A DNA stretch of 64,000 nucleotides from Shouchella rhizosphaerae (GTDB lineage: Bacteria > Bacillota > Bacilli > Bacillales > Bacillaceae_D): the NCBI RefSeq assembly GCF_900142675.1, contig NZ_FRBS01000004.1, forward strand, positions 350,380 to 414,379, given 5' to 3'. Positions 1 through 64,000 of this stretch are shown here, one piece after another. The notes beneath the pieces were generated by a model. That model saw nothing but the letters and a program-made list of their open reading frames with translations, was not told the origin of the DNA and made no database searches. The position numbers and the translations under genes were made by a program. Position 1 is the stretch's first letter, and each line of letters starts with the position of its first letter.

Positions 1-1163
1 TCGTTAAACCACCAGCCTGAACCGAACTGGATTTTGCCAGGTATGCCGCCTCCTTGGAAGTTGCCAATCGTAGTCGCGATCACCTCGTTATAAATCGGGT
101 TTAATGTATACAAAATCGTCTTTGGCAGTTCATTCGTCCGCTCTAGCTCGTTTAAAAAACGGTTTAATGATTCAGCAAAGCGGTCATCAGCCATAGAATC
201 AAAACCTGAGTCTGGTCCAACTTGCTCAACCATCCGCGAATTGTTGTTTCGCAATGCCCCTAGATGAAATTGCATAGTCCAGCCGAGTTTGTTGTACAAC
301 CGTGCTAAAAACAACAATACGTATGTTTGGTATTTTTCTTCCTCTTGCGGCGTAAGCGTTTCTTGGTTTAGCGCTTTTTGAAACGCCGCTTCTGCTTCTT
401 TTTCGGTCGTGTCTACAAACGGGAGTGTGCGAAGCCCATGGTCAGAAAGAACACAGCCTTCCTCGGCAAAGAATGTCGCCCGTTTTTCAAGCGCCTCCAA
501 TAAAGAGCGGAGCGATGAAATGTCCACTTCTGCCGCAGCCCCTAACGTTTCTAAATACGGGACAAAGCTAGGCGCTGAAGCAACCAATGCTTTGTCTGGG
601 CGAAAGGCAGGGTACACCGCTGCTTGGCACGCTCCCTCTTTTCTAATTTGCTGATGGGCTTCTAAATGGTCGCTCGGATCGTCTGTTGTGCAAATCACTT
701 TGACATTAGATTCCTTGATGATGCCTTGGACTGACCGCTCTGGTGCTGCCAGTTGTTCTTTCGTGGCGCTCCATATGGCTTCAGCTGTCTCACTGCTTAA
801 CAGTTCGTCAATGCCAAAATAGCGTTTCAATTCCAAGTGCGTCCAATGGTAGAGAGGGTTGCCCATTGTATAAGGGACTGTTTCCGCCCATTTAAGAAAC
901 TTCTCTTTGTCATCCCCATCGCCTGTAATAAACGTTTCCTCGACGCCGACAGCACGCATTGCCCGCCATTTGTAATGATCCCCATGGAGCCAAATTTCGC
1001 TAATGTTGTTAAATTGGCGGTTTTCGGCAATTTCTTGTGGGGGGACATGGCAATGGTAGTCTATAATCGGCAGCGTTTTTGCATACGTATGGTAAAGTGT
1101 TTCTGCTGTCTTATTTTGCAACATAAAATTTTCGTGAATGAATGCTTTTCCTGTTGAGGTCAT
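1..1163 (-). CDS. uxaC: Glucuronate (uronate) isomerase, 3' part cut by window edge
   Basis: Minus-strand reading from the ATG at 1163 gives an open frame of 387 codons that runs off the left edge. It begins MTSTGKAFIHENFMLQ and soon shows PIIDYHCHVPPQEI, the metal-binding H-x-H strand of UxaC amidohydrolase-fold isomerases. UxaC converts D-glucuronate or D-galacturonate to fructuronate or tagaturonate; the family is about 470 residues, so roughly 80 are missing here. The start codon directly abuts the kduI stop (TAA at 1164-1166), so the gene is the third member of the kduD-kduI-uxaC operon. The ribosome site is the AGGAGCTGAAA stretch inside the end of kduI. The frame has no internal stop, so the gene appears intact within the window. 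Confidence 0.93.
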   Translation of the reverse strand, partial: MTSTGKAFIHENFMLQNKTAETLYHTYAKTLPIIDYHCHVPPQEIAENRQFNNISEIWLHGDHYKWRAMRAVGVEETFITGDGDDKEKFLKWAETVPYTMGNPLYHWTHLELKRYFGIDELLSSETAEAIWSATKEQLAAPERSVQGIIKESNVKVICTTDDPSDHLEAHQQIRKEGACQAAVYPAFRPDKALVASAPSFVPYLETLGAAAEVDISSLRSLLEALEKRATFFAEEGCVLSDHGLRTLPFVDTTEKEAEAAFQKALNQETLTPQEEEKYQTYVLLFLARLYNKLGWTMQFHLGALRNNNSRMVEQVGPDSGFDSMADDRFAESLNRFLNELERTNELPKTILYTLNPIYNEVIATTIGNFQGGGIPGKIQFGSGWWFN

Positions 1164-1994
1164 TTATTTCAGCTCCTCCATCGCTACTGTGTCCATATCC
1201 GTAAACGTGTAATTTTCTCCAGCCATCGCCCAGATAAATGTGTAATTGCTTGTGCCAACGCCTGAATGAATCGACCATGGCGGCGAAATGACAGCCTGTT
1301 CATTTTTGATCACTAGATGGCGCGTTTCCTGTGGCTGACCCATAAAGTGGAACACACGCGTATCTTCTTCCATATCAAAATACAAATAGGCTTCCATCCG
1401 CCTGTCATGAAGATGAGCAGGCATTGTATTCCACATATTGTTTGGCTCAAGCAGCGTCATCCCTACCATTAACTGGCAGCTTTCAATTCCGTCTTTATGG
1501 ACATACTTGTAAATCGTGCGGTTATTGGATTCAGCATCTGAACCTAATTTCGTCGGTTGCGCTTCTCCAATCGGTGCCAATTTTGTCGGATATGTTTGAT
1601 GGGCAGTGGCTGACACTAAATAAAACCGGGCTGGTTGTTGTGGATCGTTGCTTGCAAATTCGACATGTTCATTGCCTCTACCGACATAGAGGCAGTCACG
1701 CTTTGCCATTTTATATGTGTCTTTTCCGACCGTTACTGTCCCTTCACCACCGATATTGATAACAGCCAACTCCCGCCTTTCAAGAAAATAATCGGTTTTT
1801 AAAGCATCGCCTGCGTCTAGGGCAATCGCTTCATGGCTTGGAACAGCGCCGCCGATTATTAATCGGTCATAGTGGGAGTAGCTTAAATGGAGCGCCCCCT
1901 CTTCAAACAGCGATTCGACTAAGAAAGCTTCTCTCATTTCCTCTGTTGTATACGTTTTAAAATCTCTTGGCCCTACTTCATAACGAATATCCAT
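1164..1994 (-). CDS. kduI: 5-keto-4-deoxyuronate isomerase (4-deoxy-L-threo-5-hexosulose-uronate ketol-isomerase)
   Basis: KduI converts 5-keto-4-deoxyuronate, from unsaturated uronates released by polysaccharide lyases, into 3-deoxy-D-glycero-2,5-hexodiulosonate in the cytosol. The protein carries the cupin metal ligands expected for the family: HLHDRRMEAY (H-x-H-x4-E) and a later His in SIHSGVG. An ATG at 2000 is in frame, but the AAAAGGGG ribosome site lies only 2 bases before it and 8 bases before the ATG at 1994. Family members begin MD(I/V)R, so the 1994 start (MDIRYEVGP, 276 residues) is preferred. It is followed without a gap by uxaC and preceded by kduD, its next pathway step. Confidence 0.95.
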   Translation of the reverse strand: MDIRYEVGPRDFKTYTTEEMREAFLVESLFEEGALHLSYSHYDRLIIGGAVPSHEAIALDAGDALKTDYFLERRELAVINIGGEGTVTVGKDTYKMAKRDCLYVGRGNEHVEFASNDPQQPARFYLVSATAHQTYPTKLAPIGEAQPTKLGSDAESNNRTIYKYVHKDGIESCQLMVGMTLLEPNNMWNTMPAHLHDRRMEAYLYFDMEEDTRVFHFMGQPQETRHLVIKNEQAVISPPWSIHSGVGTSNYTFIWAMAGENYTFTDMDTVAMEELK

Positions 1995-2044
1995 TTCCAT
2001 TTCCCCTTTTCACGTTTTCGTTTGTTAGAGTCACAATGGTTCGT

Positions 2045-2797
2045 TTATGCACTTAACCAACCGCCATCGACTGCTAGAATATGGCCATTCACATAGTTTG
2101 ACGCCTCCGATGCGAGAAAAACAACAGGGCCTTTCAAATCATCAGGGAGCCCCCATTCGCCTTTCGGAATTCGCGAGCTAATGTAAGCATAACGGCTTTC
2201 ATCTGTACGAATCCCTTCTGTATTGTCTGTTACCATATACCCTGGGGCAATCGCATTGACGCGCACCCCTTTTTTGGCCCACTCATTGGCAAGTGCTTTC
2301 GTCAAACCGGCAACGGCATGTTTGCTTGCTGTATAGGCGGCAACGCGCAATCCGCCTTGGAACGACAGCATCGAGGCCACGTTAATAATCGATCCTGATC
2401 CCTTTTCAAGCATATGTGCGCCAATTTCCCGAGACAGCGTAAATACAGCATCCAAGTTGACGTGCAGCACTTCCCGCCAAGATGCATCATCCAACACGTT
2501 TGCATCAGCCCGCTTAATGATACCGGCATTATTGACCAATATGTCAACGCTTTCAACATGATCCAAAACTTTAGCGGCCAATTCCTTTGCCCCATCAGGC
2601 TGAGATAAATCGGCGTTTATCCCATAAAATCGCCCGCCAATTTCCTCTACTTTTTGTTTTGTTTCCATCATATCGCTAATTCCTGCACCAATGATGTTAG
2701 CACCCGCTTCGGCAAGTCCGAGCGCCATCCCTTGGCCAAGCCCTCGGCTAGCGCCAGTGACGACGGCTGTTTTTCCTGCAAGCGAAAACATTTCCAT
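2045..2797 (-). CDS. kduD: 2-dehydro-3-deoxy-D-gluconate 5-dehydrogenase (SDR family)
   Basis: A classical short-chain dehydrogenase. It has the NAD(P)-binding TGASRGLG near residue 17, the NNAG structural motif, a catalytic Ser in NVASMLSF and the YTASK catalytic Tyr/Lys. KduD reduces 2,5-diketo-3-deoxygluconate to KDG, following KduI. Adjacency to kduI and the length of about 250 residues support KduD rather than a generic SDR. A GTG at 2803 overlaps the ribosome site; the ATG at 2797 lies 5 bases after GGGGGGAG and is preferred. It is the first gene of the kduD-kduI-uxaC operon and has its own promoter at 2842-2870. Confidence 0.92.
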   Translation of the reverse strand: MEMFSLAGKTAVVTGASRGLGQGMALGLAEAGANIIGAGISDMMETKQKVEEIGGRFYGINADLSQPDGAKELAAKVLDHVESVDILVNNAGIIKRADANVLDDASWREVLHVNLDAVFTLSREIGAHMLEKGSGSIINVASMLSFQGGLRVAAYTASKHAVAGLTKALANEWAKKGVRVNAIAPGYMVTDNTEGIRTDESRYAYISSRIPKGEWGLPDDLKGPVVFLASEASNYVNGHILAVDGGWLSA

Positions 2798-2841
2798 CCC
2801 CACTCCCCCCTTATTTGTTTGTTTTGGTTCATTTACGTTTG

Positions 2842-2870
2842 ATCATACCATAGCTTTAAACAGCTTACAA
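2842..2870 (-). promoter_or_regulatory. Sigma-A promoter of the kduD-kduI-uxaC operon
   Basis: On the minus strand the -35 TTGTAA (2865-2870) and -10 TATGAT (2842-2847) are separated by exactly 17 bases, in the only gap between the DeoR-type gene and kduD. A C-A-rich stretch with repeated AAACAAAC-like words lies just downstream, a plausible DeoR-family target, but no clear operator was established. Confidence 0.72.
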
Positions 2871-2896
2871 CTAGGCATTGTTTTTTACTGCACTTG

Positions 2897-3652
2897 TTAA
2901 TAAACATTGATGCCGTATTCATTCTCCAAGACGCTTCGCGTTTCACTGTCTAACAAGTCATCGCTGACAAGTTCGTCAATTTCTGTGATGTCTGCAAATC
3001 GCATTAAACCAACTTGGCCAAACTTGCTTGAATCAGACAGCAAGATTGTTTTTCGTCCGCAATTGATGGCCGCTCTTTTCCATTCATAGTGAAAGCTGTT
3101 TAGTATCGATAAGCCGTGATCAATAGAGACGCCAGTCGCCCCTAAAAATACTTTTTGCACATACAACGACTTGAGCATTGCCGTCGTTTGCTGGCTATAC
3201 AGTGCCGAAGAAGTGCCAAGGCGTGTTCCTCCGAGCAAAATAAGCTGGATTGCTTCTTTTTCGTAAAGGGCGTTCGCGATCCGGATGTCATTAGTAATGA
3301 CTGTCATCGGCTTGTCGCCAAGGCGCTCAGCAAGGGCAAGCGTCGTACTGCCGCCATCTAGCAAAATCACGTCATTCTCACAAATCAACGCTTTTGCTTT
3401 TTCCGCAATAGCGTGCTTTTCCTTTTCATTTCTTTGCTCCCGTTCCTGAATCGGAAACAAGCTTGTATCGGTTTCCATTAATACGGCACCACCATGAACA
3501 CGCTTGAGCAGCTTTTTTTCTTCGAGGCGCTCTAAATCTAGGCGGATTGTTTTTTCGGTAACACCAAGCCATTCGCTCGCTTGGGAAACGCGTATCGATT
3601 TGTGTTTCGCTAAATAGGCAAGCAGTTTTTCGTGCCGTTCCAATGTGAACAT
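2897..3652 (-). CDS. DeoR-family transcriptional regulator
   Basis: A 251-residue protein with the standard DeoR layout. The N-terminal winged helix-turn-helix spans about residues 5-57 (RHEKLLAYLAKHKSIRVSQ, then VTEKTIRLDLERLEEKKLLKRVHGGA). A C-terminal sugar-phosphate-sensing domain follows, with the family signature LLDGGSTTLALAERL and VFLGATGVSIDHGL. It starts at an ATG 7-8 bases after GAGAGGTGAAG. It lies directly upstream of kduD-kduI-uxaC on the same strand, so it probably represses uronate catabolism. The effector cannot be read from the sequence. Three 10-base direct repeats upstream (3677-3706) suggest autoregulation. Confidence 0.88.
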   Translation of the reverse strand: MFTLERHEKLLAYLAKHKSIRVSQASEWLGVTEKTIRLDLERLEEKKLLKRVHGGAVLMETDTSLFPIQEREQRNEKEKHAIAEKAKALICENDVILLDGGSTTLALAERLGDKPMTVITNDIRIANALYEKEAIQLILLGGTRLGTSSALYSQQTTAMLKSLYVQKVFLGATGVSIDHGLSILNSFHYEWKRAAINCGRKTILLSDSSKFGQVGLMRFADITEIDELVSDDLLDSETRSVLENEYGINVY

Positions 3653-3676
3653 GATTCTTCACCTCTCTGTTCCATT

Positions 3677-3706
3677 ATCACACATAACCGAACATAAATA
3701 AACATA
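3677..3706 (-). promoter_or_regulatory. Three 10-base direct repeats upstream of the DeoR-type gene, candidate operator
   Basis: On the minus strand three consecutive 10-mers read TATGTTTATT, TATGTTCGGT and TATGTGTGAT, phased at one helical turn. DeoR-family proteins often bind such tandem direct repeats. The last repeat contains GATAAT-like sequence that could serve as the -10, so bound regulator would block transcription. The assignment is inferred from position and phasing. Confidence 0.5.
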
Positions 3707-3737
3707 AAAACAGGCAGCTTTTTATAAAACTGCCTGT
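3705..3737 (-). terminator. Rho-independent terminator after the chromate-transporter pair
   Basis: The stem is ACAGGCAG (3710-3717) with CTGCCTGT (3730-3737); on the minus strand it is followed by TTTTT. It sits 35 bases beyond the stop of the second transporter gene. Confidence 0.8.
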
Positions 3738-3771
3738 GTGTATACCGCATACCGACTCTCTCATTTACTGC

Positions 3772-4311
3772 CTACCCTAGAAATGGAATGACAAGACCTC
3801 CGTAAACAAATGAGGCGACAATCACTAATGCCGGATGGACTTTTGCCTTTGTCAATAGCAGAAAAGCAACCGCTGCAATTGCCAATGACTGAAGCCAACC
3901 AATTTGGGCAGCAGCATCGCCAATGATATCGAACGTCAACACTACCATCAATATGCAAATAACAGGTTGAACAGCAAGGGAAATGCCTTTGACCACATTT
4001 GACTGGCGGTACTTTCGCAAAACACGCATCAACAAAATCATGGCCAGCGCTGATGGAACAATGGTCGCTGCATGAGCAACGATAAACCCTGGCCAGCCCC
4101 CGGCAGCAAACCCGACATACGCAGCAATTTTTGTTGCAATCGGCCCTGGCAGAGCATTGGCCAAGGCAAGGACATTGGAAAACTCATCGCTCGTCAACCA
4201 CTGATAGCGGTTGACAATTTCCTCAAACATAAGCGGAATGGAAGCCGGGCCTCCACCATAGCCTAGCAAGTTAGCAAGAAAAAATGCGATAAATAAATAT
4301 AATAAAATCAT
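3772..4311 (-). CDS. Chromate transporter-type (CHR family) half protein, second of pair
   Basis: A short-chain CHR-family membrane protein of 179 residues. It has the family N-terminal motif with GYGGGPASIPLM near residue 20 and a conserved PGPIATKIAAYVG stretch. The family exports chromate or related anions; short forms work as two antiparallel halves (compare B. subtilis YwrA/YwrB). The start at 4311 is chosen over 4341 because its ATG overlaps the upstream stop as ATGA and lies 6 bases after AAAGGAGAG, which indicates translational coupling. About five hydrophobic segments are visible. The substrate is not shown by the sequence. Confidence 0.87.
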   Translation of the reverse strand: MILLYLFIAFFLANLLGYGGGPASIPLMFEEIVNRYQWLTSDEFSNVLALANALPGPIATKIAAYVGFAAGGWPGFIVAHAATIVPSALAMILLMRVLRKYRQSNVVKGISLAVQPVICILMVVLTFDIIGDAAAQIGWLQSLAIAAVAFLLLTKAKVHPALVIVASFVYGGLVIPFLG

Positions 4312-4898
4312 GACGACTCTCCTTTTTGCCTGCTCCGCCATTTATCCATCAGTTTATAATGAAACACACCGTAAATAATGAAGGCAATAATCACAAAGCC
4401 AGGATGTACGTCAAACCCTTGCAAAGCGGCAAAGGCAATAACAAAAGTGAGCATGCCAAAAACCCAGCCAAAACCTTTAACCGCCTTCTTGCCAAAATCA
4501 TACGCCATTTGCGCAAGCAATACGGCGATAACAGGTGTAACTGCGCCTATCATGCCAGCAACCACTTCCGAACCACTGATAGCATCAACAAGCGAAAAAA
4601 GCAACACCATCGCTACACTCGTAGGAAAAATGTGCCACAACGTTGCCCAACAAGCACCCGTCCAGCCCTTCAATCGATAACCTAAATAGGCTGCCATTTT
4701 CGTTGCCACTGGTCCTGGCAACGTATTAGCAATCGCCAGCGTCTCGCCAAATTCTTCATTGTCCATCCATTTATACGTATCAACAGCTTCCACTCGAAAC
4801 AGTGGCATGACAGACGGGCCGCCGCCAAACCCAAACAGCCCTGTCCGCAGCATCGCTAGTGCTAGCTGCCTATATTGCGTTGTGGTTTCCTTCTCCAC
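4308..4898 (-). CDS. Chromate transporter-type (CHR family) half protein, first of pair
   Basis: A 196-residue CHR-family half transporter. It carries the signature FGFGGGPSVMPLF near residue 25 and NTLPGPVATKMAAYLGY near residue 60, then several membrane segments. It is homologous in layout to the following gene, and its stop overlaps that gene's start by 4 bases, so the two are probably made together as a heteromer. The ribosome site is AAAGAGGGATAAC upstream of the ATG. The role in chromate efflux is inferred from family membership; other oxyanions are possible. Confidence 0.87.
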   Translation of the reverse strand: MEKETTTQYRQLALAMLRTGLFGFGGGPSVMPLFRVEAVDTYKWMDNEEFGETLAIANTLPGPVATKMAAYLGYRLKGWTGACWATLWHIFPTSVAMVLLFSLVDAISGSEVVAGMIGAVTPVIAVLLAQMAYDFGKKAVKGFGWVFGMLTFVIAFAALQGFDVHPGFVIIAFIIYGVFHYKLMDKWRSRQKGESS

Positions 4899-4953
4899 TG
4901 CCGTTATCCCTCTTTTCGCTATTCATTCGTAGTTTACAAAGCTCCGCTTAGCG

Positions 4954-5784
4954 CTATAACCGAATTTTAGCAATGTCAAAGTCAGGGACAAGCCCTTGTT
5001 TCATTGCTCGGCCTAACAAGTTCTCAATCGCTTGATAGCCATCTTCTCCAAGTGACTTCGTAAACTCATTTACGTAAAGTTCAATATGAGCATTGGCGAC
5101 TTCTGCTGAAAGCTCTTGGGCATGGGAAAGCACATAATCGCTTGTCTCTTCAGGGTGTGCCCATGCATACTCAACTGATTGTCGGGCCCACTTGGCCAAT
5201 TGCTCTTTATCGAGAGAACGCTTGGCAATAATCGCGCCTAACGGAATCGGATATCCTGTATCTTGTTCCCACCATTCGCCTAGATCTTGCAACAGGGACA
5301 AGCCATACGTTTCGTATGTAAAGCGTGCTTCGTGGATGACAAGCCCTGCATCGACTTCTCCTTTTGCGACTGCAGGCATAATACGGTCAAATGGCATCAC
5401 TTTTATAAAGATGTTATTTTTAGGAAGTTTTTGTTCAGTCCAGAGACGGAACAATAAGTATGCAGTCGAGCGGTCACTTGGCACAGCAACCGTTTTCCCT
5501 TCAAGAGTCGCTGCTTCTTGCGGCTCTTTCGTTAACACAAGGGGTCCGCACCCACGACCAAGAGCGCCTCCGCTCGGCACTAGACAATAATGGTCCAGTA
5601 CATACGGCAACGCAGCATAAGAAATTTTCATAACTTCAGGCCCCGTCTGATCAATCGCCCAGTAGTTGGTGCGGTCAATATCGGCATAGGTTACATTTAA
5701 CTTAGGGGCACCAGCAATCTTTCCGTGAACCCATGCATAAAAGACAAATGTGTCATTTGGACATGGTGAAAAGGCAATCTCCAA
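4954..5784 (-). CDS. mqnD: 1,4-dihydroxy-6-naphthoate synthase (futalosine pathway)
   Basis: MqnD converts cyclic dehypoxanthine futalosine to 1,4-dihydroxy-6-naphthoate, a late step of the alternative menaquinone route. The protein (276 residues) begins with the family hallmark IAFSPCPNDTFVFYAWVHGK and has the periplasmic-binding-protein-like fold with a GLVIHEARFTYE segment. The start is taken as the TTG at 5784, 9 bases after AAGGAGG; the TTG at 5793 touches that site and cannot be used well. The gene overlaps the end of mqnB by 32 bases, so the two are coupled. MqnA, MqnC and MqnE are not in this window. Confidence 0.9.
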   Translation of the reverse strand: MEIAFSPCPNDTFVFYAWVHGKIAGAPKLNVTYADIDRTNYWAIDQTGPEVMKISYAALPYVLDHYCLVPSGGALGRGCGPLVLTKEPQEAATLEGKTVAVPSDRSTAYLLFRLWTEQKLPKNNIFIKVMPFDRIMPAVAKGEVDAGLVIHEARFTYETYGLSLLQDLGEWWEQDTGYPIPLGAIIAKRSLDKEQLAKWARQSVEYAWAHPEETSDYVLSHAQELSAEVANAHIELYVNEFTKSLGEDGYQAIENLLGRAMKQGLVPDFDIAKIRL

Positions 5785-6427
5785 GTTGTTCAACCTCCTT
5801 CAATTTTTCTGCTGCTTTCGTCAACGACGAAAAAGCACTCGCAAATTCCCAGCTTGCTTTATCGCGAATGCCTACTTGGTTTGAAATGGACCTAACCTCG
5901 GCAAAAGGCAAGCCAAACTCCGCTGCTGCACTAGCTACTCCAAACCCTTCCATCGCTTCCGCCACTACATCTTTTCCATAGGATTGGCGGACGTTTAACG
6001 TCGTTTCTGTCCCAGTCACAGTCATCACGGACAAAATTGTACCCGTTGCCACAGATACAGCTTCTTGAAGTTTCCCAATATAAGAATCGTTTGCAACTGC
6101 AGGCAACGTTTGTGTACCAAAACCGAGCGCATCAATCGTCAAAAACCCTTCAGGTGACTCTGCTCCTATTTCCGGGGCAATAATCGACGTTGCGACAGCA
6201 ACCGTGCCATTTGCCGCTTTTCCAGGGAAGCCACCCGCAATCCCCATGTTTATCGTTCCCTGATAATGTTTTTGGGCGAGCTGCCTTGCTGTACGTGCAG
6301 CTGCCTGGGCCATCCCTACGCCGCCAACGAGTACTTCATAGGCTGAAGAATTTCCCAACCCTTGTAAGACAGCCTGTTTTTCAGGTTCTACGGAAACGAC
6401 AATCAAAATAGGCTTCCTGTCTACCAC
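5753..6427 (-). CDS. mqnB: Futalosine hydrolase
   Basis: This nucleoside phosphorylase-fold protein (224 residues) has the pattern VGGVGMAQAAARTARQL, then INMGIAGGFPGKA, and a C-terminal VVAEAMEGFGVASAAAEFG with the purine-binding E-x-E-like region. MqnB removes hypoxanthine from futalosine. Overlap with mqnD makes the assignment much firmer than the fold alone, which is shared with MTA/SAH nucleosidases. The start is a GTG at 6427 about 10 bases after GAAAGGA. A promoter lies at 6463-6490. Confidence 0.88.
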   Translation of the reverse strand: MVDRKPILIVVSVEPEKQAVLQGLGNSSAYEVLVGGVGMAQAAARTARQLAQKHYQGTINMGIAGGFPGKAANGTVAVATSIIAPEIGAESPEGFLTIDALGFGTQTLPAVANDSYIGKLQEAVSVATGTILSVMTVTGTETTLNVRQSYGKDVVAEAMEGFGVASAAAEFGLPFAEVRSISNQVGIRDKASWEFASAFSSLTKAAEKLKEVEQLGDCLFTMSK

Positions 6428-6462
6428 GCGCCAACAATCCTTTCCAACGATTCTAACGGTCT

Positions 6463-6490
6463 AGTATACCATAAATGAAGTTGCCAACAA
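6463..6490 (-). promoter_or_regulatory. Promoter of mqnB-mqnD
   Basis: Minus strand: -10 TATACT (6463-6468), extended by an upstream TG two bases away, with -35 TTGTTG (6485-6490) at 16 bases. It is the only promoter-like pair in the gap before the lipase gene. Confidence 0.5.
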
Positions 6491-6604
6491 AGTCCATTTG
6501 TTTGCTTTCGAGCCAGTCAATATAATAATCGCTTCTATTACCTATACATGCAACAAGAAATCGTTCATAGAATGTATTATCTGACAAATAAGGAGTGAAT
6601 TTGG

Positions 6605-8059
6605 ATGAAAGAATCATTTTTGAAAGCGCTTACTTTATTTTTGTTGTCCTTCCTGCTTTTATGGCCGCAAGCTTCAGCACACGCTGGGTTTCTTGGCGCA
6701 GGAAAACCAGCGCCCGGCGCTCCGCCAGGAACCTGGGTTGTTGGTGATACACCAGCAACGACTGCTGGATCGCCGATCTTGTTTGTCCATGGTCTTAATA
6801 GTTCCGCGCTCACTTGGTTCGAGCCAAATGACATGTTCGTACACACATATGAGCAAGGATTTCCGAGTGCTTACATCAATTTGCACCCAGATAAATCAAA
6901 CTGGCAAAATGGCGAGTTACTAGCAGAAAAAATTCGCGATATTTACCACCATTTCGGTGAAAAGGTCACAATTGTTGCCCATAGCAAAGGCGGCGTCGAT
7001 ACGCAAACTGCGCTCCTACATTATGGGGCTGAACCTTATGTAAAAGAAGTCATTACGCTCGGTTCGCCTCACCACGGAAGCGAACTCGCCAACTTAGCAT
7101 ATAGCAACTGGGCTGGCTGGCTCGCGGAAATCATCGGCCAACGCTCAGAAGGCACAGACTCTTTGCAAACAGGGAACATGGCCTATTTTCGAGCGCAAAC
7201 AGACGGTTTAATCTCTGCACAATCTGTCCCCTTTTCGACGATTTCAGGAACATCCTGGGGCTCATTTGGATCTGCTCTCTATTTCGGCGGAGTGTATTTG
7301 CAATTTTTCGGCACGAATGATGGGGCTGTGACAGTGAATAGCTCTAGACTAAGCTACGCCCGAGAACTTGCTTCCAACCGGTGGGATCATATGCAAGTGG
7401 CGCAAGGCCATCTTATTTTCCCTTTACTGCAAGCGCAAATGGGTGCACAAGCGAAGGAAGAAGAGCATGCGAAGTCCATGAGCGCAACTATAATCCGCGG
7501 CGGCCAATTTAACGAAAATGGCAGCCAGGCTTTTGTCATCGAGCCAAACGTAAAAAAAGCACAAATCTCGGTACTTGCTAATGAAAATCTTGACTCCGCT
7601 GAACTTCACTCTCCAGATGGGCAAGTCTATTCTGTTGCCGCCGTCGCTGCCGAGCAAGAGCATAGTGTTTTTTACGGAGCTTATGCTCATCATTTTGAAA
7701 TGGACCACCCGAGTGCCGGGGAATGGGAACTAAAAATGGAACACCCGCAAACAACAGCCTATTTAGCGGTTATCGCACTTGAAGGCGGCGTTTCGCCAGC
7801 CATCGCTTTTGACAGCGTTCGCCTCCAGTCTGACATTGACCCGAATGCCATCGATGTCAGCAAAACACGCTACACCGTCCATGTCAATGATGACAACATC
7901 GCAGCCAATACTGCTTCGCTTCACGCGCTGCCGCCCCAAAAAGATGCTTCGCAAACGATTACCATTGATATTGAAGGAATGACAAGAAACGGCGATCGCT
8001 TTGAACGGACGATCATTACCAACCGCTATGTCGACAAGCACGGCATTATTTATGAATGA
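6605..8059 (+). CDS. Secreted triacylglycerol lipase/esterase
   Basis: A 484-residue extracellular alpha/beta hydrolase. A signal peptide (KESFLKALTLFLLSFLLL) is predicted to be cut after ASA or AHA near residues 25-27. The oxyanion strand is ILFVHGLNSS. The nucleophile elbow is AHSKGG with Ser127: Ala replaces the first Gly of GxSxG, as in Bacillus family I.4/I.5-type lipases. SPHHGSELAN follows, the acidic residue is probably in FFGTNDGAVTV, and the His in the QGH segment near residue 278. About 190 C-terminal residues beyond the hydrolase core form an extra domain of unknown role. The ribosome site AAGGAGTG is 9 bases before the ATG. A perfect cre-like site lies in codons 6-10. Confidence 0.9.
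   Translation: MKESFLKALTLFLLSFLLLWPQASAHAGFLGAGKPAPGAPPGTWVVGDTPATTAGSPILFVHGLNSSALTWFEPNDMFVHTYEQGFPSAYINLHPDKSNWQNGELLAEKIRDIYHHFGEKVTIVAHSKGGVDTQTALLHYGAEPYVKEVITLGSPHHGSELANLAYSNWAGWLAEIIGQRSEGTDSLQTGNMAYFRAQTDGLISAQSVPFSTISGTSWGSFGSALYFGGVYLQFFGTNDGAVTVNSSRLSYARELASNRWDHMQVAQGHLIFPLLQAQMGAQAKEEEHAKSMSATIIRGGQFNENGSQAFVIEPNVKKAQISVLANENLDSAELHSPDGQVYSVAAVAAEQEHSVFYGAYAHHFEMDHPSAGEWELKMEHPQTTAYLAVIALEGGVSPAIAFDSVRLQSDIDPNAIDVSKTRYTVHVNDDNIAANTASLHALPPQKDASQTITIDIEGMTRNGDRFERTIITNRYVDKHGIIYE
6620..6634 (+). promoter_or_regulatory. Candidate cre (CcpA) site inside the lipase signal-peptide coding region
   Basis: TTGAAAGCGCTTACT matches every position of the consensus WTGNAANCGNWNNCW. Sites this close to the start codon can act as CcpA roadblocks. 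CcpA control of this lipase is inferred. Confidence 0.5.
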
Positions 8060-8140
8060 TCGACAGATGGCGCCGGCAAGTTTTAGGAGCGGACTAAAAT
8101 TAGGAAGAATACGATCAATTGTCTGTAAATCCGCAACAAC

Positions 8141-8240
8141 AAAAAGGAACCATACCAAAGCAGCTGGTCCACTAAAACATTGAATTGACAAATACCCAAT
8201 AATCGTTGCTGGTTCCTTTTTCGATATCGAAAAAGGAACC
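8141..8240. repeat. 30-base perfect palindrome plus a third copy of its arm
   Basis: Positions 8211-8240 are a perfect 30-base palindrome; each half is GGTTCCTTTTTCGAT. The 11-base arm AAAAAGGAACC occurs again at 8141-8151, where it can pair with 8211-8221 to give a different hairpin closed by T residues. The palindrome lies between the convergent lipase and Mga-type genes and may act as a bidirectional terminator with two alternative folds, or be a remnant of a small inverted-repeat element. Confidence 0.7.
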
Positions 8241-8273
8241 TTATTTACGAAACGTAACTGGCAGCGGCTTCTC

Positions 8274-9752
8274 TCAATGAATGACATTGCTTACTGTCGG
8301 TTGCGCCTCGTTCTTTTTTAATATTACTCTAATACAATTTTCCAACCTTAAATAATCTTGTTTCGCCGGATTGTTCACATTCAATATACAGACGACCGCT
8401 CCGTTTGCCTTTTCTTTTTTTAGCGTTACATAATCGCGGTCTGAAACAATCAAATCTGGCGTTTCCCCTGGCTCACAAAAACGCAAGTGGGGATAAACTT
8501 CTTGCACCATTTTTAAACCTATGTTTTTTCCTGCTTCGCCAAAAATGGAATACAGCTTTATTATAATGGGTTTTACTGCACCATCAAAACCCAGTACATT
8601 TCTTAATAAAAATCGATACCTATCTAACAATTCTCGTTTTCTATTTTTATCTAACCAAACCACTTGTGTGGTCAAATGATCCAGAAACGAGTCAACCAAT
8701 TGGTCAGGCTCTGTTTCAGAATGGTCGTTGCTGAAAAAAAAGGAATTACCCTTAAAATAACTGTCTGCCAAATGAATGTTAATTAAGTTAGCATATAGTG
8801 TTGTATATTCTTCGCCACTAATCGCGACTCCAAAAAAATCAATAAAACGATCCAACCATTGTATGGTATATTTGACAAAATCAGCAGAAGCGTTGGAAAA
8901 AGCATTTTGGATAAAAGAAATGGAACGTTGGTCGCCTTTTTCTAAATAAGAAAAAGAAATAAAGGCTAAGAATAAAAAAGCAATTTCATCCTCTAAATCA
9001 CGATCATTTATTTTTGTAAGTTCCTTATAAAGGGTATAGATGTCTTTCCGGAATTGTTCAAACAAAGGATGTGTTTTCACAAACACGTCAAAAAAACGAT
9101 CCCTGGCAATGGTAAACCCTTTGCGGATTCTACTTACGTTTACACCTACCCAATACAACAACGATTCCTGGCAACGCCCAAACGCCTTGTCTAATAATGA
9201 TTCTGCTTGTTTAAGACTAATCACGTCAAATGGCCATTCTTCTGCCCAGTTGGAATCCCAGTAAAAAAGATAGTAAAAATAACGAATTTGTTTTTCGTCT
9301 CCATGAATAATGGGCTCCCTTTTTAATTGAATGTCCAAATCAAACGTATTTAAAAGCGGCACTAATCTTTTAAGAGAACGATAAAGGGATCCATAACTGA
9401 CATATGCTTCATTTGAAAACTTAACGCTATTGACAAACTGACCCTTGAATACAGTATCTAAAAACTGGTAAGGCAACGAGTTTTGGTTATACAGCCGTTC
9501 GATTGTTTTAACGGAAAACGCAAACGAGCGTTCCAACCAATAGCCTTTTGTTTTTTCTGAGCGAACGATTTTGGCTTGGTCTGTTAAGGTTTCTAGTTCC
9601 ATAGCCAACTCATGTACATTTTTCTTCGCTGTTCGTTTTTCAATACCGCATATTTCTGCTATCTGTGTAAGTGAGACACTTTGACTTTGGGCCTCCAAAA
9701 ACCTTAGGATTCGTACTTTAGAAACTGCACTCCCATTCAAAAAGTAATCCAA
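8274..9752 (-). CDS. Mga-type (virulence-regulator family) transcriptional regulator
   Basis: A 492-residue protein with two N-terminal helix-turn-helix units: VSLTQIAEICGIEKRTAKKNV around residue 25, and FSNEAYVSYGSLYRSLKRLVPLLN around residue 110. A long helical PRD-like centre and a C-terminal EIIB-like domain follow. This layout is that of Mga/AtxA-like regulators, which respond to carbon state and often control surface proteins. An ATG at 9779 has no ribosome site, while the TTG at 9752 is 6 bases after AGAGGTG, so TTG is preferred. It is the gene immediately downstream of the sortase/poly(Asp-Ala) operon on the same strand, which suggests that it controls that locus; this is inferred. 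Confidence 0.72.
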   Translation of the reverse strand: MDYFLNGSAVSKVRILRFLEAQSQSVSLTQIAEICGIEKRTAKKNVHELAMELETLTDQAKIVRSEKTKGYWLERSFAFSVKTIERLYNQNSLPYQFLDTVFKGQFVNSVKFSNEAYVSYGSLYRSLKRLVPLLNTFDLDIQLKREPIIHGDEKQIRYFYYLFYWDSNWAEEWPFDVISLKQAESLLDKAFGRCQESLLYWVGVNVSRIRKGFTIARDRFFDVFVKTHPLFEQFRKDIYTLYKELTKINDRDLEDEIAFLFLAFISFSYLEKGDQRSISFIQNAFSNASADFVKYTIQWLDRFIDFFGVAISGEEYTTLYANLINIHLADSYFKGNSFFFSNDHSETEPDQLVDSFLDHLTTQVVWLDKNRKRELLDRYRFLLRNVLGFDGAVKPIIIKLYSIFGEAGKNIGLKMVQEVYPHLRFCEPGETPDLIVSDRDYVTLKKEKANGAVVCILNVNNPAKQDYLRLENCIRVILKKNEAQPTVSNVIH

Positions 9753-10044
9753 GCCATTCACCTCTTCTCTTGCTTCCATAAATTAAATTGTTCTATTCGT
9801 TCTCTGTATTTATTTATATCTATGCTACTGTTGGGGAGACGCTCATTGCCTATTCTATATGTCATTTACAATGTATTCTCCTTACGAAAAACGCCACATA
9901 GACCTTTGAAATTCAGGTTTGAGAGGTGCATTGGCAAGAAGCATGCCCTATGGTGACATGCTTATACAGTATGTTCGCTTCTGCTAAAAGCAAAAAGCCA
10001 ATACTTTTGCCTCGTTCACTTTAAGGGTAAAAACGATGCTCTGT

Positions 10045-10635
10045 TTAAGTTGTAGGATACGCATAAATAACAAATCGCTCAGGAGCGCTCCCTACATAAT
10101 GAAAAGGATAACAAGTTGTTATGACTAACACTTCCTCCCCCATTTTCCGAATGACAGAAGTATCATCTGCGGAAACAATTTCAGTTTCTTTTAGCTCATA
10201 CGTAAATTTGCCATAGGGCATCGTTACAATAAAAGAGTCGCCTATTTCTAGCTCGCCAAAATTACGAAATACAGTGTCTCTATGGCCAGATAACAAAATC
10301 TGTTCATTTTGCCCAGGAAAAGCAGATTCGGATAAATGACCGACCCCATTTTTTAAAGCCTCTTCATTGGTCCCTTCAACAACAGCGATTGTCCGATCTA
10401 GCTTTGGAATCTCTAATGTTGCAAAGGCTTCGTGAGCGTCTGGACGAAAGGTTTCGACAGCGCCATCGTCTTCGTCTCCTCCGGCACGTATCCATTCACG
10501 TTCGGCTTTTTCTATATACGCTTTCGCTTCTACCAGTGATTTGTCTTGAGCGCGTTCATGAGCCATTAGTTGATAAACAAATGCCCCCAAAACAATTAGA
10601 CCTGTTATGATTAGCAAATTTCCAATTCGTTTCAT
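10045..10635 (-). CDS. Class D sortase
   Basis: A 196-residue membrane-anchored transpeptidase. One N-terminal membrane segment (residues 5-22) is followed by a short linker and the sortase barrel. Catalytic residues are visible: His118 in LLSGHRD, Cys175 in VITTCYPF and Arg187 in APERFV. The TLEIPKL entry strand and TTC with an aromatic residue soon after are typical of class D (YhcS/SrtC-like) enzymes, which prefer LPNTA-type rather than LPXTG signals. The adjacent surface protein ends in LPDTA, matching this preference. The ribosome site GAGAGG is 8 bases before the ATG, and the gene starts 13 bases after the stop of the preceding gene. An AAGCATG/CATGCTT hairpin lies downstream at 9939-9963. 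Confidence 0.9.
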   Translation of the reverse strand: MKRIGNLLIITGLIVLGAFVYQLMAHERAQDKSLVEAKAYIEKAEREWIRAGGDEDDGAVETFRPDAHEAFATLEIPKLDRTIAVVEGTNEEALKNGVGHLSESAFPGQNEQILLSGHRDTVFRNFGELEIGDSFIVTMPYGKFTYELKETEIVSADDTSVIRKMGEEVLVITTCYPFHYVGSAPERFVIYAYPTT

Positions 10636-10648
10636 ATCGCGGTCCTCT

Positions 10649-12319
10649 CTATTTAAACAATCGTGATTCAGCCCTCATGTGCACATAATAGCGACAGTAG
10701 CCAGATAAGTAATGTTCTACATCATCAATACGGCTTCGAAATGAATGGTGGCGAATAAAAAAGCTACCAAGAATTCTAGAAGGGTTTTTATAATACATAG
10801 CCAATTCTGGATAAAAATATCCATTTCGTTGATATTCTGCGCGTTTGTGAATGGTGTCTTGAAGTTTTTTTTCATCGAATTCTGCTAAAAGGGTTCGATG
10901 CTCTGTTTCTTTCATACGCTGAATCATATTGTAAGCTGCCAATGTCAATTCTAAAAAAGTCGGGTATGTGGTGATGCGATGATAGATAAAATCTAGTTTA
11001 GCTTGAACATTTTGTAGGCCAAAATGAAAGTACTTTCGCAATGGCTTATATCGTGTCAATTCCTCTGTACAATAACTAAGCCAGTGATCATGGTCTTTCC
11101 AATATTCGTTAGCAATAAAGTAATCAAACGCTCTTTCAACCGTCTTCATCCATTTTTCATTTTTGTCTAATTGATAAAGCCTTAGCAAAGCAAAAGCAGC
11201 TTCTCCATCATAATAAACAATTCTAAACGCATCTTTTAATTCGAAAGATGGATAATGGAGCACATGGTGAAAGCCGCCATTTTCTTGTTGAAGCTGACAT
11301 ATCCCATTTGCCAACTGTTGGGCAACCGGAAGGTAACGATCATTTTGGAAAACGTCCGTATACTTTGTAAAAGCAAGAATGGCGGCTGCATTCGCTCCTA
11401 ATTTAACTTCCAACTGATCTTGTTCAACACCGTCGACAACATAGGCAGTCCCTTGCTTCTTATCAACATGTAGCCCCTTTAGCAAATAATCAAGGCCTCT
11501 TTCAATTGCCGGAATGGCTTCTTTATCCTGAGTGATTTCTAGCGCTTCGATCATTGCATAAAGTGTACTGGCATGTCTCAACAAATTATAAAAATGAATT
11601 TCTTTATCAAAACAAGAAAAATACCCATATGTAAATTGGCCTGCCGCTTTATTCATTTTAGCCAAATAATTAAGTCCACTAGCAATCATTTCTTTTACTT
11701 CCCCAGCGTCTAAAGCGGTATCCCGTCTTCCGTTGTCTCTTGGCCCTTCTTTAAGGGTATAAAGCTGCTGGTTTTCCAAAAAGTAACCTTTTGTTGTAAA
11801 TGTGGTTACCGCCGAAACTTTGTTGAAATCTAATCGTTTTAAATGAGGGCGATGGTTCCGTATATAAGATTGAATGTTTTTTTCGTTTAAATACCCTCGC
11901 TTTGTATCTTTGTCAATTTGAATCATTGCGTTTCCATTGATCTCTTGCTCTAAAAAAGCATGGCTAAAGTTTTCATCAAAACTGATGCCTTGCCTAAAGT
12001 AGTTCTTTTTTGTTTTGGTCATAATATTAATAAATGACAAAAGCGAGTGTTGTTCAGTACTAGTAACCCAGTCAACTTTTAGACAGGAATATTCCTGCTT
12101 CATGAGGGAAACCCCTCTGTTGTAAAGGCGTTTCCAAGCGCGCTGAAAACTATTCTCCTTGACGGTTAAGACCGTTGCTCGTTTATCTAAATAGCCAATA
12201 GAAAGAAACAAGATAACCGGCTTTTCTTTTCGTAGTTCCTTGTACCCCCCTGACTCGGTCATAAATGCATGCAGTTGATCCATATCACGGTTAAATATTT
12301 GGGTAAGTTTCTGGTTCAT
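10649..12319 (-). CDS. Uncharacterised protein with a helical alpha/alpha-toroid-like C-terminal region, sortase locus
   Basis: I do not recognise a named family. The 556-residue protein has no signal peptide or membrane segment, so it is predicted to be cytosolic. Residues 1-200 look like a separate mixed domain (PVILFLSIGYLDKRATVL, FLEQEINGNAMI). From about 215 onward, repeated amphipathic helix pairs are seen: SGLNYLAKM, LLRHASTLYAMIEAL, AIERGLDYLLKGL, VAQQLANGICQLQQENGG, TVERAFDYFIANEYW. This is the style of six-hairpin toroid enzymes (glycoside hydrolases, epimerases, terpenoid-cyclase-like folds). It is flanked at 13 bases by the sortase and at 70 bases by the poly(Asp-Ala) surface protein, so it may modify that protein or its wall acceptor. 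The AGGAGG ribosome site is 7 bases before the ATG. Confidence 0.6.
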   Translation of the reverse strand: MNQKLTQIFNRDMDQLHAFMTESGGYKELRKEKPVILFLSIGYLDKRATVLTVKENSFQRAWKRLYNRGVSLMKQEYSCLKVDWVTSTEQHSLLSFINIMTKTKKNYFRQGISFDENFSHAFLEQEINGNAMIQIDKDTKRGYLNEKNIQSYIRNHRPHLKRLDFNKVSAVTTFTTKGYFLENQQLYTLKEGPRDNGRRDTALDAGEVKEMIASGLNYLAKMNKAAGQFTYGYFSCFDKEIHFYNLLRHASTLYAMIEALEITQDKEAIPAIERGLDYLLKGLHVDKKQGTAYVVDGVEQDQLEVKLGANAAAILAFTKYTDVFQNDRYLPVAQQLANGICQLQQENGGFHHVLHYPSFELKDAFRIVYYDGEAAFALLRLYQLDKNEKWMKTVERAFDYFIANEYWKDHDHWLSYCTEELTRYKPLRKYFHFGLQNVQAKLDFIYHRITTYPTFLELTLAAYNMIQRMKETEHRTLLAEFDEKKLQDTIHKRAEYQRNGYFYPELAMYYKNPSRILGSFFIRHHSFRSRIDDVEHYLSGYCRYYVHMRAESRLFK

Positions 12320-12345
12320 GGCTCAACCTCCTGGATTAGTTAAAG

Positions 12346-12376
12346 GGAAGCAAATGCTAATAGCGCATTTGCTTCC
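12346..12376 (-). terminator. Hairpin between the surface-protein gene and the downstream operon genes
   Basis: GGAAGCAAATGC (12346-12357) pairs perfectly with GCATTTGCTTCC (12365-12376) across a 7-base loop. On the minus strand it is followed only by CTTTAAC, so termination is probably partial. It would give abundant surface-protein mRNA and less mRNA for the toroid-like protein and sortase. Confidence 0.65.
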
Positions 12377-12389
12377 TTATTTAACACTT

Positions 12390-15053
12390 CTATTTCTTTC
12401 TTCTAAATAGACGAGCACTTATTCCAGCTAATAGTGCTGCCATTCCCGTAACTCCTACAGTCCAAATGGAAGTTGCTGTATCTGGGAGCTTCTTCCCATC
12501 TTTCGAAGAGTCTTGCTTACCAGTATAGTCTCGATCGACTCGATTTTTATCAGTAACCCTGTCCTTATCGGTATCCGCATCGGCATCGGCATCCGCGTCC
12601 GCGTCGGCATCGGCATCTGCGTCCGCGTCAGCATCCGCATCGGCGTCTGCGTCGGCATCCGCATCCGCGTCGGCGTCCGCATCAGCGTCCGCGTCGGCAT
12701 CCGCGTCGGCGTCCGCATCCGCATCGGCGTCCGCATCAGCGTCCGCATCCGCATCCGCATCCGCATCGGCGTCAGCATCCGCATCGGCGTCCGCATCCGC
12801 ATCGGCATCCGCGTCAGCATCAGCGTCCGCGTCGGCGTCGGCATCGGCATCGGCATCCGCGTCCGCATCCGCATCCGCATCGGCGTCCGCGTCGGCATCG
12901 GCATCGGCGTCCGCATCAGCGTCCGCATCGGCATCCGCGTCAGCGTCGGCATCGGCGTCCGCATCCGCATCAGCGTCAGCGTCGGCATCGGCATCGGCGT
13001 CCGCATCCGCGTCGGCATCAGCGTCCGCGTCGGCATCGGCATCGGCGTCAGCATCAGCGTCGGCATCAGCGTCCGCGTCAGCATCCGCATCGGCGTCCGC
13101 GTCTGCGTCGGCATCCGCATCCGCATCCGCATCGGCGTCAGCGTCGGCATCAGCGTCAGCATCCGCGTCGGCGTCCGCATCCGCATCGGCATCGGCGTCA
13201 GCGTCAGCGTCCGCATCGGCGTCCGCATCCGCATCCGCATCGGCGTCAGCGTCCGCATCCGCATCGGCATCAGCATCGGCGTCCGCATCAGCGTCCGCAT
13301 CCGCATCAGCGTCGGCATCCGCATCAGCGTCAGCGTCGGCATCGGCATCGGCGTCAGCATCCGCATCGGCGTCCGCATCAGCGTCCGCATCCGCATCAGC
13401 GTCCGCATCCGCATCAGCGTCAGCGTCCGCATCGGCGTCAGCGTCCGCATCCGCATCGGCGTCAGCGTCGGCATCCGCATCAGCGTCAGCGTCGGCATCG
13501 GCATCAGCGTCCGCATCAGCGTCGGCATCGGCGTCAGCGTCCGCATCCGCATCGGCGTCAGCGTCTGCGTCGGCATCCGCATCCGCATCCGCGTCGGCGT
13601 CCGCATCAGCGTCCGCATCGGCATCAGCGTCCGCGTCGGCATCGGCGTCAGCGTCGGCATCCGCATCAGCGTCAGCGTCGGCATCGGCATCGGCGTCAGC
13701 ATCCGCGTCGGCGTCCGCATCCGCGTCGGCATCGGCATCAGCGTCGGCATCGGCATCAGCGTCCGCATCGGCGTCAGCGTCCGCATCCGCATCGGCGTCA
13801 GCGTCGGCATCGGCATCAGCGTCCGCATCGGCGTCAGCGTCGGCATCCGCATCGGCGTCAGCATCGGCGTCCGCATCCGCGTCGGCGTCAGCATCCGCGT
13901 CCGCATCAGCGTCAGCGTCGGCATCCGCATCGGCATCAGCGTCCGCGTCGGCATCGGCATCGGCGTCAGCATCGGCATCGGCATCACTGTCGTCATCAAA
14001 TATTACTGTATCATAATCACCAATGCTGCTTAGCAGTTGAAGGTCAATTGTACTATCGTGTACACCTGCGCCATAAATTGGGACTTCTCCAGATGCGTCG
14101 GTGCCATCCACTTTTGTGTTTAGTGTAACTTCTGTCCTTCCAAGCAATTGCACGCCAGCCAAGTCATTGGATAGATCAACGGCCCCACTGGAAATATTAT
14201 CAATTAGACCTAAAAGCGGTTGTACAAGTGCTTGAAGAGGCTCTAGAGGAACAGAAATACCGCCGCCCAAAATGTCAATGCTGACATTGCCAATCGCATC
14301 TACTACGTCATTCAGTAATTGAACCACCACATCTTGAACCGCTGATTCAAGGTGGTTTCCTAAGCCATCTGAAAAATTAACAAGAATTGAACCGTCTGGC
14401 TGGACGACTGCTTCTACTTCATCATTATAAGCAAGCAGATCAGCCAGCGCCCCATCTATATTATTAAGCGCACTTAGAGCATCTTGTAATTCTGTTAATC
14501 CACTTACACGAATTAAAGGCGCCGTAATTGGATTATTTACAATCCGGTCAACTGCAGCAACCAAGTCATTAACTGTAGTGTTCAATTGCTGCGTGATATC
14601 CCCTATTAAATTGCCTACAGTTGGCAAAGCATCCATTGTAACTGGAAGGATTTCTACCCTGACTTGCGCTGGCCCTTCTACGGTCCACTTATCAGCAAGG
14701 TCAGGAGAATAAAAGATAACCGTACGCTCTGGACCGAAGAGCTCAGCATCAGCAAGGCCTCGCCCAGTTAAAGAAAGCCCAAGATCATAAAGCCCATTTT
14801 CATCAGCATCACCAAGTTGAGCATTGACTGCAACATCCGTCAATAATTGAAACTCTGTTAGACTAGCTGCCGAAGCGTAGGCACTTGGGTTCGTCAATAC
14901 ATTTCCAGATACGCCTTCAGCATTAAGATTGCTAAAAGGCACTATTGTTAGAGTTGTAATCGCCGTAGAAGCGACCACTTTTGAAAGAGTGTTCATTTTT
15001 CTTTTTTGCCTATTTTTCATCTTTTTCTTGTAATCGTACTTTTTCGAAGACAA
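12390..15053 (-). CDS. Cell-wall-anchored surface protein with a poly(Asp-Ala) tract and LPDTA motif
   Basis: An 887-residue surface protein. Layout: a long basic signal peptide (residues 1-45, hydrophobic VVASTAITTLTIVPF, probable cut after LNA); an N-terminal domain at about 46-350, rich in hydrophobic and acidic residues, with no recognised family; FDDDS; then residues 357-827 as an unbroken Asp-Ala alternation (about 235 dipeptides, net charge near -236); a short basic and Ser-rich linker; and a sorting signal with LPDTA, a hydrophobic helix (WTVGVTGMAALLAGISARLF) and an RRKK tail. The architecture parallels staphylococcal Sdr/Clf proteins, with DA in place of SD. The start is a TTG about 9 bases after AGAGGAAG. 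LPDTA fits the neighbouring class D sortase. The role may be adhesion, a wall-spanning stalk, cation binding, or surface acidity in an alkaliphile; these are inferred. Confidence 0.9.
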   Translation of the reverse strand: MSSKKYDYKKKMKNRQKRKMNTLSKVVASTAITTLTIVPFSNLNAEGVSGNVLTNPSAYASAASLTEFQLLTDVAVNAQLGDADENGLYDLGLSLTGRGLADAELFGPERTVIFYSPDLADKWTVEGPAQVRVEILPVTMDALPTVGNLIGDITQQLNTTVNDLVAAVDRIVNNPITAPLIRVSGLTELQDALSALNNIDGALADLLAYNDEVEAVVQPDGSILVNFSDGLGNHLESAVQDVVVQLLNDVVDAIGNVSIDILGGGISVPLEPLQALVQPLLGLIDNISSGAVDLSNDLAGVQLLGRTEVTLNTKVDGTDASGEVPIYGAGVHDSTIDLQLLSSIGDYDTVIFDDDSDADADADADADADADADADADADADADADADADADADADADADADADADADADADADADADADADADADADADADADADADADADADADADADADADADADADADADADADADADADADADADADADADADADADADADADADADADADADADADADADADADADADADADADADADADADADADADADADADADADADADADADADADADADADADADADADADADADADADADADADADADADADADADADADADADADADADADADADADADADADADADADADADADADADADADADADADADADADADADADADADADADADADADADADADADADADADADADADADADADADADADADADADADADADADADADADADADADADADADADADADADADADADADADADADADADADADADADADADADADADADADADADADADADADADADADADADADADADTDKDRVTDKNRVDRDYTGKQDSSKDGKKLPDTATSIWTVGVTGMAALLAGISARLFRRKK
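12573..13985 (-). repeat. Asp-Ala coding hexanucleotide repeat (about 235 units)
   Basis: 1413 bases in which every unit on the minus strand is GAY GCN. Third positions vary freely (GAT/GAC; GCA, GCC, GCG, rarely GCT), so the DNA is not a pure microsatellite although the peptide is invariant. Higher-order copies are visible: the 56-base block 13309-13364 recurs identically at 13651-13706, and its first 41 bases recur at 13465-13505. Offsets are 156 and 186 bases, both multiples of 6. Expansion by recombination between blocks is inferred. Confidence 0.95.
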
Positions 15054-16405
15054 TAGTCCACACTTCCTCTGTTAAGTATTTTCTCTCGGTAACTTTATTG
15101 GTAAAAAGCAAAAAAGCATACATAATAAAGCCATTTTTCCGAATATTAACCGCGCACTAAAAAGCTATTATAAATAGCCACTGCTGCCCTAAAAGGTGTA
15201 TGCAACCGATAACCGACAGCGGTTTCGTATACCGAGGAATGACAAGGATTGCTTGCGAATGCTTCATAACGTACTTTTTAAAATCTGCTTAAACGAATAG
15301 GACAAGAAAAACGATCACTCCCCTTTTCATGTTTGGTTTCTCCTAAGCACACATCAAAGAGGAACTAAGGCCTATTTATACGAAACAAATAGGTCTATTT
15401 ATTTATTTTAGTGTACTTGATACGCATGATAGCATACGAATAGTCTAGTCACGTATCATCTTTTCCCTACTTACATACCATTCACTCAACCCAACACAAT
15501 ACTTAAGTCCTGCACCAAAAGATGCCTGAGATTGGGTGTACGGATCTTCTGGGGAACTATTCCCATTGAAAAATAGACTTGATATAAAGTAATTATTATC
15601 GCAGAGAAACCGTTAATGTTAGGCGGGTTATACACCATTACAACCCTTTAAATAGAATGATGTATGTTGGTTTAATAATTCATTTCTCCTATTATGTTTT
15701 AAATCTATTAAATTTTATTTTCTGTGATAGAAATATCTCAACAAACCTTTAAAAGATTTCCCCTTATTTAGACATGTTATGATAGGTATTCTTTAAGATC
15801 TCTATTAAAATTGTTCAGCAGTATTTAACTATATGTAAAAATAAAACCGTTGGTGCTGCGCTATAATGAGGATTAAAAACCGAACAAGAAAGTACGTGGA
15901 AGGTTTGGTAGTTTTGAGAGAAGAATTTTAAAATGAGATACTAGAGAACAATTCCATCATTAACCCTAGTAAAAAAATGCATTCTTTGCCTCCTAGATTT
16001 TTTATAGGAGATTCTTTTTTGCACGTTTAAAATCTTTTAGGTAACTGTAAATATAAATGGGGCTACTATTTAGAAGTGATGCCGGTGGGTAGACAGCCAT
16101 ACGGGATTGCCTTAGGCTTTAAGAATATACTTGAACTCCTTCCGTTTTTGATATTGAATGAAAGGGAGATTGGTGGCCATTTGGGCGAAAAAACCTAGTA
16201 ACAACAGATAACTTGGAACCACGCTATTATTATCGATCTCCGTCCTAGCATACTTGCAGTAAGGAGATGCGCCACTTTTGGATAAAATAGTGCCTCACCC
16301 GCAAGCGAGATGACGCCTTTCATACAAAAAAGCCGCAATGAACCAGTTATTATGATCCCTTACGGCGTGTCAATACAAGCGTTTGAATAGCTGTTCCTCT
16401 TAATT
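15054..16405. other. Gene-free 1.35-kb region upstream of the surface-protein gene
   Basis: No open frame here has a convincing ribosome site and coding pattern. Two plus-strand terminator-like hairpins stand out: AGGCCTATTT (15368-15377) with AAATAGGTCT (15387-15396), followed by a T-rich run; and CTCCTA (15990-15995) with TAGGAG (16005-16010), followed by ATTCTTTTTT. They have no annotated upstream gene, so short plus-strand RNAs are possible. The promoter of the surface-protein operon should lie at the left end of this stretch, but no good sigma-A pair was found. The part from 16080 to 16320 has the look of decayed coding sequence, unidentified. Confidence 0.5.
16326..16366 (-). terminator. 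Terminator after the betaine-type binding-protein gene
   Basis: On the minus strand GCCGTAA (16366 to 16360) pairs with TTGCGGC (16338 to 16332), with one G-U pair, across a large loop and is followed by TTTTTT (16331-16326). Confidence 0.5.
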
Positions 16406-17254
16406 CTATACGCCTTTCAACCACTCATCGACTTTATCTTGGTTGGCATTCACCCATTTTTCCGCTGCTTCTTCTGGCTCCATTCCGTCTTTTGCCATAT
16501 ACAACATGACTTCATTCATATCGTCTGCTGTCCAGTAAAATTGGTCGAGAATCCGATACGCTTCTGGCTTTTCTTCGTCCAAGCCTGCGCGGACAATTGT
16601 GCGGATTTCTCCGTTTGCTTCATAGATGCCTTTGCTGTCCTCAAGAAATTTTAAATCATACGAATTAAACTTCCAGTGAGGTTGCCAAGCGGTAATGACA
16701 ATTGGTTCTTGCGCTGCATAGCGGTTGCCAAGCTCTGCCGTCATAATCGCATCTGAACTTGCTGACAACGTAACGTCATCAATTCCATATTCACGAAGCG
16801 CCTCTTCCGTTGTCATCATTACGCCTGCGCCAGCGTCAATGCCTGTGATGGTACTGACGACGTCAGCCGACAATTCTTCGATGCTGTCAATCTCCATATA
16901 CGCTGGGACAGCTAAGCCAGTTTGTGCCCCTTCCAAATTAGCTCCTAAATCGATAATGTCATCTTTATGCTGTTCATAGTGGACTTTCATATCTTCTGGC
17001 AGCCATCCGGCAACATGGGCATCGGCGCTTCCGTCTGCCACTGACGACCACATGATTCCTTGCTCAACACTTGTTAACGTCACATCATAACCGGCTTGTT
17101 CCAAAGCAATCTTCACTACATGGTTTGAAGCGATTTCAGAATCCCATACAACGTAAACGAGTTCAATTTCTTTGGCTTCTTCCCCTTGGGCGCCACAGGC
17201 CGACATCATAGGCAAAGCCAATAGCAAAAACGCAAGCAAGCGAATGGTTTTCAT
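16406..17254 (-). CDS. Glycine betaine/proline-type ABC substrate-binding lipoprotein (OpuAC-like), orphan
   Basis: A 282-residue secreted lipoprotein: an N-terminal hydrophobic stretch with lipobox MSAC at about residues 17-20, then the OpuAC-type domain. It starts LVYVVWDSEIASNHVVKIALEQAGYDV; VADGSADAHVAGWLPE and ITAWQPHWKFNSYDLKFLED give the Trp/aromatic box typical of quaternary-ammonium binders. No ATPase or permease gene adjoins it, so it must use a transporter encoded elsewhere. It is divergent from gbsR, and an inverted repeat similar to the one before gbsA lies in its promoter. It may bind glycine betaine or choline; which one cannot be read from the sequence. Confidence 0.85.
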   Translation of the reverse strand: MKTIRLLAFLLLALPMMSACGAQGEEAKEIELVYVVWDSEIASNHVVKIALEQAGYDVTLTSVEQGIMWSSVADGSADAHVAGWLPEDMKVHYEQHKDDIIDLGANLEGAQTGLAVPAYMEIDSIEELSADVVSTITGIDAGAGVMMTTEEALREYGIDDVTLSASSDAIMTAELGNRYAAQEPIVITAWQPHWKFNSYDLKFLEDSKGIYEANGEIRTIVRAGLDEEKPEAYRILDQFYWTADDMNEVMLYMAKDGMEPEEAAEKWVNANQDKVDEWLKGV

Positions 17255-17283
17255 TACCGATCATCCTCTCAATTATGTATAAT

Positions 17284-17343
17284 ATATTTAAAACGAATTA
17301 AATATTTTAGACACTATACTAACATAGCCTCTCGTTCTGTCAA
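17284..17343 (-). promoter_or_regulatory. Promoter and candidate GbsR operator of the binding-protein gene
   Basis: Minus strand: -35 TTGACA (17338-17343), with -10 TATAGT (17313-17318) at 19 bases or TAGTAT (17316-17321) at 16. Just downstream, ATATTTAA (17284-17291) and TTAAATAT (17298-17305) form an inverted repeat around AACGAA. The stretch TAAAACG..T.AA.TAT resembles the gbsA upstream palindrome region, suggesting a shared regulator. Confidence 0.55.
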
Positions 17344-17441
17344 CATCCAACAGAACCGCCAGTCTTTCGCTACCTTGCTTTATTACAGGTAAACAGCTAT
17401 ACTATCGCTAAATTTCGTTAAATTGCAATTGAGGTGTTGAA

Positions 17442-18008
17442 ATGGAAAAGGATGAACATGTTTTTGAAAAATTAGAGCAAGCGCACGCTATCATTAAAGA
17501 CGGCATAGCCGATACGATGGACATTTATGGGGTAAACCGTTCAGTCGGGCAACTTTATGCGACTTTGTATTTAAACGACGGGCCAATGACGCTCGATGAC
17601 CTTCGCGATGAATTAGGAATGAGTAAAGGCAGTATGAGTATTGGTGTACGCAAACTTCTAGAAGAAAAAATTATCCACCGCGTGTACCGAAAAGGCGAGC
17701 GTAAAGACTTGTATGAGGCTGAAAAAGACTTCTTTCAATTTTTTATTTCCTTTTTTACGCGAAGATGGGAACGGGAACGTAGCGTGAACCTTCAGGCAGT
17801 TAAACAAGCCATTCCTCTGTATGAAGCATTAGTGGATGATGCTGAGACGCCAGATGAGGTACGGGCGGAAGCCGCACACACATTAAAAAAAATAACGGCT
17901 TCTCTTGAATATTATGAGTTTCTTGGTTTGCTAGTAGAACAGTTCCAAACTGGAAATCTTGCCAAAGATCTAGTAGAACGCTATAAAAACGAAAACGGCA
18001 CCTCCTAA
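17442..18008 (+). CDS. gbsR: GbsR-type regulator of glycine betaine synthesis/uptake
   Basis: A 188-residue MarR-like winged-helix protein. It has the GbsR pattern GVNRSVGQLYATLYLNDGPMTLDDLRDELGMSKGSMSIGVRKLLEEKIIHRVYRKGERKDLYEAEKDFFQFFISFFTRRWERE. GbsR proteins sense choline and repress betaine synthesis and choline uptake genes. The position directly before gbsA-gbsB and divergent from an OpuAC-type gene fits this. The ATG follows TTGAGGTGTTGAA. A strong terminator at 18054-18108 separates it from gbsA, so gbsAB uses its own promoter. Confidence 0.92.
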   Translation: MEKDEHVFEKLEQAHAIIKDGIADTMDIYGVNRSVGQLYATLYLNDGPMTLDDLRDELGMSKGSMSIGVRKLLEEKIIHRVYRKGERKDLYEAEKDFFQFFISFFTRRWERERSVNLQAVKQAIPLYEALVDDAETPDEVRAEAAHTLKKITASLEYYEFLGLLVEQFQTGNLAKDLVERYKNENGTS

Positions 18009-18053
18009 CAAAGAACTTAGCTGCTACAACCATATCAAGTTTTCGTTAAAGAA

Positions 18054-18108
18054 CCTCCTAAAATAGTATCCTTACAATGGGCATCACTATTTTAGGAGGC
18101 TTTTTTTT
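18054..18108 (+). terminator. Strong terminator of gbsR
   Basis: CCTCCTAAAATAGT (18054-18067) pairs perfectly with ACTATTTTAGGAGG (18086-18099) and is followed by eight T residues (18101-18108). The T run also begins the -35 of the next promoter. Confidence 0.9.
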
Positions 18109-18168
18109 GACACAAACAAACAGAAATGCTATGTTTATTTTGTATAAAACGTTTAATATATATTAAAC
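18107..18168 (+). promoter_or_regulatory. gbsAB promoter with perfect palindromic operator
   Basis: -35 TTGACA (18107-18112), 17 bases, -10 TATGTT (18130-18135). Downstream lies the perfect 18-base palindrome GTTTAATATATATTAAAC (18151-18168), seven bases ahead of the ribosome site. The position suits a GbsR roadblock-type operator; the binding protein is inferred from the neighbouring gene. Confidence 0.75.
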
Positions 18169-18188
18169 AAAATAAAGGAGAGAGGTTG

Positions 18189-19664
18189 ATGATTCGCGGA
18201 AAGATGTTTATTAACGGGGAATGGACGGAGGCAAAGAATGGCCGCGTTCGAGAAATTATTAATCCTTTTAACCAGGAAGTGATCGCAACAGTGCCAGAAG
18301 GTTCGGCTGAAGACAGCCAAGCTGCGATTGCAGCCGCCCGAGCTGCCTTTGATGAAGGCGTTTGGTCCTCTGCATCCGCAAGTGAACGAGGTGAACGGGT
18401 GCGTCTAATTGGCCAAAAAATAGCCAATCAAAACGAGGAATTTGCCCGTTTGGAGTCGCTTGATACAGGTAAAACGCTTGAAGAAAGCCGAACAGATATG
18501 GAAGACATCGCCAATGTGTTTTTTTATTTTGCTGGTCTGGCGGACAAAAATGAGGGCGAGGTCATTCGGAGCCCGCTTCCGAACTCAACAAGCATCGTTG
18601 TCCGTGAACCTGTAGGCGTGTGCGGGCTAATTACGCCTTGGAATTATCCGTTGTTGCAAGCAGCATGGAAATTGGCGCCTGCACTCGTTGCCGGAAATAC
18701 CCTTATTTTAAAGCCAAGCGAACTTACACCTCTTACGACGATGAAGCTATTTGAGCTGTTTGAAGAAGTCGGGCTTCCAACAGGAGTGGCCAATCTTGTG
18801 CTTGGCACAGGCAAGGAAGTTGGCGCACCGCTTGCCGAAAGTACAGATGTCGACTTGATCTCATTTACTGGAGGCATTGAAACAGGCAAGACCATCATGC
18901 AAGCGGCAAGCAGTAACGTTAAAAAAATGGCTTTAGAACTTGGCGGCAAAAACCCTAATATCGTCTTTGCTGATGCCGATTTTGAGACAGCCATTGACCA
19001 AGCCTTAAACGCTGTCTTTTTCCATGCTGGCCAGGTTTGTTCAGCTGGCTCGCGCTTGCTTGTGGAAGAAGCGATTCATGATGATTTCGTAGAAGAGTTA
19101 GTAAAGCGGACGAAACGTATCAAGCTTGGCAATGGTTTTGATGAAAAAACAGAGTCTGGGCCGCTTATCTCGGCCGCCCACCGCGCCAAAGTTGAAAGCT
19201 ACATTCAAATCGGATTAGATGAAGGCGCTACACTTGCTTGTGGCGGGAAACGCCCAGATGCGGCAGAACTGCAAAACGGCTTTTTTCTAGAACCGACTAT
19301 TTTTACGAACTGCCGCAGCAGCATGCGCATCGTCCAAGAAGAAGTGTTTGGTCCTGTACTTACAGTCGAAACATTCAGAACAACAGAAGAAGCGATCGCA
19401 AAGGCAAATGACACCATCTATGGGCTTGCTGGCGCTATTTTTTCCAATGATATTGGCAAAGCAGAACGCATTGCAAGCAAACTTCGTTTAGGAACGGTAT
19501 GGATCAATGACTTTCACCCATACTTTGTCCAAGCACCTTGGGGAGGTTACAAACAATCTGGCTTCGGGCGGGAATTAGGCAAAATCGGCTTAGAAGAGTA
19601 CACGGAAACAAAGCATATTTTCCGCAATAAGCAACCGCAACCAATCGGCTGGTTCCGCGGGTAA
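18189..19664 (+). CDS. gbsA: Betaine aldehyde dehydrogenase
   Basis: A 491-residue NAD(P)-dependent aldehyde dehydrogenase. Seen in order: VREPVGVCGLITPWNYPL, NTLILKPSELTPLTTMKLFEL, cofactor loop SFTGGIETGK, catalytic Glu in MALELGGKNPN, catalytic Cys in HAGQVCSAGSR, and EEVFGPVLTV. It oxidises glycine betaine aldehyde to the osmoprotectant glycine betaine. The ATG at 18189 is 8 bases after AAAGGAG; an upstream in-frame start at 18126 lies inside the promoter and is rejected. It is followed 22 bases later by gbsB. Confidence 0.95.
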   Translation: MIRGKMFINGEWTEAKNGRVREIINPFNQEVIATVPEGSAEDSQAAIAAARAAFDEGVWSSASASERGERVRLIGQKIANQNEEFARLESLDTGKTLEESRTDMEDIANVFFYFAGLADKNEGEVIRSPLPNSTSIVVREPVGVCGLITPWNYPLLQAAWKLAPALVAGNTLILKPSELTPLTTMKLFELFEEVGLPTGVANLVLGTGKEVGAPLAESTDVDLISFTGGIETGKTIMQAASSNVKKMALELGGKNPNIVFADADFETAIDQALNAVFFHAGQVCSAGSRLLVEEAIHDDFVEELVKRTKRIKLGNGFDEKTESGPLISAAHRAKVESYIQIGLDEGATLACGGKRPDAAELQNGFFLEPTIFTNCRSSMRIVQEEVFGPVLTVETFRTTEEAIAKANDTIYGLAGAIFSNDIGKAERIASKLRLGTVWINDFHPYFVQAPWGGYKQSGFGRELGKIGLEEYTETKHIFRNKQPQPIGWFRG

Positions 19665-19686
19665 AATGAATTGAGGAGCGATAAAC

Positions 19687-20895
19687 ATGAGCATGCATAT
19701 GAAAATTGAATCGATGTTAAACTACCATACTTTTGAAGTGCCGACCGCTATTAAGCATGGCATTGGCGCTATCTCCCACCTTGGCGAAGAAGTCCGCGCC
19801 CTTGGTTCCAAAAAAATATTGCTTGTGACGGACCCTGGCATTTACAACGCAGGCATTACAAGACCAGTCGAACAAAGCCTCGAGAAAGCGGGCATTGACG
19901 TCGTCCTTTTCAACGAAGTTGAGCCCAATCCACCAACACGATTAATCGCCAAAGGTTCCAGCGTTTATGCGGAACATCGCTGCGACGGCTTAGTGGCTGT
20001 CGGCGGCGGCTCTTCTATGGATACAGCTAAAGCAATTGGCGTGGAAGTGACACACGAAGGCACAGTCCTTGATTACGAAGCAGCAGAGGGCAAGAAGCCG
20101 CTTAAACGGCGAATTCCACCATTGGCAACTGTTCCAACCACTGCCGGAACAGGTTCGGAAGTGACGCAATGGGCAGTCATTACGGATGAACAACGGAAAT
20201 ACAAATTCAATACAGGCGGCCCTCTTATTGCTGCACACGTAACCATTATTGATCCACAATTGCATACTTCAATGCCTCCTCATGTCACAGCGATGACAGG
20301 CATTGATGCCATAGCCCATGCCATTGAGTGCTACACGATGAAATATGCACAACCGGTTACAGATGCTGTCGCCTTGTTGGCAATTGAATATGCAGCCACC
20401 TACATACGCCGCGCTTTTGCAGACGGGGATGACCTAGAAGCACGCTATGGGATGGCGCAAGCTGCAATGTTGGCGGGGCTTTCCTATGGAAGCGAATCGG
20501 CTGGGGCCGCCCACGCAATGAGCCAGTCCCTTGGCGGCATCGTCCCTGTAGCTCATGGACAATGTGTGGCAGCGATGATGGGACCGGTCATGGAATTCAA
20601 CTGGAAAGGAGCGCCTGAACGTTTTGCCCGCATTGCCCAAGCATTCGGCCTAAACACAACGGCTATGACAACCAATGAGGCGGCCAAGGCAGCAGTCCGC
20701 TATATGTATGAGTTAGTTGAAGAGCTGGAAATCCCATCGCTTGAAGACCAAGGTGTTGACAAAACACAAATTAGCCGTTGGGCCGAAGAAGCGTTGAAAG
20801 ATCCACAAACCATCGGAAATCCTCGTGACTTGACGCTTGCTGATTATGAATGGATTTACAAACGCTGCTTTAACCTCGTACCAAGCACCCTTTAA
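19687..20895 (+). CDS. gbsB: Choline dehydrogenase, iron-containing alcohol dehydrogenase type
   Basis: A 402-residue type III alcohol dehydrogenase, the same length as B. subtilis GbsB. It has the GGGSSMDTAKAIG nucleotide-binding motif, the metal-binding set in GIDAIAHAIECYTM, and the conserved SLGGIVPVAHGQCVAAM with a further His ligand. It oxidises choline to betaine aldehyde, which GbsA completes. The ribosome site GAGGAG lies 8 bases before the ATG. It forms an operon with gbsA and ends at a GC-rich terminator. Confidence 0.95.
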   Translation: MSMHMKIESMLNYHTFEVPTAIKHGIGAISHLGEEVRALGSKKILLVTDPGIYNAGITRPVEQSLEKAGIDVVLFNEVEPNPPTRLIAKGSSVYAEHRCDGLVAVGGGSSMDTAKAIGVEVTHEGTVLDYEAAEGKKPLKRRIPPLATVPTTAGTGSEVTQWAVITDEQRKYKFNTGGPLIAAHVTIIDPQLHTSMPPHVTAMTGIDAIAHAIECYTMKYAQPVTDAVALLAIEYAATYIRRAFADGDDLEARYGMAQAAMLAGLSYGSESAGAAHAMSQSLGGIVPVAHGQCVAAMMGPVMEFNWKGAPERFARIAQAFGLNTTAMTTNEAAKAAVRYMYELVEELEIPSLEDQGVDKTQISRWAEEALKDPQTIGNPRDLTLADYEWIYKRCFNLVPSTL

Positions 20896-20905
20896 ACAAA
20901 ACGAA

Positions 20906-20933
20906 GAGCAAGCCGCTTTTGCGCGGCTTGCTC
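20906..20933. terminator. Bidirectional terminator between gbsB and lutR
   Basis: GAGCAAGCCGC (20906-20916) pairs perfectly with GCGGCTTGCTC (20923-20933). The T tract is modest on both strands (minus side TTCGTTTTGTTT), and the two genes converge here. Confidence 0.82.
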
Positions 20934-20936
20934 AAT

Positions 20937-21671
20937 TTACTGGCTGTCGTCCTCTTGTTTTTGCTTATCATATTCCATTAATGCTTGTTCGACATTGACT
21001 AAATGAACCATCATCGCCTGGTGGGCTTTGTCTTTGTCTTGCGCTTCCACCGCCTTATAAATTTGCTCATGCTCATCATGAAGCTGTTTAAGCGTTTGTG
21101 TTTCGGCGTAAAGGCTGATTTTTCGGCTTTCATACATGGTCATCACGAGCGTGTCAGACAACTTTTGCATCATTTCCATCAGCAAATCGTTTTCTGTCGC
21201 CTCGGCCAAAGCGAGATGAAATCGAACATCGGCCTCCTCGCCTAAATCCTTGCCAGCTTCTGCCTTGGCCATTTGCGAAAGCGCCTCTTCGATCTTGGCA
21301 AGATGGTCAGCGCTGCGGTTTTCAGCCGCCAAACTCGCGACGCCGACTTCGAGGATTTTTCGCACTTGGAATAAATCCTGTTTCTCTTTATTCGACAAAA
21401 CGCCCTTGATTCCGACTGGTTTGACCATACTTGAAAAATCGAATTTATTAACAAATGTGCCTTCTCCTTGGCGGATCGTCACAAGCCCGACTGCACGCAA
21501 TGCGCTCAATGCTTCCCTAACGGCTGATCGACTTACTTGAAATGTCGCCGACAGCTTTTCAACTGAATCGAGTTTTTCCCCTGGTTGAATATCGCCACTC
21601 CGAATCATGTCCTCGAGTTGGTCGCGGATTAGTTCGGACACTTTTTTAGACTTTACTTGTTTTAAGGACAT
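20937..21671 (-). CDS. lutR: FadR/GntR-family regulator of lactate utilisation
   Basis: A 244-residue regulator. It has an N-terminal winged helix (VSELIRDQLEDMIRSGDIQPGEKLDS, then FQVSRSAVREALSALRAVGLVTIRQGEGTFV) and a C-terminal FadR-type all-helical FCD domain with metal-site residues (DVRFHLALAEATEN, ... HLVNVEQAL). It closely resembles LutR of bacilli. The start at 21671 is chosen over 21794 because GAGGTG lies 6 bases before it. It sits downstream of lutC, separated by a terminator, so it is transcribed on its own. A TCATCNGATGA-type site before lutP fits its role. Confidence 0.88.
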   Translation of the reverse strand: MSLKQVKSKKVSELIRDQLEDMIRSGDIQPGEKLDSVEKLSATFQVSRSAVREALSALRAVGLVTIRQGEGTFVNKFDFSSMVKPVGIKGVLSNKEKQDLFQVRKILEVGVASLAAENRSADHLAKIEEALSQMAKAEAGKDLGEEADVRFHLALAEATENDLLMEMMQKLSDTLVMTMYESRKISLYAETQTLKQLHDEHEQIYKAVEAQDKDKAHQAMMVHLVNVEQALMEYDKQKQEDDSQ

Positions 21672-21796
21672 AGCAAACACCTCATTTGCAACTTCTCGTT
21701 TTAAGTATAGCATATGCAAACGAGCAACATCCTTTTGCTGACTAGTAAAAAGCATCTGCAGTATCCTTCTTCTACCTGAAGCAACATTTAACAACT

Positions 21797-21822
21797 AAAA
21801 GGCCAGCGGTAACGCGCTGGCC
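21797..21822 (-). terminator. Terminator of the lutPABC operon
   Basis: GGCCAGCG (21801-21808) and CGCTGGCC (21815-21822) form the stem; on the minus strand TTTTAGTTGTT follows. Confidence 0.8.
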
Positions 21823-21833
21823 TTGGGTGTTTT

Positions 21834-22523
21834 TTACTTGTCGTCGACTACTATATAGCACGCTTTTAGCGGGCCGTGCACGCCAACTACTAAACTCATT
21901 TCAATATCCGCACTGTTGCTTGGCCCTGAAATAAAATTGATGCATGATGGGAGGCGTCCTTCGCCTGTTAGTTGCCGAATGTGGCGCGCCGCTTGCGTCA
22001 TCCGCGCTACTAGCGTGCTTTTCGGGATGATCGCGATATAATAGCGCGGCAACAAACTGACAGAACGCCCTTTGCCATTGCTGCTAAACAATGTCACTGT
22101 TCCCGACTCAGCAAGAGTGATATCGGAAAAGGTAATGCCTACGTCTGCTATTTCTGCCTGCTCAATCGAACGTTTGCTGTCACGATTGTCCCATAATGAA
22201 ACAGAGGGGCGCGTCAAAAAGGAGCCGAGGCCAAACTCATGAAAACGACGGTCATCCCAAGCAATGACCGATTTCGCTCCATACATGTCGATTGTTTCAT
22301 CAAGTGCCGTCTCTAACTGACCGCTCTCCACTTGTTTAAAGTCTGTATGAATCGCCACGCATTGTTCTTTCAGCACTGTGACCAACTCATCTTTTGAAGC
22401 GTCTTTTAATACTTCAAATTGAGGGGAAACTCGATAATTGGGCCGTAACACCCCTTCTGTTTGGCGGGGCCGGCCAAGTTGATTGGCCACATGATCGAGA
22501 AAAGAATCGCGGTTTTTAATCAT
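21834..22523 (-). CDS. lutC: Lactate utilisation protein C
   Basis: A 229-residue LUD-domain protein with [46 protein letters not shown] and a C-terminal [35 protein letters not shown]. LutC works with LutA and LutB in oxidation of L-lactate to pyruvate. The start at 22523 follows AAGGAGGGGGCGC and overlaps the end of lutB by 8 bases; the longer frame to 22598 lies inside lutB and is not used. Confidence 0.95.
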
Positions 22524-23952
22524 GCGCCCCCTCCTTTTGCCGTGCTTTAAACCAATCACGGAACCGTTCTTTGGCCGGAGCTGGCAAATGGCGGACATCT
22601 GTCCAACCTTTTAGCGGCCCTGGCCCTTTTGGAATTGCGCCATCCTTTACAAACGGGAACAGCAAAAATGGCACTACTTTGGTTCCAGCCTTATACAACA
22701 TAGGCGAACTTGCACCAATTCCAAACCCTTTCATCGCCAACGCCTCCGTTCGCGCAGTCCGCTTTTGTTCGGCGATAACGCGACGATGCTTAATCAACAG
22801 TTCGTGAAGGGGAATTTTGACAGGGCACGCATCCGTGCAAGCCGCACATAAGCTTGACGCGTAAGGCAACTCTTTGTGGTCTTCATACCCTTCCAACAAC
22901 GGTGTTAATACTGCCCCAATCGGCCCTGGATAAATCGAGCCGTAGGAATGACCGCCGACGTGGCGGTACACAGGGCAGACATTGATGCAAGCTGCGCAGC
23001 GGATGCAATGAAGCGCTGCTTGGAATTCAGTGCCGAGAATATTGGAGCGCCCATTATCGACAATGACGAGGTGAAACTCTTCAGGACCATCGGCATCGCC
23101 ATCTTCACGAGGACCTGTGAGGCCTGTCACATAACTCGTTAATTTTTGGCCGACTGCACTTCGGCAAAGCATGCTAACTAAAATGTCAAGTTCTTCCCAT
23201 GTCGGCACAATCCGTTCCATCCCCATAACGGCAATATGTGTTTTAGGCAGTGCGGTCGCGAGGCGGGCATTTCCCTCATTCGTGACCAACGAAATGCTTC
23301 CTGATTCTGCTACGGCAAAATTGCAGCCTGTAATGCCCACATCTGCTGACAAAAACTCTTTGCGGAGCTGTTCACGAGCAAACAACGTCAGCTCTTGGGG
23401 ATTCTCTGACTTTGTATAACCTTTGCGGGCTTTAAACGTATCACGGATCTGTTCTTTATTTTTGTGCAATGCTGGCGCGACGATATGGGAAGGGGGATCA
23501 TGGTCGTCTATTTGTAAAATGTACTCCCCCAGGTCGGTTTCAATGACTTCGCAGCCAATGTCTTCGAGCGCTTTGTTCATGCTAATTTCTTCGGTTACCA
23601 TCGATTTGGATTTGACGACTTTTTGCGCTTCTTTGCTGCTTACAATTTCCTTGATATACTGATTCGCTTCTTCAGCCGTTTGCGCAAAATAAACATGTCC
23701 TCCCGCCTTCTCAACGTTTTCGCTAAGCTGGTGCAAATAAAAATCAATATGATTGAGCGTGTGTGAGCGGATTTCTTCTGCGAGTGTGCGCCACTCCTCC
23801 CAATTGCCAAGCTCCTTTTCCGCTGAACCTTTTGATGTTTTCAGCCGTTCCTGGGCCGAGCTGACCGCTTGGCGCATAAAACCGTCTTGGAGCCCTTTTT
23901 CAACCCGTTTTGAAAAAGGGGCATCGCTTATTTTAATGGCCACATTCCTCAC
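22516..23952 (-). CDS. lutB: Lactate utilisation iron-sulfur protein B
   Basis: A 478-residue protein with an N-terminal LUD domain ([42 protein letters not shown]) and a C-terminal ferredoxin-like part binding two 4Fe-4S clusters through [12 protein letters not shown] and CAACTDACP. It is the electron-transfer subunit of the LutABC lactate oxidation complex. It overlaps lutA by 4 bases and lutC by 8, so the genes are translationally coupled. Confidence 0.96.
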
Positions 23953-24668
23953 TCCTTGCTATTTAAGACTTGGGCAATATGCTTTACTTCAATCGTTTTG
24001 CCGTTTCGTTCGATCCGCCCGCCAATGTTCATCAAACAACCGCAATCGGCGCCAATAAGCAGGTCAGCACCTGTCGCTTCGATATGGCCGACTTTTTCTT
24101 CCACCATTTGTTCCGAAATTGCAGGCATTTTGACTGAAAATGTACCGCCAAAGCCACAGCACGACTCCTTGTTTGCCAGTGGAGCCAGCTCAAGGCCCTT
24201 TACTTGTTCCAACAAAGAAAAGGGTGCCTCTGTTTCCCTTAATAACCGCGACATATGGCAAGAGGTATGGTATGTCGCTTTTTTATGGCAAACTGCGCCA
24301 ATGTCTTCGACTTTTAGGACGCGGACAAGGAATTGGGTCAGTTCATACGTTTTGCTTGCAAGCTCTTCTGCTCGTTTTTCCCACTCAGGATCGTCTGCAA
24401 ATAGTTCCTTGTATTCGAGGAGCATAGCAGCGCAGGACCCTGACGGCAGCACAACATAATCGGCATCGGCAAACGTTTCAATGGTATGTTTGGCTGCTTT
24501 TTTCGTATCTTCATGATAACCGCTGTTAAATGCCGGTTGCCCGCAGCAAATCTGGTTTTCTGGAAATTTGACGTTACACCCATGGCGTTCAAGCACTTCT
24601 ACAGTGTCTTTCCCAACACCTGGATAAAAAATGTCCGCTAGACATGTGACGAATAGCGAAACGTTCAC
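23949..24668 (-). CDS. lutA: Lactate utilisation protein A (CCG-domain)
   Basis: A 239-residue protein with two cysteine-rich CCG motifs, [12 protein letters not shown] near residue 41 and [14 protein letters not shown] near residue 168, like the CCG subunits of heterodisulfide reductase and glycolate oxidase. It belongs to the LutABC complex. It starts with GTG, 8 bases after AAGGGG, and is separated by 12 bases from the lutP stop. Confidence 0.95.
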
Positions 24669-24680
24669 ATTACCATCCCC

Positions 24681-26468
24681 TTATAGCGTTGATACTTTTT
24701 TGTTGTTTTCTATGTTGGCCAATTTGGCTTTACGCTGGTATTTGAGGATCATGATTAGAAAAACAAGTAAGACAGTTGCCACAAACAACGTGCCGATATG
24801 AAGCCCAAACCCATGTATGGCTACGTAGCCTAGCCCACCAGCAAAAACGAGATAATATGTTAGCGGAAGCAACACTTTTCTAATAAGTACGCCTTCTTTG
24901 CCAATAATCCCTGCCGCTGCCGCTGCTGCCACAACGTTATGGACACAAATGATGTTTCCTGCTGCTCCGCCAACAGCTTGCAAAGCAACGATCGTAGCAG
25001 GAGAAATGCCAACATTTTCTGCCGCCCCAAATTGGAACAAGGCAAACATCATATTGCTGATCGTATTGCTTCCGGCTATAAATGCGCCTAGCGCGCCAAT
25101 AACTGGCGCTACGACTGGCCAATGCTCGCCAACCATTTTTGACACGCCTTCAGCCAGCAAGAGCGGCATCGACTCATACCCATTTGCATTGACGCCAGAG
25201 TTAATAAACACTTGCACCATTGGCACGGCAAACAAAAGTGCTGGTGCGGCACTGACAATCATTTTTGCCGAGTTGCTTACTGCCGTACGGTAAGAAGAGC
25301 GATCCATCTTGTAAAGAAAGTAACCAACGACCGACACAGCTACCATAATCGTTCCTGGTAAAAACAACGGAGTGCTGGAAATGTCAATCGTCGTTCCAAA
25401 CACTTGTTCAATGGTAATCGCTACTTTTTTTAAAGCAGCGCCAAAAGGAAGCGCCTCCATGCGAGTAATGACTAGGATAAAGCCAATGAGTATATACGGA
25501 AACCACGCTTTAAACATTGAAATGGTCGGTTTAGTAAGAGGATCTGCCGAAAGCATTCCCATCCAGTCCTGTTCCCATTTGGAAAGAGGAGGAAAATCCC
25601 AGCTCTTTTTTGGCATGAACCATCCTTTTTTAGCGGCAGGAACAACAATTGCTAACCCAATTAGGCCACCGAAAAGCGACGGAAATTCTGGACCGAGTAC
25701 ATTGGCGATCAAGGCGTAAGGGACCGTAAATGCTAAACCGGCAAACAGCGCAAACTTCCACACTTCCAATCCAGCCCAAATGGAGCGTTTCTCACCAAAG
25801 AACAATGTAAGCATCATGACCAACACTAATGGCAAAAACACACCGATCATCCCATGGAATATCGCCACTTGGCCACCGATAGAACGAATAAATTCGTCGG
25901 TCGTCATTCCAAGTGCGGCCGCCTGTTCAGCCACATTTGGCGCTCCCGAGAGCCCAGAGTTCACTCCAATTAAAATCGGCGTGCCGACAGCGCCAAACGA
26001 AACTGGCGTTGATTGGATAATAAGAGCCGACAGGACCGCAGCCATCGCTGGAAAGCCAATAGCGACAAGAAGCGGTGCAAGTATGGCCGAAGGTGTGCCG
26101 AAGCCAGATGCCCCCTCAATGAACGAGCCGAACAGCCAGCAAATAATAATAGCTTGTATCCGCCTATCAGGCGTAATAGTTGTAAATCCAGCACGAATGG
26201 TGTGGATTGCGCCACTTTCTCGCAATGTATTGAGCATTAATACAGCGCCGAACACAATAAATAGCACTTCTATAGCCGTAATAATCCCTTTTGTGCTTGC
26301 GGCCGCCACATAGTTATATGGTACACCCCAAAAGAAAATGGCAACTAAGCCTGTCATTAGAAAAGCAAGCGGCATCGCCCGCTTAGCAGGCCACCCCAAA
26401 AGAACAAGAAGCAACAACACTGTTAAAATTGGCGTCAGCGCTAAAAGCGCAAGCGACCAAAACCCCAT
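24681..26468 (-). CDS. lutP: L-lactate permease
   Basis: A 595-residue membrane protein of the LctP family with about 13 hydrophobic segments. It contains [42 protein letters not shown], and [16 protein letters not shown] plus [19 protein letters not shown], which are family signatures. It imports L-lactate with protons for LutABC. The ATG follows GGGGGAGAAAGG. It is the first gene of lutPABC; a candidate LutR operator lies 38-50 bases upstream. Confidence 0.95.
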
Positions 26469-26505
26469 CCTTTCTCCCCCTCTACCATAATGATTATATC
26501 ATACG

Positions 26506-26518
26506 GTCATCAGATGAC
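26506..26518 (-). promoter_or_regulatory. Candidate LutR operator upstream of lutP
   Basis: GTCATCAGATGAC is a perfect 13-base odd palindrome (TCATC-N-GATGA), the type of site bound by LutR and related FadR-family regulators. A minus-strand -10 TATAAT (26493-26498) lies just downstream. TGTAAGCACTTACA at 26523-26536 is a second near-palindrome; it resembles cre but has CA for the core CG. Confidence 0.65.
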
Positions 26519-26681
26519 TATATGTAAGCACTTACAAATATAGCTTACTTTCATGAATCAGGCAAGCCAATCTAGTACAATTTTTACGAAAAGGAGGTTT
26601 TGGCTTATCGCTAAATAGCTTCTTTATTGCTGTTCTTGTCCTTCCTTCTCCATTATACTAAACTGAGAGAAGGTGAAGAAA

Positions 26682-26954
26682 ATGACAAACGACCAATTTA
26701 AGCAAGTCATGACTGCATTTCGGGAAGTTAACAGCCAATTGCGGGAAATCAAAGGGGATGTTGCCACGTTAAAAGACGATGTCGCTATCTTAAAAAGTGA
26801 TGTTTCTATCTTAAAAAAGGATATGGCTGAACAAAAAGTCATAACTGCCCAATTACAAAAACATGCAGAACATGCCTCTACTACGTTTGACTTTATTAAA
26901 GAAAAACTCATTAACCACGAACGTGACATTTATGCGTTAAAACGCCGTCCATAA
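26682..26954 (+). CDS. Small coiled-coil protein, function unknown
   Basis: A 90-residue protein. After an N-terminal MTNDQFKQVMTAFREVNSQL, the middle shows near-perfect heptads (DVATLKD, DVAILKS, DVSILKK, DMAEQKV), so an oligomeric coiled coil is expected. There is no signal peptide or membrane segment. The ATG at 26682 is 6 bases after AGAAGGTG; an in-frame GTG at 26673 overlaps that site. It lies alone between the divergent lutP and the convergent P450 gene. Similar short coiled-coil proteins occur in bacilli without assigned function. Confidence 0.7.
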   Translation: MTNDQFKQVMTAFREVNSQLREIKGDVATLKDDVAILKSDVSILKKDMAEQKVITAQLQKHAEHASTTFDFIKEKLINHERDIYALKRRP

Positions 26955-26983
26955 CTCTTGCCAACCCCAAAATAAGCATGCTG

Positions 26984-27014
26984 AAGCAGGACACTGCTTG
27001 GCAGTGCCCTGCTT
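26984..27014. terminator. Terminator hairpin between the coiled-coil and P450 genes
   Basis: AAGCAGGACACTGC (26984-26997) pairs with GCAGTGCCCTGCTT (27001-27014) across TTG, with one mismatch. It overlaps the P450 stop codon. T residues follow only at a distance on the minus side (TTATTTT). Confidence 0.6.
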
Positions 27015-28221
27015 AACCTGTTTCCACAGGCAAATTTTCTAATCCTCTAATGATTAAGCTTTGCCGCCACGCTAACTCGGCTGGTTCCGCGCCTAGACGT
27101 ATGTCAGGACATTCTTCTAAAAGGACACGGATCGCCGATTCTGCTTCCAATCGTGCAAGCGGAGCGCCTAAACAATAATGGATTCCTTTTCCAAATGATA
27201 AATGGGGGCTTTTTTCTCTAGTGATGTCCAGCTTATCAGGATGTTCAACAAGCGCTTCATCATGGTTGGCAGAAGCGAGCGACACAATGACGAAGTCTCC
27301 CTTTTTTATATCTTTCCCCATAAACGAAAATGATTCACGAGCCCATCGGTCTGTGCTAAATTCAACGGGACTGTTATAGCGAAGCAACTCTTCAACTGCT
27401 TGAGGGATTAGTTGATCGTCGTTTTTCAACAACGCCAACTGGTCTGGATGCATAAGCAGGGCCAACATCCCATTTGCAATCAAATTAACGGTTGTCTCAT
27501 GGCCAGCAACAATGAGGAGCATGACGACACCATAAAGTTCATTTGTCGTTAATCGGTCACCATCTTCTTCGGCGCGGATTAAATCAGATAAGAGGTCCTC
27601 TCGCGGATCTTGGCGCCGGGCATGAATCAATGCTTGCAAGTAAGCAAGAAAGTCGTCCATGCCCTTCTGCACTGTAGTAGACTCGCCGTATCCATCGTTA
27701 TCAAGATCAACGATTAACTTTGACCAATATTGGAATTTATCGCGGTCAGAATCAGGGATGCCGAGAAGCTCGCAAATGACGATAATCGGGATTGGAAAAG
27801 CATATTCTTCGACAAGGTCAAAGCGCTTTTTTTGCTTAATCCGGCGCGCTTGTTCCATCGCGATAGCATCGATTCTGCCTTTTAGCCTGGAAATCCGCTT
27901 TGGGGTAAACCCTTTTTGAATAAGGCCCCTAAGCCGCTTATGGTCTGGAGGATCGACAAACAGCATGCTCTTGCTTATCGGCAGCATTTGTTCGTCCGAA
28001 ACTTCATCTGGAAAAACAGTACGTGCATCTTTAATAAACCGCTCATCCTTTAACACCGCTTCCGCCACGTCGTAATGGAAAGCCATCCAAGCTGGGATTC
28101 CATAAGGCAGCATGACTTTCGCAAATCCGGTTTGTTCCCGAATATCTTTGTAATACGTATAAGGCTGCTGGTGAAATTGATCGGAAAAAAGATCAATTGG
28201 CTCGCTTGAGGTTGGCTTCAA
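27013..28221 (-). CDS. Cytochrome P450 (soluble bacterial type)
   Basis: A 402-residue monooxygenase with I-helix AGHETT, K-helix E-x-x-R in EELLRYNSP, and the heme loop FGKGIHYCLG with the axial Cys near residue 350. It resembles CYP107-type bacterial P450s that hydroxylate fatty acids or secondary metabolites; the substrate cannot be read. The reading frame extends to 28329, but the TTG at 28221 is 6 bases after AAAGGAAG and gives the family-typical N-terminus, so it is preferred. No ferredoxin partner is adjacent. It follows the AbgT gene by 85 bases on the same strand. Confidence 0.88.
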   Translation of the reverse strand: MKPTSSEPIDLFSDQFHQQPYTYYKDIREQTGFAKVMLPYGIPAWMAFHYDVAEAVLKDERFIKDARTVFPDEVSDEQMLPISKSMLFVDPPDHKRLRGLIQKGFTPKRISRLKGRIDAIAMEQARRIKQKKRFDLVEEYAFPIPIIVICELLGIPDSDRDKFQYWSKLIVDLDNDGYGESTTVQKGMDDFLAYLQALIHARRQDPREDLLSDLIRAEEDGDRLTTNELYGVVMLLIVAGHETTVNLIANGMLALLMHPDQLALLKNDDQLIPQAVEELLRYNSPVEFSTDRWARESFSFMGKDIKKGDFVIVSLASANHDEALVEHPDKLDITREKSPHLSFGKGIHYCLGAPLARLEAESAIRVLLEECPDIRLGAEPAELAWRQSLIIRGLENLPVETG

Positions 28222-28306
28222 TTTTATCTTCCTTTCAAATGCGTCGTCCCTTCTACTATTCGTTCCACCGCAACCAAACTCCTTTATACGGCAACCGCTT
28301 TCACAA

Positions 28307-29839
28307 TTAAGGCATATAAATAGGCGCATTTGGCCCTAATGGAAGGCCAGTAAAAATCCAGACGATTAACAGCAATGACCATGAAATTAAGAACCAAATC
28401 GAAAAGGGTAGCATAACTGAAATCAGTGTACCAATCCCCATATTTTTATCATATTTCTGGGCAAAAGCAATGACAATGGCGAAATAGGTCATCAGTGGCG
28501 TAATGATATTGGTGGCCGAGTCTGCGACGCGATAAGTCGCTTGCGCCAACTCAGGCGAGTAGCCAATTTGCATCATAATCGGTACAAACACAGGTGCCAT
28601 CATCGCCCATTTTGCCGATGCGCTGCCGACAAACAAATTAATGAAGGCGGTGATTAAAATAAAGCCAATGACCACTGGAATGCCGTCTAAATTCAAGGAA
28701 GTCAGCATTTCACCACCTAAAATCCCTAAAAATAAACCTAAGTTCGATTCAGAAAAGTAAGCGACGAATTGGCCAGCTGTAAAAGCGAGGACAATAAACA
28801 TGCCCATTGATGCCATCGTGTCTGTCATTTGCTTCGCCACATCTTTATCGCTTTTAATGTTTTTCGTTACAATTCCGTAAACAAGCCCTGGTATGAGGAA
28901 GAGCAACAAAATAATCACAACGAGAGAGTCCATAAACGGTGAAACGACTATCGGTTGGTCCCCTGTGCCCCGCATCGGCCCCCATTCTGGCACAACAAGC
29001 AAACTGATTAAGGCAGCAGAAACAGCAAAAGCGATGCCAGCATAAAGCATGCCTTTTTTCTCGATTGGTGTTAAGCGTTCTAACTCGCCTGTATAGTCCC
29101 CTTTATAAGTGCCTAACCGAGGCTCCACAATCTTTTCGGAAACAATCGTACCAACAATCGTAATCAAAATCGTTGATACGATAATAAACCAGTAATTCAT
29201 CGCGTTATTCATTTGTTCAGCGTAAACTGGGTCTACTGTCGCGGCTGCTTGCATCGTTAATTCGCCAAGCATTGGGTCGGTCGCCGATAAAAGCAAGTTG
29301 GCGCTAAACCCACCGGAGACGCCGGCAAACGCAGTGGCAAGCCCTGCTAGTGGGTGTCTGCCAAGTGCTGCATAAATGACAGCGCCTAAAGGAGGGAGCA
29401 CCACGTAACCTGCATCCGAGGCAACGCTTGACATCACTGCCGCAAATACGAGCCCTGCCGTGATGAGGCGGTTTGGAATCGAGAGCACAAAGCCTCTTAA
29501 TCCGGCACTAATCAAACCGCTGCGTTCACATATTCCAATACCGAGCATCGTTGCGAGTACGACGCCTAATGGGGCGAAGCCAATAAAGTTGTCAACCATA
29601 CTCGTGAATATATAGGAAATCCCTTCACCGCTCAGCAAGTTTTTTACAGCAATCGTTTCTCCAGGATTAGCTGGATCCTCGACTGAAATGCCAAAGCTTG
29701 CTACAACGCTAGATATGACCACGACAAGAACAGCAAGAATCGCAAATAGCGTCACTGGATGTGGCAACTTATTGCCTGCTTTTTCAATCCCATCAAGAAA
29801 ACGTTGGAAGATCCCCTTTTTCCTTTCCACTGTGGACAT
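28307..29839 (-). CDS. AbgT-family transporter (p-aminobenzoyl-glutamate type)
   Basis: A 510-residue polytopic protein, the same length as E. coli AbgT. Family stretches are GNKLPHPVTLFAILA, SDAGYVVLPPLGAVIYAALGRHPLAGLATAFAGVSGGFSANLL and SATNIITPLMTYFAIVIAF. Members import p-aminobenzoyl-glutamate or export sulfonamide-like compounds. The start at 29839 is preferred over 30079 because AAAGGGTG lies 5 bases before it and the longer frame runs into htpG. No abgA or abgB amidase gene adjoins, so the substrate is uncertain. Confidence 0.88.
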   Translation of the reverse strand: MSTVERKKGIFQRFLDGIEKAGNKLPHPVTLFAILAVLVVVISSVVASFGISVEDPANPGETIAVKNLLSGEGISYIFTSMVDNFIGFAPLGVVLATMLGIGICERSGLISAGLRGFVLSIPNRLITAGLVFAAVMSSVASDAGYVVLPPLGAVIYAALGRHPLAGLATAFAGVSGGFSANLLLSATDPMLGELTMQAAATVDPVYAEQMNNAMNYWFIIVSTILITIVGTIVSEKIVEPRLGTYKGDYTGELERLTPIEKKGMLYAGIAFAVSAALISLLVVPEWGPMRGTGDQPIVVSPFMDSLVVIILLLFLIPGLVYGIVTKNIKSDKDVAKQMTDTMASMGMFIVLAFTAGQFVAYFSESNLGLFLGILGGEMLTSLNLDGIPVVIGFILITAFINLFVGSASAKWAMMAPVFVPIMMQIGYSPELAQATYRVADSATNIITPLMTYFAIVIAFAQKYDKNMGIGTLISVMLPFSIWFLISWSLLLIVWIFTGLPLGPNAPIYMP

Positions 29840-29964
29840 ACAATCACCCTTTCTATGAAAATGTCTTCCCACGCCTCCAGGGTAAACAGGTCGTTTCTCA
29901 GAGGCAAGGCTACTAAAAAAAGTCCCAATTGCAAATCTTCTTATCGTGAATTTCGTCTCTATTG

Positions 29965-29998
29965 AAAAAGCCTGCCGACATTGATCATCGGCAGGCTT
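29965..29998 (-). terminator. Terminator of htpG
   Basis: AAGCCTGCCGA (29968-29978) pairs with TCGGCAGGCTT (29988-29998); on the minus strand the 3' arm ends in a T run. Confidence 0.85.
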
Positions 29999-30014
29999 AA
30001 ACAAAAAACGGATG

Positions 30015-31892
30015 TTAAACCATGACTTTGCACATGTTTTGTGAGAATTCGACTGGGTCTTCAAGAGGCAGCCCTTCAATAAGGAGCGCTTGGTTGTATA
30101 GCAAGTTGGTATATAGCTTTAATTTGTCTTCGTCTTCCTCATATGCTTGTTTCAAGGAATGAAAGACGTCATGGTTTGGGTTGATTTCCAATACTTTTTC
30201 CGCTTTTACATTTTGGTTGTCTGGCATTGCTTGTAAAACTTTTTCCATTTCTAACGTAATCTCACCATCTGCAGCTAAAAAGACAGGATGGCTTTTTAAA
30301 CGTTTGGACGTGCGTACATCTTTTACTTTTCCATCTAAAATGCTTTTCATTTTCTCAAATAGTTTTTTGTTCTCTTCGCTGTTCGTCTCTTCCTCTTGCT
30401 TTTCGTCAGTTTCAATATCCAAATCGGCGCTGGAGACAGACATAAATTCTTTTTCATCATAAGAACGGAGCATTTTAATCGCGAACTCATCTACATCTTC
30501 AGTGAAATAGAGAATTTCATAGCCTTGGTCAGCTACCATTTCCGTCTGCGGCAGTTTGGCGATTCGTTCGTTCGACTCGCCCGTCGCATAATAAATGTAC
30601 GTTTGCCCTTCTTTCATCCGCGATACATAATCGCTTAACGACACTAGTTTTTTCTCTGTTGAGGAATAGAAGAGCAGCAAGTCTTGCAAGTCGTCTTTAT
30701 TGGCACCAAAGTCATTGTACACGCCAAATTTTAATTGGCGCCCGAACGCTTTATAAAACTTCTCGTATTTGTCCGGCTCTTTCTTCAGCATTGTTTTCAG
30801 CTGGCTCTTGATTTTTGACTTAATATTTTTAGCGATCAGCTTTAGTTGCCTGTCATGCTGGAGCATTTCCCTAGAAATATTGAGTGAAAGGTCTTCTGAA
30901 TCAACCATCCCTTTCACAAAACTGAAGTAGTCAGGTAAAAGCTCTGCGCATTTTTCCATAATCAACACGCCGTTGGCATAAAGCTCTAAGCCTTTTTCAT
31001 ACTCTTTGGAGTAATAATCAAACGGCGTATGCTCTGGGATAAATAAAATCGCGTTGTAACGGATTGCGCCATCTACTGATACATGAATATGTTCAAGGGG
31101 CTTATCAAAACCGTAACGCTTGTCTTGATAAAACTGTTCATAATCGCTGTCTTTTAGCTCACTTTTGTTTTTGCGCCAAATCGGCACCATGCTGTTAATC
31201 GTTTGCTCTTCCTGGTACTCTGCATATTCGTCTTCATTGTCTTCTTTTGGTTTGCTTACTGTTACATTCATTTTGATTGGATAGCGGATAAAATCAGAGT
31301 ACTTTTTAATAATTGCTTTTATACGGTACTCCTCTAAGTATTCATCATAGGATTCATCATCCGTATTTTCTTTTATGTGGAGTGTGATGACCGTGCCGAC
31401 ATCTTCTTTTTCAGCCGGTTCAATTGTATACCCATCTGTGCCATCCGATTCCCATTTATAAGCTTGGTCGCTATCAATGGACCGTGTAATGACAGTCACT
31501 TTATCAGCGACCATAAAGGCAGCGTAAAAACCAACGCCAAATTGGCCAATAATGTCGTGGCCGTCTTCAATTTCCGTTTCTTTCTTAAAAGCGAGTGAAC
31601 CACTTTTGGCAATCGTACCTAAATTGGCTTCGAGCTCTTCTTTCGTCATGCCAATCCCTGTGTCTTTCATTACAAGCTTGCGGTTATCTTTATCCGCCTC
31701 TACATAAATCGCATAGCGGTCTTTTTCAAATGAAAGCGAGTCATCCGTTAACGAGCGATAATACATTTTGTCAATTGCATCACTTGCATTTGAGATCAGT
31801 TCGCGCAGAAAAATCTCCTTCTGCGAGTAAATGGAATTGACCATCATTTCTAACAAACGCTTTGATTCAGCTTGAAATTGCTTCTTTTCCAT
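30015..31892 (-). CDS. htpG: Chaperone HtpG (Hsp90)
   Basis: A 625-residue Hsp90 family protein. The ATP-binding N-domain shows [23 protein letters not shown] and [17 protein letters not shown]; middle-domain motifs include [42 protein letters not shown]. The start at 31892 ([14 protein letters not shown]) follows AAGGGAG; the ATG at 31913 adds seven residues ahead of that site. It has its own sigma-A promoter and a perfect CIRCE element at 31929-31955, so HrcA control is expected, unlike htpG of B. subtilis. Confidence 0.97.
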
Positions 31893-31928
31893 TAAAAGAG
31901 CGCTCCCTTCCATCCAATCACGAATCTT

Positions 31929-31990
31929 TTAGCACTCGTTTGTTTAGAGTGCTAACAATTCTATTTTACTAAAATTCACTTCTGCGTCAA
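31929..31990 (-). promoter_or_regulatory. CIRCE operator (31929-31955) and sigma-A promoter of htpG
   Basis: TTAGCACTC (31929-31937), nine spacer bases and GAGTGCTAA (31947-31955) form a perfect CIRCE inverted repeat, the HrcA operator. Upstream on the minus strand lie -10 TAAAAT (31963-31968) and -35 TTGACG (31985-31990) with a 16-base spacer, so the operator covers the transcription start. Confidence 0.93.
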
Positions 31991-31995
31991 TTCTT

Positions 31996-32553
31996 TTATC
32001 GGTTTAGGCATTTTTGCAGTTCTTTTGAGGAAGACACATCCGCCTTCAAAACCGTGGTGAAATGGTTTAATGAAGCGTCGTACTCTTCTTCTGTAAAACA
32101 GGCAAAACCGTCTTTAGGGATAAGCAGCTGATAATCGCGCATGTAGGCATCGTTGGCCGTAAACTCGACGCACATGTTGCCAACTACTCCTGTCAAAATG
32201 AGTGTCTGAATATTAAGCTCCCTTAAAAGCATGTCTAAAGGAGAAGCGAAAAACCCCGAGAATTGGGGTTTTAACACCGAATAGTCCTCTGTATCAGGAG
32301 CAAGCAGCTTCGCAATTGGTGCTCCTGGCAAACGATTGTTGACAATATGATTATAGACCTGTGTAAATTCCGATTGCCAATCGCCATAATTGTCGTTAAC
32401 ATAAATGATTGGCCATTCTTTGGCGCGTAGTATTGCCTTTAAGTTAGCAATCGCTTTCGCGCAGTTCTTTGCATTTGGCAATAGCTTATCAGCATCGTCA
32501 AAATCAAACGGATTAATCATATCAATAATAAGAAGCGCGCAACGTTCCTTCAT
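31996..32553 (-). CDS. Isochorismatase-family cysteine hydrolase
   Basis: A 185-residue cysteine hydrolase. The triad is visible: Asp11 in LLIIDMIN, Lys in VLKPQFSGF, and Cys in GVVGNMCVEFTANDA with the preceding cis-peptide VVG. The family includes nicotinamidases, isochorismatases and biuret-type amidohydrolases; the substrate cannot be assigned. The ribosome site AAGGGATAGG precedes the ATG. It ends 6 bases before the -35 of the htpG promoter, so its transcript may read into htpG. Confidence 0.85.
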   Translation of the reverse strand: MKERCALLIIDMINPFDFDDADKLLPNAKNCAKAIANLKAILRAKEWPIIYVNDNYGDWQSEFTQVYNHIVNNRLPGAPIAKLLAPDTEDYSVLKPQFSGFFASPLDMLLRELNIQTLILTGVVGNMCVEFTANDAYMRDYQLLIPKDGFACFTEEEYDASLNHFTTVLKADVSSSKELQKCLNR

Positions 32554-32589
32554 GTTAGACCTATCCCTTCTTTTGAATTAAAGCCAGCA

Positions 32590-33051
32590 TTAAGACAAAT
32601 ACCCTTTTCGCCATGAAACCATATAAACAGATGCCTGCAAAAGCGGCCCTGCCATAACAAGAATGATCGGCAAGTACGGCAGTTTCGTTTGCACCAACGG
32701 ATAAACAACAAGTAAGGCCGCTAGGACAGGATAGATAATATACATGCTTAAATAAGCAGTACGGCAAGCATTAGCAGTGATTTCTTTCTCACGCTCATCA
32801 CGCTCCGAAAACTCTGGAGGCATCAACAGCCCTTTTTGGAACATGATACCTTTTTTCTTTAAATAAACGCTCACAATCCCGTAAATGATCGCGCCAACAA
32901 TTATAATAGTCGTGGGGAGTATATTAATTGATATTTCCCATGACCCTGTTGCCGTTTTAATCTCATCAAAGCCACGGAAATATTCAACGAGCTGCCATGT
33001 AAACAACCCGATTGTAACCACTAAACTAACGATCGTAAACCACCATTTCAA
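32590..33051 (-). CDS. Four-segment membrane protein paired with an XRE regulator
   Basis: A 153-residue protein with four hydrophobic segments (about residues 3-20, 45-65, 103-120 and 124-146) and a central cytosolic loop FSERDEREKEI. It resembles the DUF2178-like membrane proteins commonly encoded after small XRE regulators in bacilli. The start is TTG, 9 bases after AGAGGAG, a ribosome site inside the last codons of the regulator gene, so the two are coupled. The function is unknown. Confidence 0.7.
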   Translation of the reverse strand: MKWWFTIVSLVVTIGLFTWQLVEYFRGFDEIKTATGSWEISINILPTTIIIVGAIIYGIVSVYLKKKGIMFQKGLLMPPEFSERDEREKEITANACRTAYLSMYIIYPVLAALLVVYPLVQTKLPYLPIILVMAGPLLQASVYMVSWRKGYLS

Positions 33052-33057
33052 ATTCGA

Positions 33058-33264
33058 TCACTCCTCTTCAGTTAAAAAAAACACATCTTCTACAGGTAAT
33101 TCAAATTGCTTCGCTATTTGAAGGGCAAGCAATAATGAGGGCGAATACCGCCCTTTTTCCAAGGCAACAATCGTTTGCCTTGTCACCCCCACTGCCTCGG
33201 CTAGTTCTCCCTGTGTCATTCGTTTTTCAGCACGCAATACTTTTACCCTGTTTTCAATCTCCAT
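33058..33264 (-). CDS. Small XRE-family helix-turn-helix regulator
   Basis: A 68-residue single-domain protein, almost entirely one Cro/CI-type helix-turn-helix: [57 protein letters not shown]. This is the short YgzD/YozG-like type that typically controls its linked membrane protein. GAAGGTGG precedes the ATG. It is the first gene of a two-gene unit with the four-segment membrane protein. Confidence 0.88.
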
Positions 33265-33345
33265 AGTCCACCTTCTCGATTCAATTCTGCTTTTATTGTA
33301 TAGTACATTTTACTTTTTGTCTAGTTGACTTTACAATCAAACATT

Positions 33346-33374
33346 AAAAAAGGTACGGACGTGGTTACGTCCGT
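33346..33374 (-). terminator. Terminator overlapping the end of the nucleotidase gene
   Basis: ACGGACGT (33355-33362) and ACGTCCGT (33367-33374) form a GC-rich stem with a 4-base loop that contains part of the stop codon; on the minus strand TTTTTT follows (33351-33346). Confidence 0.82.
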
Positions 33375-35053
33375 GTGTGCGGTACAAGAATGGTCTCGCC
33401 TGAAAAGATGACATCTTCGTCTCTAATTGAAGGGTTCATTTCAAGTAATTTTGGCCATTGAACATTTAAACGAAGGCCGATTTCAAACAACGTATCTCCT
33501 GGCTGAATGACGTATTCAGCATGTAAAGGTGCTTGTGTTTCTGCTGGTATGGCTGCCATTTGAATTCTGCCTTCTCTTTTAGGAGCGATTTCGCCTGCGT
33601 CTTGCAAGTACTCAATCAGCAATTCATCGACTGCGCTAAATTCATTGACAATCGGTGCATTAGCCAAATCCGTGTATTCATCTCCGCCAGCAGCAAGAAA
33701 ATCATTTGTAGCAAGCAAATATGTTTCGTTTTCTTGCAGCGGCTTGCCTTTTACGAGAACAGAATGGACTCTCTGTCCAGGTTTATTGTTGGGATCGAAC
33801 TGAAACGAAAACCCGCTGATTTGCGGAAAACCGCCGCTCGGTTCTGGATAGCCACTCACTCCGTTTTCCAAAACTTTAAGCAGTTGGGCACCTGTCACTT
33901 CTATGGTTACGGCGTAATTGCCAAAAGGGGAAACCTCGACTAAGTCCCCTTTCGTTATCATTCCTGCTTGAACGGAAGCACGGATGCCGCCTCCATTAGT
34001 CAAGGCAATGTCCGCCTCCGTTGCGTTACGAAGCACATCCGCAATGAAGTTGCCTAAATTCGTTTCTTCCACTCGAACATGCTCCCGCTCGCCATTTAAG
34101 TCGACGGCAGTGTGCCCGACAGGTTCAGCCAAAATGGCTTGTTGCCCCTCTTCTAACTCTGCCAGCAATGCCTCTACTTTTTCGTCAGGTTCGATCGCCT
34201 CTGCTTCACTTTGCTGGATCAGCTTTGCGCTTTTTTCAACAAGGATGCCATCTGCAAACACCAAATCGACTACGCCAAGGTTTTGCAAATATTCCCCGGC
34301 GCTTGCAATGAGCGTATCATTTTCTCCTGCAAGTCCTGTTGGCAACTCCGAGTGGCTGTGCCCGTCAATAATCACGTCAATCCCTTGGACTTCAGCCGCT
34401 ACTTTCTGACTTGTGTGTTCACTCGTTTCATCAATGCCTAAATGGGCAAGCGCCACAATGACATCAGCGCCTTCTTGCTGTAGAAGATCGACCATTCTTT
34501 GTGCAGCAGCTGATGGGTCTTCAAACGTAACCGCTGCGACATTATTTGGATGTGTTTTGAAAGCAGTTTCCGGTGTAGCTAACCCAAAAATGCCGACCGT
34601 TACATCATCGAATTCTTCCAGCATGAATGGTTCAAACAATGGCTCTTCTTCATCGTTAAGGAGGTTAGCAGCAATGACTGGAAAATCAATTGTTTCCTCA
34701 AGCTCATACAATCGATCAAGCCCATAATTAAAATCATGGTTTCCAGGTACAAAAGCATCGTAACCGACTGCATTTAATACATCTGCAATCGTTCTCCCTT
34801 TCTCAAGAGAAGCAAACGTCGTCCCGTGGAACGTATCGCCTGCATCCACTAACAGCGAGTGCTCTCCGCGGTTTTCAGCGATCAGCGTTTTCATTTTTGC
34901 ATAACCGATGCCATCTAATTCCCCTTCAAATGCACGGCCATGGGCGTCATTCGTGTGGAGAATACGGATCGTTGTTTCCTCTGCATATGCTTCTTCTGAA
35001 AAAAGAATGATAAGTACACTAACCACGCCAATAAAGACATTTTTCTTAGCCAT
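33365..35053 (-). CDS. Secreted 5'-nucleotidase / 2',3'-cyclic phosphodiesterase with LysM domain
   Basis: A 562-residue secreted enzyme. A signal peptide (residues 1-24, ending EEAYA) precedes a calcineurin-like metallophosphatase domain (ILHTNDAHGR, LLVDAGDTFHG, VPGNHDFNYG, ALAHLG, IDGHSHSE) and a 5'-nucleotidase C-domain (NLGNFIADVLR, ALTNGGGIRASV, VSPFGNYAVTIEVTG). It ends with one LysM repeat (YVIQPGDTLFEIGLRLNVQWPKLLEMNP). It likely releases phosphate and nucleosides from external nucleotides while bound to peptidoglycan through LysM. No LPXTG motif is present. Confidence 0.92.
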   Translation of the reverse strand: MAKKNVFIGVVSVLIILFSEEAYAEETTIRILHTNDAHGRAFEGELDGIGYAKMKTLIAENRGEHSLLVDAGDTFHGTTFASLEKGRTIADVLNAVGYDAFVPGNHDFNYGLDRLYELEETIDFPVIAANLLNDEEEPLFEPFMLEEFDDVTVGIFGLATPETAFKTHPNNVAAVTFEDPSAAAQRMVDLLQQEGADVIVALAHLGIDETSEHTSQKVAAEVQGIDVIIDGHSHSELPTGLAGENDTLIASAGEYLQNLGVVDLVFADGILVEKSAKLIQQSEAEAIEPDEKVEALLAELEEGQQAILAEPVGHTAVDLNGEREHVRVEETNLGNFIADVLRNATEADIALTNGGGIRASVQAGMITKGDLVEVSPFGNYAVTIEVTGAQLLKVLENGVSGYPEPSGGFPQISGFSFQFDPNNKPGQRVHSVLVKGKPLQENETYLLATNDFLAAGGDEYTDLANAPIVNEFSAVDELLIEYLQDAGEIAPKREGRIQMAAIPAETQAPLHAEYVIQPGDTLFEIGLRLNVQWPKLLEMNPSIRDEDVIFSGETILVPHTRT

Positions 35054-35133
35054 TTTCGCCTCCTTTTTCTTCTATATTAGCTTACGAAGGTTAAACTTGT
35101 TTTAACTTAAGTAATTTTCCACTAAAGTTTCCA

Positions 35134-35164
35134 TAAAAAATCAGGAAGCATGAGCCTCCTGATT
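35134..35164 (-). terminator. Terminator of the 36-residue gene
   Basis: AATCAGGA (35139-35146) pairs with TCCTGATT (35157-35164); TTTTTT follows on the minus strand. Confidence 0.75.
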
Positions 35165-35273
35165 ACGCTTTTGGCGCTTTAGCCGACTTGCCTTCAAGCA
35201 CAAACCGGTTAATCATTTTTTTGACTCCATAGACAGCCACAATTGTTAGTACTTGTGCGGCCAGTTTACGCAT
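35163..35273 (-). CDS. Very small membrane-active or membrane protein, unknown
   Basis: A 36-residue open frame, MRKLAAQVLTIVAVYG then VKKMINRFVLEGKSAKAPKA. It has a strong GGAGGAGGGG ribosome site 5 bases before the ATG and its own terminator touching the stop codon, both signs of a real gene. The N-terminal 17 residues are hydrophobic enough for a short membrane helix, followed by a basic tail. The role is unknown; the frame continues upstream to 35360 but without a better start. Confidence 0.65.
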   Translation of the reverse strand: MRKLAAQVLTIVAVYGVKKMINRFVLEGKSAKAPKA

Positions 35274-35432
35274 AAGATCCCCTCCTCCACTTTTTATTTG
35301 TATACCCGGATGATAGAAAAAACATGTCGTGTATTTCTGCCAGCGAACCGATGCGTTCATGATTCAAGTGGTCATCCGCCCACATTTATGAGCCCACTAG
35401 GCCACCGTTATCGATTTTGTAACCATGTTAAT

Positions 35433-35450
35433 TTGGCACGCATCTTGCAT
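35433..35450 (+). promoter_or_regulatory. Sigma-54 promoter of rocA
   Basis: TTGGCACGCATCTTGCAT matches the -24/-12 consensus TGGCAC-N5-TTGCW exactly. It lies 40 bases before the rocA start. Confidence 0.93.
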
Positions 35451-35489
35451 GATTCATCATGAATTTAATTTTTAAGGAGGAATTAGCCA

Positions 35490-37040
35490 ATGTTTACCCC
35501 TTATAAGCATGAACCATTTACTGATTTTACAATTGAGGCAAACAAACAAGAACTGCTTACAGCGATTAAGCAAGTGGAGGCGAACCTAGGCGGTCATTAC
35601 CCATTGGTCATTAATGGCGAACGCGTTGAGACGGATGACACGATTTCATCTTATAACCCGGCGAACAAACAAGAATTGATTGGTACGACAGGCAAAGCGA
35701 CAAAAGCGCATGCCGAGCAAGCGATTGAGGCCGCCAGCACTGCGTTTGAATCATGGAGAACGGTAGCGCCTGCAGAACGCGCCAATATTCTTGTCCGCGC
35801 AGCAGCAATTGTGCGCCGCCGCAAACATGAATTTACGGCGCTGCTCATAAAAGAAGCCGGAAAACCTTGGAAAGAAGCCGATGCAGACACTGCTGAAGGC
35901 ATTGATTTTATGGAATATTATGCCCGGCAAATGGTTGAATTAGCCGAAGGAAAGTCTGTTCACAGCCGGGAAGGCGAACTAAACCGCTATATTTATACAC
36001 CAACTGGCGTTACCGTTGTTATTTCACCTTGGAACTTTGCGTTTGCGATTATGGCAGGCACAACGGTAGCTCCTCTTGTCACTGGCAATACCGTGTTGCT
36101 TAAACCTGCAAGCACAACACCGGTGGTTGCTGCTAAATTTGTCGAAGTGTTAGAAGAAGCTGGCGTTCCGAAAGGGGTTATTAACTTCGTCCCTGGAAGC
36201 GGCAGTGAAGTAGGCGATTACCTTGTTGAACATCCTAAAACCGCGCTTATCACATTTACAGGTTCACGGGATGTCGGCGTCCGCTTGTATGAAAAAGCGG
36301 CAATCGTCCAAGCCGGACAAAACCATTTGAAACGTGTGATCGTGGAGATGGGCGGGAAAGACACGGTCGTCGTTGACAATGAAGCCGATATTGACACGGC
36401 GGTTGAAGCAATCGTTATTTCCGCATTTGGCTTCTCTGGACAAAAGTGTTCAGCGGGCTCACGCGCAGTCATCCATGAGGACCTTTATGACGAGGTTGTC
36501 GCAAAAGTAGTGGAAAAAACAGAAGCGCTTACCGTTGGCAACCCGGCAGATGCGACGAACTATTATATGGGGCCTGTCATTGACCAAGCGGCATTTGACA
36601 AGATTACAGGTTATATTGAAATTGGCAAATCCGAAGGGAAACTAGTTGCTGGCGGCAAAAGCGACGATGCAGAAGGTTACTTCATTCACCCAACCGTTTT
36701 TGCCGATGTTGATCCAAAAGCGCGGATCATGCAGGAAGAAATTTTCGGCCCTGTCTTAGCCATTAGCAAGGCGTCGACATTTGCTGAAGCGCTCGAAATT
36801 GCCAACAATACAGAATACGGGCTAACTGGGGCTGTAATAACAAATAACCGCGCAAAAATCGAGCAGGCTAAACAGGATTTCCACGTCGGAAACCTTTACT
36901 TTAACCGTAACTGCACAGGGGCGATTGTAGGCTACCATCCATTCGGTGGCTTTAAAATGTCAGGTACCGACTCAAAAGCAGGCGGACCAGATTACCTTAC
37001 TCTCCATATGCAAGCTAAAACCATTTCAGAAATGTTTTAA
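35490..37040 (+). CDS. rocA: 1-pyrroline-5-carboxylate dehydrogenase
   Basis: A 516-residue aldehyde dehydrogenase of the RocA/PutC type: [55 protein letters not shown], catalytic Glu in [14 protein letters not shown], catalytic Cys in [14 protein letters not shown]. It oxidises P5C to glutamate, the second step of proline catabolism and the end of the arginine/ornithine route. AAGGAGG precedes the ATG. The sigma-54 promoter and the nearby sigma-54 activator explain its control; it ends at a strong terminator. Confidence 0.95.
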
Positions 37041-37080
37041 CTGCTCCTTTGAGAGAGGTTATCGACTTTGTCAACAACCT

Positions 37081-37115
37081 TAGACACAATCTTGAACAGA
37101 TTGTGTCTATTTTTT
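37081..37115 (+). terminator. Terminator of rocA
   Basis: TAGACACAATCT (37081-37092) pairs with AGATTGTGTCTA (37098-37109), followed by TTTTTTG. Confidence 0.88.
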
Positions 37116-37150
37116 GTTTATACACTTTTGTCTATTTAGACAGTTACCGC

Positions 37151-38686
37151 TTACAATTTGTAGTGTTTTAATTTATTGTATAACGTTGCCCGTGAAATGC
37201 CTAACAGTTTTGCAGCAGCTGATTTGTTGCCATATGTTTTTTCTAGCGCATTGATGATTTCGATTCGCTCGTCTTTTTTTGGCTTGTCTTTTGAAGCCAA
37301 CGGCATGTGTTTCAATTTCTGTTGGTACGATTCAGGCAAATGGTACCAATGAACGGACCCTTCGTGGTCGCCGTTCAAAATCACAATTCGTTCGATTAAA
37401 TTTCGCAATTGGCGAATGTTTCCTTCCCATTTCTGCGTCCTAAGCGCGTATAGTACTTCTGGATCCAATTTAGGCACCGGTTTTTCATAGCGCTGGGCAA
37501 ATTCCTGTAAAAAAGATTGGACGAGCTCAGGTAAATCTTCTATGCGCTCTCTTAAAGGCGGAATGGAAATGGAAATGACATGGAGACGATAGTAAAAATC
37601 TTCACGAAAACGGCCTTCCGCAACCATCTTTTCTAAATCACGGTTCGTTGCCGCCACAATACGGACATCAAGCGGAATCGCTTCATGCCCGCCTACTCGG
37701 TAGTACGCTCGTTCTTCCAGCACACGCAACAGCTTTACTTGCAATTCAGCAGGCATTTCTCCAACTTCGTCAAGAAATAGCGTGCCTCCTTTGGCTGCAT
37801 CGAGTTTTCCCTTTTTGCCACCTTTGGCGGCACCAGTAAAGGCGCCTTGCACATAGCCAAATAATTCGCTTTCAAATAACGCTGCAGGAATGGCGCCGCA
37901 ATTAATGGCAATAAACGGTTTTTCTGCTCTGTCACTTGCCTGGTGGATGCCCTCCGCGAACAGTTCCTTGCCAACGCCGCTTTCGCCTGTAATTAAAACA
38001 TTCGCCGTTGTTTTTGCCACTTTAGAGGCAAGATGGATGGCCCGCCTAATCGGTTCACTGCGCCCGATGATTTTCTGAAAAGGTTCATCTTCGCTAGTCG
38101 TATTCAAATGATGCAAAGACGCGGTTTTAGACGATAATTCTTCATTTAAGCGAACCACATCTGTAATGTCCCGTTCGATCGAGAGGCCGCCGACGCACGC
38201 TTCTCCTTCAAATACTGGAACCGTATTCACTATGACATGCAAGCCAGGCTTCGGCTGGTTGTATTGATGGACGACTGGTTGTTTATCTTTCATAACGGAC
38301 CAAAGCACGAGCGCTTCCTCATCAAAGTAATCGCGCAAAGGCTTGCCGGCAATAGCACAGCTTGTTAACGCATACAATTGTTCTGATTTGGCGTTAATTT
38401 GGATAATCCGCTGTTCTTCATCAACCATGGTGACTGCGTCATCCATCGCTTCCATCATTGTTTGTAAAAAGGCATTTGTGCGCTTTAGCTCTTCCAGCAA
38501 AACATTGGCCAACACTTGTTTTTTGACAATCCCAACCACGTTGTTCATGTGATCTACCGTATAAATGTCTTTTGGTTCTAACAACGGCGGCAACTGTGCA
38601 ATCAATGTGTCTTCAGGCAGCCGCCACTCGCTGTTTTTTGGTTGATCGGCAATTGGCACCGCCACATCTTTAAGAGATCTACGCAA
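37151..38686 (-). CDS. Sigma-54-dependent transcriptional activator of proline/arginine catabolism
   Basis: A 511-residue enhancer-binding protein. Residues 1-75 include a partial CBS-like stretch (VDHMNNVVGIVKKQVLANVLLEE); a PAS domain spans about 80-190; the AAA+ core has Walker A GESGVGKE, the sigma-54 contact loop ESELFGYVQGAFTGA and Walker B GGTLFLDEVGEMP; a Fis-type helix-turn-helix closes it (NKSAAAKLLGISRATLYNKL). A GTG at 38695 almost touches AAAGGAG; the TTG at 38686 is 10 bases away and preferred. It lies between rocA and putB, both with sigma-54 promoters, so it very likely activates both. The ligand is probably proline, P5C or an arginine product; this is inferred. Confidence 0.9.
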   Translation of the reverse strand: MRRSLKDVAVPIADQPKNSEWRLPEDTLIAQLPPLLEPKDIYTVDHMNNVVGIVKKQVLANVLLEELKRTNAFLQTMMEAMDDAVTMVDEEQRIIQINAKSEQLYALTSCAIAGKPLRDYFDEEALVLWSVMKDKQPVVHQYNQPKPGLHVIVNTVPVFEGEACVGGLSIERDITDVVRLNEELSSKTASLHHLNTTSEDEPFQKIIGRSEPIRRAIHLASKVAKTTANVLITGESGVGKELFAEGIHQASDRAEKPFIAINCGAIPAALFESELFGYVQGAFTGAAKGGKKGKLDAAKGGTLFLDEVGEMPAELQVKLLRVLEERAYYRVGGHEAIPLDVRIVAATNRDLEKMVAEGRFREDFYYRLHVISISIPPLRERIEDLPELVQSFLQEFAQRYEKPVPKLDPEVLYALRTQKWEGNIRQLRNLIERIVILNGDHEGSVHWYHLPESYQQKLKHMPLASKDKPKKDERIEIINALEKTYGNKSAAAKLLGISRATLYNKLKHYKL

Positions 38687-38799
38687 CAGAGTCACACTCC
38701 TTTACGGATTTATCCGTTATACACAATTGTCTTATTGTCTTTTATTTTAGACGAACCTGGCCAATAAACAATCTTTTTTTCTTCGCGTATTTTTCATTA

Positions 38800-38817
38800 T
38801 TGGCACATTTCTTGCAT
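38800..38817 (+). promoter_or_regulatory. Sigma-54 promoter of putB
   Basis: TTGGCACATTTCTTGCAT is an exact -24/-12 match, 41 bases before the proline dehydrogenase start. Upstream, TTGTCT and AGACGAA words (about 38728-38758) could be part of an activator site. Confidence 0.93.
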
Positions 38818-38857
38818 TGTTATTAGCAACTTCACATTTCAATAGGAGGAATCATCG

Positions 38858-39775
38858 ATGGTTCTAGATCAACCGCTTCGTTCATTCTTTATGCAGCTTG
38901 CTAAAAGCAAACCATTAAATAAAGCAGCTAAAAAATGGGGATTAAAATTTGGCGCGCGGCAATTCGTCGCTGGACAAACACTGGAAGAAGCGATGGCCAC
39001 AGTTATTGATTTAAATAACAAAGGCCTAGTTTGTACATTAGACCATTTAGGCGAATTCGTCACCGAAGAACAAGAAGCGCTTGACTCAACAGAAGCATGC
39101 TTAGACGTCCTACGCGCCATTAATGAAACAGGGGCTGACTGCAACCTTTCCCTCAAACTGACGCAGCTTGGCCTTGATATTGATGAATCGTTCTGCCTCA
39201 AAAACATGAAACGGATTGTCCAGACGGCACGTAGCTTCGGAATTTTCGTCCGAATCGATATGGAGGATTATGCGCACTGCGAACAAACTTTGCGTATTTT
39301 AGAGAAACTCAGGAATGAATACGACGGCGTTGGCACTGTCATCCAAGCTTACTTGCACCGAGCAGAAGAAGACGTCCGCTCGTTAAAAGGCGTTCCTCTC
39401 CGCCTCGTTAAAGGGGCTTACAAAGAATCAGCAGAAGTGGCATTACAAGAAAAGGCCCTTATCGATGAAAACTATTTCAACATTATTCGTCTTCACCTTG
39501 ATAACGGTTCGTATACGGCGATTGCCAGCCACGACCACCATATTATTGAAAAAGTTAAAACGTATGCGGCGGAAAACCGCATTCCTAAAAGTCAGTTTGA
39601 ATTTCAAATGCTTTATGGTTTTCGCGAAACGCTACAAAAGGAACTGCTCGAACAAGGCTACAAAGTCCGGTTATACGTGCCTTTTGGAACCGATTGGTTC
39701 GGTTACTTCATGCGCCGCCTTGCCGAACGTCCGCAAAATATTGCCTTTGTTTTGCGGGGGTTCTTTTCAAAATGA
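38858..39775 (+). CDS. putB: Proline dehydrogenase
   Basis: A 305-residue monofunctional proline dehydrogenase with the FAD-binding TIM barrel. It shows CNLSLKLTQLGLDID, FVRIDMEDYAHCEQTL, VIQAYLHRAEEDV, RLVKGAYKES, ASHDHHIIEK, FEFQMLYGFRE and the C-terminal YVPFGTDWFGYFMRRLAERPQN that contacts proline. It oxidises proline to P5C, which RocA converts to glutamate. AGGAGG precedes the ATG. Transcription starts at the sigma-54 promoter and ends at the terminator just after the stop. Confidence 0.95.
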   Translation: MVLDQPLRSFFMQLAKSKPLNKAAKKWGLKFGARQFVAGQTLEEAMATVIDLNNKGLVCTLDHLGEFVTEEQEALDSTEACLDVLRAINETGADCNLSLKLTQLGLDIDESFCLKNMKRIVQTARSFGIFVRIDMEDYAHCEQTLRILEKLRNEYDGVGTVIQAYLHRAEEDVRSLKGVPLRLVKGAYKESAEVALQEKALIDENYFNIIRLHLDNGSYTAIASHDHHIIEKVKTYAAENRIPKSQFEFQMLYGFRETLQKELLEQGYKVRLYVPFGTDWFGYFMRRLAERPQNIAFVLRGFFSK

Positions 39776-39780
39776 CTTAA

Positions 39781-39814
39781 GCCTCCAAGAAAGAGGACAC
39801 CCTTTCTTGGAGGC
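39781..39814 (+). terminator. Terminator of putB
   Basis: GCCTCCAAGAAAG (39781-39793) pairs with CTTTCTTGGAGGC (39802-39814); CCTTCTCTT follows. Confidence 0.78.
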
Positions 39815-39864
39815 CCTTCTCTTAGTGGCAAGCACCTAACCAGCTAACGTGCTATTATTTTTTG

Positions 39865-40680
39865 TTAACACCCTAACGCGAAATGGTGCAGCGTAATTTC
39901 AGGGCGGCTTCCAAGGCGGATATTTAACCCTGTTTGTCCTAAACCTTCACTAATATAAAACGGTTGTCCTTTATGGTGATGCAACCCTTTTACCATTTTC
40001 AAACGTACTAATTTTCCCATTTTCACAAGGTGATAAGGCTTTGGCCAATGGATTTGCCCGCCATGAAAATGACCAGCAAGCAAATAATCAAACGAGACAT
40101 GATCCATATCAAGGACAATGTTCGGATCATGGGTCAATACGAGGTTATATCCATTGGCTACGCCATTAAATGCTTTGTCTATATCCTCTCGGTTAGATCC
40201 AGCATCATCAATGCCGATAATATTTAACCGTTTCCCGTCGATCATGATCGCCTCATTTTCGTTTTGCATCGTCTTACAACCATGCTTTTCTAATACTTCC
40301 TTCAGGGCTTGAAAATCAGGGTTCTTCAACCAATAATCGTGATTGCCAAATACAGCATACATCCCATAGAGCGGCCTTAATCGGCTGAACATCTTCAAGT
40401 ATGGAATCATTTTCGGAATGCTTTTCTTGCGGTCTGCGAAGTCACCCGTTAAAGCAATTAAGTCTATCCGCTTATGGCGCAATTTTTCATAAAGCTGGTC
40501 AGGAGTGACGGAAATCCGTTCAAGATGCATATCAGAAATATGCAGGACGCATAAGGAATGGTTAGCCTCCCGATCCGACTCAGATGCAGAAACCGTGTTG
40601 ACTACAAAATGTTGCGTGTTTTTGTAGCCTCTATAAAAAAGCAAAATAACCAATATCGCTAATAGTGTAAAAATAATCAC
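39865..40680 (-). CDS. Membrane-anchored metallophosphoesterase (YkuE-like)
   Basis: A 271-residue protein with an N-terminal membrane segment (IIFTLLAILVILLFY) and a calcineurin-type metallophosphoesterase domain: HISDMHLE, LTGDFAD, FGNHDYW, LTHDPN and LAGHFHGGQIHWP, the full metal-ligand series. YkuE-type enzymes act at the membrane or wall; the substrate is unknown. The frame extends to 40833, but the GTG at 40680 is 7 bases after AGAGGAGG and starts the membrane segment properly, so it is chosen. It is divergent from the YhcN-type gene. Confidence 0.85.
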   Translation of the reverse strand: MIIFTLLAILVILLFYRGYKNTQHFVVNTVSASESDREANHSLCVLHISDMHLERISVTPDQLYEKLRHKRIDLIALTGDFADRKKSIPKMIPYLKMFSRLRPLYGMYAVFGNHDYWLKNPDFQALKEVLEKHGCKTMQNENEAIMIDGKRLNIIGIDDAGSNREDIDKAFNGVANGYNLVLTHDPNIVLDMDHVSFDYLLAGHFHGGQIHWPKPYHLVKMGKLVRLKMVKGLHHHKGQPFYISEGLGQTGLNIRLGSRPEITLHHFALGC

Positions 40681-40851
40681 GGAACGTCCTCCTCTATACA
40701 TCAAGTATAGAAAATTTAACGACGCGTTGTTACCTGCAATTATTGGCATGGCCCCCATAATCGCCCAACAAAACAACCTTCTCATTTTCCAGTGAATAAT
40801 AGGCAAACAATCATCACATCCTACCAGTACCAAGATTAGGAGGGATAATTG

Positions 40852-41355
40852 ATGAATCGTATCAAACAGTTTTCTGCTATTTGTCTCATAGGCCTCGTCT
40901 TAACGGGTTGTGGCATGGCTCAAAACAACAATGATCGTGACCAGCAAGTGGACGACAATGACAACAGAGAAACAGAAACACGCCAACAAGGGTATGATGA
41001 TAACGCCGGGCCGGTAGAAGATCGCCTAGAGGTCGCTGATGAAACAGCTGAACGCGTGGCCGAACTCGATGAAGTGGAAAGGGCTAACGTTCTTATTGCT
41101 GGGGATAATGCCTATGTTGCTGTGATGATGACCGATCGCGGCGAAGATGAAGTCACAGAGGAGTTAAAAGAGAAAATCGCTGAACAAGTTAGGAAAACAG
41201 ATGAAAATATGAACAATGTCTATGTCTCTTCAAACCCTGACTTTGTTGAACGAGCAAGGGATTATACAGACCGCATAAATAATGGAGAGCCTGTGAAAGG
41301 GTTTGTTGACGAGTTTAATGAAACCATTCGACGAATCTTTCCAAATGCAAAGTAA
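40852..41355 (+). CDS. YhcN/YlaJ-family sporulation lipoprotein
   Basis: A 167-residue lipoprotein: signal peptide with lipobox LTGC near residue 19, an Asn/Asp/Gln-rich linker, then the YhcN/YlaJ domain (DRLEVADETAERVAELDEVERANVLIAGDNAYVAVMM, ... VYVSSNPDFVERARDYTDRINNGEPVKGFVDEFNETIRRIFP). Family members are forespore or spore-inner-membrane lipoproteins that affect germination, implying a spore former. The ATG at 40852 is 7 bases after AGGAGGG. A terminator follows the stop. Confidence 0.88.
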   Translation: MNRIKQFSAICLIGLVLTGCGMAQNNNDRDQQVDDNDNRETETRQQGYDDNAGPVEDRLEVADETAERVAELDEVERANVLIAGDNAYVAVMMTDRGEDEVTEELKEKIAEQVRKTDENMNNVYVSSNPDFVERARDYTDRINNGEPVKGFVDEFNETIRRIFPNAK

Positions 41356-41369
41356 TACGTTTAACAACA

Positions 41370-41407
41370 CAACCGGCGTTTCCTGTTGAGATGCCGGTTG
41401 TCTTTCT
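41370..41407 (+). terminator. Terminator after the YhcN-type gene
   Basis: CAACCGGC (41370-41377) pairs with GCCGGTTG (41393-41400); TCTTTCTT follows. Confidence 0.75.
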
Positions 41408-41437
41408 TCCCTTAACGATTTAAAGGAGTGCGCTCGT

Positions 41438-43027
41438 ATGAAGAAAAAGCTCTTATTTGTGTTTTTAATCGTGTTCTTGCTAGCTGCCGTTTCGATCATT
41501 GGATTACACACTCCCGCCAAAAACATCAATCAGCACCATGCTAGCAACAAGCAAGGCAAACCTGTCATCCTCTTATTGGTTGATTCGCTCATGGACGAGC
41601 CATTGCAAAAAGCAGTGGCGGACGGAAATGCTCCAGCTTTTGAGTTTCTCATCAACAATGGCCGTTACTACACTGATTTGGTTAGTTCGTATCCAACAAT
41701 GTCTGTGACCATTGACAGCACTTTGCTTACAGGGACGTATGCAAACGGTCATCGCATTCCCGGTTTGGCCTGGTTTAAAACAGATGAAAATCGCCTTGTT
41801 AATTATGGCAGCGGCTTAAATGAAATCATCGCCCTTGGCGTCAAGCAAGTCACAACTGATAGCATGCTTCATTTAAACCAAAAGCATTTAAACAAACAGA
41901 CGGCAACGATTTATGAAGAACTAGCTTCCCGCAACCTCAAAGCAGCATCTCTTAATGGTTTAATTTATCGAGGCCCAAAGCCGCACACATTAACGACACC
42001 TAATGGAGCAGCGTGGCTAAATATGCTGCCGAAAACGATTCAAACACAAGGGCCATCGTTGTTGTCAATGGGGGCGTTTTCCCATTTTAGTCCGAAAAAC
42101 GATCTTCAGTTATGGAAATCAGCTGGATTAACAGATACAGCGACCGCAAATGAGTTAGTCTATCTTATCGAGCAAAACCAACTGCCTGCTTTTACGCTCG
42201 CTTACTTCCCTGAATTGGATAAACAAGTCCACAAACACGGCTCGATGGCAGTGAAAGGCATTGTACAAGTTGACAAAGAGCTGCAAACGATTTTAAACAC
42301 GTATCGATCTTGGGAAGAAGCAATGGAACAAGCGATCTGGATTGTTTGTGGGGATAGTGGTCAAGCCGATATTTTGGCTGATGGGCAAACAGCAGAAATT
42401 GACATTAATCAGCTATTGTCTCAGTTTACCGTTTGGAATGCTGGTGAAGAGGCGTCTCCAGCATCTTTTCAAATCGTTCCTGCCCTTAACGCGCGCATGA
42501 CTTATTTGCATTTGCTTGATGAGCAACTTTCCTACTTAGAAGTAGCAGCAAAATTAACAGCCGACTCACGAATCGGCTTTGTTGCCTGGAGCGAAAATGG
42601 CATCAATTATGTCTCTTCTCCAAAGTCAAACGAGCTGTTTACCTTTTCTCCCAACGGCGACTATACAGACCCTTACCAACAAACTTGGTCGATCGATGGG
42701 GATGAGACAATTTTAGGTCTTACAACAAATGACCAAAATGACATACAGTTCGATGACTACCCCGATGCCCTGGCAAGGCTCCACGGCGCCCTCCATTCAC
42801 ACGATGGCCGCTTTTTAATTGCAGATGCTCTTCCAGGCTATGAATTTATCGCAAAGCATACACCAAAACATTCAGGCGGAGCAGGCCATGGTTCTTTGCA
42901 TAAGCTTGACTCAACCATCCCATTAATCATTGCCGGCACCAGCATTGAACCCGACTATAGGCGGCTTGTAGACTTCAAACAGTGGGTCGAGGCATTAACA
43001 GATTCGCAAAGCAAAAGGATTGAGTGA
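41438..43027 (+). CDS. Membrane-anchored alkaline-phosphatase-superfamily phosphodiesterase
   Basis: A 529-residue protein with an N-terminal signal or anchor (KKKLLFVFLIVFLLAAVSIIG) and a type I phosphodiesterase/nucleotide pyrophosphatase-like domain. Metal and nucleophile region: VILLLVDSLMDEP, then SSYPTMSVTIDSTLLTGTY, where the Thr of PTMS fits the nucleophile. Later metal ligands are in YFPELDKQVHKHGS, IVCGDSGQADI and KHSGGAGHGSLHK. It probably hydrolyses phosphodiesters outside the membrane; the substrate is unknown. GGAGTGCGCTCGT precedes the ATG. Confidence 0.82.
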   Translation: MKKKLLFVFLIVFLLAAVSIIGLHTPAKNINQHHASNKQGKPVILLLVDSLMDEPLQKAVADGNAPAFEFLINNGRYYTDLVSSYPTMSVTIDSTLLTGTYANGHRIPGLAWFKTDENRLVNYGSGLNEIIALGVKQVTTDSMLHLNQKHLNKQTATIYEELASRNLKAASLNGLIYRGPKPHTLTTPNGAAWLNMLPKTIQTQGPSLLSMGAFSHFSPKNDLQLWKSAGLTDTATANELVYLIEQNQLPAFTLAYFPELDKQVHKHGSMAVKGIVQVDKELQTILNTYRSWEEAMEQAIWIVCGDSGQADILADGQTAEIDINQLLSQFTVWNAGEEASPASFQIVPALNARMTYLHLLDEQLSYLEVAAKLTADSRIGFVAWSENGINYVSSPKSNELFTFSPNGDYTDPYQQTWSIDGDETILGLTTNDQNDIQFDDYPDALARLHGALHSHDGRFLIADALPGYEFIAKHTPKHSGGAGHGSLHKLDSTIPLIIAGTSIEPDYRRLVDFKQWVEALTDSQSKRIE

Positions 43028-43090
43028 TCACTGCTTAGATGGACGTTGGAACAAGGACAAAATCACCAATCGCTGGCCAACGGTTCGCAA

Positions 43091-43333
43091 TCATTTGATC
43101 GTTCTTAAATCGGCAGCAAAAAAAGCGGCAAAAAGGGATAACAACAAAATTGTGCCAAATGTTAAGACGTCACGAGTGCCACTGCTCACTACTTCTATAA
43201 GTACGACACCACTTATTAACATGCAAAAGAAACTGGCCAAATAATTGGACTTTATTGTGTGTCTACCAAATACAGCGACAATAAAAGCAATGACACTTAT
43301 CGAGGCAATGATTAGTATTCCTATAGTAGCCAC
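43091..43333 (-). CDS. Small hydrophobic membrane protein, unknown
   Basis: An 80-residue protein with three hydrophobic segments (ATIGILIIASISVIAFIVAVFG, SNYLASFFCMLISGVVLIEVV and TFGTILLLSLFAAFFAA). The start is a GTG about 11 bases after AAAGGA, which is weak. No family was recognised. It lies alone between the phosphodiesterase and the purine permease. Confidence 0.5.
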   Translation of the reverse strand: MATIGILIIASISVIAFIVAVFGRHTIKSNYLASFFCMLISGVVLIEVVSSGTRDVLTFGTILLLSLFAAFFAADLRTIK

Positions 43334-43527
43334 TAATACATCATTCCTTTAAAAGTTGGGTACCTAAAAACATACGATACTGTCGCAGTTAACAATAACA
43401 ATGGAAAAACGATCACTCAACCATTTAGACAGTTTAAGAGTTATTACGACAAATATAGTTTTCATTCGGCAAATGAGTTAACCACCTTATCAAGAGAAAA
43501 CAAAAAACTCCTCCTTACCTCTATAGC

Positions 43528-43555
43528 AAAAAAGCTGGCGACAGAGCGCCAGCTT
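43528..43555 (-). terminator. Terminator of the purine permease gene
   Basis: AAGCTGGCG (43532-43540) pairs with CGCCAGCTT (43547-43555); TTTTTTGCT follows on the minus strand. Confidence 0.85.
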
Positions 43556-43561
43556 TCTTGC

Positions 43562-44863
43562 TTAATGATGGAGAAAACCTAAATAGACGATAAACACGAC
43601 AAACAGTAAATACATAAGTGGGTGGAGTTCTTTTCCTCGCCCTTTTACTACCATCGTAATCGGGTAAAGCACAAACCCAAGAGCAATACCAGTGGCAATG
43701 CTGTACGTAAGCGGCATGGTGACAACTGTGAAGAAGACAGGGATCGCTATCTCCATTTTGTTCCAATCGATAAAACGCAATGATGTCGCCATCATGACGC
43801 CAACGATAATTAATGCCGGAGCAGTCACATGGCCTGTAATGATGCTAAGCAACGGCGAGAAAAACAGAGCGACGACAAACAGCAATCCTGTAAAAATAGC
43901 CGTTAGCCCTGTGCGCCCTCCGACAGCAACGCCTGATGTGGATTCGACGTAAGCAGTTGTTGTCGATGTCCCGAGCAATGAGCCAATGGTCGTAGCGCTC
44001 GCATCGGCAAACAACGCTCTGCCCGCACGTGGAAGTTTGTTGTTCTTTACAAAGCCTGCTTGAGTGGCAACGGCAAATAAAGTGCCTGCTGTATCGAAAA
44101 AGACAACGAATAAGAGCGTTAACACAACACCAACCATTTGCACAGTAAACACTTCATTTTGCCAATCTACTTGGAATGCTTGTAAAAACGTCGGTGCGAT
44201 GCTTGGCGGAGCACTAACGACGCCTGTTAATGTCGTAAAACCAGTAATGACACCGACGATTGCAGTAATCGCCAACCCATAGAACACCGCACCCTTAAAG
44301 CCGAGGACGACAAAAATAATCGTAACGACAATCCCAAAAACAGCAAGCAAAGGGCCAGGAGCTGACAAATCGCCAAGCGCCACAAAGGTGGCGGGGTCGC
44401 TTACGATAATCTCTGCATTTTTAAAGCCAATAAAGGCAATAAACAACCCAATCCCTGCACCGGCTGCGTATTTTAATTCTTCTGGAATCGCATCAATGAT
44501 TTTTTCACGGATTTTAAAAACGGTGATGCCAAGGAAAATGACACCTGAGAAAAATACGGCAAGAAGCGCAGCCTGCCAAGATAAGCCCATGCCAATGACA
44601 GCAGAAAAAGCAAAAAAGGCATTCAGTCCCATTCCAGGTGCAAGGGCGATTGGGTAATTGGCAACGAGCCCCATAATGATAGAACCAGTCATTGCTGCAA
44701 GTGCTGTCGCAACAAACACTGCCCCAACGTTCATTCCCGCTGCCCCAAGAATATCAGGGTTGACAAACAAGATGTACGCCATCGCAAGAAACGTGGTGAA
44801 CCCAGCTAGCAGTTCTTGCTTAACAGACGTCCCATTCTCTGTAAGCTTAAAAAAACGATCCAT
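43562..44863 (-). CDS. NCS2-family purine permease (guanine/hypoxanthine type)
   Basis: A 433-residue AzgA-type NCS2 permease with about 12 membrane segments. It has GFTTFLAMAYILFVNPDIL, NYPIALAPGMGLNAFFAFS, FFDTAGTLFAVATQAGF and ATTIGSLLGTSTTTAYVESTSGVAVGGRTGLTA, all family signatures. A guanine-type riboswitch in the leader points to guanine/hypoxanthine uptake (PbuG-like). The start at 44863 follows AGGAGGAAGAAAAAG; the longer frame to 44947 would begin inside the riboswitch. Its promoter is at 45044-45072. Confidence 0.93.
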   Translation of the reverse strand: MDRFFKLTENGTSVKQELLAGFTTFLAMAYILFVNPDILGAAGMNVGAVFVATALAAMTGSIIMGLVANYPIALAPGMGLNAFFAFSAVIGMGLSWQAALLAVFFSGVIFLGITVFKIREKIIDAIPEELKYAAGAGIGLFIAFIGFKNAEIIVSDPATFVALGDLSAPGPLLAVFGIVVTIIFVVLGFKGAVFYGLAITAIVGVITGFTTLTGVVSAPPSIAPTFLQAFQVDWQNEVFTVQMVGVVLTLLFVVFFDTAGTLFAVATQAGFVKNNKLPRAGRALFADASATTIGSLLGTSTTTAYVESTSGVAVGGRTGLTAIFTGLLFVVALFFSPLLSIITGHVTAPALIIVGVMMATSLRFIDWNKMEIAIPVFFTVVTMPLTYSIATGIALGFVLYPITMVVKGRGKELHPLMYLLFVVFIVYLGFLHH

Positions 44864-44884
44864 CTTTTTCTTCCTCCTAACGCA

Positions 44885-45021
44885 AAATAACCCCAGGGAT
44901 CTTCTACCTGAGGCTGACACAAACGGCGCAACGATGTTGCGCTCCATTTATCATGCCGTAGTCAAGCCATTTACGGTGGCTCGGTAGAAACGTGCAGGCC
45001 TTATTCCTGCAATTATACGGG
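44885..45021 (-). ncRNA. Guanine-type purine riboswitch and expression platform
   Basis: Minus strand, 5' to 3': CCGTATAATT (P1 and J1/2), hairpin TGCAGG..CCTGCA, GTTTCTACCGAG (J2/3), CCACCGTAAATGG (P3) and GACTACGG closing P1. The C in GACTACG corresponds to C74, the guanine/hypoxanthine determinant. The aptamer covers about 44952-45021. Downstream a terminator forms from CCTCAGG (44913-44907) and CCTGGGG (44897-44891), followed by TTATTTT. A GGTAGAA within that hairpin is complementary to TTCTACC of J2/3 and could form the antiterminator. Confidence 0.92.
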
Positions 45022-45043
45022 TATTTTCCTATTGGACATTGTT

Positions 45044-45072
45044 AGTGTAGCAATGGTTGGGAAACGTGTCAA
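45044..45072 (-). promoter_or_regulatory. Promoter of the riboswitch/purine permease transcript
   Basis: Minus strand: -35 TTGACA (45067-45072), 17 bases, -10 TACACT (45044-45049), placed about 25 bases upstream of the riboswitch aptamer. Confidence 0.82.
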
Positions 45073-45075
45073 TAT

Positions 45076-45116
45076 AAAAAAACGAACAATGGGAAGTATA
45101 GCCCTCCCATTATTCG
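45076..45116 (-). terminator. Minus-strand terminator upstream of the purine permease promoter
   Basis: CGAACAATGGGA (45083-45094) pairs with TCCCATTATTCG (45105-45116) with one mismatch; on the minus strand TTTTTTTATA follows. It would stop transcripts running leftward past the 127-residue gene into the permease promoter. Confidence 0.72.
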
Positions 45117-45190
45117 TCTTCAACTTTGTTGGCTTCATTCCTAAAATCTAGTATACTAACAACACGATTTAATGAGGAGGATTGACATCG

Positions 45191-45574
45191 ATGTATGCCT
45201 GTAAAGTCACTTGCAGGACAACGCTTTACCACGATTTCGGCAATGGCACTCCTAACCTCGCCTCTACAAAAGCGCTGTTCCACGCCCATTATCAAAACCC
45301 TGTGTCTGATTGCCTCCGTGTTACGGATCTCTCAAACTATAAACATTGGAAAAACCAATTCAACGAAGTCGCGGCCACTGCACTCGTAGAAGTGCTTGTC
45401 CCCTATGAGCGTCATGTCGATTTCATCGAAGACTATGAATCACTGGCTTGCCGCCTATCACGCCGCCTTCTTCCTATTAAAGGGGCAGCGATACAAGTTA
45501 TTGAAAGCGAATGGCTCACTCCCAATCGTAGCGAAGGATTTTATCGAGAAAGCCAGCCTAAAAAGAAAATCTAG
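45191..45574 (+). CDS. Uncharacterised 127-residue protein
   Basis: Not recognised. The frame begins MYACKVTCRTTLYHDFGNG after GAGGAGG (10 bases) and is soluble, with no signal or membrane segment; the C-terminus is basic (ESQPKKKI). Cysteines occur at residues 4, 8 and about 41, and near residue 86, too few in a pattern to call a zinc site. An alternative TTG at 45182 is too close to the ribosome site. It lies alone between the divergent riboswitch-permease unit and the convergent phosphotransferase-like gene. The coding call rests on the strong ribosome site and frame length. Confidence 0.6.
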   Translation: MYACKVTCRTTLYHDFGNGTPNLASTKALFHAHYQNPVSDCLRVTDLSNYKHWKNQFNEVAATALVEVLVPYERHVDFIEDYESLACRLSRRLLPIKGAAIQVIESEWLTPNRSEGFYRESQPKKKI

Positions 45575-45632
45575 TAGAGGGCACACTCATGGCATATGTA
45601 GATTTCCATCAAAATGAGTAAGGAGGTGGCAG

Positions 45633-46553
45633 CTAAAAAAACATATCTGCCTTTTGCCGATACCAACTAGGGATGATTTCCGTAAAATCATGATGATCAT
45701 TCACCACGTCAAGAGAGTAGGCCAATAGCGTGTCATACTGTTCTTCGCTAGTCCGCTTTCCCCAAACGATGGCAGACACTATATGCATCGCGCTATACAG
45801 GGCATAAAGTTGCCAAAAACGCTCTCCTGGTTTTTCACCGTTATGGTAGCCGTCAATGGCACCAATGGAAAAGGGAATGCTTACTCGAATGGAAAAAAAG
45901 CCAAGTTTTTGCAAGTCATGAAGCGGATCGCCAAAGTCGAAGCGGCCAAAATCAACCAAACCGACAAAACGGTTACGGTCAATAATCATATTCGCCGGAT
46001 GAAAGTCATCGTGTTGGAAACGATTCGGACGCCCTTTCAGCAACCATTCATTTTCTCCAATATAGCCTGTTAACAACTGTTTAAGGGCAGGGTCAAGCTC
46101 TTCTATTTTTTCTAGCGCTGACAAATAGCGGTCGCTCTTTTGTTTTTTGGCTATTTCCCAAGAAGGCCAGTCCTGATCCGCTTCTATTTCATGCAGCTTA
46201 GCCAGCTCTTGCCCCGCCACAAAACCGATTTGGTATTGCTCCTTTTCAGACAGCGCCGGCAGTGCTTCTTCACCATCTTTTCCCGGCATGTAAGTCAGCA
46301 CCATATACGCTTTGCCATCAGCTGGCAAGTGGCCAAATGCCAATGCCTTGGGGACGAAATCAGAATGGGCGGCACATGTTTGAACTAGTTCAAATTCTTT
46401 TTTACGCCATTCTGCTTCCGTTAACGGAAATAGCCGGACTAGATAGGTTTCATCAAGTACATATTTTTCATCATTGGAAAACCCTTTGACGAGCTGGCGG
46501 ATAGACTTAGCCCCAGCGACGTACGGAATTCCTTCTAAAGTGTTTTTAAACAA
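45633..46553 (-). CDS. Aminoglycoside phosphotransferase-family (APH/choline-kinase-like) protein
   Basis: A 306-residue kinase-like protein. It has the catalytic loop FQHDDFHPANMIIDRNRFVGLVDFGRFDFGDPLHDL, where HDDFHPAN carries the catalytic Asp and Asn and DFG-like DFGRFDFGDP binds Mg. The N-terminal lobe has YLVRLFPLTEAEWRKKEFELVQ. Members phosphorylate aminoglycosides, macrolides or small metabolites; resistance cannot be inferred from this alone. The TTG at 46553, 7 bases after AAGGAGG, is chosen over 46583. It follows the MFS exporter gene by 42 bases on the same strand, probably as one operon. Confidence 0.82.
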   Translation of the reverse strand: MFKNTLEGIPYVAGAKSIRQLVKGFSNDEKYVLDETYLVRLFPLTEAEWRKKEFELVQTCAAHSDFVPKALAFGHLPADGKAYMVLTYMPGKDGEEALPALSEKEQYQIGFVAGQELAKLHEIEADQDWPSWEIAKKQKSDRYLSALEKIEELDPALKQLLTGYIGENEWLLKGRPNRFQHDDFHPANMIIDRNRFVGLVDFGRFDFGDPLHDLQKLGFFSIRVSIPFSIGAIDGYHNGEKPGERFWQLYALYSAMHIVSAIVWGKRTSEEQYDTLLAYSLDVVNDHHDFTEIIPSWYRQKADMFF

Positions 46554-46595
46554 ATGACCGCCTCCTTTTCTAAACGAAAACAACTTAGCAATGAC

Positions 46596-47843
46596 CTACC
46601 TTGCTTGTTGCCCCGTTTGCTCGTTTGTTGTTTGATCTTCAAAAAATGGTCGATTGCCTGGTCGGAAAACGGAAATCGCAAATAAACAGGCGAGGACAGC
46701 CATCGCAAGGGCGAGCACCACAATGGTTAGCCGTAAGGAAAACCAATCAGCCATCACGCCCACCGCTAAAATAAAAAGAATTTGAAAAATGCTTTGGCCT
46801 AATTGCATCATGCTTGTAACTCGCCCCATCATTTTTACTGGAATGTGGTTTTGATAAAAAGTCGCCATTCCAGCGTTCACAAATACGTTAAACAAGCCGA
46901 GAACGATAAAGCCAGCGGCAATGGACCAAAACGACCAAGAAAACGCGTACATGAGGTAACCTGCTGTCATTAAAAGGAGCCCACTGCCAATCATATGCCG
47001 CAACGGAATATGATTGGCAAACAACGCCAAAACGGCGGCGCCAACAATCGAACCGATCCCGGTAATACTAACAAGCAAACTATATTCAACTTGCGATAAA
47101 CCAACAACTTGCTGTGTAAAGACAACTTCTTGCGTATCCATGGCAAACGAAAACAACATAACTAGCAAAAAAACAACGTAAATGAATGTAATATATTGGT
47201 GGTTTCGCAAAAACGCGGCGACAGCAGTAAAATCTTTAGCAACTTGTGCAACCGTTAATTTTGGAACCGTTGCTTGGTTGATTTTCTCTGCCTTTGGCAA
47301 TAGTGCAAGGAAAATAGCAGCAACGACAAAAAACAAAGCATTTGCCCAAAGTGTCCAGGAAATAGAGGTTGCTAGAATCATAGCGCCGCCAATCGCAGGA
47401 CCGACAATAAACGCACTCGATGAACAAAACGAGCGAATGGCGTTAAAGCGCTTCCGCTTTTCAACAGGAACGAGCATGGTCGTATACGTCATCGAAGCTG
47501 GCGTAAAAAAAGATTGGGCCACACTTAAACAAACAAGAATCGAATAAATAATAGCGATGTTGGGGGCTAAAGGAAGCAAAGCAATAAAAGCGGCCCTAAG
47601 TCCGTATGTCACCATCATTACTGCCCGTTTGCTTCGGTAATCAATAAAACTCCCCGTCCAAAATTTCGTGCAAATGTTCACAATTGGGCTAACAATCCAC
47701 AACCCGGCTACGGCGGCAGCCGAACCAGTCATGTCAAAGACAATAATATTAATCACCACTAAATAAACAAAATCACCAATGTTGGCAATACCGATCGAAG
47801 CAAGCAAAATCGCTAACTTGCGCCACTCTTTTTTCTTTTCCAT
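46596..47843 (-). CDS. MFS transporter (12-segment, drug-exporter-like)
   Basis: A 415-residue major facilitator with 12 predicted segments. Seen are NIGDFVYLVVINIIVFDMTGSAAAVAGLW, the loop motif FIDYRSKRAVMMVTYGLRA, and a long central loop (KAEKINQATVPKLTVAQVAKDF). The type resembles MefA-like and enterobactin-exporter-like carriers. The ATG follows GGGGGGAAGG. A kinase-like gene follows in the same operon, so the pair may handle one compound, either as export plus inactivation or in metabolism. Confidence 0.83.
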   Translation of the reverse strand: MEKKKEWRKLAILLASIGIANIGDFVYLVVINIIVFDMTGSAAAVAGLWIVSPIVNICTKFWTGSFIDYRSKRAVMMVTYGLRAAFIALLPLAPNIAIIYSILVCLSVAQSFFTPASMTYTTMLVPVEKRKRFNAIRSFCSSSAFIVGPAIGGAMILATSISWTLWANALFFVVAAIFLALLPKAEKINQATVPKLTVAQVAKDFTAVAAFLRNHQYITFIYVVFLLVMLFSFAMDTQEVVFTQQVVGLSQVEYSLLVSITGIGSIVGAAVLALFANHIPLRHMIGSGLLLMTAGYLMYAFSWSFWSIAAGFIVLGLFNVFVNAGMATFYQNHIPVKMMGRVTSMMQLGQSIFQILFILAVGVMADWFSLRLTIVVLALAMAVLACLFAISVFRPGNRPFFEDQTTNEQTGQQAR

Positions 47844-47921
47844 CCTTCCCCCCTGCTTTGCCCTCTATAGGAAAGAATACCGAAGAAAGAACATTCACGC
47901 AACCATCTTTTTACAAACAAA

Positions 47922-47943
47922 AGCCAACCCGAATAGGTTGGCT
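47922..47943 (-). terminator. Terminator of the YfhD-type gene
   Basis: AGCCAACC (47922-47929) pairs with GGTTGGCT (47936-47943); TTTTGTTTG follows on the minus strand. Confidence 0.78.
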
Positions 47944-47951
47944 AATATGCG

Positions 47952-48143
47952 TTATGCTTCGTTATCAGGGTTGGCGCGTCTGTCAGCAGCGGCAGCCCGT
48001 TGTTGAGCCTCTATATCGTCTTGGTCCGCAAGTTCGGCGGAATATTCTTCGTCAATTCCATCACTTATGATTTCCTGTTTTGGCGTTTGCGACAATTTAG
48101 CTTTGTCTTTATGTTTATTATTACGAGACTGTCCTCTTGTCAA
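47952..48143 (-). CDS. YfhD-family small hydrophilic protein
   Basis: A 63-residue, highly charged protein. Its C-terminal half reads DEEYSAELADQDDIEAQQRAAAADRRA, the core of the bacillus YfhD family, preceded by a KDKAKLSQTPK basic stretch. The function is unknown. ATG codons at 48182 and 48167 lack ribosome sites, whereas AAAGGAG lies 10 bases before the TTG at 48143, which gives the usual length of about 63. Confidence 0.8.
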   Translation of the reverse strand: MTRGQSRNNKHKDKAKLSQTPKQEIISDGIDEEYSAELADQDDIEAQQRAAAADRRANPDNEA

Positions 48144-48253
48144 TTCACCATCACTCCTTTGTTCCATAACATTTCCATTCAAATTGCTTTCTATGCATAT
48201 TTAAAAAGAAACAGAAGAGTGACCCGCTCGTTTTTACAGAAATGACAGTTGGT

Positions 48254-48643
48254 TTACTCCCCTTTCTGGTAGCTGCTTTCTGCATTCCTTTTTACTTCAT
48301 CGATCCCTTTTCCAAGCCCTGCATGAATCGTCGCCACATATCCTCCTTCGATTAAAGGTGCGTCGCTAATCATGATCGTTCGGTTCGGCTCAAACTCTTG
48401 TGCCATTTCCGCATTCATTTTCGCACTTCCTATATCGTAGAAAACCAAAATATCATGATCACTTGGTATTCTGTCTATAACTGTGCGAATCCGTTCGATG
48501 CTTGTGCCGATCTCTCCGTCTTCCAAACCGCCACAAGCATAAATACCAACATCACGGTTTGCTTGTTGCATCAATGCTTGGGCGCCGTCCGCCAGTGCTT
48601 CCACATGGGAAATAAGCAAAATCGCTACACGTCTGTCTGCCAT
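48254..48643 (-). CDS. dhaM: PTS-dependent dihydroxyacetone kinase, phosphotransferase subunit DhaM
   Basis: A 129-residue EIIA-mannose-type domain: AILLISHVEALADGAQALM carries the phosphorylated His13, and DHDILVFYDIGSAKMNAEMA and DAPLIEGGYVATIHAG follow the family. It passes phosphate from HPr to the ADP bound on DhaL. It is a single-domain form, without the fused HPr/EI parts found in E. coli DhaM. It lies 3 bases after dhaL and ends the dhaK-dhaL-dhaM operon. Confidence 0.92.
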   Translation of the reverse strand: MADRRVAILLISHVEALADGAQALMQQANRDVGIYACGGLEDGEIGTSIERIRTVIDRIPSDHDILVFYDIGSAKMNAEMAQEFEPNRTIMISDAPLIEGGYVATIHAGLGKGIDEVKRNAESSYQKGE

Positions 48644-48646
48644 ACA

Positions 48647-49261
48647 TCACTCACCTGCCTTCATTGTGTTGCATAGCGTTTTAAACAAATAATAGCTTGA
48701 GACTGCCCCAGGATCGATATGGCCTACTGACTGCTCGCCTAAAATCGCGCCCCGGCCACGTTTGACGACCATATCCTTCGTTGCTTCCATCCCTTCTCTA
48801 GCAGACGCTTCCAACTGGTTCCAATCCATGCCGGTTTCCTTTGCTTCATTCGCCACCGTGGACCAAACATCAAGAAGTGTCCCTTCTCCTGGCGCGGCCT
48901 TTCCGCGCTGGGCGATGCCTTCAGCTGCTTGTTTGAGAGCAACCACCATCGTCTCATCATCAAGTGTCTGTTTTCCTTTGCATGCAGCGGACATACGTAA
49001 AAACGCGGTACCGTATAAAGGTCCTGACGCTCCTCCTACTTTTGAAATGAGAATGGTAGCGACTTTTTGCAGCAATGCCGCCGGCTCATCCTCCTCCTTT
49101 ATGTTTGGCAGCTCGGAAAGCACTGCTTGAAAGCCGCGATGCATGTTAATGCCATGATCCCCATCCCCTAATGCTTGGTCTAATTTCGACAATTCGTCTC
49201 TGTTGTCCGCAATAACAGCCGCCAGTTCTGTTAACCATTGTTTAAGCTGTGTTGTATTCAT
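48647..49261 (-). CDS. dhaL: Dihydroxyacetone kinase subunit DhaL
   Basis: A 204-residue all-helical nucleotide-binding subunit. DQALGDGDHGINMHRGF holds the Asp ligands for Mg-ADP, and GGASGPLYGTAF is the phosphate-contact loop; GRGAILGEQSVGHIDPGAVS closes it. The ATG at 49261 is 6-7 bases after AGAGGAGGAAC; the frame to 49294 lacks a site. It transfers phosphate to dihydroxyacetone held on DhaK. Confidence 0.94.
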   Translation of the reverse strand: MNTTQLKQWLTELAAVIADNRDELSKLDQALGDGDHGINMHRGFQAVLSELPNIKEEDEPAALLQKVATILISKVGGASGPLYGTAFLRMSAACKGKQTLDDETMVVALKQAAEGIAQRGKAAPGEGTLLDVWSTVANEAKETGMDWNQLEASAREGMEATKDMVVKRGRGAILGEQSVGHIDPGAVSSYYLFKTLCNTMKAGE

Positions 49262-49313
49262 ACCGGTTCCTCCTCTGTCAAAATGATCGCCCATTGTTTC
49301 AAAAACGAGTTGC

Positions 49314-50291
49314 TTACGATTGCCATTGCACGGTCCTTGCCTCTGCTTGTAAGTAAGGCGCTAACTCGTCATCGACAACAAACAACGTCAAGGAAATGCC
49401 TGCCATATCAAGGCTTGTCATATAATCGCCTACATAGGTGGCATGTATTTTATAGGACTGCTTATCTAGTTCAGCTAGCACGTCACGAGCAAAACTGTAC
49501 TGCTCTACTAACGGCGTGCTGCCCATGCCGTTAATAAGGACAGCTAGTGGATCAGAGCCAGGCAATTCAGCGGCCACTTTCGACACGAGCAGTTTGGCAA
49601 TTTCTTGCGATGGAGCGACTTTTTCTCGATACATCCCTCTTTCACCATGTATGCCAATGCCGACTTCCATCTCGTCTTCTGCCAAAGCAAAGCTAGGTTG
49701 GTCAACGCCAGGCAATGAACAAGGCGTTAAAGCCACACTCATGCTGCGGATACGGCTTATTGCTTTTTCAGCGACTTCCTTTACTTTCGTTAAACTAGCG
49801 CCCGTTTCTGCACAAGCTCCTGCAATTTTATGGACAAGAACCGTGCCAGCGATGCCACGCCGTTGTGCTGGATCAGCCACAGCTACATCATCGTTAACGA
49901 CCACCATTTCTGTCTGAATACCTTGTGCCTCAGCCATTTCCATCGCCATTTCTGCATTCATTCGATCGCCGTTGTAATTTTTTATGACAAGAAGCACACC
50001 TTTTCCTTGGTTGGCTGCTTCAATCGCCGCTAAAAATTGATCAGCCCCTGGCGAAGTAAAGACTTCACCGCATACGGCAGCATCGAGCATCCCTTGACCA
50101 ACATAACCTGCATGAGCAGGCTCATGGCCACTGCCCCCTCCGCTAATAACACCGACTTTATCCGTTTTTGGCTGCTTACGGACAACCACATTGCTATTTG
50201 GAAGGCGTTTCAATTGACTCGTATGAACAGCAGTAAACCCATCTAGGAAATCGGACACTAACTGATTCGGATCGTTCAACAATTTTTTCAT
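49314..50291 (-). CDS. dhaK: Dihydroxyacetone kinase subunit DhaK
   Basis: A 325-residue substrate-binding subunit. It contains GVISGGGSGHEPAHAGYVGQGMLDAAVCGEVFTSPG, and GIHGERG with His215, which holds dihydroxyacetone covalently as a hemiaminal. It is the first gene of dhaKLM. AAGGAGAGGGG precedes the ATG. With DhaL and DhaM it phosphorylates dihydroxyacetone using PEP via the PTS, feeding glycolysis. No adjacent regulator of the DhaR or DhaS type is seen. Confidence 0.94.
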   Translation of the reverse strand: MKKLLNDPNQLVSDFLDGFTAVHTSQLKRLPNSNVVVRKQPKTDKVGVISGGGSGHEPAHAGYVGQGMLDAAVCGEVFTSPGADQFLAAIEAANQGKGVLLVIKNYNGDRMNAEMAMEMAEAQGIQTEMVVVNDDVAVADPAQRRGIAGTVLVHKIAGACAETGASLTKVKEVAEKAISRIRSMSVALTPCSLPGVDQPSFALAEDEMEVGIGIHGERGMYREKVAPSQEIAKLLVSKVAAELPGSDPLAVLINGMGSTPLVEQYSFARDVLAELDKQSYKIHATYVGDYMTSLDMAGISLTLFVVDDELAPYLQAEARTVQWQS

Positions 50292-50545
50292 TTTTATATT
50301 CCCCTCTCCTTAATGAGCAAATCGATGCTTATCATATAATTATTCGCATACATCTATATTCCCTGCCGCGCCAATCAGTAATCAAATGATCTGTGACAGT
50401 TTTTCTAATCCCTTAATTGCGAAATGCCTTAAAGATCTCAGCGAACAATCATATGAACATTTGTTTCACATTTTTAAGAGTCGTTTGATTGTATAATCTG
50501 TATAAAAGTATATAAGCAAAAACGGTTAAGAAAGGATGATGACAA

Positions 50546-51070
50546 CTGAGCAACTACGCGAATAAACAAGCTTTGATTGATGAAATAATGAAAAGAGCAA
50601 CGTTATTCATGAATGAATTTCATGCTATTGATGATCTTGATAAAGATGTATTCGTAAAAGAAGTGGACCGAACGCCAGCCCAGATGATTGCCTACCAATT
50701 AGGCTGGATCAATTTAATCCTCTCTTGGGAACAAGATAATAAGGATGGAAAGCACGTCATAACACCAACGGAAAATTATAAATGGAATAACCTTGGTGGC
50801 CTTTATCAACGTTTTTACGACAAATACGCAGCGTGTTCCCTTGAAACATTAATTGACCTGTTTCAACAAGATGTTTATAAAATCGTTCAATTAGTTGAGA
50901 GCTATAGCGACGAAGAATTATTTGAACCAGGTGGTAGACAATGGGCGACTTCTACGCCAGCCAATTGGCCCATTTGGAAATGGATTCATATCAATACAGT
51001 GGCTCCATTTAAAAGCTTTCGAACGAAAATTAGAAAGTGGAAAAAGATGAAAGGGCTAGGATCAAAGTAA
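50546..51070 (+). CDS. DfsB/ClbS (DUF1706) four-helix protein with apparent CTG start
   Basis: A 174-residue protein of the DinB-like four-helix DfsB/ClbS/DUF1706 family. Read from the CTG at 50546 it begins LSNYANKQALIDEIMKRATLFMNEF, the usual start of this family (M-x-x-Y-x-N-K-x-x-L-I). Later parts include TPAQMIAYQLGWINLILSWEQD and a C-terminal PANWPIWKWIHINTVAPFKSFRTKIRKW. An in-frame stop lies two codons before the CTG, and ATG codons upstream are in other frames. A TTG at 50573 is the only other nearby start but removes conserved residues. AAGAAAGGATG is the ribosome site. The role is unknown; ClbS relatives protect against a genotoxin. Confidence 0.75.
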   Translation: MSNYANKQALIDEIMKRATLFMNEFHAIDDLDKDVFVKEVDRTPAQMIAYQLGWINLILSWEQDNKDGKHVITPTENYKWNNLGGLYQRFYDKYAACSLETLIDLFQQDVYKIVQLVESYSDEELFEPGGRQWATSTPANWPIWKWIHINTVAPFKSFRTKIRKWKKMKGLGSK

Positions 51071-51423
51071 CCGAAATATCTAAAAATAGTTATTCAAAAA
51101 GTGTAGTTTTTTATGATTACTATTTGATTCAAGTTCGCTGTACCTATTTAAACTTCTATTAATATTGAGATCTTAAAAACGGATTGGCTTAGGATAGACA
51201 TCTATAAAAAGTTAATCCGTTTTCATTTTGTGCGCTCATTTCCCATAAAAACACAGTGTTATGAATCATCTCCTATCGATCCCCTTTTAACGCCATTTAA
51301 TGGTCATCCCCTCCTCTACTTAATGGATTGCTGAACCTTTTCACTTCACCAACGCATACGCCACACCAATATAGTAAACCGGATAACTAATAACAAAAAA
51401 ATATTTTCACACATTTTTAAGGG
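51071..51423. other. Intergenic region after the DfsB-like gene
   Basis: No gene was found. It holds a long-loop terminator, AAAACGGATT (51176-51185) with AATCCGTTTT (51214-51223), followed by CATTTTG, serving the DfsB-like gene. The rest is AT-rich sequence without recognised sites. Confidence 0.55.
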
Positions 51424-51472
51424 TTGAATTCTTATTAAAAAAGTCATACAATCAATATTGTTAACCAGTTAA
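51424..51472 (+). promoter_or_regulatory. Promoter and candidate MarR operator of the marR-MFS operon
   Basis: -35 TTGAAT (51424-51429), 17 bases, -10 TACAAT (51447-51452). TTAACCAGTTAA (51461-51472) is an inverted repeat (TTAAC/GTTAA) at the expected start point, a typical place for MarR autoregulation. Confidence 0.68.
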
Positions 51473-51495
51473 TAAAATAAAGATAGGTGAATCAA

Positions 51496-51957
51496 ATGAA
51501 TAAAAAAGAACAAGCACTCGAAGCACTGGAACAAGTCATTAAAGAAAGAGAAGCCGCTGACAGAAGAAGGAAGGCAATGAAAGGCAGCCAGGAGGAATCG
51601 ATTGTTTCTGATTGGACACTGACTCAATTACACATTGTGGCGATTGTAAAAGAACAAGAACGAGCAAATAATACCATGCTCGCAGAACATTTAAACGTAT
51701 CGAAGCCAGCTATTACAAAAGCAGTAAAGAAATTATTGGATCAGCAAATCCTGGAGAAGACACAACAAGCAGATAACAAAAAAGAAGTATATTACCGTCT
51801 AACGAAATCAGGAGAGATGCTCGCCTTTATCCATAGTCAATTGCATGAACAGGCAAGGAATCGCTATATGCGCATCTTTGCTGAATTTAATTCAACAGAA
51901 TTAGAGACAATTATTCGTTTTTTACATGCTCTTGCAGAAAATATCAAGTCACATTAA
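51496..51957 (+). CDS. MarR-family regulator
   Basis: A 153-residue winged-helix regulator: WTLTQLHIVAIVKEQERANNTMLAEHLNVSKPAITKAVKKLLDQQILEKTQQADNKKEVYYRLTKSGEMLAF, with the beta-wing around DNKKEVYYRLT. The ATG at 51496 follows AGGTGAATCAA. It ends 22 bases before the MFS gene and probably represses it, inducible by the exporter's substrate. Confidence 0.9.
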   Translation: MNKKEQALEALEQVIKEREAADRRRKAMKGSQEESIVSDWTLTQLHIVAIVKEQERANNTMLAEHLNVSKPAITKAVKKLLDQQILEKTQQADNKKEVYYRLTKSGEMLAFIHSQLHEQARNRYMRIFAEFNSTELETIIRFLHALAENIKSH

Positions 51958-51979
51958 AAATGGAAGAAGGAAACGAGGT

Positions 51980-53164
51980 ATGTTACGGCAACAGGCTTAT
52001 GGAAAAATGCTTATACTATCTTTGTTGAGCATTAGCAGTTTTTTCGCTTCCTTGAATCAAAATATTTATACACCGGTCATTCCCCTTATTCGAGATTCTT
52101 TTAACGTGTCGATTCATTGGGTAAACTTCACAGTGAGCAGCTTCATTCTGACTATAGCGCTTGTACAAATCTGTTTAGGCTCAGTGGTCGATCGAAAAAA
52201 TCAGAAAAGGTTATTAATACTAGGTGTTGTCTTAATGGGGATCTCGACGACCATTTGTGCGTTTACAGATGATTTTCTGCTCTTTACAATTTGTAGGCTC
52301 ATTCAAGCGGTTGGTGCTGGAATTATTCCACTGGTAACAATCACTATGATTTCACACGTATTTGAAGGGGAAGAAAGAGGAAACGCAATGGGTACTTATC
52401 AAATCGTACTGACTCTTGCCCCAGCGCTTTCTCCAGTACTCGGCGGATTAGTAGGAGAGTACTTTGGTTACGAAGGAATCTTTCTATTTCTTTCGGTTAT
52501 TTGTGTTATATTGCTTTTGTCTATGATGTACGGACTTCCTGACAGCGGTTATAAAATAGAGTATTCACAAAAGCAAGACCATTTTTTACAGACGTACCGT
52601 TCCGTTTTTTCTAATCGTGTTGTTTTTATGATGATGTTGATAAGCTTCTTTGTATTTTTTATATACTTTGCCATTCTCGTGTTTTTACCACTATTACTTC
52701 GGGATCATTATCACGTTGATTTACAATATATCGGATTATTGTATTTACCTCTAACTGTAAGCATGATTTTAGGCAGTGTGCTCTTTAAAAAGTTACAAAG
52801 AAAAATAGCATTAGGTAAGCTGTATAGAGCCACTCTGTTTGTCATGCCAGCGTTGATTATCCTTTTTGGCATATTCCATACGAAAACGATTATCGGTTTA
52901 AGCACGTTGTTGTTTTTATATGGCGTCACTATCGGTTTTGCGCCCCCATTGTTTTCGACAATGATCAGTAATAAAATTTCAGAATATAGAGGTGCTGCCT
53001 TAGGAATGTTTAATTTTATCCGTTATTCTGGCATGGCCATCGGCGGTATGTTTACAGGATTCAGTCAAGTTCTACCGAGTACACTTATCTTTATTTCTTT
53101 AGGCATTTTGCTTTTGATTGTTTCACTATGCCAGTATCCTCTTTTCATGAGAAAAGATTTGTGA
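51980..53164 (+). CDS. MFS multidrug-type transporter (DHA1)
   Basis: A 394-residue 12-segment exporter. It shows FFASLNQNIYTPVIPLIRDSFNVSIHWVNFTVSSFIL, motif A-like GSVVDRKNQKRLLILG, and RLIQAVGAGIIPLVTITMISHVFEGEERGNAMGTYQIVLTLAPALSPVLGG (motif C region with APALSPVLGG). It is like DHA1 antiporters for tetracycline or other drugs. The start at 51980 follows AAGGAAACGAGGT; the frame start at 51926 lies in marR. It is controlled with marR. Confidence 0.87.
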   Translation: MLRQQAYGKMLILSLLSISSFFASLNQNIYTPVIPLIRDSFNVSIHWVNFTVSSFILTIALVQICLGSVVDRKNQKRLLILGVVLMGISTTICAFTDDFLLFTICRLIQAVGAGIIPLVTITMISHVFEGEERGNAMGTYQIVLTLAPALSPVLGGLVGEYFGYEGIFLFLSVICVILLLSMMYGLPDSGYKIEYSQKQDHFLQTYRSVFSNRVVFMMMLISFFVFFIYFAILVFLPLLLRDHYHVDLQYIGLLYLPLTVSMILGSVLFKKLQRKIALGKLYRATLFVMPALIILFGIFHTKTIIGLSTLLFLYGVTIGFAPPLFSTMISNKISEYRGAALGMFNFIRYSGMAIGGMFTGFSQVLPSTLIFISLGILLLIVSLCQYPLFMRKDL

Positions 53165-53310
53165 CAGACTGAAGTCTCCTATTTTATTTTCAAGGCTAGA
53201 ATCGTTGATTTCTTTTTTGTTAGGATAACTTTCTCCTGTATTTGGAGGTGGTCGTCACATATTTTATAGGTATTGACTTTTGACGAGCCAAGAGGGGGCG
53301 GGTGTAGCAA

Positions 53311-53370
53311 AATTGTCAACTCCTTAAATTCCTTCCGTTCGCTCCAGTCAGACATTTACCGTTGACAATT
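53311..53370. repeat. Small inverted-repeat element, possible IS30-end derivative
   Basis: AATTGTCAAC (53311-53320) and GTTGACAATT (53361-53370) are perfect 10-base inverted ends around 40 bases. AAATTGTCAACTC here matches the end of the IS30-family remnant near 62552 (AAATTGTCAATTC) at 12 of 13 bases, so the element may be a short non-autonomous derivative. No target duplication was established. Confidence 0.4.
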
Positions 53371-53410
53371 GCCACTTTTTTTCTTCTGCAGCAAGTTTCA
53401 CTTTGGCCCA

Positions 53411-53440
53411 AGAAAAAATAAAAAGAGCAGCACATGCTGC
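53411..53440 (-). terminator. Terminator of the sigma/anti-sigma operon
   Basis: GCAGC (53427-53431) pairs with GCTGC (53436-53440) across ACAT, extended by G-A and A-C flanks; TCTTTTTATTTTTT follows on the minus strand. Confidence 0.7.
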
Positions 53441-53495
53441 CCTTCCGATCTTCAACAATCGCGCCCGATTACGGTATAACTTCTATCCCACTAAA

Positions 53496-54170
53496 TCACT
53501 CAGCATCGTTATTTTTATCATATAAATCCTTTATAGGTATTACGTCGGTTTTATCTTTATATTGTATAGTTACCTTATCTTCATCCGTTAGTTTTTTTTC
53601 CTTACCATTGTACAATAATAATGTGTTTTCATCTGCAAATGTGAAGGTAATGCCACTCCCATTTTTTAAGAGTTTCGCTGGAGTAGAAAAATCGTCCCTT
53701 TTTTCATATACAACTATAGTATCTGTATATCCCTCATCTGTTTTTGCATCTGTTAAAATTATATAATGATTGTCCTTTTTTGCTTTGAATAAAAGTGTAG
53801 CCATCATGCCTTGGTTCTGAATGTTTGTTTCAACATTACTGGAATTTGTTAACCACATATTTACAAAAACGAAGTAATAAGCAGTTATCAGAACAAAAAA
53901 CATTGCTAGTAGTGAAGATACGATAACTAAGATCTTTTTTCTATTTTTAGAGCGTACCTTTTTGAAATAATCAATGTTCCTTTTATCCTTTCTTCTCTCA
54001 TTTTCATCTTCTGAAAATAAATCTCCCTTCATTTTGTTTAAATAATTTCGGCATTCTTCACATTGATCCATATGTTTTTCTATCTGTTCGTTTGTTTCTT
54101 CACTTGTTAATTTATCAATATAAGCAGGAGCCAAATCTTTAAATACACTATGTTTCATAACCTTACTCAC
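53496..54170 (-). CDS. Anti-sigma factor with zinc-finger domain
   Basis: A 224-residue membrane protein. The cytosolic N-domain carries the zf-HC2 type motif H-x3-C-x2-C (KHMDQCEECRNYL, around residue 33); one membrane segment (ILVIVSSLLAMFFVLITAYYFVF, about 80-102) leads to an extracytoplasmic sensor domain of about 120 residues with no recognised family. It probably holds the upstream ECF sigma factor inactive. The GTG start overlaps the sigma stop by 8 bases; an ATG at 54158 is an alternative. Confidence 0.85.
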   Translation of the reverse strand: MSKVMKHSVFKDLAPAYIDKLTSEETNEQIEKHMDQCEECRNYLNKMKGDLFSEDENERRKDKRNIDYFKKVRSKNRKKILVIVSSLLAMFFVLITAYYFVFVNMWLTNSSNVETNIQNQGMMATLLFKAKKDNHYIILTDAKTDEGYTDTIVVYEKRDDFSTPAKLLKNGSGITFTFADENTLLLYNGKEKKLTDEDKVTIQYKDKTDVIPIKDLYDKNNDAE

Positions 54171-54645
54171 CCTTTCTTAGTTCAAGTTTTGCCCTATGAA
54201 AAGTTACCCTTGCCCAGTTTTCCGACCTCTCAAATATCGAACCAATTTCTTTAAACGATAAGTCACCCAACAATCTTAAGTAAAGTATTTCTCTTTTATC
54301 CTCACTGAGTTGATGAGTCTTTTTAAAAAACATGATTTTATCTTCGTTTTTTATATACTCATTTTCCAGGTCATACAATGTTGTATTTTCATTTTTTAAT
54401 GAATCCTTCAATTGCTGTTTTTTATTTTTATGGTTTAACTCTTGTAACCAAACGTTTTTAGCAATAGCACAAAGCCACGTGGAAAACTTGGTTTTACCAT
54501 TATCGTGAAATTTATTAATGGATTTAATCGCTTGATAAAATGTTTCTTGAGTTAGCTCCTCTGCTAAATCAAGGTTGTTTGTCAAAGTTAACAAGTATTT
54601 AAAAATAAAATCCCCATAATCTTGGTATATATTGTCCTTATCCAC
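54163..54645 (-). CDS. ECF-type RNA polymerase sigma factor
   Basis: A 160-residue sigma-70 family protein. Region 2 reads FIFKYLLTLTNNLDLAEELTQETFYQAIKSINKF and continues FSTWLCAIAKNVWLQEL; region 4 reads LSEDKREILYLRLLGDLSFKEIGSIFERSENWARVTFHRAKLELRK. The start is taken as the GTG at 54645, 6 bases after AGGGAGG; an ATG at 54669 lies ahead of that site. A possible autoregulated ECF promoter, TGTAAC (54700-54705), 17 bases, GATA (54679-54682), lies upstream on the minus strand. It is coupled to the anti-sigma gene. Confidence 0.9.
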   Translation of the reverse strand: MDKDNIYQDYGDFIFKYLLTLTNNLDLAEELTQETFYQAIKSINKFHDNGKTKFSTWLCAIAKNVWLQELNHKNKKQQLKDSLKNENTTLYDLENEYIKNEDKIMFFKKTHQLSEDKREILYLRLLGDLSFKEIGSIFERSENWARVTFHRAKLELRKGE

Positions 54646-54860
54646 TGCCACCCTCCCTATTCTGCCCATTCACCTATGTATCACAAAATTATTGATTTCG
54701 TTACAACATTTTTTAATAAAAAAGGGCGCGCGCTCTTGAACTTGTCCAATTAAGTATAACCTGTCCACATTCAAGCCTCCAGAAAGGTGTTTAAGAGCTA
54801 TTTACCCAAATCCTTATACTGCCCTTACTGTTGAAGTCCCTTAACAAACATGTTACGCTC

Positions 54861-54880
54861 ATTTTATCGTTCGATAAAAT
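54861..54880 (+). promoter_or_regulatory. Candidate TetR-type operator before the ABC exporter genes
   Basis: ATTTTATCGTTCGATAAAAT has two perfect 9-base arms around TT. It lies just before the ribosome site of the permease gene and after a possible promoter, TTGAAG then TACGCT at 17 bases. The TetR-family gene downstream is the likely binder; this is inferred. Confidence 0.62.
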
Positions 54881-54897
54881 CGAGGAGGGGCGTTAAG

Positions 54898-55962
54898 ATG
54901 TTTTTAGCAATCAATGAAATGAAGCATTCCAAATTACGCTATGCCTTGGTGATAGGTGTCATGTTCTTGATTGCCTATTTGGTCTTTTTTTTAACGGGAT
55001 TAGCCTATGGCCTGGCACAGGAAAATCGCATGGTTGTCGATAAATGGGACGCCGATCACATATTATTAGCGGAAGAATCAAATAACAATTTAAACATGTC
55101 AATGGTCTCAACCAATGTATTTAACGACGTTTCCGCTGATGAGAAAGCGATTTTAGCGCAAACGGCCGGTGTGATTACACAAGAAGATGTCGATGAAAAG
55201 GTCAATGTTCAGTTTTTTGGCATTGTGCCAGATCAATTTTTAGTCCCGAACATAATTGAGGGAGAAATGTTTACAAACGACAATGAAACGGTCGCAGATG
55301 TGAGCTTAAAAGAGCAATACAGCCTGTCATTAGGGGATCGTATAACATTAGCAGGCAACGATAAAGAATTGACAATCGTTGGTTTTACGGAAGATGCAAA
55401 GTTCAATGTATCCCCAGTTTTATACACGTCAATCAGGGCTAACCAAGAAATTCGTTTTGATCAGCCAGAAACAGTCGATGAGGCGCCTATTAATGCAATT
55501 GTGACGAGAGGGCAACTGAATGACACGCCTGATGAGTTAGAAACAGTAAATATCGCCACTTTCATCAATGAACTTCCTGGTTACAGTGCACAAGTACTAA
55601 CGTTTGGGTTTATGATTGGATTTCTCATTATCATTGCTGCCATTGTGATTGGCATATTTGTTTATGTGCTGACTATGCAAAAGTCGGAAATTTTTGGGGT
55701 AATGAAAGCCCAAGGCATTTCTAGTCGATATATCTCAACTTCTGTTATTGCGCAAACGTTCTTATTAACAGCATTAGGTGTCATGATCGGCTTGCTGTCC
55801 ACATTGGGTACATCCTTGCTGTTGCCAGAAGCGGTGCCTTTCCAAATAAAGATCGAATTTTTCACAGGAATTAGTGGGCTCATCATAGTCATCGCTGTTT
55901 TAGGTGCATTTTTCTCAGTAAGAAGCATCGTAAAGATTGATCCATTGAAAGCAATTGGATAG
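54898..55962 (+). CDS. hrtB: ABC transporter permease, HrtB-like (FtsX/MacB fold)
   Basis: A 354-residue permease with four membrane segments: one near residues 20-38, a large extracytoplasmic domain, then three at the C-terminus (about 240-350). It starts MFLAINEMKHSKLRYALVIGVMFLIAYLVFFLTGLAYGLAQENR, which closely follows heme-regulated transporter permeases (HrtB) of Gram-positive bacteria. Such exporters remove excess heme. The ATG at 54898 follows GAGGAGGGG. The ATPase gene begins 10 bases after its stop. Confidence 0.82.
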   Translation: MFLAINEMKHSKLRYALVIGVMFLIAYLVFFLTGLAYGLAQENRMVVDKWDADHILLAEESNNNLNMSMVSTNVFNDVSADEKAILAQTAGVITQEDVDEKVNVQFFGIVPDQFLVPNIIEGEMFTNDNETVADVSLKEQYSLSLGDRITLAGNDKELTIVGFTEDAKFNVSPVLYTSIRANQEIRFDQPETVDEAPINAIVTRGQLNDTPDELETVNIATFINELPGYSAQVLTFGFMIGFLIIIAAIVIGIFVYVLTMQKSEIFGVMKAQGISSRYISTSVIAQTFLLTALGVMIGLLSTLGTSLLLPEAVPFQIKIEFFTGISGLIIVIAVLGAFFSVRSIVKIDPLKAIG

Positions 55963-55972
55963 GAGTGGAAAC

Positions 55973-56641
55973 ATGGGGGCAATTGAATTTAAACAAGTGA
56001 AAAAAACGTTCAAAGATGGGGCTCATATAATTGAAGCGTTAAAGAAAACAGATTTCGCGGTAGAAAAAGGAGAGTTTGTCGCTATTATCGGCCCATCTGG
56101 TTCTGGAAAGAGCACGTTTCTAACGATTGCCGGGGGATTGCAAGCGCCTTCCGAGGGAGAAGTATTGATTAATGGTAACCCTTTTAGCAAAAAGAAAGAA
56201 CAAGAGCGCGCCAAACTAAGATTTAAAGAGATTGGTTTTGTTTTACAATCATCAAACCTTGTGCCATTCTTGACCGTACAACAACAACTACAGCTTGTTG
56301 ATAAAATCAGCAAAGAAAATAGAAAGCAAACAGCCGACAACCTCTTTACACAATTAGGAATTGACCAATTGAAAAAGAAATACCCAGAAGAGCTTTCTGG
56401 CGGTGAGCGTCAACGAGTCGCCATCGCTCGGGCTTTGTACCACGATCCAACGATCATTTTAGCCGATGAGCCGACCGCAAGCTTGGACACAGAAAAAGCG
56501 TATGAAGTTGCTGAGATTTTGGCAAAAGAAACGAAAAAAAACAATAAAGCGACGATTATGGTCACCCATGACACACGTTTAATCGATTATTGTGACCGTG
56601 TACTAATCATGAAAGACGGGATTTTGAAAGAAAAAATATAG
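55973..56641 (+). CDS. hrtA: ABC transporter ATP-binding protein, HrtA-like
   Basis: A 222-residue ATPase of the MacB/LolD type: Walker A GPSGSGKST, Q-loop VLQSSN, signature LSGGERQRVAIARAL, Walker B IILADEPTASLD, and H-loop VTHD. The ATG at 55973 is preceded by AGGAGTGGAAAC. It partners the upstream permease. The substrate (heme) is inferred from the permease similarity. Confidence 0.88.
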   Translation: MGAIEFKQVKKTFKDGAHIIEALKKTDFAVEKGEFVAIIGPSGSGKSTFLTIAGGLQAPSEGEVLINGNPFSKKKEQERAKLRFKEIGFVLQSSNLVPFLTVQQQLQLVDKISKENRKQTADNLFTQLGIDQLKKKYPEELSGGERQRVAIARALYHDPTIILADEPTASLDTEKAYEVAEILAKETKKNNKATIMVTHDTRLIDYCDRVLIMKDGILKEKI

Positions 56642-56732
56642 CAAAGGCAATTGTTCGCTGAGCCATTGCCTTCCTCTCACAGCCCCGGTGTTGAAGCAGG
56701 TAACATTAAACTCAATTTCTAGGTGATGAAAC

Positions 56733-57272
56733 ATGTATGATGAAATTTTAGATGTGGCTGAAACATTATTTATGCAACAAGGCTATCAGGCTACATCGAC
56801 GAGACAAATTGCTGATACGTTAGGCATTACTCAGCCCAACTTATACTACTATTTCAAGAAAAAAGAAGAAATTTATTATCATGTCATGCTCCGCTTGGCC
56901 ACAGAGGTATCTGGAAATTTAGAACGGATGTCTTCAAATAATGAACAGCCCTTTGAAGAGAAAATACGAAACATGGTTTATTATTTGCAGCAACGCCATC
57001 CCTTTAATCTGTTTATGATGTTGCATGATATCCAACATACGTTATCGCCAGACATTGCAGACAAATTATTTGTCCTTTGGACCACGTCCTATAAAAAGCC
57101 GTTTATTGAGTTGCTCACAGAAAGTAAATTGCAGCTAAGAAGTAACATTGATCCAGAATTTGCGGTAAGTCAATTGTTTATCTCAATTTCCTCTTACTTT
57201 CGTTCCCCTCAGAAAGAGGGGCAGATAGACCGAGCGATTGATCTATTTTTATATGGAATATTGGATGAATAG
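56733..57272 (+). CDS. TetR-family regulator of the ABC exporter
   Basis: A 179-residue regulator with an N-terminal helix-turn-helix: ILDVAETLFMQQGYQATSTRQIADTLGITQPNLYYYFKKKEEIYYHVM. The C-terminal ligand domain is family-variable. It follows the permease/ATPase pair by 91 bases, with a weak hairpin between (AAGGCAAT at 56644-56651 with ATTGCCTT at 56665-56672). It is comparable to HrtR of lactococci, a heme-sensing TetR protein, but heme sensing is not shown here. Confidence 0.88.
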   Translation: MYDEILDVAETLFMQQGYQATSTRQIADTLGITQPNLYYYFKKKEEIYYHVMLRLATEVSGNLERMSSNNEQPFEEKIRNMVYYLQQRHPFNLFMMLHDIQHTLSPDIADKLFVLWTTSYKKPFIELLTESKLQLRSNIDPEFAVSQLFISISSYFRSPQKEGQIDRAIDLFLYGILDE

Positions 57273-57277
57273 AATGA

Positions 57278-57316
57278 ATCAGCCTAGATTCGAGCATACA
57301 GCTATCTAGGCTGATT
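57278..57316. terminator. Hairpin after the TetR-type gene
   Basis: AATCAGCCTAGAT (57278-57290) pairs perfectly over 13 bases with ATCTAGGCTGATT (57304-57316). It lacks a T run, so it may stabilise the transcript end rather than terminate strongly. Confidence 0.6.
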
Positions 57317-57415
57317 GACTGTACCGATCAGTTACCAGATTAGTTCGGCCGCCGAGGTTCACTTTTTTGATAAACGTTTATAGTGGATGGAACAGGCAGT
57401 TTTGTATGGTTTAAT

Positions 57416-58537
57416 TTAAGCATAAATATCCTTTGCTGGTGTTACGTGTCTAATGCCGATTACTCCATCGTACTGTTGAGATGGAATAAGTTTGCGTTTA
57501 TCTACTCCGGCTTCACGTTCAGTTTGTTCATGGTTATACCACTTGTGGGGATCCTTGTTTTTGAAAGACTCACATATAATATCATGATTGTTTGTAGAAA
57601 AAAGATGGTTTTCAAGGCTATTTTTTGAATGACTTTTTATGTTATAAGGTTTGCCCTTATTATTTGCAGCACTGCCCTCCTTCATATAAATCCCCAAATG
57701 ATAGCTATTGTTGTACCTTTCTGAATAAAATTCACCTAGCGATTTTTCATTTAGCCAACCCTGACTTAATGAATTGTTTTTTCTAATATGGTAGTTGTGC
57801 GCCCAAATGATAAACTTTTCTTCAGGCCATTTGTTTACTAGAAAAGAAAGATGCTCAAACATATACTTATCAGGATAATAAGAATACATGTTAAAATTCA
57901 TTAAACATAGTTCTAACAAGTTCATTCTATTCTCGATAGCTCTTAGCATGAACATGTAGGTAGCCTCATCAATAACGTGATTTAACATAACTTCTTGTTT
58001 CATATCTGTTAAAAATGCATATACACGACCATAGATCAAATCTAGTCTTTTCTTCGTCGATAACATTTTCTTTCTCATAAACGTTCTAGCAGTTATTGTA
58101 TCCACCGTTTTCTCAGCATCAGAAAAATCATTCGCTAAACCGTGATTATATTTATCTAAAATTGGAAAAATGTAATTATGCAAAGAATGATTTTGGTATT
58201 GAATATCGATACCAAAAGCCGTTAACTCCCTATTTTGGATGATTTTAAATAACTCTAATAACTCTTTCGTATGCCACACCTCGGGCAATGAATCCATTAA
58301 AAATGATTTAGTGGACAACTGATGTTTATTATGATTGGCAATCGCTATTTCCCCCATACCGCCCTCAAAGACAATCTTATTAAAACCAAACTGTTCATGA
58401 AGGTATTCAACCATCTTTAATTTTAGTTTTTGTATTTCAAAAACGCCATGCCCATTTTCACCAAGAAAAATGATTTTCTTTTCTTTAAAAACATCGTTAT
58501 ATATAATTAATTCCTTATCTAATTGTTGTAGATTCAT
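57416..58537 (-). CDS. Erythromycin-esterase-like family protein
   Basis: A 373-residue protein of the erythromycin esterase (EreA/B, succinoglycan SGNH-like) family. It has FLGENGHGVFEIQKLKLKMVEYLHEQFGFNKIVFEGGMGE (the G-E-x-x-H-G motif with catalytic His), TAFGIDIQ, FIIWAHNYHIRKN and YHLGIYMKEGSA. The ATG at 58537 is 7 bases after AAGGAG. Family members include macrolide-resistance enzymes and hydrolases of unknown substrate. Lower GC than upstream genes suggests acquisition. It is divergent from the LysR gene. Confidence 0.82.
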   Translation of the reverse strand: MNLQQLDKELIIYNDVFKEKKIIFLGENGHGVFEIQKLKLKMVEYLHEQFGFNKIVFEGGMGEIAIANHNKHQLSTKSFLMDSLPEVWHTKELLELFKIIQNRELTAFGIDIQYQNHSLHNYIFPILDKYNHGLANDFSDAEKTVDTITARTFMRKKMLSTKKRLDLIYGRVYAFLTDMKQEVMLNHVIDEATYMFMLRAIENRMNLLELCLMNFNMYSYYPDKYMFEHLSFLVNKWPEEKFIIWAHNYHIRKNNSLSQGWLNEKSLGEFYSERYNNSYHLGIYMKEGSAANNKGKPYNIKSHSKNSLENHLFSTNNHDIICESFKNKDPHKWYNHEQTEREAGVDKRKLIPSQQYDGVIGIRHVTPAKDIYA

Positions 58538-58730
58538 AAAATAACTCCTTAACACGAAATTCTTGACGCTCCCCTTTATTTTTTGGGGTGTTTACTCGAT
58601 AAGAATGTTTTGATGTTTTCTTGTTACTATATGATTTAATTTGTAAAGTTGGTCGTTCGTATTTGAAAATACCATTTAGTAATCTATAATAAATTTGATT
58701 AATGGACAGTGCTAAAAGGAAGGAGAAGGC

Positions 58731-59666
58731 ATGAATATCAATTACTTAACGTTAAGAAGCTTTTTAGAAATTGCCAAGCACTTAAATTTTAGTAAATCCG
58801 CACATCAACTAAATATATCTCAGCCTGCTCTGAGTCAGAAGATAAAGGCATTGGAAGAGGAACTTGGCGTGCTGCTGCTTAACCGTTCTAAAAACCAAGT
58901 CACTTTGACAAAAGAAGGAGAATTTTTATATCGGACGTTGGTTCCGTCATTTACGAATATTGATAGTTCCTTTAAACATTTACAACAATTTAAAAGTGTG
59001 CCGAAACCTGTTTTACATATTGCAGCCACCCCTTCAGCAGCTATGAGCATTGTGCCGACTTTAATTAAAAGACTAAAAGAGCAACATCCATTACTGGAAT
59101 TCAACATATTAGAGACGTTGTCTAGCCAAGCGCTTGATTACATAAAAAAAGGCGACTTTGATATGGCACTTATACGTACACCTTTAGATATTTCTGCTGA
59201 GTTTCAACAGCCATTAAGATGGCGTACCGTTACTCGTTCTCCCCTATCCGTTGCTGTTGCAAAGGAACATATAATTTCTGGTTATAATGAAGTGGATTTG
59301 AATGAACTTAAAGAGGAAGACTTTTTGCATTACGACCCTAAAACATCTTCCACCTTATATTATCTTATGGAATATGCATGTATGTCAGCAGGATTTTCAC
59401 CTAAAATCGTTGCAAAAGGGGCCGAGTTTATGAGCCGGGCTGTATTGATTTCTAACGGTATTGGCATTTCCATTATACCGGAAGATATGATTCAGCTATA
59501 CAGCGCTTATGAAATTAAAGCTGTGCCTATAAAAGACATCTCCGTTATGAGTTCTATTTCAATGGTTTGGAACGAATCAAGGGATAATGACATTTTAAGA
59601 GATGCAAGAAAGGTAATAAATGAAAGTTTTTCAGCACCTATTAGCTCAGCTTATAACCATATATGA
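58731..59666 (+). CDS. LysR-family transcriptional regulator
   Basis: A 311-residue LysR protein: N-terminal helix-turn-helix YLTLRSFLEIAKHLNFSKSAHQLNISQPALSQKIKALEEELGVLLLNRSKNQVTLTKEGEFL, then a co-inducer-binding domain. It probably controls the downstream dehydrogenase and transporter genes and itself. AAGGAAGGAGAAGGC precedes the ATG. The effector is unknown. Confidence 0.92.
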   Translation: MNINYLTLRSFLEIAKHLNFSKSAHQLNISQPALSQKIKALEEELGVLLLNRSKNQVTLTKEGEFLYRTLVPSFTNIDSSFKHLQQFKSVPKPVLHIAATPSAAMSIVPTLIKRLKEQHPLLEFNILETLSSQALDYIKKGDFDMALIRTPLDISAEFQQPLRWRTVTRSPLSVAVAKEHIISGYNEVDLNELKEEDFLHYDPKTSSTLYYLMEYACMSAGFSPKIVAKGAEFMSRAVLISNGIGISIIPEDMIQLYSAYEIKAVPIKDISVMSSISMVWNESRDNDILRDARKVINESFSAPISSAYNHI

Positions 59667-59742
59667 AATTCGTATTTCCTATAACTAATTTGATTTGCTA
59701 TATTGATTTTTGTAACCGATTACAAAGAAGGGATGGAAAAGG

Positions 59743-60756
59743 ATGAAGGAGATTAACGTATTATTATATGGATTAGGACCTATTGGTCTCGAAGTTTTTA
59801 AAAGTTGTACACGTTCTAATAACATTACAGTGATTGGCGGGGTAGACATTGACCCGAATAAAGTCGAGAAAGATTTGGGTGAAATAGCTGGCCTTTCAAA
59901 TACGGGAATTAAAGTGACTAGTTCATTAAGCAACATTCCACATGGAGCAAATCATTCTGTTGCTCTCCATACAACCGGTTCAAGTGTTCCACAAGTTTGG
60001 CCACAAATTAAATCTCTGTTAGACCATGGCTATTCTGTTGTATCTTCTTGCGAGGAACTTTCGTTTCCATGGGTGAGATATCCTGAGTTAGCTAAGGAGA
60101 TTGATCAATACGCAAAAGATAAAGGGCTTTTTGTCATTGGAACAGGCGTTAACCCAGGTTTTGTCATGGATTCTCTTGCTGTATTTACATCAGCAGTTAC
60201 GAGAGATATCGAGAGTATTCACATTTCCAGAAAAGTGGACGTTTCCAAACGGCGCATACCTTTGCAACAAAAAGTCGGTGTTGGTAAAACGGTGGAAGAA
60301 TTTAATGCACTTGCAGAAGAAAATAATATTGGGCATGTCGGTCTTGAGGAGTCCCTTCGATTAATTTTAAATGGACTGGGTCTCAGTCAGGAAAAAATAA
60401 AAAAATCAATTAAACCGACAGTTACTTCAACCGACCTAGAGTTATCCTCTGGTCATGTTGGTAAAGGAAGAGTAAGTGGTTTACACGAAACAGCAGTAAG
60501 CAGTGGTACTATTCCTATTACCTTAGATCTGGTGATGTCAGTCAACGTGGAGGAAATCGACCGCATCATTTTTGAAAGTAAGGACCTTGGACATTTGGAA
60601 TTTACCATACCCGGAGGATTATTTGGGGATACCGTTACAGCAAATGTGCTGGTTAATGTAGCACAATCACTAATGTTTTATCGTCAACAAGGTTTAAGAA
60701 CAATGACTGACATCCACACAGTCCGTAATATACTCGATTACGAAAAACTCAGCTAA
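59743..60756 (+). CDS. DapB-like NAD(P)H-dependent amine/imine dehydrogenase
   Basis: A 337-residue protein with an N-terminal Rossmann domain (VLLYGLGPIGLEVFKSCTRSNNITVIGGVDIDPNKVEKDLGEIAG) and a dihydrodipicolinate-reductase-like remainder (VIGTGVNPGFVMDSLAVFTSAVTRDIESIHISRKVD). The pattern is that of the DapB-like family that includes 2,4-diaminopentanoate dehydrogenase, which deaminates amines to imines or ketones. It follows the LysR gene and precedes an NhaC-type carrier, suggesting catabolism of an amino acid or amine. AAGGGATGGAAAAGG precedes the ATG. Confidence 0.75.
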   Translation: MKEINVLLYGLGPIGLEVFKSCTRSNNITVIGGVDIDPNKVEKDLGEIAGLSNTGIKVTSSLSNIPHGANHSVALHTTGSSVPQVWPQIKSLLDHGYSVVSSCEELSFPWVRYPELAKEIDQYAKDKGLFVIGTGVNPGFVMDSLAVFTSAVTRDIESIHISRKVDVSKRRIPLQQKVGVGKTVEEFNALAEENNIGHVGLEESLRLILNGLGLSQEKIKKSIKPTVTSTDLELSSGHVGKGRVSGLHETAVSSGTIPITLDLVMSVNVEEIDRIIFESKDLGHLEFTIPGGLFGDTVTANVLVNVAQSLMFYRQQGLRTMTDIHTVRNILDYEKLS

Positions 60757-61100
60757 CGACCTTCAATATTTTTAAATATTTTCGAATTTACGGCATGTAC
60801 CGGTTCCTCTTTAGAAATAGAGAACTAGGAGTCGGTGGAACAAGCGAGTTGATTCAACTAACAACTTAGTAAAATGCGGAAGAAGGAGCTCATCATAAGC
60901 CCATGACGTTGTAAGACGATGCTGTCAATATTCGTCGTGTAGGCAATAATGGTGAGCCCCTTCCTTCTGAATGAAGTATCGCTTCATACTCTTTCAAGGT
61001 TGTTTTTAAAATAGATTTCTTAGATTTTATGGTACAATTACAAAGTTTGGTACCCTATATAAAAAATCTATTTGTATTTTGTTAATAAGGAGGAGGGACT
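60757..61100 (+). other. Structured 344-base intergenic region before the NhaC-type gene
   Basis: No gene was found. It contains several foldable parts: ACCGGTTCCTCT near 60800 with AGAG..AGGAGTCGGT ending near 60835; a long imperfect inverted repeat with arms at about 60877-60896 (GAAGAAGGAGCTCATCAT) and 60947-60970 (ATGGTGAGCCCCTTCCTTC) around 50 bases; and ATGAAG/CTTCAT at about 60970-60986. A -10-like TACAAT lies at 61032-61037. It may be a leader RNA, an sRNA or a remnant of a small element; it matches no riboswitch I know. Confidence 0.45.
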
Positions 61101-62504
61101 ATGAAGGATTCAAAACTTAACATGTATGGAGGCGCTATCGGCGGCAGCTTCCCTTTATTGATTTTTATTGTTGGCATGATTGTTCTCACTTTTTCGGGAA
61201 ATGGGGGAATGACTTCATTTTGGGCAATAGGCTGGTTAGCTTTTTTTCTCGGAATCTTCTTGGCAAAAAATAAAAGTGACTACTGCGCTGCACTCATAAG
61301 GGGTGTTGCTAACAGCAACGGCGCTGTGGTTATCACATTATATTTGTTTGCAGGAGTTTTTGGGCAAATCTTGACAGCTGGGGGCCTGATTGAAGGGTTG
61401 CTCTGGGTGGGATTGGAAGTAAACGTACAGCAAAATTATTTTGCGTTGTTAGCCCTTTTATGTACGATGTTTTTTTCCTTAGCTACTGGTTCCTCGGTTA
61501 GTACAGCAGCAGCTCTTACACCTGTACTTTATCCTGCTGGTATTTTATTAGGAGCAGACCCTGTCATGTTAGCAGTAGGGATTTTAGCCGGTGCTGGTTT
61601 TGGAGATAACGTCTCCCCTCATTCGGATACGACTATTGCCTCTGCTGCCACACAAAATGCTAGTATTAGAGAAGTTGTTTTAGCTCGTATGCCAATGGTT
61701 ATTATTGCTGCGCTAGTTTCCATGCTTATCATATTCTTGACAGGTGGAGGCGGCGAAGTAGTAAGTGCACAACAAATGGGAGTGGATGTAGACCCATCAG
61801 GGCTTCTTATGTTTATTAGTGTTTTAGTGCTTATTACAGCAGTATTCCTTAACAGGCATATGATTGAAGCATTTGTGTGGGGAATTGTATCTGCTGCTTT
61901 ATTAGGCATTCTAAATGGCTCAATTGTATTATCCGATTTCTTCCACATCCCAAAAGAAAGCGGTGTCTCATCTGGACTTATTGAAGATGGGATCTTAAGT
62001 ATTAGCAATACGATGATTTTTGTGTTGATTATCTTAGCTATCACTCAAATTATGGTAGAATCAGGGGCGATTGACCGCATTTTGGACTTTGTTACTAAAA
62101 AGGTTGCAAAAGGGGTACGTTCTGCAGAATTATCTATCATTTTTGTTACGACGCTTATTTCTACACCTATTTCGCATAATACAGTTGCAGCGTTACTTGT
62201 TGGACCAGGATTTGTTAGAAAAATTGGCGATAGGTTTAATCTGTCACCGTCCCGAAAAGCCATCCTGATGGATTGTTCTGTCACAACCCTTTATTTCACG
62301 ATTCCGTGGCATAGCACGATCATCACATGGTACGGACAGCTATCCTTAGCGGCTAATAAATGGGGAATTCCATTGCCAAATATTTTAACTTCATTCCTTA
62401 ATCCGTACGCCTGGTCTCTTTTTATCATCATTGTTATTGCTGCCATTACAGGCTGGAAACGAACTTATGCTACTCAAAAGGATGATGAAAGCACGGCGAT
62501 ATGA
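61101..62504 (+). CDS. NhaC-family Na+/H+ antiporter-type transporter
   Basis: A 467-residue carrier with about 12 membrane segments. Family stretches are FFSLATGSSVSTAAALTPVLYPAGILLGADPVMLAVGILAGAGFGDNVSPHSDTTIASAATQNASIREVV and a C-terminal STPISHNTVAALLVGPGFVRKIGDRFNLSPSRKAILMDCSVTTLYFTIPWHSTIITWYGQL. NhaC relatives include Na+/H+ antiporters and the Na+-lactate/malate antiporter MleN. Its place after the DapB-like dehydrogenase suggests it may carry that enzyme's substrate or product rather than serve general pH control. AAGGAGGAGGG precedes the ATG. Confidence 0.87.
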   Translation: MKDSKLNMYGGAIGGSFPLLIFIVGMIVLTFSGNGGMTSFWAIGWLAFFLGIFLAKNKSDYCAALIRGVANSNGAVVITLYLFAGVFGQILTAGGLIEGLLWVGLEVNVQQNYFALLALLCTMFFSLATGSSVSTAAALTPVLYPAGILLGADPVMLAVGILAGAGFGDNVSPHSDTTIASAATQNASIREVVLARMPMVIIAALVSMLIIFLTGGGGEVVSAQQMGVDVDPSGLLMFISVLVLITAVFLNRHMIEAFVWGIVSAALLGILNGSIVLSDFFHIPKESGVSSGLIEDGILSISNTMIFVLIILAITQIMVESGAIDRILDFVTKKVAKGVRSAELSIIFVTTLISTPISHNTVAALLVGPGFVRKIGDRFNLSPSRKAILMDCSVTTLYFTIPWHSTIITWYGQLSLAANKWGIPLPNILTSFLNPYAWSLFIIIVIAAITGWKRTYATQKDDESTAI

Positions 62505-62546
62505 GTATGTGCTAAACAGGGTAGCGTTCAGTCGTGCCGTTTTTAT

Positions 62547-63060
62547 TTAAAAAATTGTCAATTCAAGCGCAACAGTTCATGGGTAACCTGCCTCGTGGGC
62601 TGTTCGCCATCGTAAGCATTTTCTTAGTTGGCCATTGATAGAATCAATACAAGCAAAATCCGTCCCTTCGGGTAGAACTCTCGCAGAAACCGATTTTCAT
62701 TCTCGTTACTGCCTCTTGGCCAAGAAGAATAAGGATCCGCAAAATAAAGGAAAGAGTTTGTTTACTCGATGGATGCATAACAAGCAAACTCTTTTCCACG
62801 CTCTACGGTGGCTGTTTGAATGGCGTATTTAGGTAAAGAAGTTTTCAGCTTTCAAATGGCTTCCTCCGTAGAGACGGCCATGTCCAGTTCCCAATGGCCA
62901 AATGTCTGTCGTTTTCGGATCTCTTTAAGCCGCTGCTTGATTGATGGACTGGACCAACAGTGAACGCCCACGGGGGCATAGTGTTTTTGGTTTTCCATTG
63001 ACGACGACGCAGCACAGACGCTGTCCGTTGTAAACGCCCTTGATAGACCCACCACAGACT
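62547..63060 (-). pseudogene. Decayed IS30-family transposase (C-terminal half)
   Basis: Minus-strand frames together give IS30-type segments in order: VYQGRLQRTASVLRRRQWK, then after a frameshift SIKQRLKEIRKRQTFGHWELDMAV, then TVERGKEFACY, then YFADPYSSW followed by NENENRFLREFYPKG, and after another shift TDFACIDSINGQLRKCLRW up to a stop. Several frameshifts, a gap and an internal stop (TGA after HEAGYP) show it is inactive. The DDE residues are only partly kept (ELD, NE..). An AAATTGTCAATTC-containing end lies at about 62552. Confidence 0.82.
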
Positions 63061-63201
63061 CTTTCTTTCTTATTCCTTTGGCTGAATCTTGGTGAGAAAC
63101 CTATTCGACTCTACTAGTTTATTCATTTGTTACATAACCATCAAGAACTAACATTCGTTTCTGCCTTTATCTTCTGAATACCAAACATCAAAATGAAATG
63201 T

Positions 63202-63248
63202 AAAAAATCAAGATTAGGAAACATTACCTTCACTAATCTCGATTTTTT
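63202..63248. terminator. Bidirectional terminator after the VOC gene
   Basis: AAAAAATCAAGATTAG (63202-63217) pairs with CTAATCTCGATTTTTT (63233-63248) with one mismatch, ending in T runs on both strands. Confidence 0.8.
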
Positions 63249-63256
63249 AAGAAATC

Positions 63257-63691
63257 CTATTCAAAGTCTTCACTTAGAATGTCTACACGTTCTTCAAAAG
63301 ATACCTCCCGATGAATTTCATGCAACATCCACACGTAACCATTGCTATCAGAAAACATCGCATTGGAGACGCCCATTTTTTCAATTCTTGTGACAGGCTG
63401 AATTTCTTTTACATTTGCTGCAATTGCTTTCGCATAGGTTTCTTTAATATCTGGAACCACGATATTAAACCAAAATGATTGTGTGTCACCTTCTTTTGGG
63501 GCAAAAAGTTGATATTCATGATTTTCATCAAGCATATGGAAACGTGTACCATAGATATTAAATACTGCTTCGTTATTTCCAACTTTAAAATTTGTCTCCT
63601 CTACTACCTCAACATCAAAAATAGCTTTGTATTGCTCCAAAGCAGCTTTACTGTCTTTTACAACAAAATCGAATTCAACTCCATGAAACAT
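63257..63691 (-). CDS. VOC-superfamily (glyoxalase/PhnB-like) protein
   Basis: A 144-residue protein with the paired beta-alpha-beta-beta-beta modules of the VOC fold: FHGVEFDFVVKDSKAALEQYKAIFDVEVVEET and later DTQSFWFNIVVPDIKETYAKAIAANVKEIQPVTRIEKMGVSNAMFSDSNGYVWMLHEI. It resembles PhnB-like and bleomycin-resistance-type proteins, whose roles vary from dioxygenases to binding proteins. ATAGGAGAG precedes the ATG. No neighbouring gene clarifies the substrate. Confidence 0.83.
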   Translation of the reverse strand: MFHGVEFDFVVKDSKAALEQYKAIFDVEVVEETNFKVGNNEAVFNIYGTRFHMLDENHEYQLFAPKEGDTQSFWFNIVVPDIKETYAKAIAANVKEIQPVTRIEKMGVSNAMFSDSNGYVWMLHEIHREVSFEERVDILSEDFE

Positions 63692-64000
63692 TTGACCACT
63701 CTCCTATAATTTAGCTTCGCCTTTTACAATTCCTTCAATCATATTCTGCGATAAAATTTATTATATAGCCTGCTTTAAATATTTTATTAAATCATATGGA
63801 CAAAAACATTACATTTGTTTTCAGCATGTTAATCTAATGATTACCATTGACCTTGATATTTTGATTCAATTATTCAGTCCATATAAGAGTAGGTCTTATT
63901 TATAACAGAGTCAAGTCGTTTACTTTGTTCGCAATATTGTTCCAGAATATGACTGATTGTGGTATAAGCTTATTTTACTTTCTCCTCCCCTTTAAACAAA
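63692..64000. other. Right-end stretch without a recognised gene
   Basis: AT-rich sequence of about 309 bases. No open frame with a ribosome site, RNA gene or clear repeat was found. The promoter of the VOC gene should lie at its left end; no confident pair was assigned. Confidence 0.4.

Follow-up and report, generated by a model that had tools for sequence, protein, structure and literature searches.

Asp-X dipeptide stalks are known from several bacterial surface proteins. In the staphylococcal proteins Sdr, Clf and Pls, the stalk lies near the wall anchor and the modifying genes (SdgA/SdgB or GtfC/GtfD) are adjacent. For Pls, PMC5230774 reports that full glycosylation requires GtfC together with a glycosyltransferase, that GtfC alone gives no sugar signal, that GtfD of strain COL glycosylates weakly without GtfC, and that GtfD of strain 1061 depends on GtfC. 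Lmo1799 of Listeria monocytogenes has a pure Ala-Asp stalk and a wall anchor, and Acinetobacter beta-type BAP and alphaproteobacterial BapA-type adhesins have long Ser-Asp or Ala-Asp tracts. In the relevant passages of PMC8687577 (the AD repeat of Lmo1799) and PMC4647330 (the Acinetobacter repeats), these stalks are interpreted as wall-spanning spacers. With Lmo1799 and the Acinetobacter BAPs described in print, the Asp-Ala stalk type is already known.

We analyzed a protein with such a stalk in a 64,000-nucleotide stretch of DNA from Shouchella rhizosphaerae (the window). The gene (12390..15053, minus strand, as are the parts listed here) starts with TTG and encodes 887 amino acids; homologues with the same architecture exist. 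A DYKKKM motif (residues 7-12; 15018..15035) precedes a hydrophobic signal sequence. Residues 63-352 (13998..14867) match pAdhesive_17 (PF20609, E = 1.4e-73; 248.3 bits, cut-off 27), a domain that Pfam labels putatively adhesive and the only one found in a Pfam scan of the protein. The first-pass annotation of this DNA had described an N-terminal extracellular domain, pure Asp-Ala alternation at residues 357-827 with a charge of about -236, and the architecture of a surface protein with an LPDTA wall-sorting signal; all of these held. By count, the tract (12573..13985) has 471 residues, made up of 235 Asp-Ala pairs and a final Asp, with zero exceptions and 236 Asp in all. One Ser lies just outside it and none inside. 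The net charge of residues 46-857 is -273. The sorting signal (residues 856-887; 12393..12488) consists of LPDTA (residues 856-860), a hydrophobic stretch and an RRKK tail. Its motif reads LPDTATS, and it matched NF058670, the LPxTATN signal, below the cut-off (E = 3.7e-4, 20.8 bits; cut-off 32).

The PF20609 match over cut-off, the 471-residue repetitive stalk and the LPDTA anchor place the protein among the pAdhesive_17 fibrillar-adhesin-like proteins, and the stalk role suggested in the first-pass annotation is the likeliest one. As in fibrillar adhesins and Periscope proteins, a head sits on a repetitive stalk of varying length, but here the stalk is a dipeptide polymer rather than folded domains. 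Periscope proteins vary in length through tandem, nearly identical folded repeats; the stalk length of this adhesin varies too, but its repeat is a dipeptide, which sets it apart from that class. The tract is Asp-Ala and contains no Ser that could carry a sugar, in contrast to the stalks of Sdr and Clf, as had been pointed out, and the head is pAdhesive_17 rather than the Sdr fibrinogen-binding domains. We rejected membership in the Sdr/Clf MSCRAMMs: there is no Ser-Asp repeat and no Ig-like domain, and the NCBIfam Sdr/Clf matches fall far below cut-off, with the best stretch mainly in the low-complexity tract. No solved structure stood out for the head by sequence (best E = 0.31), and a model of it (mean pLDDT 69.7) had no structural match in a fold comparison.

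We looked for the N-terminal motif in other adhesins, whose sequences are related to one another, with a DYKKKM-type pattern drawn by eye. Of the 16 Gram-positive adhesins from outside Staphylococcus in which an Asp-Ala tract was visible, 15 have it; in the exception, L032, the frame differs there. It is also present in L037 and L038, both cut at contig ends, and absent from L045 and L046, both without an Asp-Ala tract.

We considered that the tract might be misassembled, or a dead low-complexity expansion. Assemblies often break at repeats, the contigs of G184 and G285 break off at the gene with the head domain or close to the neighboring gene described below, and the L044 adhesin is split over two frames. 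However, the tract DNA is a degenerate repeat (Tandem Repeats Finder periods of 18 and 24 nt, 78-80% matches) built from 7 different 6-nt units, and exact repeats within it reach at most 9 units, or 54 nt, so ordinary-length reads could probably resolve it. Of the 14 complete loci, 13, including the window, read through the tract in one frame. Relatives also carry tracts, including a same-genus genome in one contig (G001), where the same gene has a tract of about 350 residues with two Ser interruptions, and five further same-genus genomes. With no long exact repeat and an intact frame, we rejected an artefact, which we regard as scarcely credible. The codon GCA is scarce in the tracts.

The first-pass annotation had proposed comparing tract length among relatives, and in the sequenced genomes the lengths do differ. 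The 1053 nt of the gene ahead of the tract are 99.9% identical between the window genome and G001, but the tracts differ in length (235 and 173 units, respectively), and no run common to both exceeds 9 units. The near-identical flank beside such different tracts indicates that the DNA turns over fast and the peptide stays Asp-Ala. Stalk length is probably evolutionarily tunable through this fast repeat turnover. All seven same-genus homologues, like families f20, f31 and f51, combine the same head with an Asp-Ala tract.

Two genes encoded with the adhesin had been missed, and they tell more about function than does the charge of the stalk. Between the adhesin stop codon and the next gene is a 12-nt perfect inverted repeat with a 7-nt loop (12346..12376); it is not among the terminator-like elements in a listing of terminators and is possibly a processing or attenuation hairpin. 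The next gene (10649..12319, minus strand), with AGGAGG upstream of its ATG, encodes P0002, an uncharacterized protein of 556 amino acids. A class D sortase gene (10045..10635, minus strand; 196 amino acids; NF058671 sortase_SrtD, 226.5 bits against a cut-off of 140) starts 13 nt after it. A Mga-type regulator gene (8274..9779, minus strand; PF05043, E = 1.8e-25) is kept beside the operon in L030-L032, and this position makes its product a possible regulator of the operon.

P0002 matched no Pfam or NCBIfam family over cut-off. The profile of its family matched cellobiose 2-epimerase (E = 2e-5), and a Foldseek search with a model of modest confidence (mean pLDDT 58.9) gave GH76 enzymes and epimerases as best matches (E from 2e-5). 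By profile and model, then, P0002 is predicted to have an alpha/alpha-toroid fold. Across a 47-row alignment of the family, Arg, His, Glu and Asp residues are invariant or nearly so, in an enzyme-like pattern; R528, R530, D532, E505 and H249 are among the invariant ones. One of 14 family members scanned matched Glyco_hydro_76 (4.2e-4). Current database names in the family are poly(glycerol-phosphate) alpha-glucosyltransferase, Mur ligase and hypothetical protein. A glycosyltransferase identity for P0002 was unsupported: no Pfam glycosyltransferase domain appeared in it or in the 14 members at E = 1.

We found that the toroid gene accompanies Asp-Ala and Asp-Ser (D[AS]) stalks. A homologue adjoins the adhesin at all 14 loci with a complete gene for an Asp-Ala, pAdhesive_17 protein. 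L045, L046 and L047 have neither tract nor toroid homologue (for L046 and L047, the PF20609 match itself is below cut-off). Among 30 loci selected with the toroid profile alone, 23 had a run of at least 6 D[AS] pairs within 1.5 kb. A gene with at least 10 pairs was present in the fetched region for 38 of 46 toroid copies examined (8 had none nearby); in 33 of these 38 it was adjacent and on the same strand, 32 times upstream of the toroid gene and once, at L044, downstream. Counting called genes in the fetched regions, such tracts occurred in 29 of 84 genes adjacent to a toroid gene versus 6 of 322 non-adjacent genes. As a control, 28 of 30 LPXTG-anchor loci lacked a tract, and the toroid gene was absent from 27 of these 28. 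Of the 11 Bacilli genomes in which PF20609 exceeded its cut-off, 10 had the toroid gene; the figure for comparison, counting long matches to the toroid, was 28 of 398. No homologue of pAdhesive_17 was found on plasmids at E = 1e-5.

The association spans different phyla and different secretion routes. The toroid genes of Agrobacterium, Nitratireductor and Sulfitobacter lie near adhesin and type I secretion genes. The BAP and BapA-type adhesins differ from the window protein in using type I secretion and in having the tract in the N-terminal half; in A. baumannii, the toroid gene examined adjoins an Ig-like adhesin without a tract. In a tree of the toroid family, where long branches make the deeper joins unsafe, Asp-Ala stalks are found across most of the family and Ser-containing ones mostly in Staphylococcus. 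A search of the open-access literature found no paper linking the family to Asp-Ala stalks. The new part of our findings is this uncharacterized partner gene, which accompanies (Asp-Ala/Ser)n adhesins in very different bacteria.

It is unlikely, given this association, that the Asp-Ala tract is just a disordered, protease-resistant stalk across the wall and that the neighboring genes are unrelated to it. The published interpretations of the Lmo1799 and Acinetobacter repeats and the free variation of tract length agree with a plain spacer, but that reading does not account for a toroid gene that follows D[AS] stalks across phyla and secretion routes and is missing at nearly all tract-free LPXTG loci. 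Our results are more consistent with a fibrillar-adhesin-like wall protein on an Asp-Ala stalk, with the adjacent toroid protein handling the Asp-X stalk before export, and we think this probable. The pAdhesive_17 head, presumably the binding part, would be carried away from the cell by the long, highly charged, wall-spanning stalk, and the class D sortase of the operon would attach the protein to the wall. The toroid protein, in the cytoplasm, would be the recognition or modifying subunit of a system for stalk maturation. We infer this role from the adjacency, from fusions of the toroid to enzymes (below) and from the published behavior of GtfC.

Like GtfC, the window toroid gene sits directly downstream of an LPXTG gene with Asp-X repeats. 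The same holds at L100, beside a gene named pls, where the toroid homologue has 538 amino acids, the length given for GtfC. Position, length and name make it likely that GtfC (SACOL0051) belongs to the toroid family. The window nonetheless differs from the Sdr, Clf and Pls systems: the scanned ORFs of window positions 1-26468 include no glycosyltransferase and the tract is free of Ser, so a GtfC-type action with a glycosyltransferase on Ser does not fit here. At a Listeria locus (L099), which we take to be lmo1799/lmo1798, the adhesin has 143 Asp-Ala pairs and a DYKRRL N-terminal motif and the toroid homologue is directly downstream; unlike the window, L099 has no homologue of the window sortase, and its anchor is LPSTG.

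A D[AS] tract could be measured at 39 toroid-gene loci. In 24 of these (14 of them sampled via the head domain) it had less than 10% Ser, including loci from Listeria, Agrobacterium, Nitratireductor, Sulfitobacter and Staphylococcus; an Enterococcus tract is mostly Asp-Ala (22 DA and 3 DS pairs). L042 has an unbroken Asp-Ala run of 546 residues, longer than the window tract. The earlier view that a pure Asp-Ala stalk this long is unusual is not supported by these comparisons with other Bacilli, Listeria and alphaproteobacteria. The same annotation had suggested that in an alkaliphile the stalk might store protons or cations or nucleate minerals. The 236 negative charges of the tract suit such a role, and in an extended chain the alternation would bring the Asp residues to the same side. 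However, Listeria, Agrobacterium, Nitratireductor, Sulfitobacter and Staphylococcus are mostly not alkaliphiles, and in the Gram-positive loci examined the stalks come with wall-anchor or adhesin architecture. Because pure or mostly Asp-Ala stalks occur in these genera and in Enterococcus, habitat does not explain them, and we consider an ion store or mineral nucleator very improbable. Thus, the architecture, the stalk and the Ser-Asp contrast in the first-pass annotation are supported, and its rarity and alkaliphile readings are not.

The toroid is fused to three different classes of enzyme. In a Klebsiella member encoded near Ser-Asp tracts, the fusion partner is a glycosyltransferase (GT4); in Agrobacterium and Sulfitobacter members with Asp-Ala adhesins it is a Mur ligase, and in another Agrobacterium member with an Asp-Ala adhesin it is an ATP-grasp ligase. 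With Ser-Asp stalks, the enzyme paired with the toroid would be a glycosyltransferase acting on Ser; with Asp-Ala stalks, the paired enzymes in some relatives would be ATP-dependent carboxylate-amine ligases. Asp-Ala stalks have no hydroxyl and are paired with ligases in some relatives, so the Asp carboxylates would be the likeliest site of modification, and these stalks may be altered there; the case is weaker than that for stalk handling. Cyanophycin synthetase and poly-gamma-glutamate ligase are Mur-type or ATP-grasp ligases that act on acidic polypeptides. They offer only an analogy for the proposed chemistry, and the scan around the window operon turned up no ligase of this kind. We suggest, tentatively, a modular system that crosses phyla, in which the toroid is the common stalk-binding subunit and the partner sets the chemistry: a glycosyltransferase on Ser, or a Mur or ATP-grasp enzyme amidating Asp to give cyanophycin-like stalks, decorated before export.

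The distribution of partner enzymes is also consistent with a toroid that modifies nothing. It might be an export chaperone that binds the acidic stalk in the cytoplasm and keeps it soluble and accessible, with partner enzymes merely docking there. This would suit Ser-Asp and Asp-Ala stalks equally, as well as the 12 of 24 Asp-Ala loci with neither a Mur nor an ATP-grasp ligase in reach. Several results also weigh against the stalk-maturation reading. Ligases showed no association with stalk type (12/24 Asp-Ala loci versus 6/15 Ser-containing loci, p = 0.74), and glycosyltransferase enrichment at Ser stalks was weak (5/15 versus 1/24 Asp-Ala loci, p = 0.02); the loci in both comparisons are not independent. 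The sole Asp-Ala locus with a glycosyltransferase is L087, where it lies 2.4 kb away. Near the window operon, a Pfam scan of the listed ORFs of at least 180 amino acids in positions 1-26468 (two shadows of the tract omitted) found no ligase or glycosyltransferase. We also sought a dedicated stalk ligase elsewhere in the window genome. A staphylococcal Mur ligase query and an ATP-grasp query, both without a positive control, found nothing, and a PF08245 search found only six Mur-type ligases, about as many as housekeeping would account for; we rejected this candidate. The common N-terminal motif ahead of the signal sequence, the lack of sugar signal with GtfC alone and the need of strain 1061 GtfD for GtfC (both from PMC5230774) would likewise suit a chaperone. 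Against it are the enzyme-like conserved residues in the 47 rows, the fold shared with glycosidases and epimerases, and the fusions to three enzyme classes, and we regard a pure chaperone as possible but rather doubtful.

Handling of the stalk by the toroid protein, the reading that we prefer, bears on how these surface proteins are made. Glycosylation of Ser-Asp stalks has already been studied, and Asp-Ala stalks cannot carry a Ser-linked sugar. If one partner family serves both kinds of stalk, with ligase fusions in some Asp-Ala systems, then a second stalk modification, on Asp, may exist, and it may range from Shouchella to plant-associated alphaproteobacteria. A conserved toroid family, whose members now carry miscellaneous names or are called hypothetical, would gain a role.

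The adhesin gene (12390-15053, minus strand) has a TTG start and encodes 887 aa. Its product combines a lysine-rich N-terminus with a DYKKKM motif, a hydrophobic signal sequence (judged by eye), a pAdhesive_17 head domain (residues 63-352; PF20609, E 1.4e-73), an unbroken Asp-Ala (DA) tract of 235 pairs plus one Asp (residues 357-827; window 12573-13985), and a sorting signal, LPDTATS, followed by a hydrophobic stretch and an RRKK tail. The charge of the tract is -236. We re-derived the open reading frame, tract residues and charge, and the coordinates and counts of the first-pass annotation were correct. This architecture of head, stalk and anchor is firm, and the protein is most likely a putative adhesin on a wall-crossing stalk. 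Two other long open frames cross the tract, 12513-14033 (plus strand, 506 aa) and 12455-13999 (minus strand, 514 aa); we rejected both as genes, judging them by eye to be low-complexity shadows of the repeat.

We found that the DNA of the tract was a degenerate repeat, with periods of 18 and 24 nt and 78-80% matches (TRF). Of the eight 6-nt units that can encode Asp-Ala, seven were present, and the longest exact repeated run was 54 nt. The 1053 nt before the tract were 99.9% identical between the window's genome and genome G001, which is a single contig. In contrast, the tracts had 235 and 173 units, respectively, and shared no run longer than 9 units, indicating rapid turnover of the tract DNA with conservation of the Asp-Ala pattern. 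The G001 tract contained two Ser. GCA made up 2% of the 235 Ala codons in the window's tract. Its share was 28% in a comparison set of nine coding stretches from elsewhere in the window, which included the adhesin gene's own N-terminal part. All six further loci that we compared showed a lower GCA share inside the tract than outside it in the same gene; at one of them, the gene has just 3 Ala beyond the tract.

The N-terminal part of the adhesin had homologues in 7 of the 13 genomes of the genus, counting the window's own, and all seven had DA tracts. PF20609 was found in 13 of 398 Bacilli genomes (over the cut-off in 11). Complete genes from three families (f20, f31 and f51) also had DA tracts, each between 92 and 553 residues long. 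The named records were from Shouchella clausii, Shouchella tritolerans and Salinicoccus carnicancri. In the set of 19 head-family stretches, three loci (L045, L046 and L047) were without a DA tract, and no tract was seen at L037 and L038, where both genes end at contig ends. At L044 (Salinicoccus) the DA adhesin was split into two overlapping reading frames, and the toroid gene described below lay upstream instead of downstream. The DYKKKM motif was not seen at L032 because the adhesin reading frame differs before the signal sequence; an Mga-type neighbor gene there was also in two open frames.

Outside the head-family set, DA stalks occurred in Listeria (L099), Staphylococcus, Agrobacterium (L098 and L106), Nitratireductor (L101) and Sulfitobacter (L104); the stalk in Enterococcus (L105) was short and made up mostly of DA pairs. 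The wall-anchored proteins have the tract toward their wall-proximal C-terminus, and the four alphaproteobacterial DA proteins have it in the N-terminal half, which probably remains near the cell. The tract would be the cell-proximal part in both kinds of protein. Published accounts describe 226 Ala-Asp repeats in Lmo1799, predicted to span the wall (PMC8687577), and Ser-Asp tracts in Acinetobacter BAPs, one BAP having 148 AD pairs (PMC4647330). The first-pass annotation called a pure Asp-Ala stalk of this length unusual and suggested roles for it in an alkaliphile; the Listeria, staphylococcal, alphaproteobacterial and published examples do not bear this out. Seen in all these bacteria, the stalk is of a known kind and no mark of alkaliphiles.

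Downstream of the adhesin are P0002 (10649-12319, minus strand, 556 aa) and, 13 nt from it, a class D sortase (10045-10635, minus strand; NF058671, 226.5 bits versus a cut-off of 140). A 12-nt perfect inverted repeat between adhesin and P0002 was absent from the list of terminator-like elements. The window's genome has a second sortase (L002, G000:C8:168074-168619); at 64% identity to the window's, it may be another class D sortase. The rest of window 1-26468 (Pfam scan of listed open frames of at least 180 aa) contained transporters, regulators, dehydrogenases, lactate-utilization and other unrelated genes, with no glycosyltransferase or carboxylate-amine ligase. Region 16406-26468 encodes an OpuAC glycine betaine uptake protein, an apparent choline-to-betaine cluster made up of a MarR-like regulator plus aldehyde and alcohol dehydrogenases, and lactate-utilization proteins with a lactate permease.

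P0002 had no signal sequence (by eye) and matched no Pfam or NCBIfam family above cut-off. A model built from four sequences had a mean pLDDT of 58.9, better across much of residues 205-490; its best fold matches were GH76 mannanases and cellobiose 2-epimerases (E from 2e-5). The family profile matched cellobiose 2-epimerase (E 2e-5), and one of 14 scanned members matched Glyco_hydro_76 (4.2e-4). The predicted fold is an alpha/alpha toroid. Of the well-filled columns in an alignment of 47 rows (the window's P0002 counted twice), 19 were invariant, including H249, E505, R528, R530 and D532, and 50 nearly so, a pattern that looks enzyme-like.

We found that the toroid gene is linked to the stalk. 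A P0002 homologue adjoined the adhesin in 14/14 head-family stretches with a complete DA gene. None was present in the L045, L046 and L047 stretches; those of L037 and L038 stop at contig ends, and in these genomes toroid genes were located close to where another contig ends. A toroid profile search of the 398 Bacilli genomes matched 36: 28 with long matches, two with fragments and six with weak partial matches, which we take for unrelated toroids. The 28 included ten of the 11 genomes in which PF20609 exceeded its cut-off. A run of at least 6 Asp-Ala or Asp-Ser (D[AS]) pairs lay within 1.5 kb at 23/30 loci drawn by the profile. The other seven were L054 (adhesin on the far side, as at L044), L060, L070, L074, L075 and the two fragments. 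These fragments, L096 (G364) and L097 (G284), of genus g35 (taken for Staphylococcus), have ~97 matching residues and look like remnants of toroid genes.

We then tallied 46 toroid copies, not independent of each other, at 45 fetched loci that include the window's own and 14 head-family loci. For 38/46 copies, the fetched region contained a gene encoding 10 or more D[AS] pairs in succession. It was adjacent to the toroid gene on the same strand in 33 of the 38; the other five were Gram-negative loci with intervening genes or the adhesin on the opposite strand. Among called genes, 29/84 adjacent to a toroid gene had such a tract, versus 6/322 others. Eight copies had no tract: L078 (two copies) and L080, at contig ends; L079, with an Ig-domain LPXTG protein; L082, with the adhesin in pieces and a remnant of 7 pairs; L102 (Acinetobacter), with an Ig-like adhesin; and L090 and L107 (Variovorax), with no tract seen in the fetched region. 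As a control we used 30 LPXTG-anchor loci, the best one per genome. Of these, 28 had no tract, and P0002 was absent from 27 of the 28; the remaining one, L124, is the same locus as L090. P0002 was present at one of the two control loci with a tract.

The toroid was fused to a GT4 glycosyltransferase in Klebsiella (L103), downstream of long Ser-Asp runs; to a Mur-type ligase in Agrobacterium L098 and Sulfitobacter L104, both with DA adhesins; and to ATP-grasp domains (YheC/D, GSH-synthetase and RimK types) in Agrobacterium L106 (DA). A Mur-type ligase was the gene next to the toroid in Nitratireductor L101. An ATP-grasp gene directly followed the sortase at five f31 DA-stalk loci (Pfam confirms 3/5). 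Mur ligases were in 6/15 staphylococcal regions (L081-L095), with the P-loop in one reading frame in all six, and, by annotation, at plasmid loci L100, L145 and L146, the L100 match being restricted to the second half of Mur_ligase_M. Mur-type and ATP-grasp ligases form amide bonds on carboxylates, and a DA tract offers no reactive side chain other than that of Asp. Our census (within 6 kb, where flanks allow) speaks against a strict rule pairing ligases with DA stalks: ligases were at 6/15 Ser-containing and 12/24 DA loci (p 0.74). Homologues of the glycosyltransferase queries were at 5/15 and 1/24, respectively (p 0.02). The window's operon had neither, and a genome search found no special ligase in its genome.

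Passages of a study of the staphylococcal Ser-Asp stalk protein Pls (PMC5230774) describe GtfC as a 538-aa protein whose gene immediately follows the SD-repeat gene pls. CAZy did not recognize GtfC as a glycosyltransferase, and its name came from similarity to proteins listed as poly(glycerol-phosphate) alpha-glucosyltransferases. As described there, GtfC with GtfD, a CAZy glycosyltransferase, gave fully glycosylated Pls; GtfC without GtfD gave no sugar signal, and GtfD alone gave a weak signal from strain COL and none from strain 1061. The P0002 homologue at L100 (S. haemolyticus) shares with GtfC its length of 538 aa, a position immediately after a gene named pls, and the odd alpha-glucosyltransferase name. 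At L083, a convergent 505-aa glycosyltransferase gene lay behind the P0002 copy. We infer that GtfC belongs to the toroid family. Many plasmid records call family members poly(glycerol-phosphate) alpha-glucosyltransferase, yet a glycosyltransferase domain is lacking in most scanned members; the name may trace back to proteins such as the Klebsiella fusion.

The toroid protein would most likely act on the stalk in the cytoplasm, ahead of export. It could be an enzyme or a chaperone, or serve as a docking subunit; based on the fusions, we favor a putative docking or modifying role. What is new here is this partner gene, not the Asp-Ala stalk.
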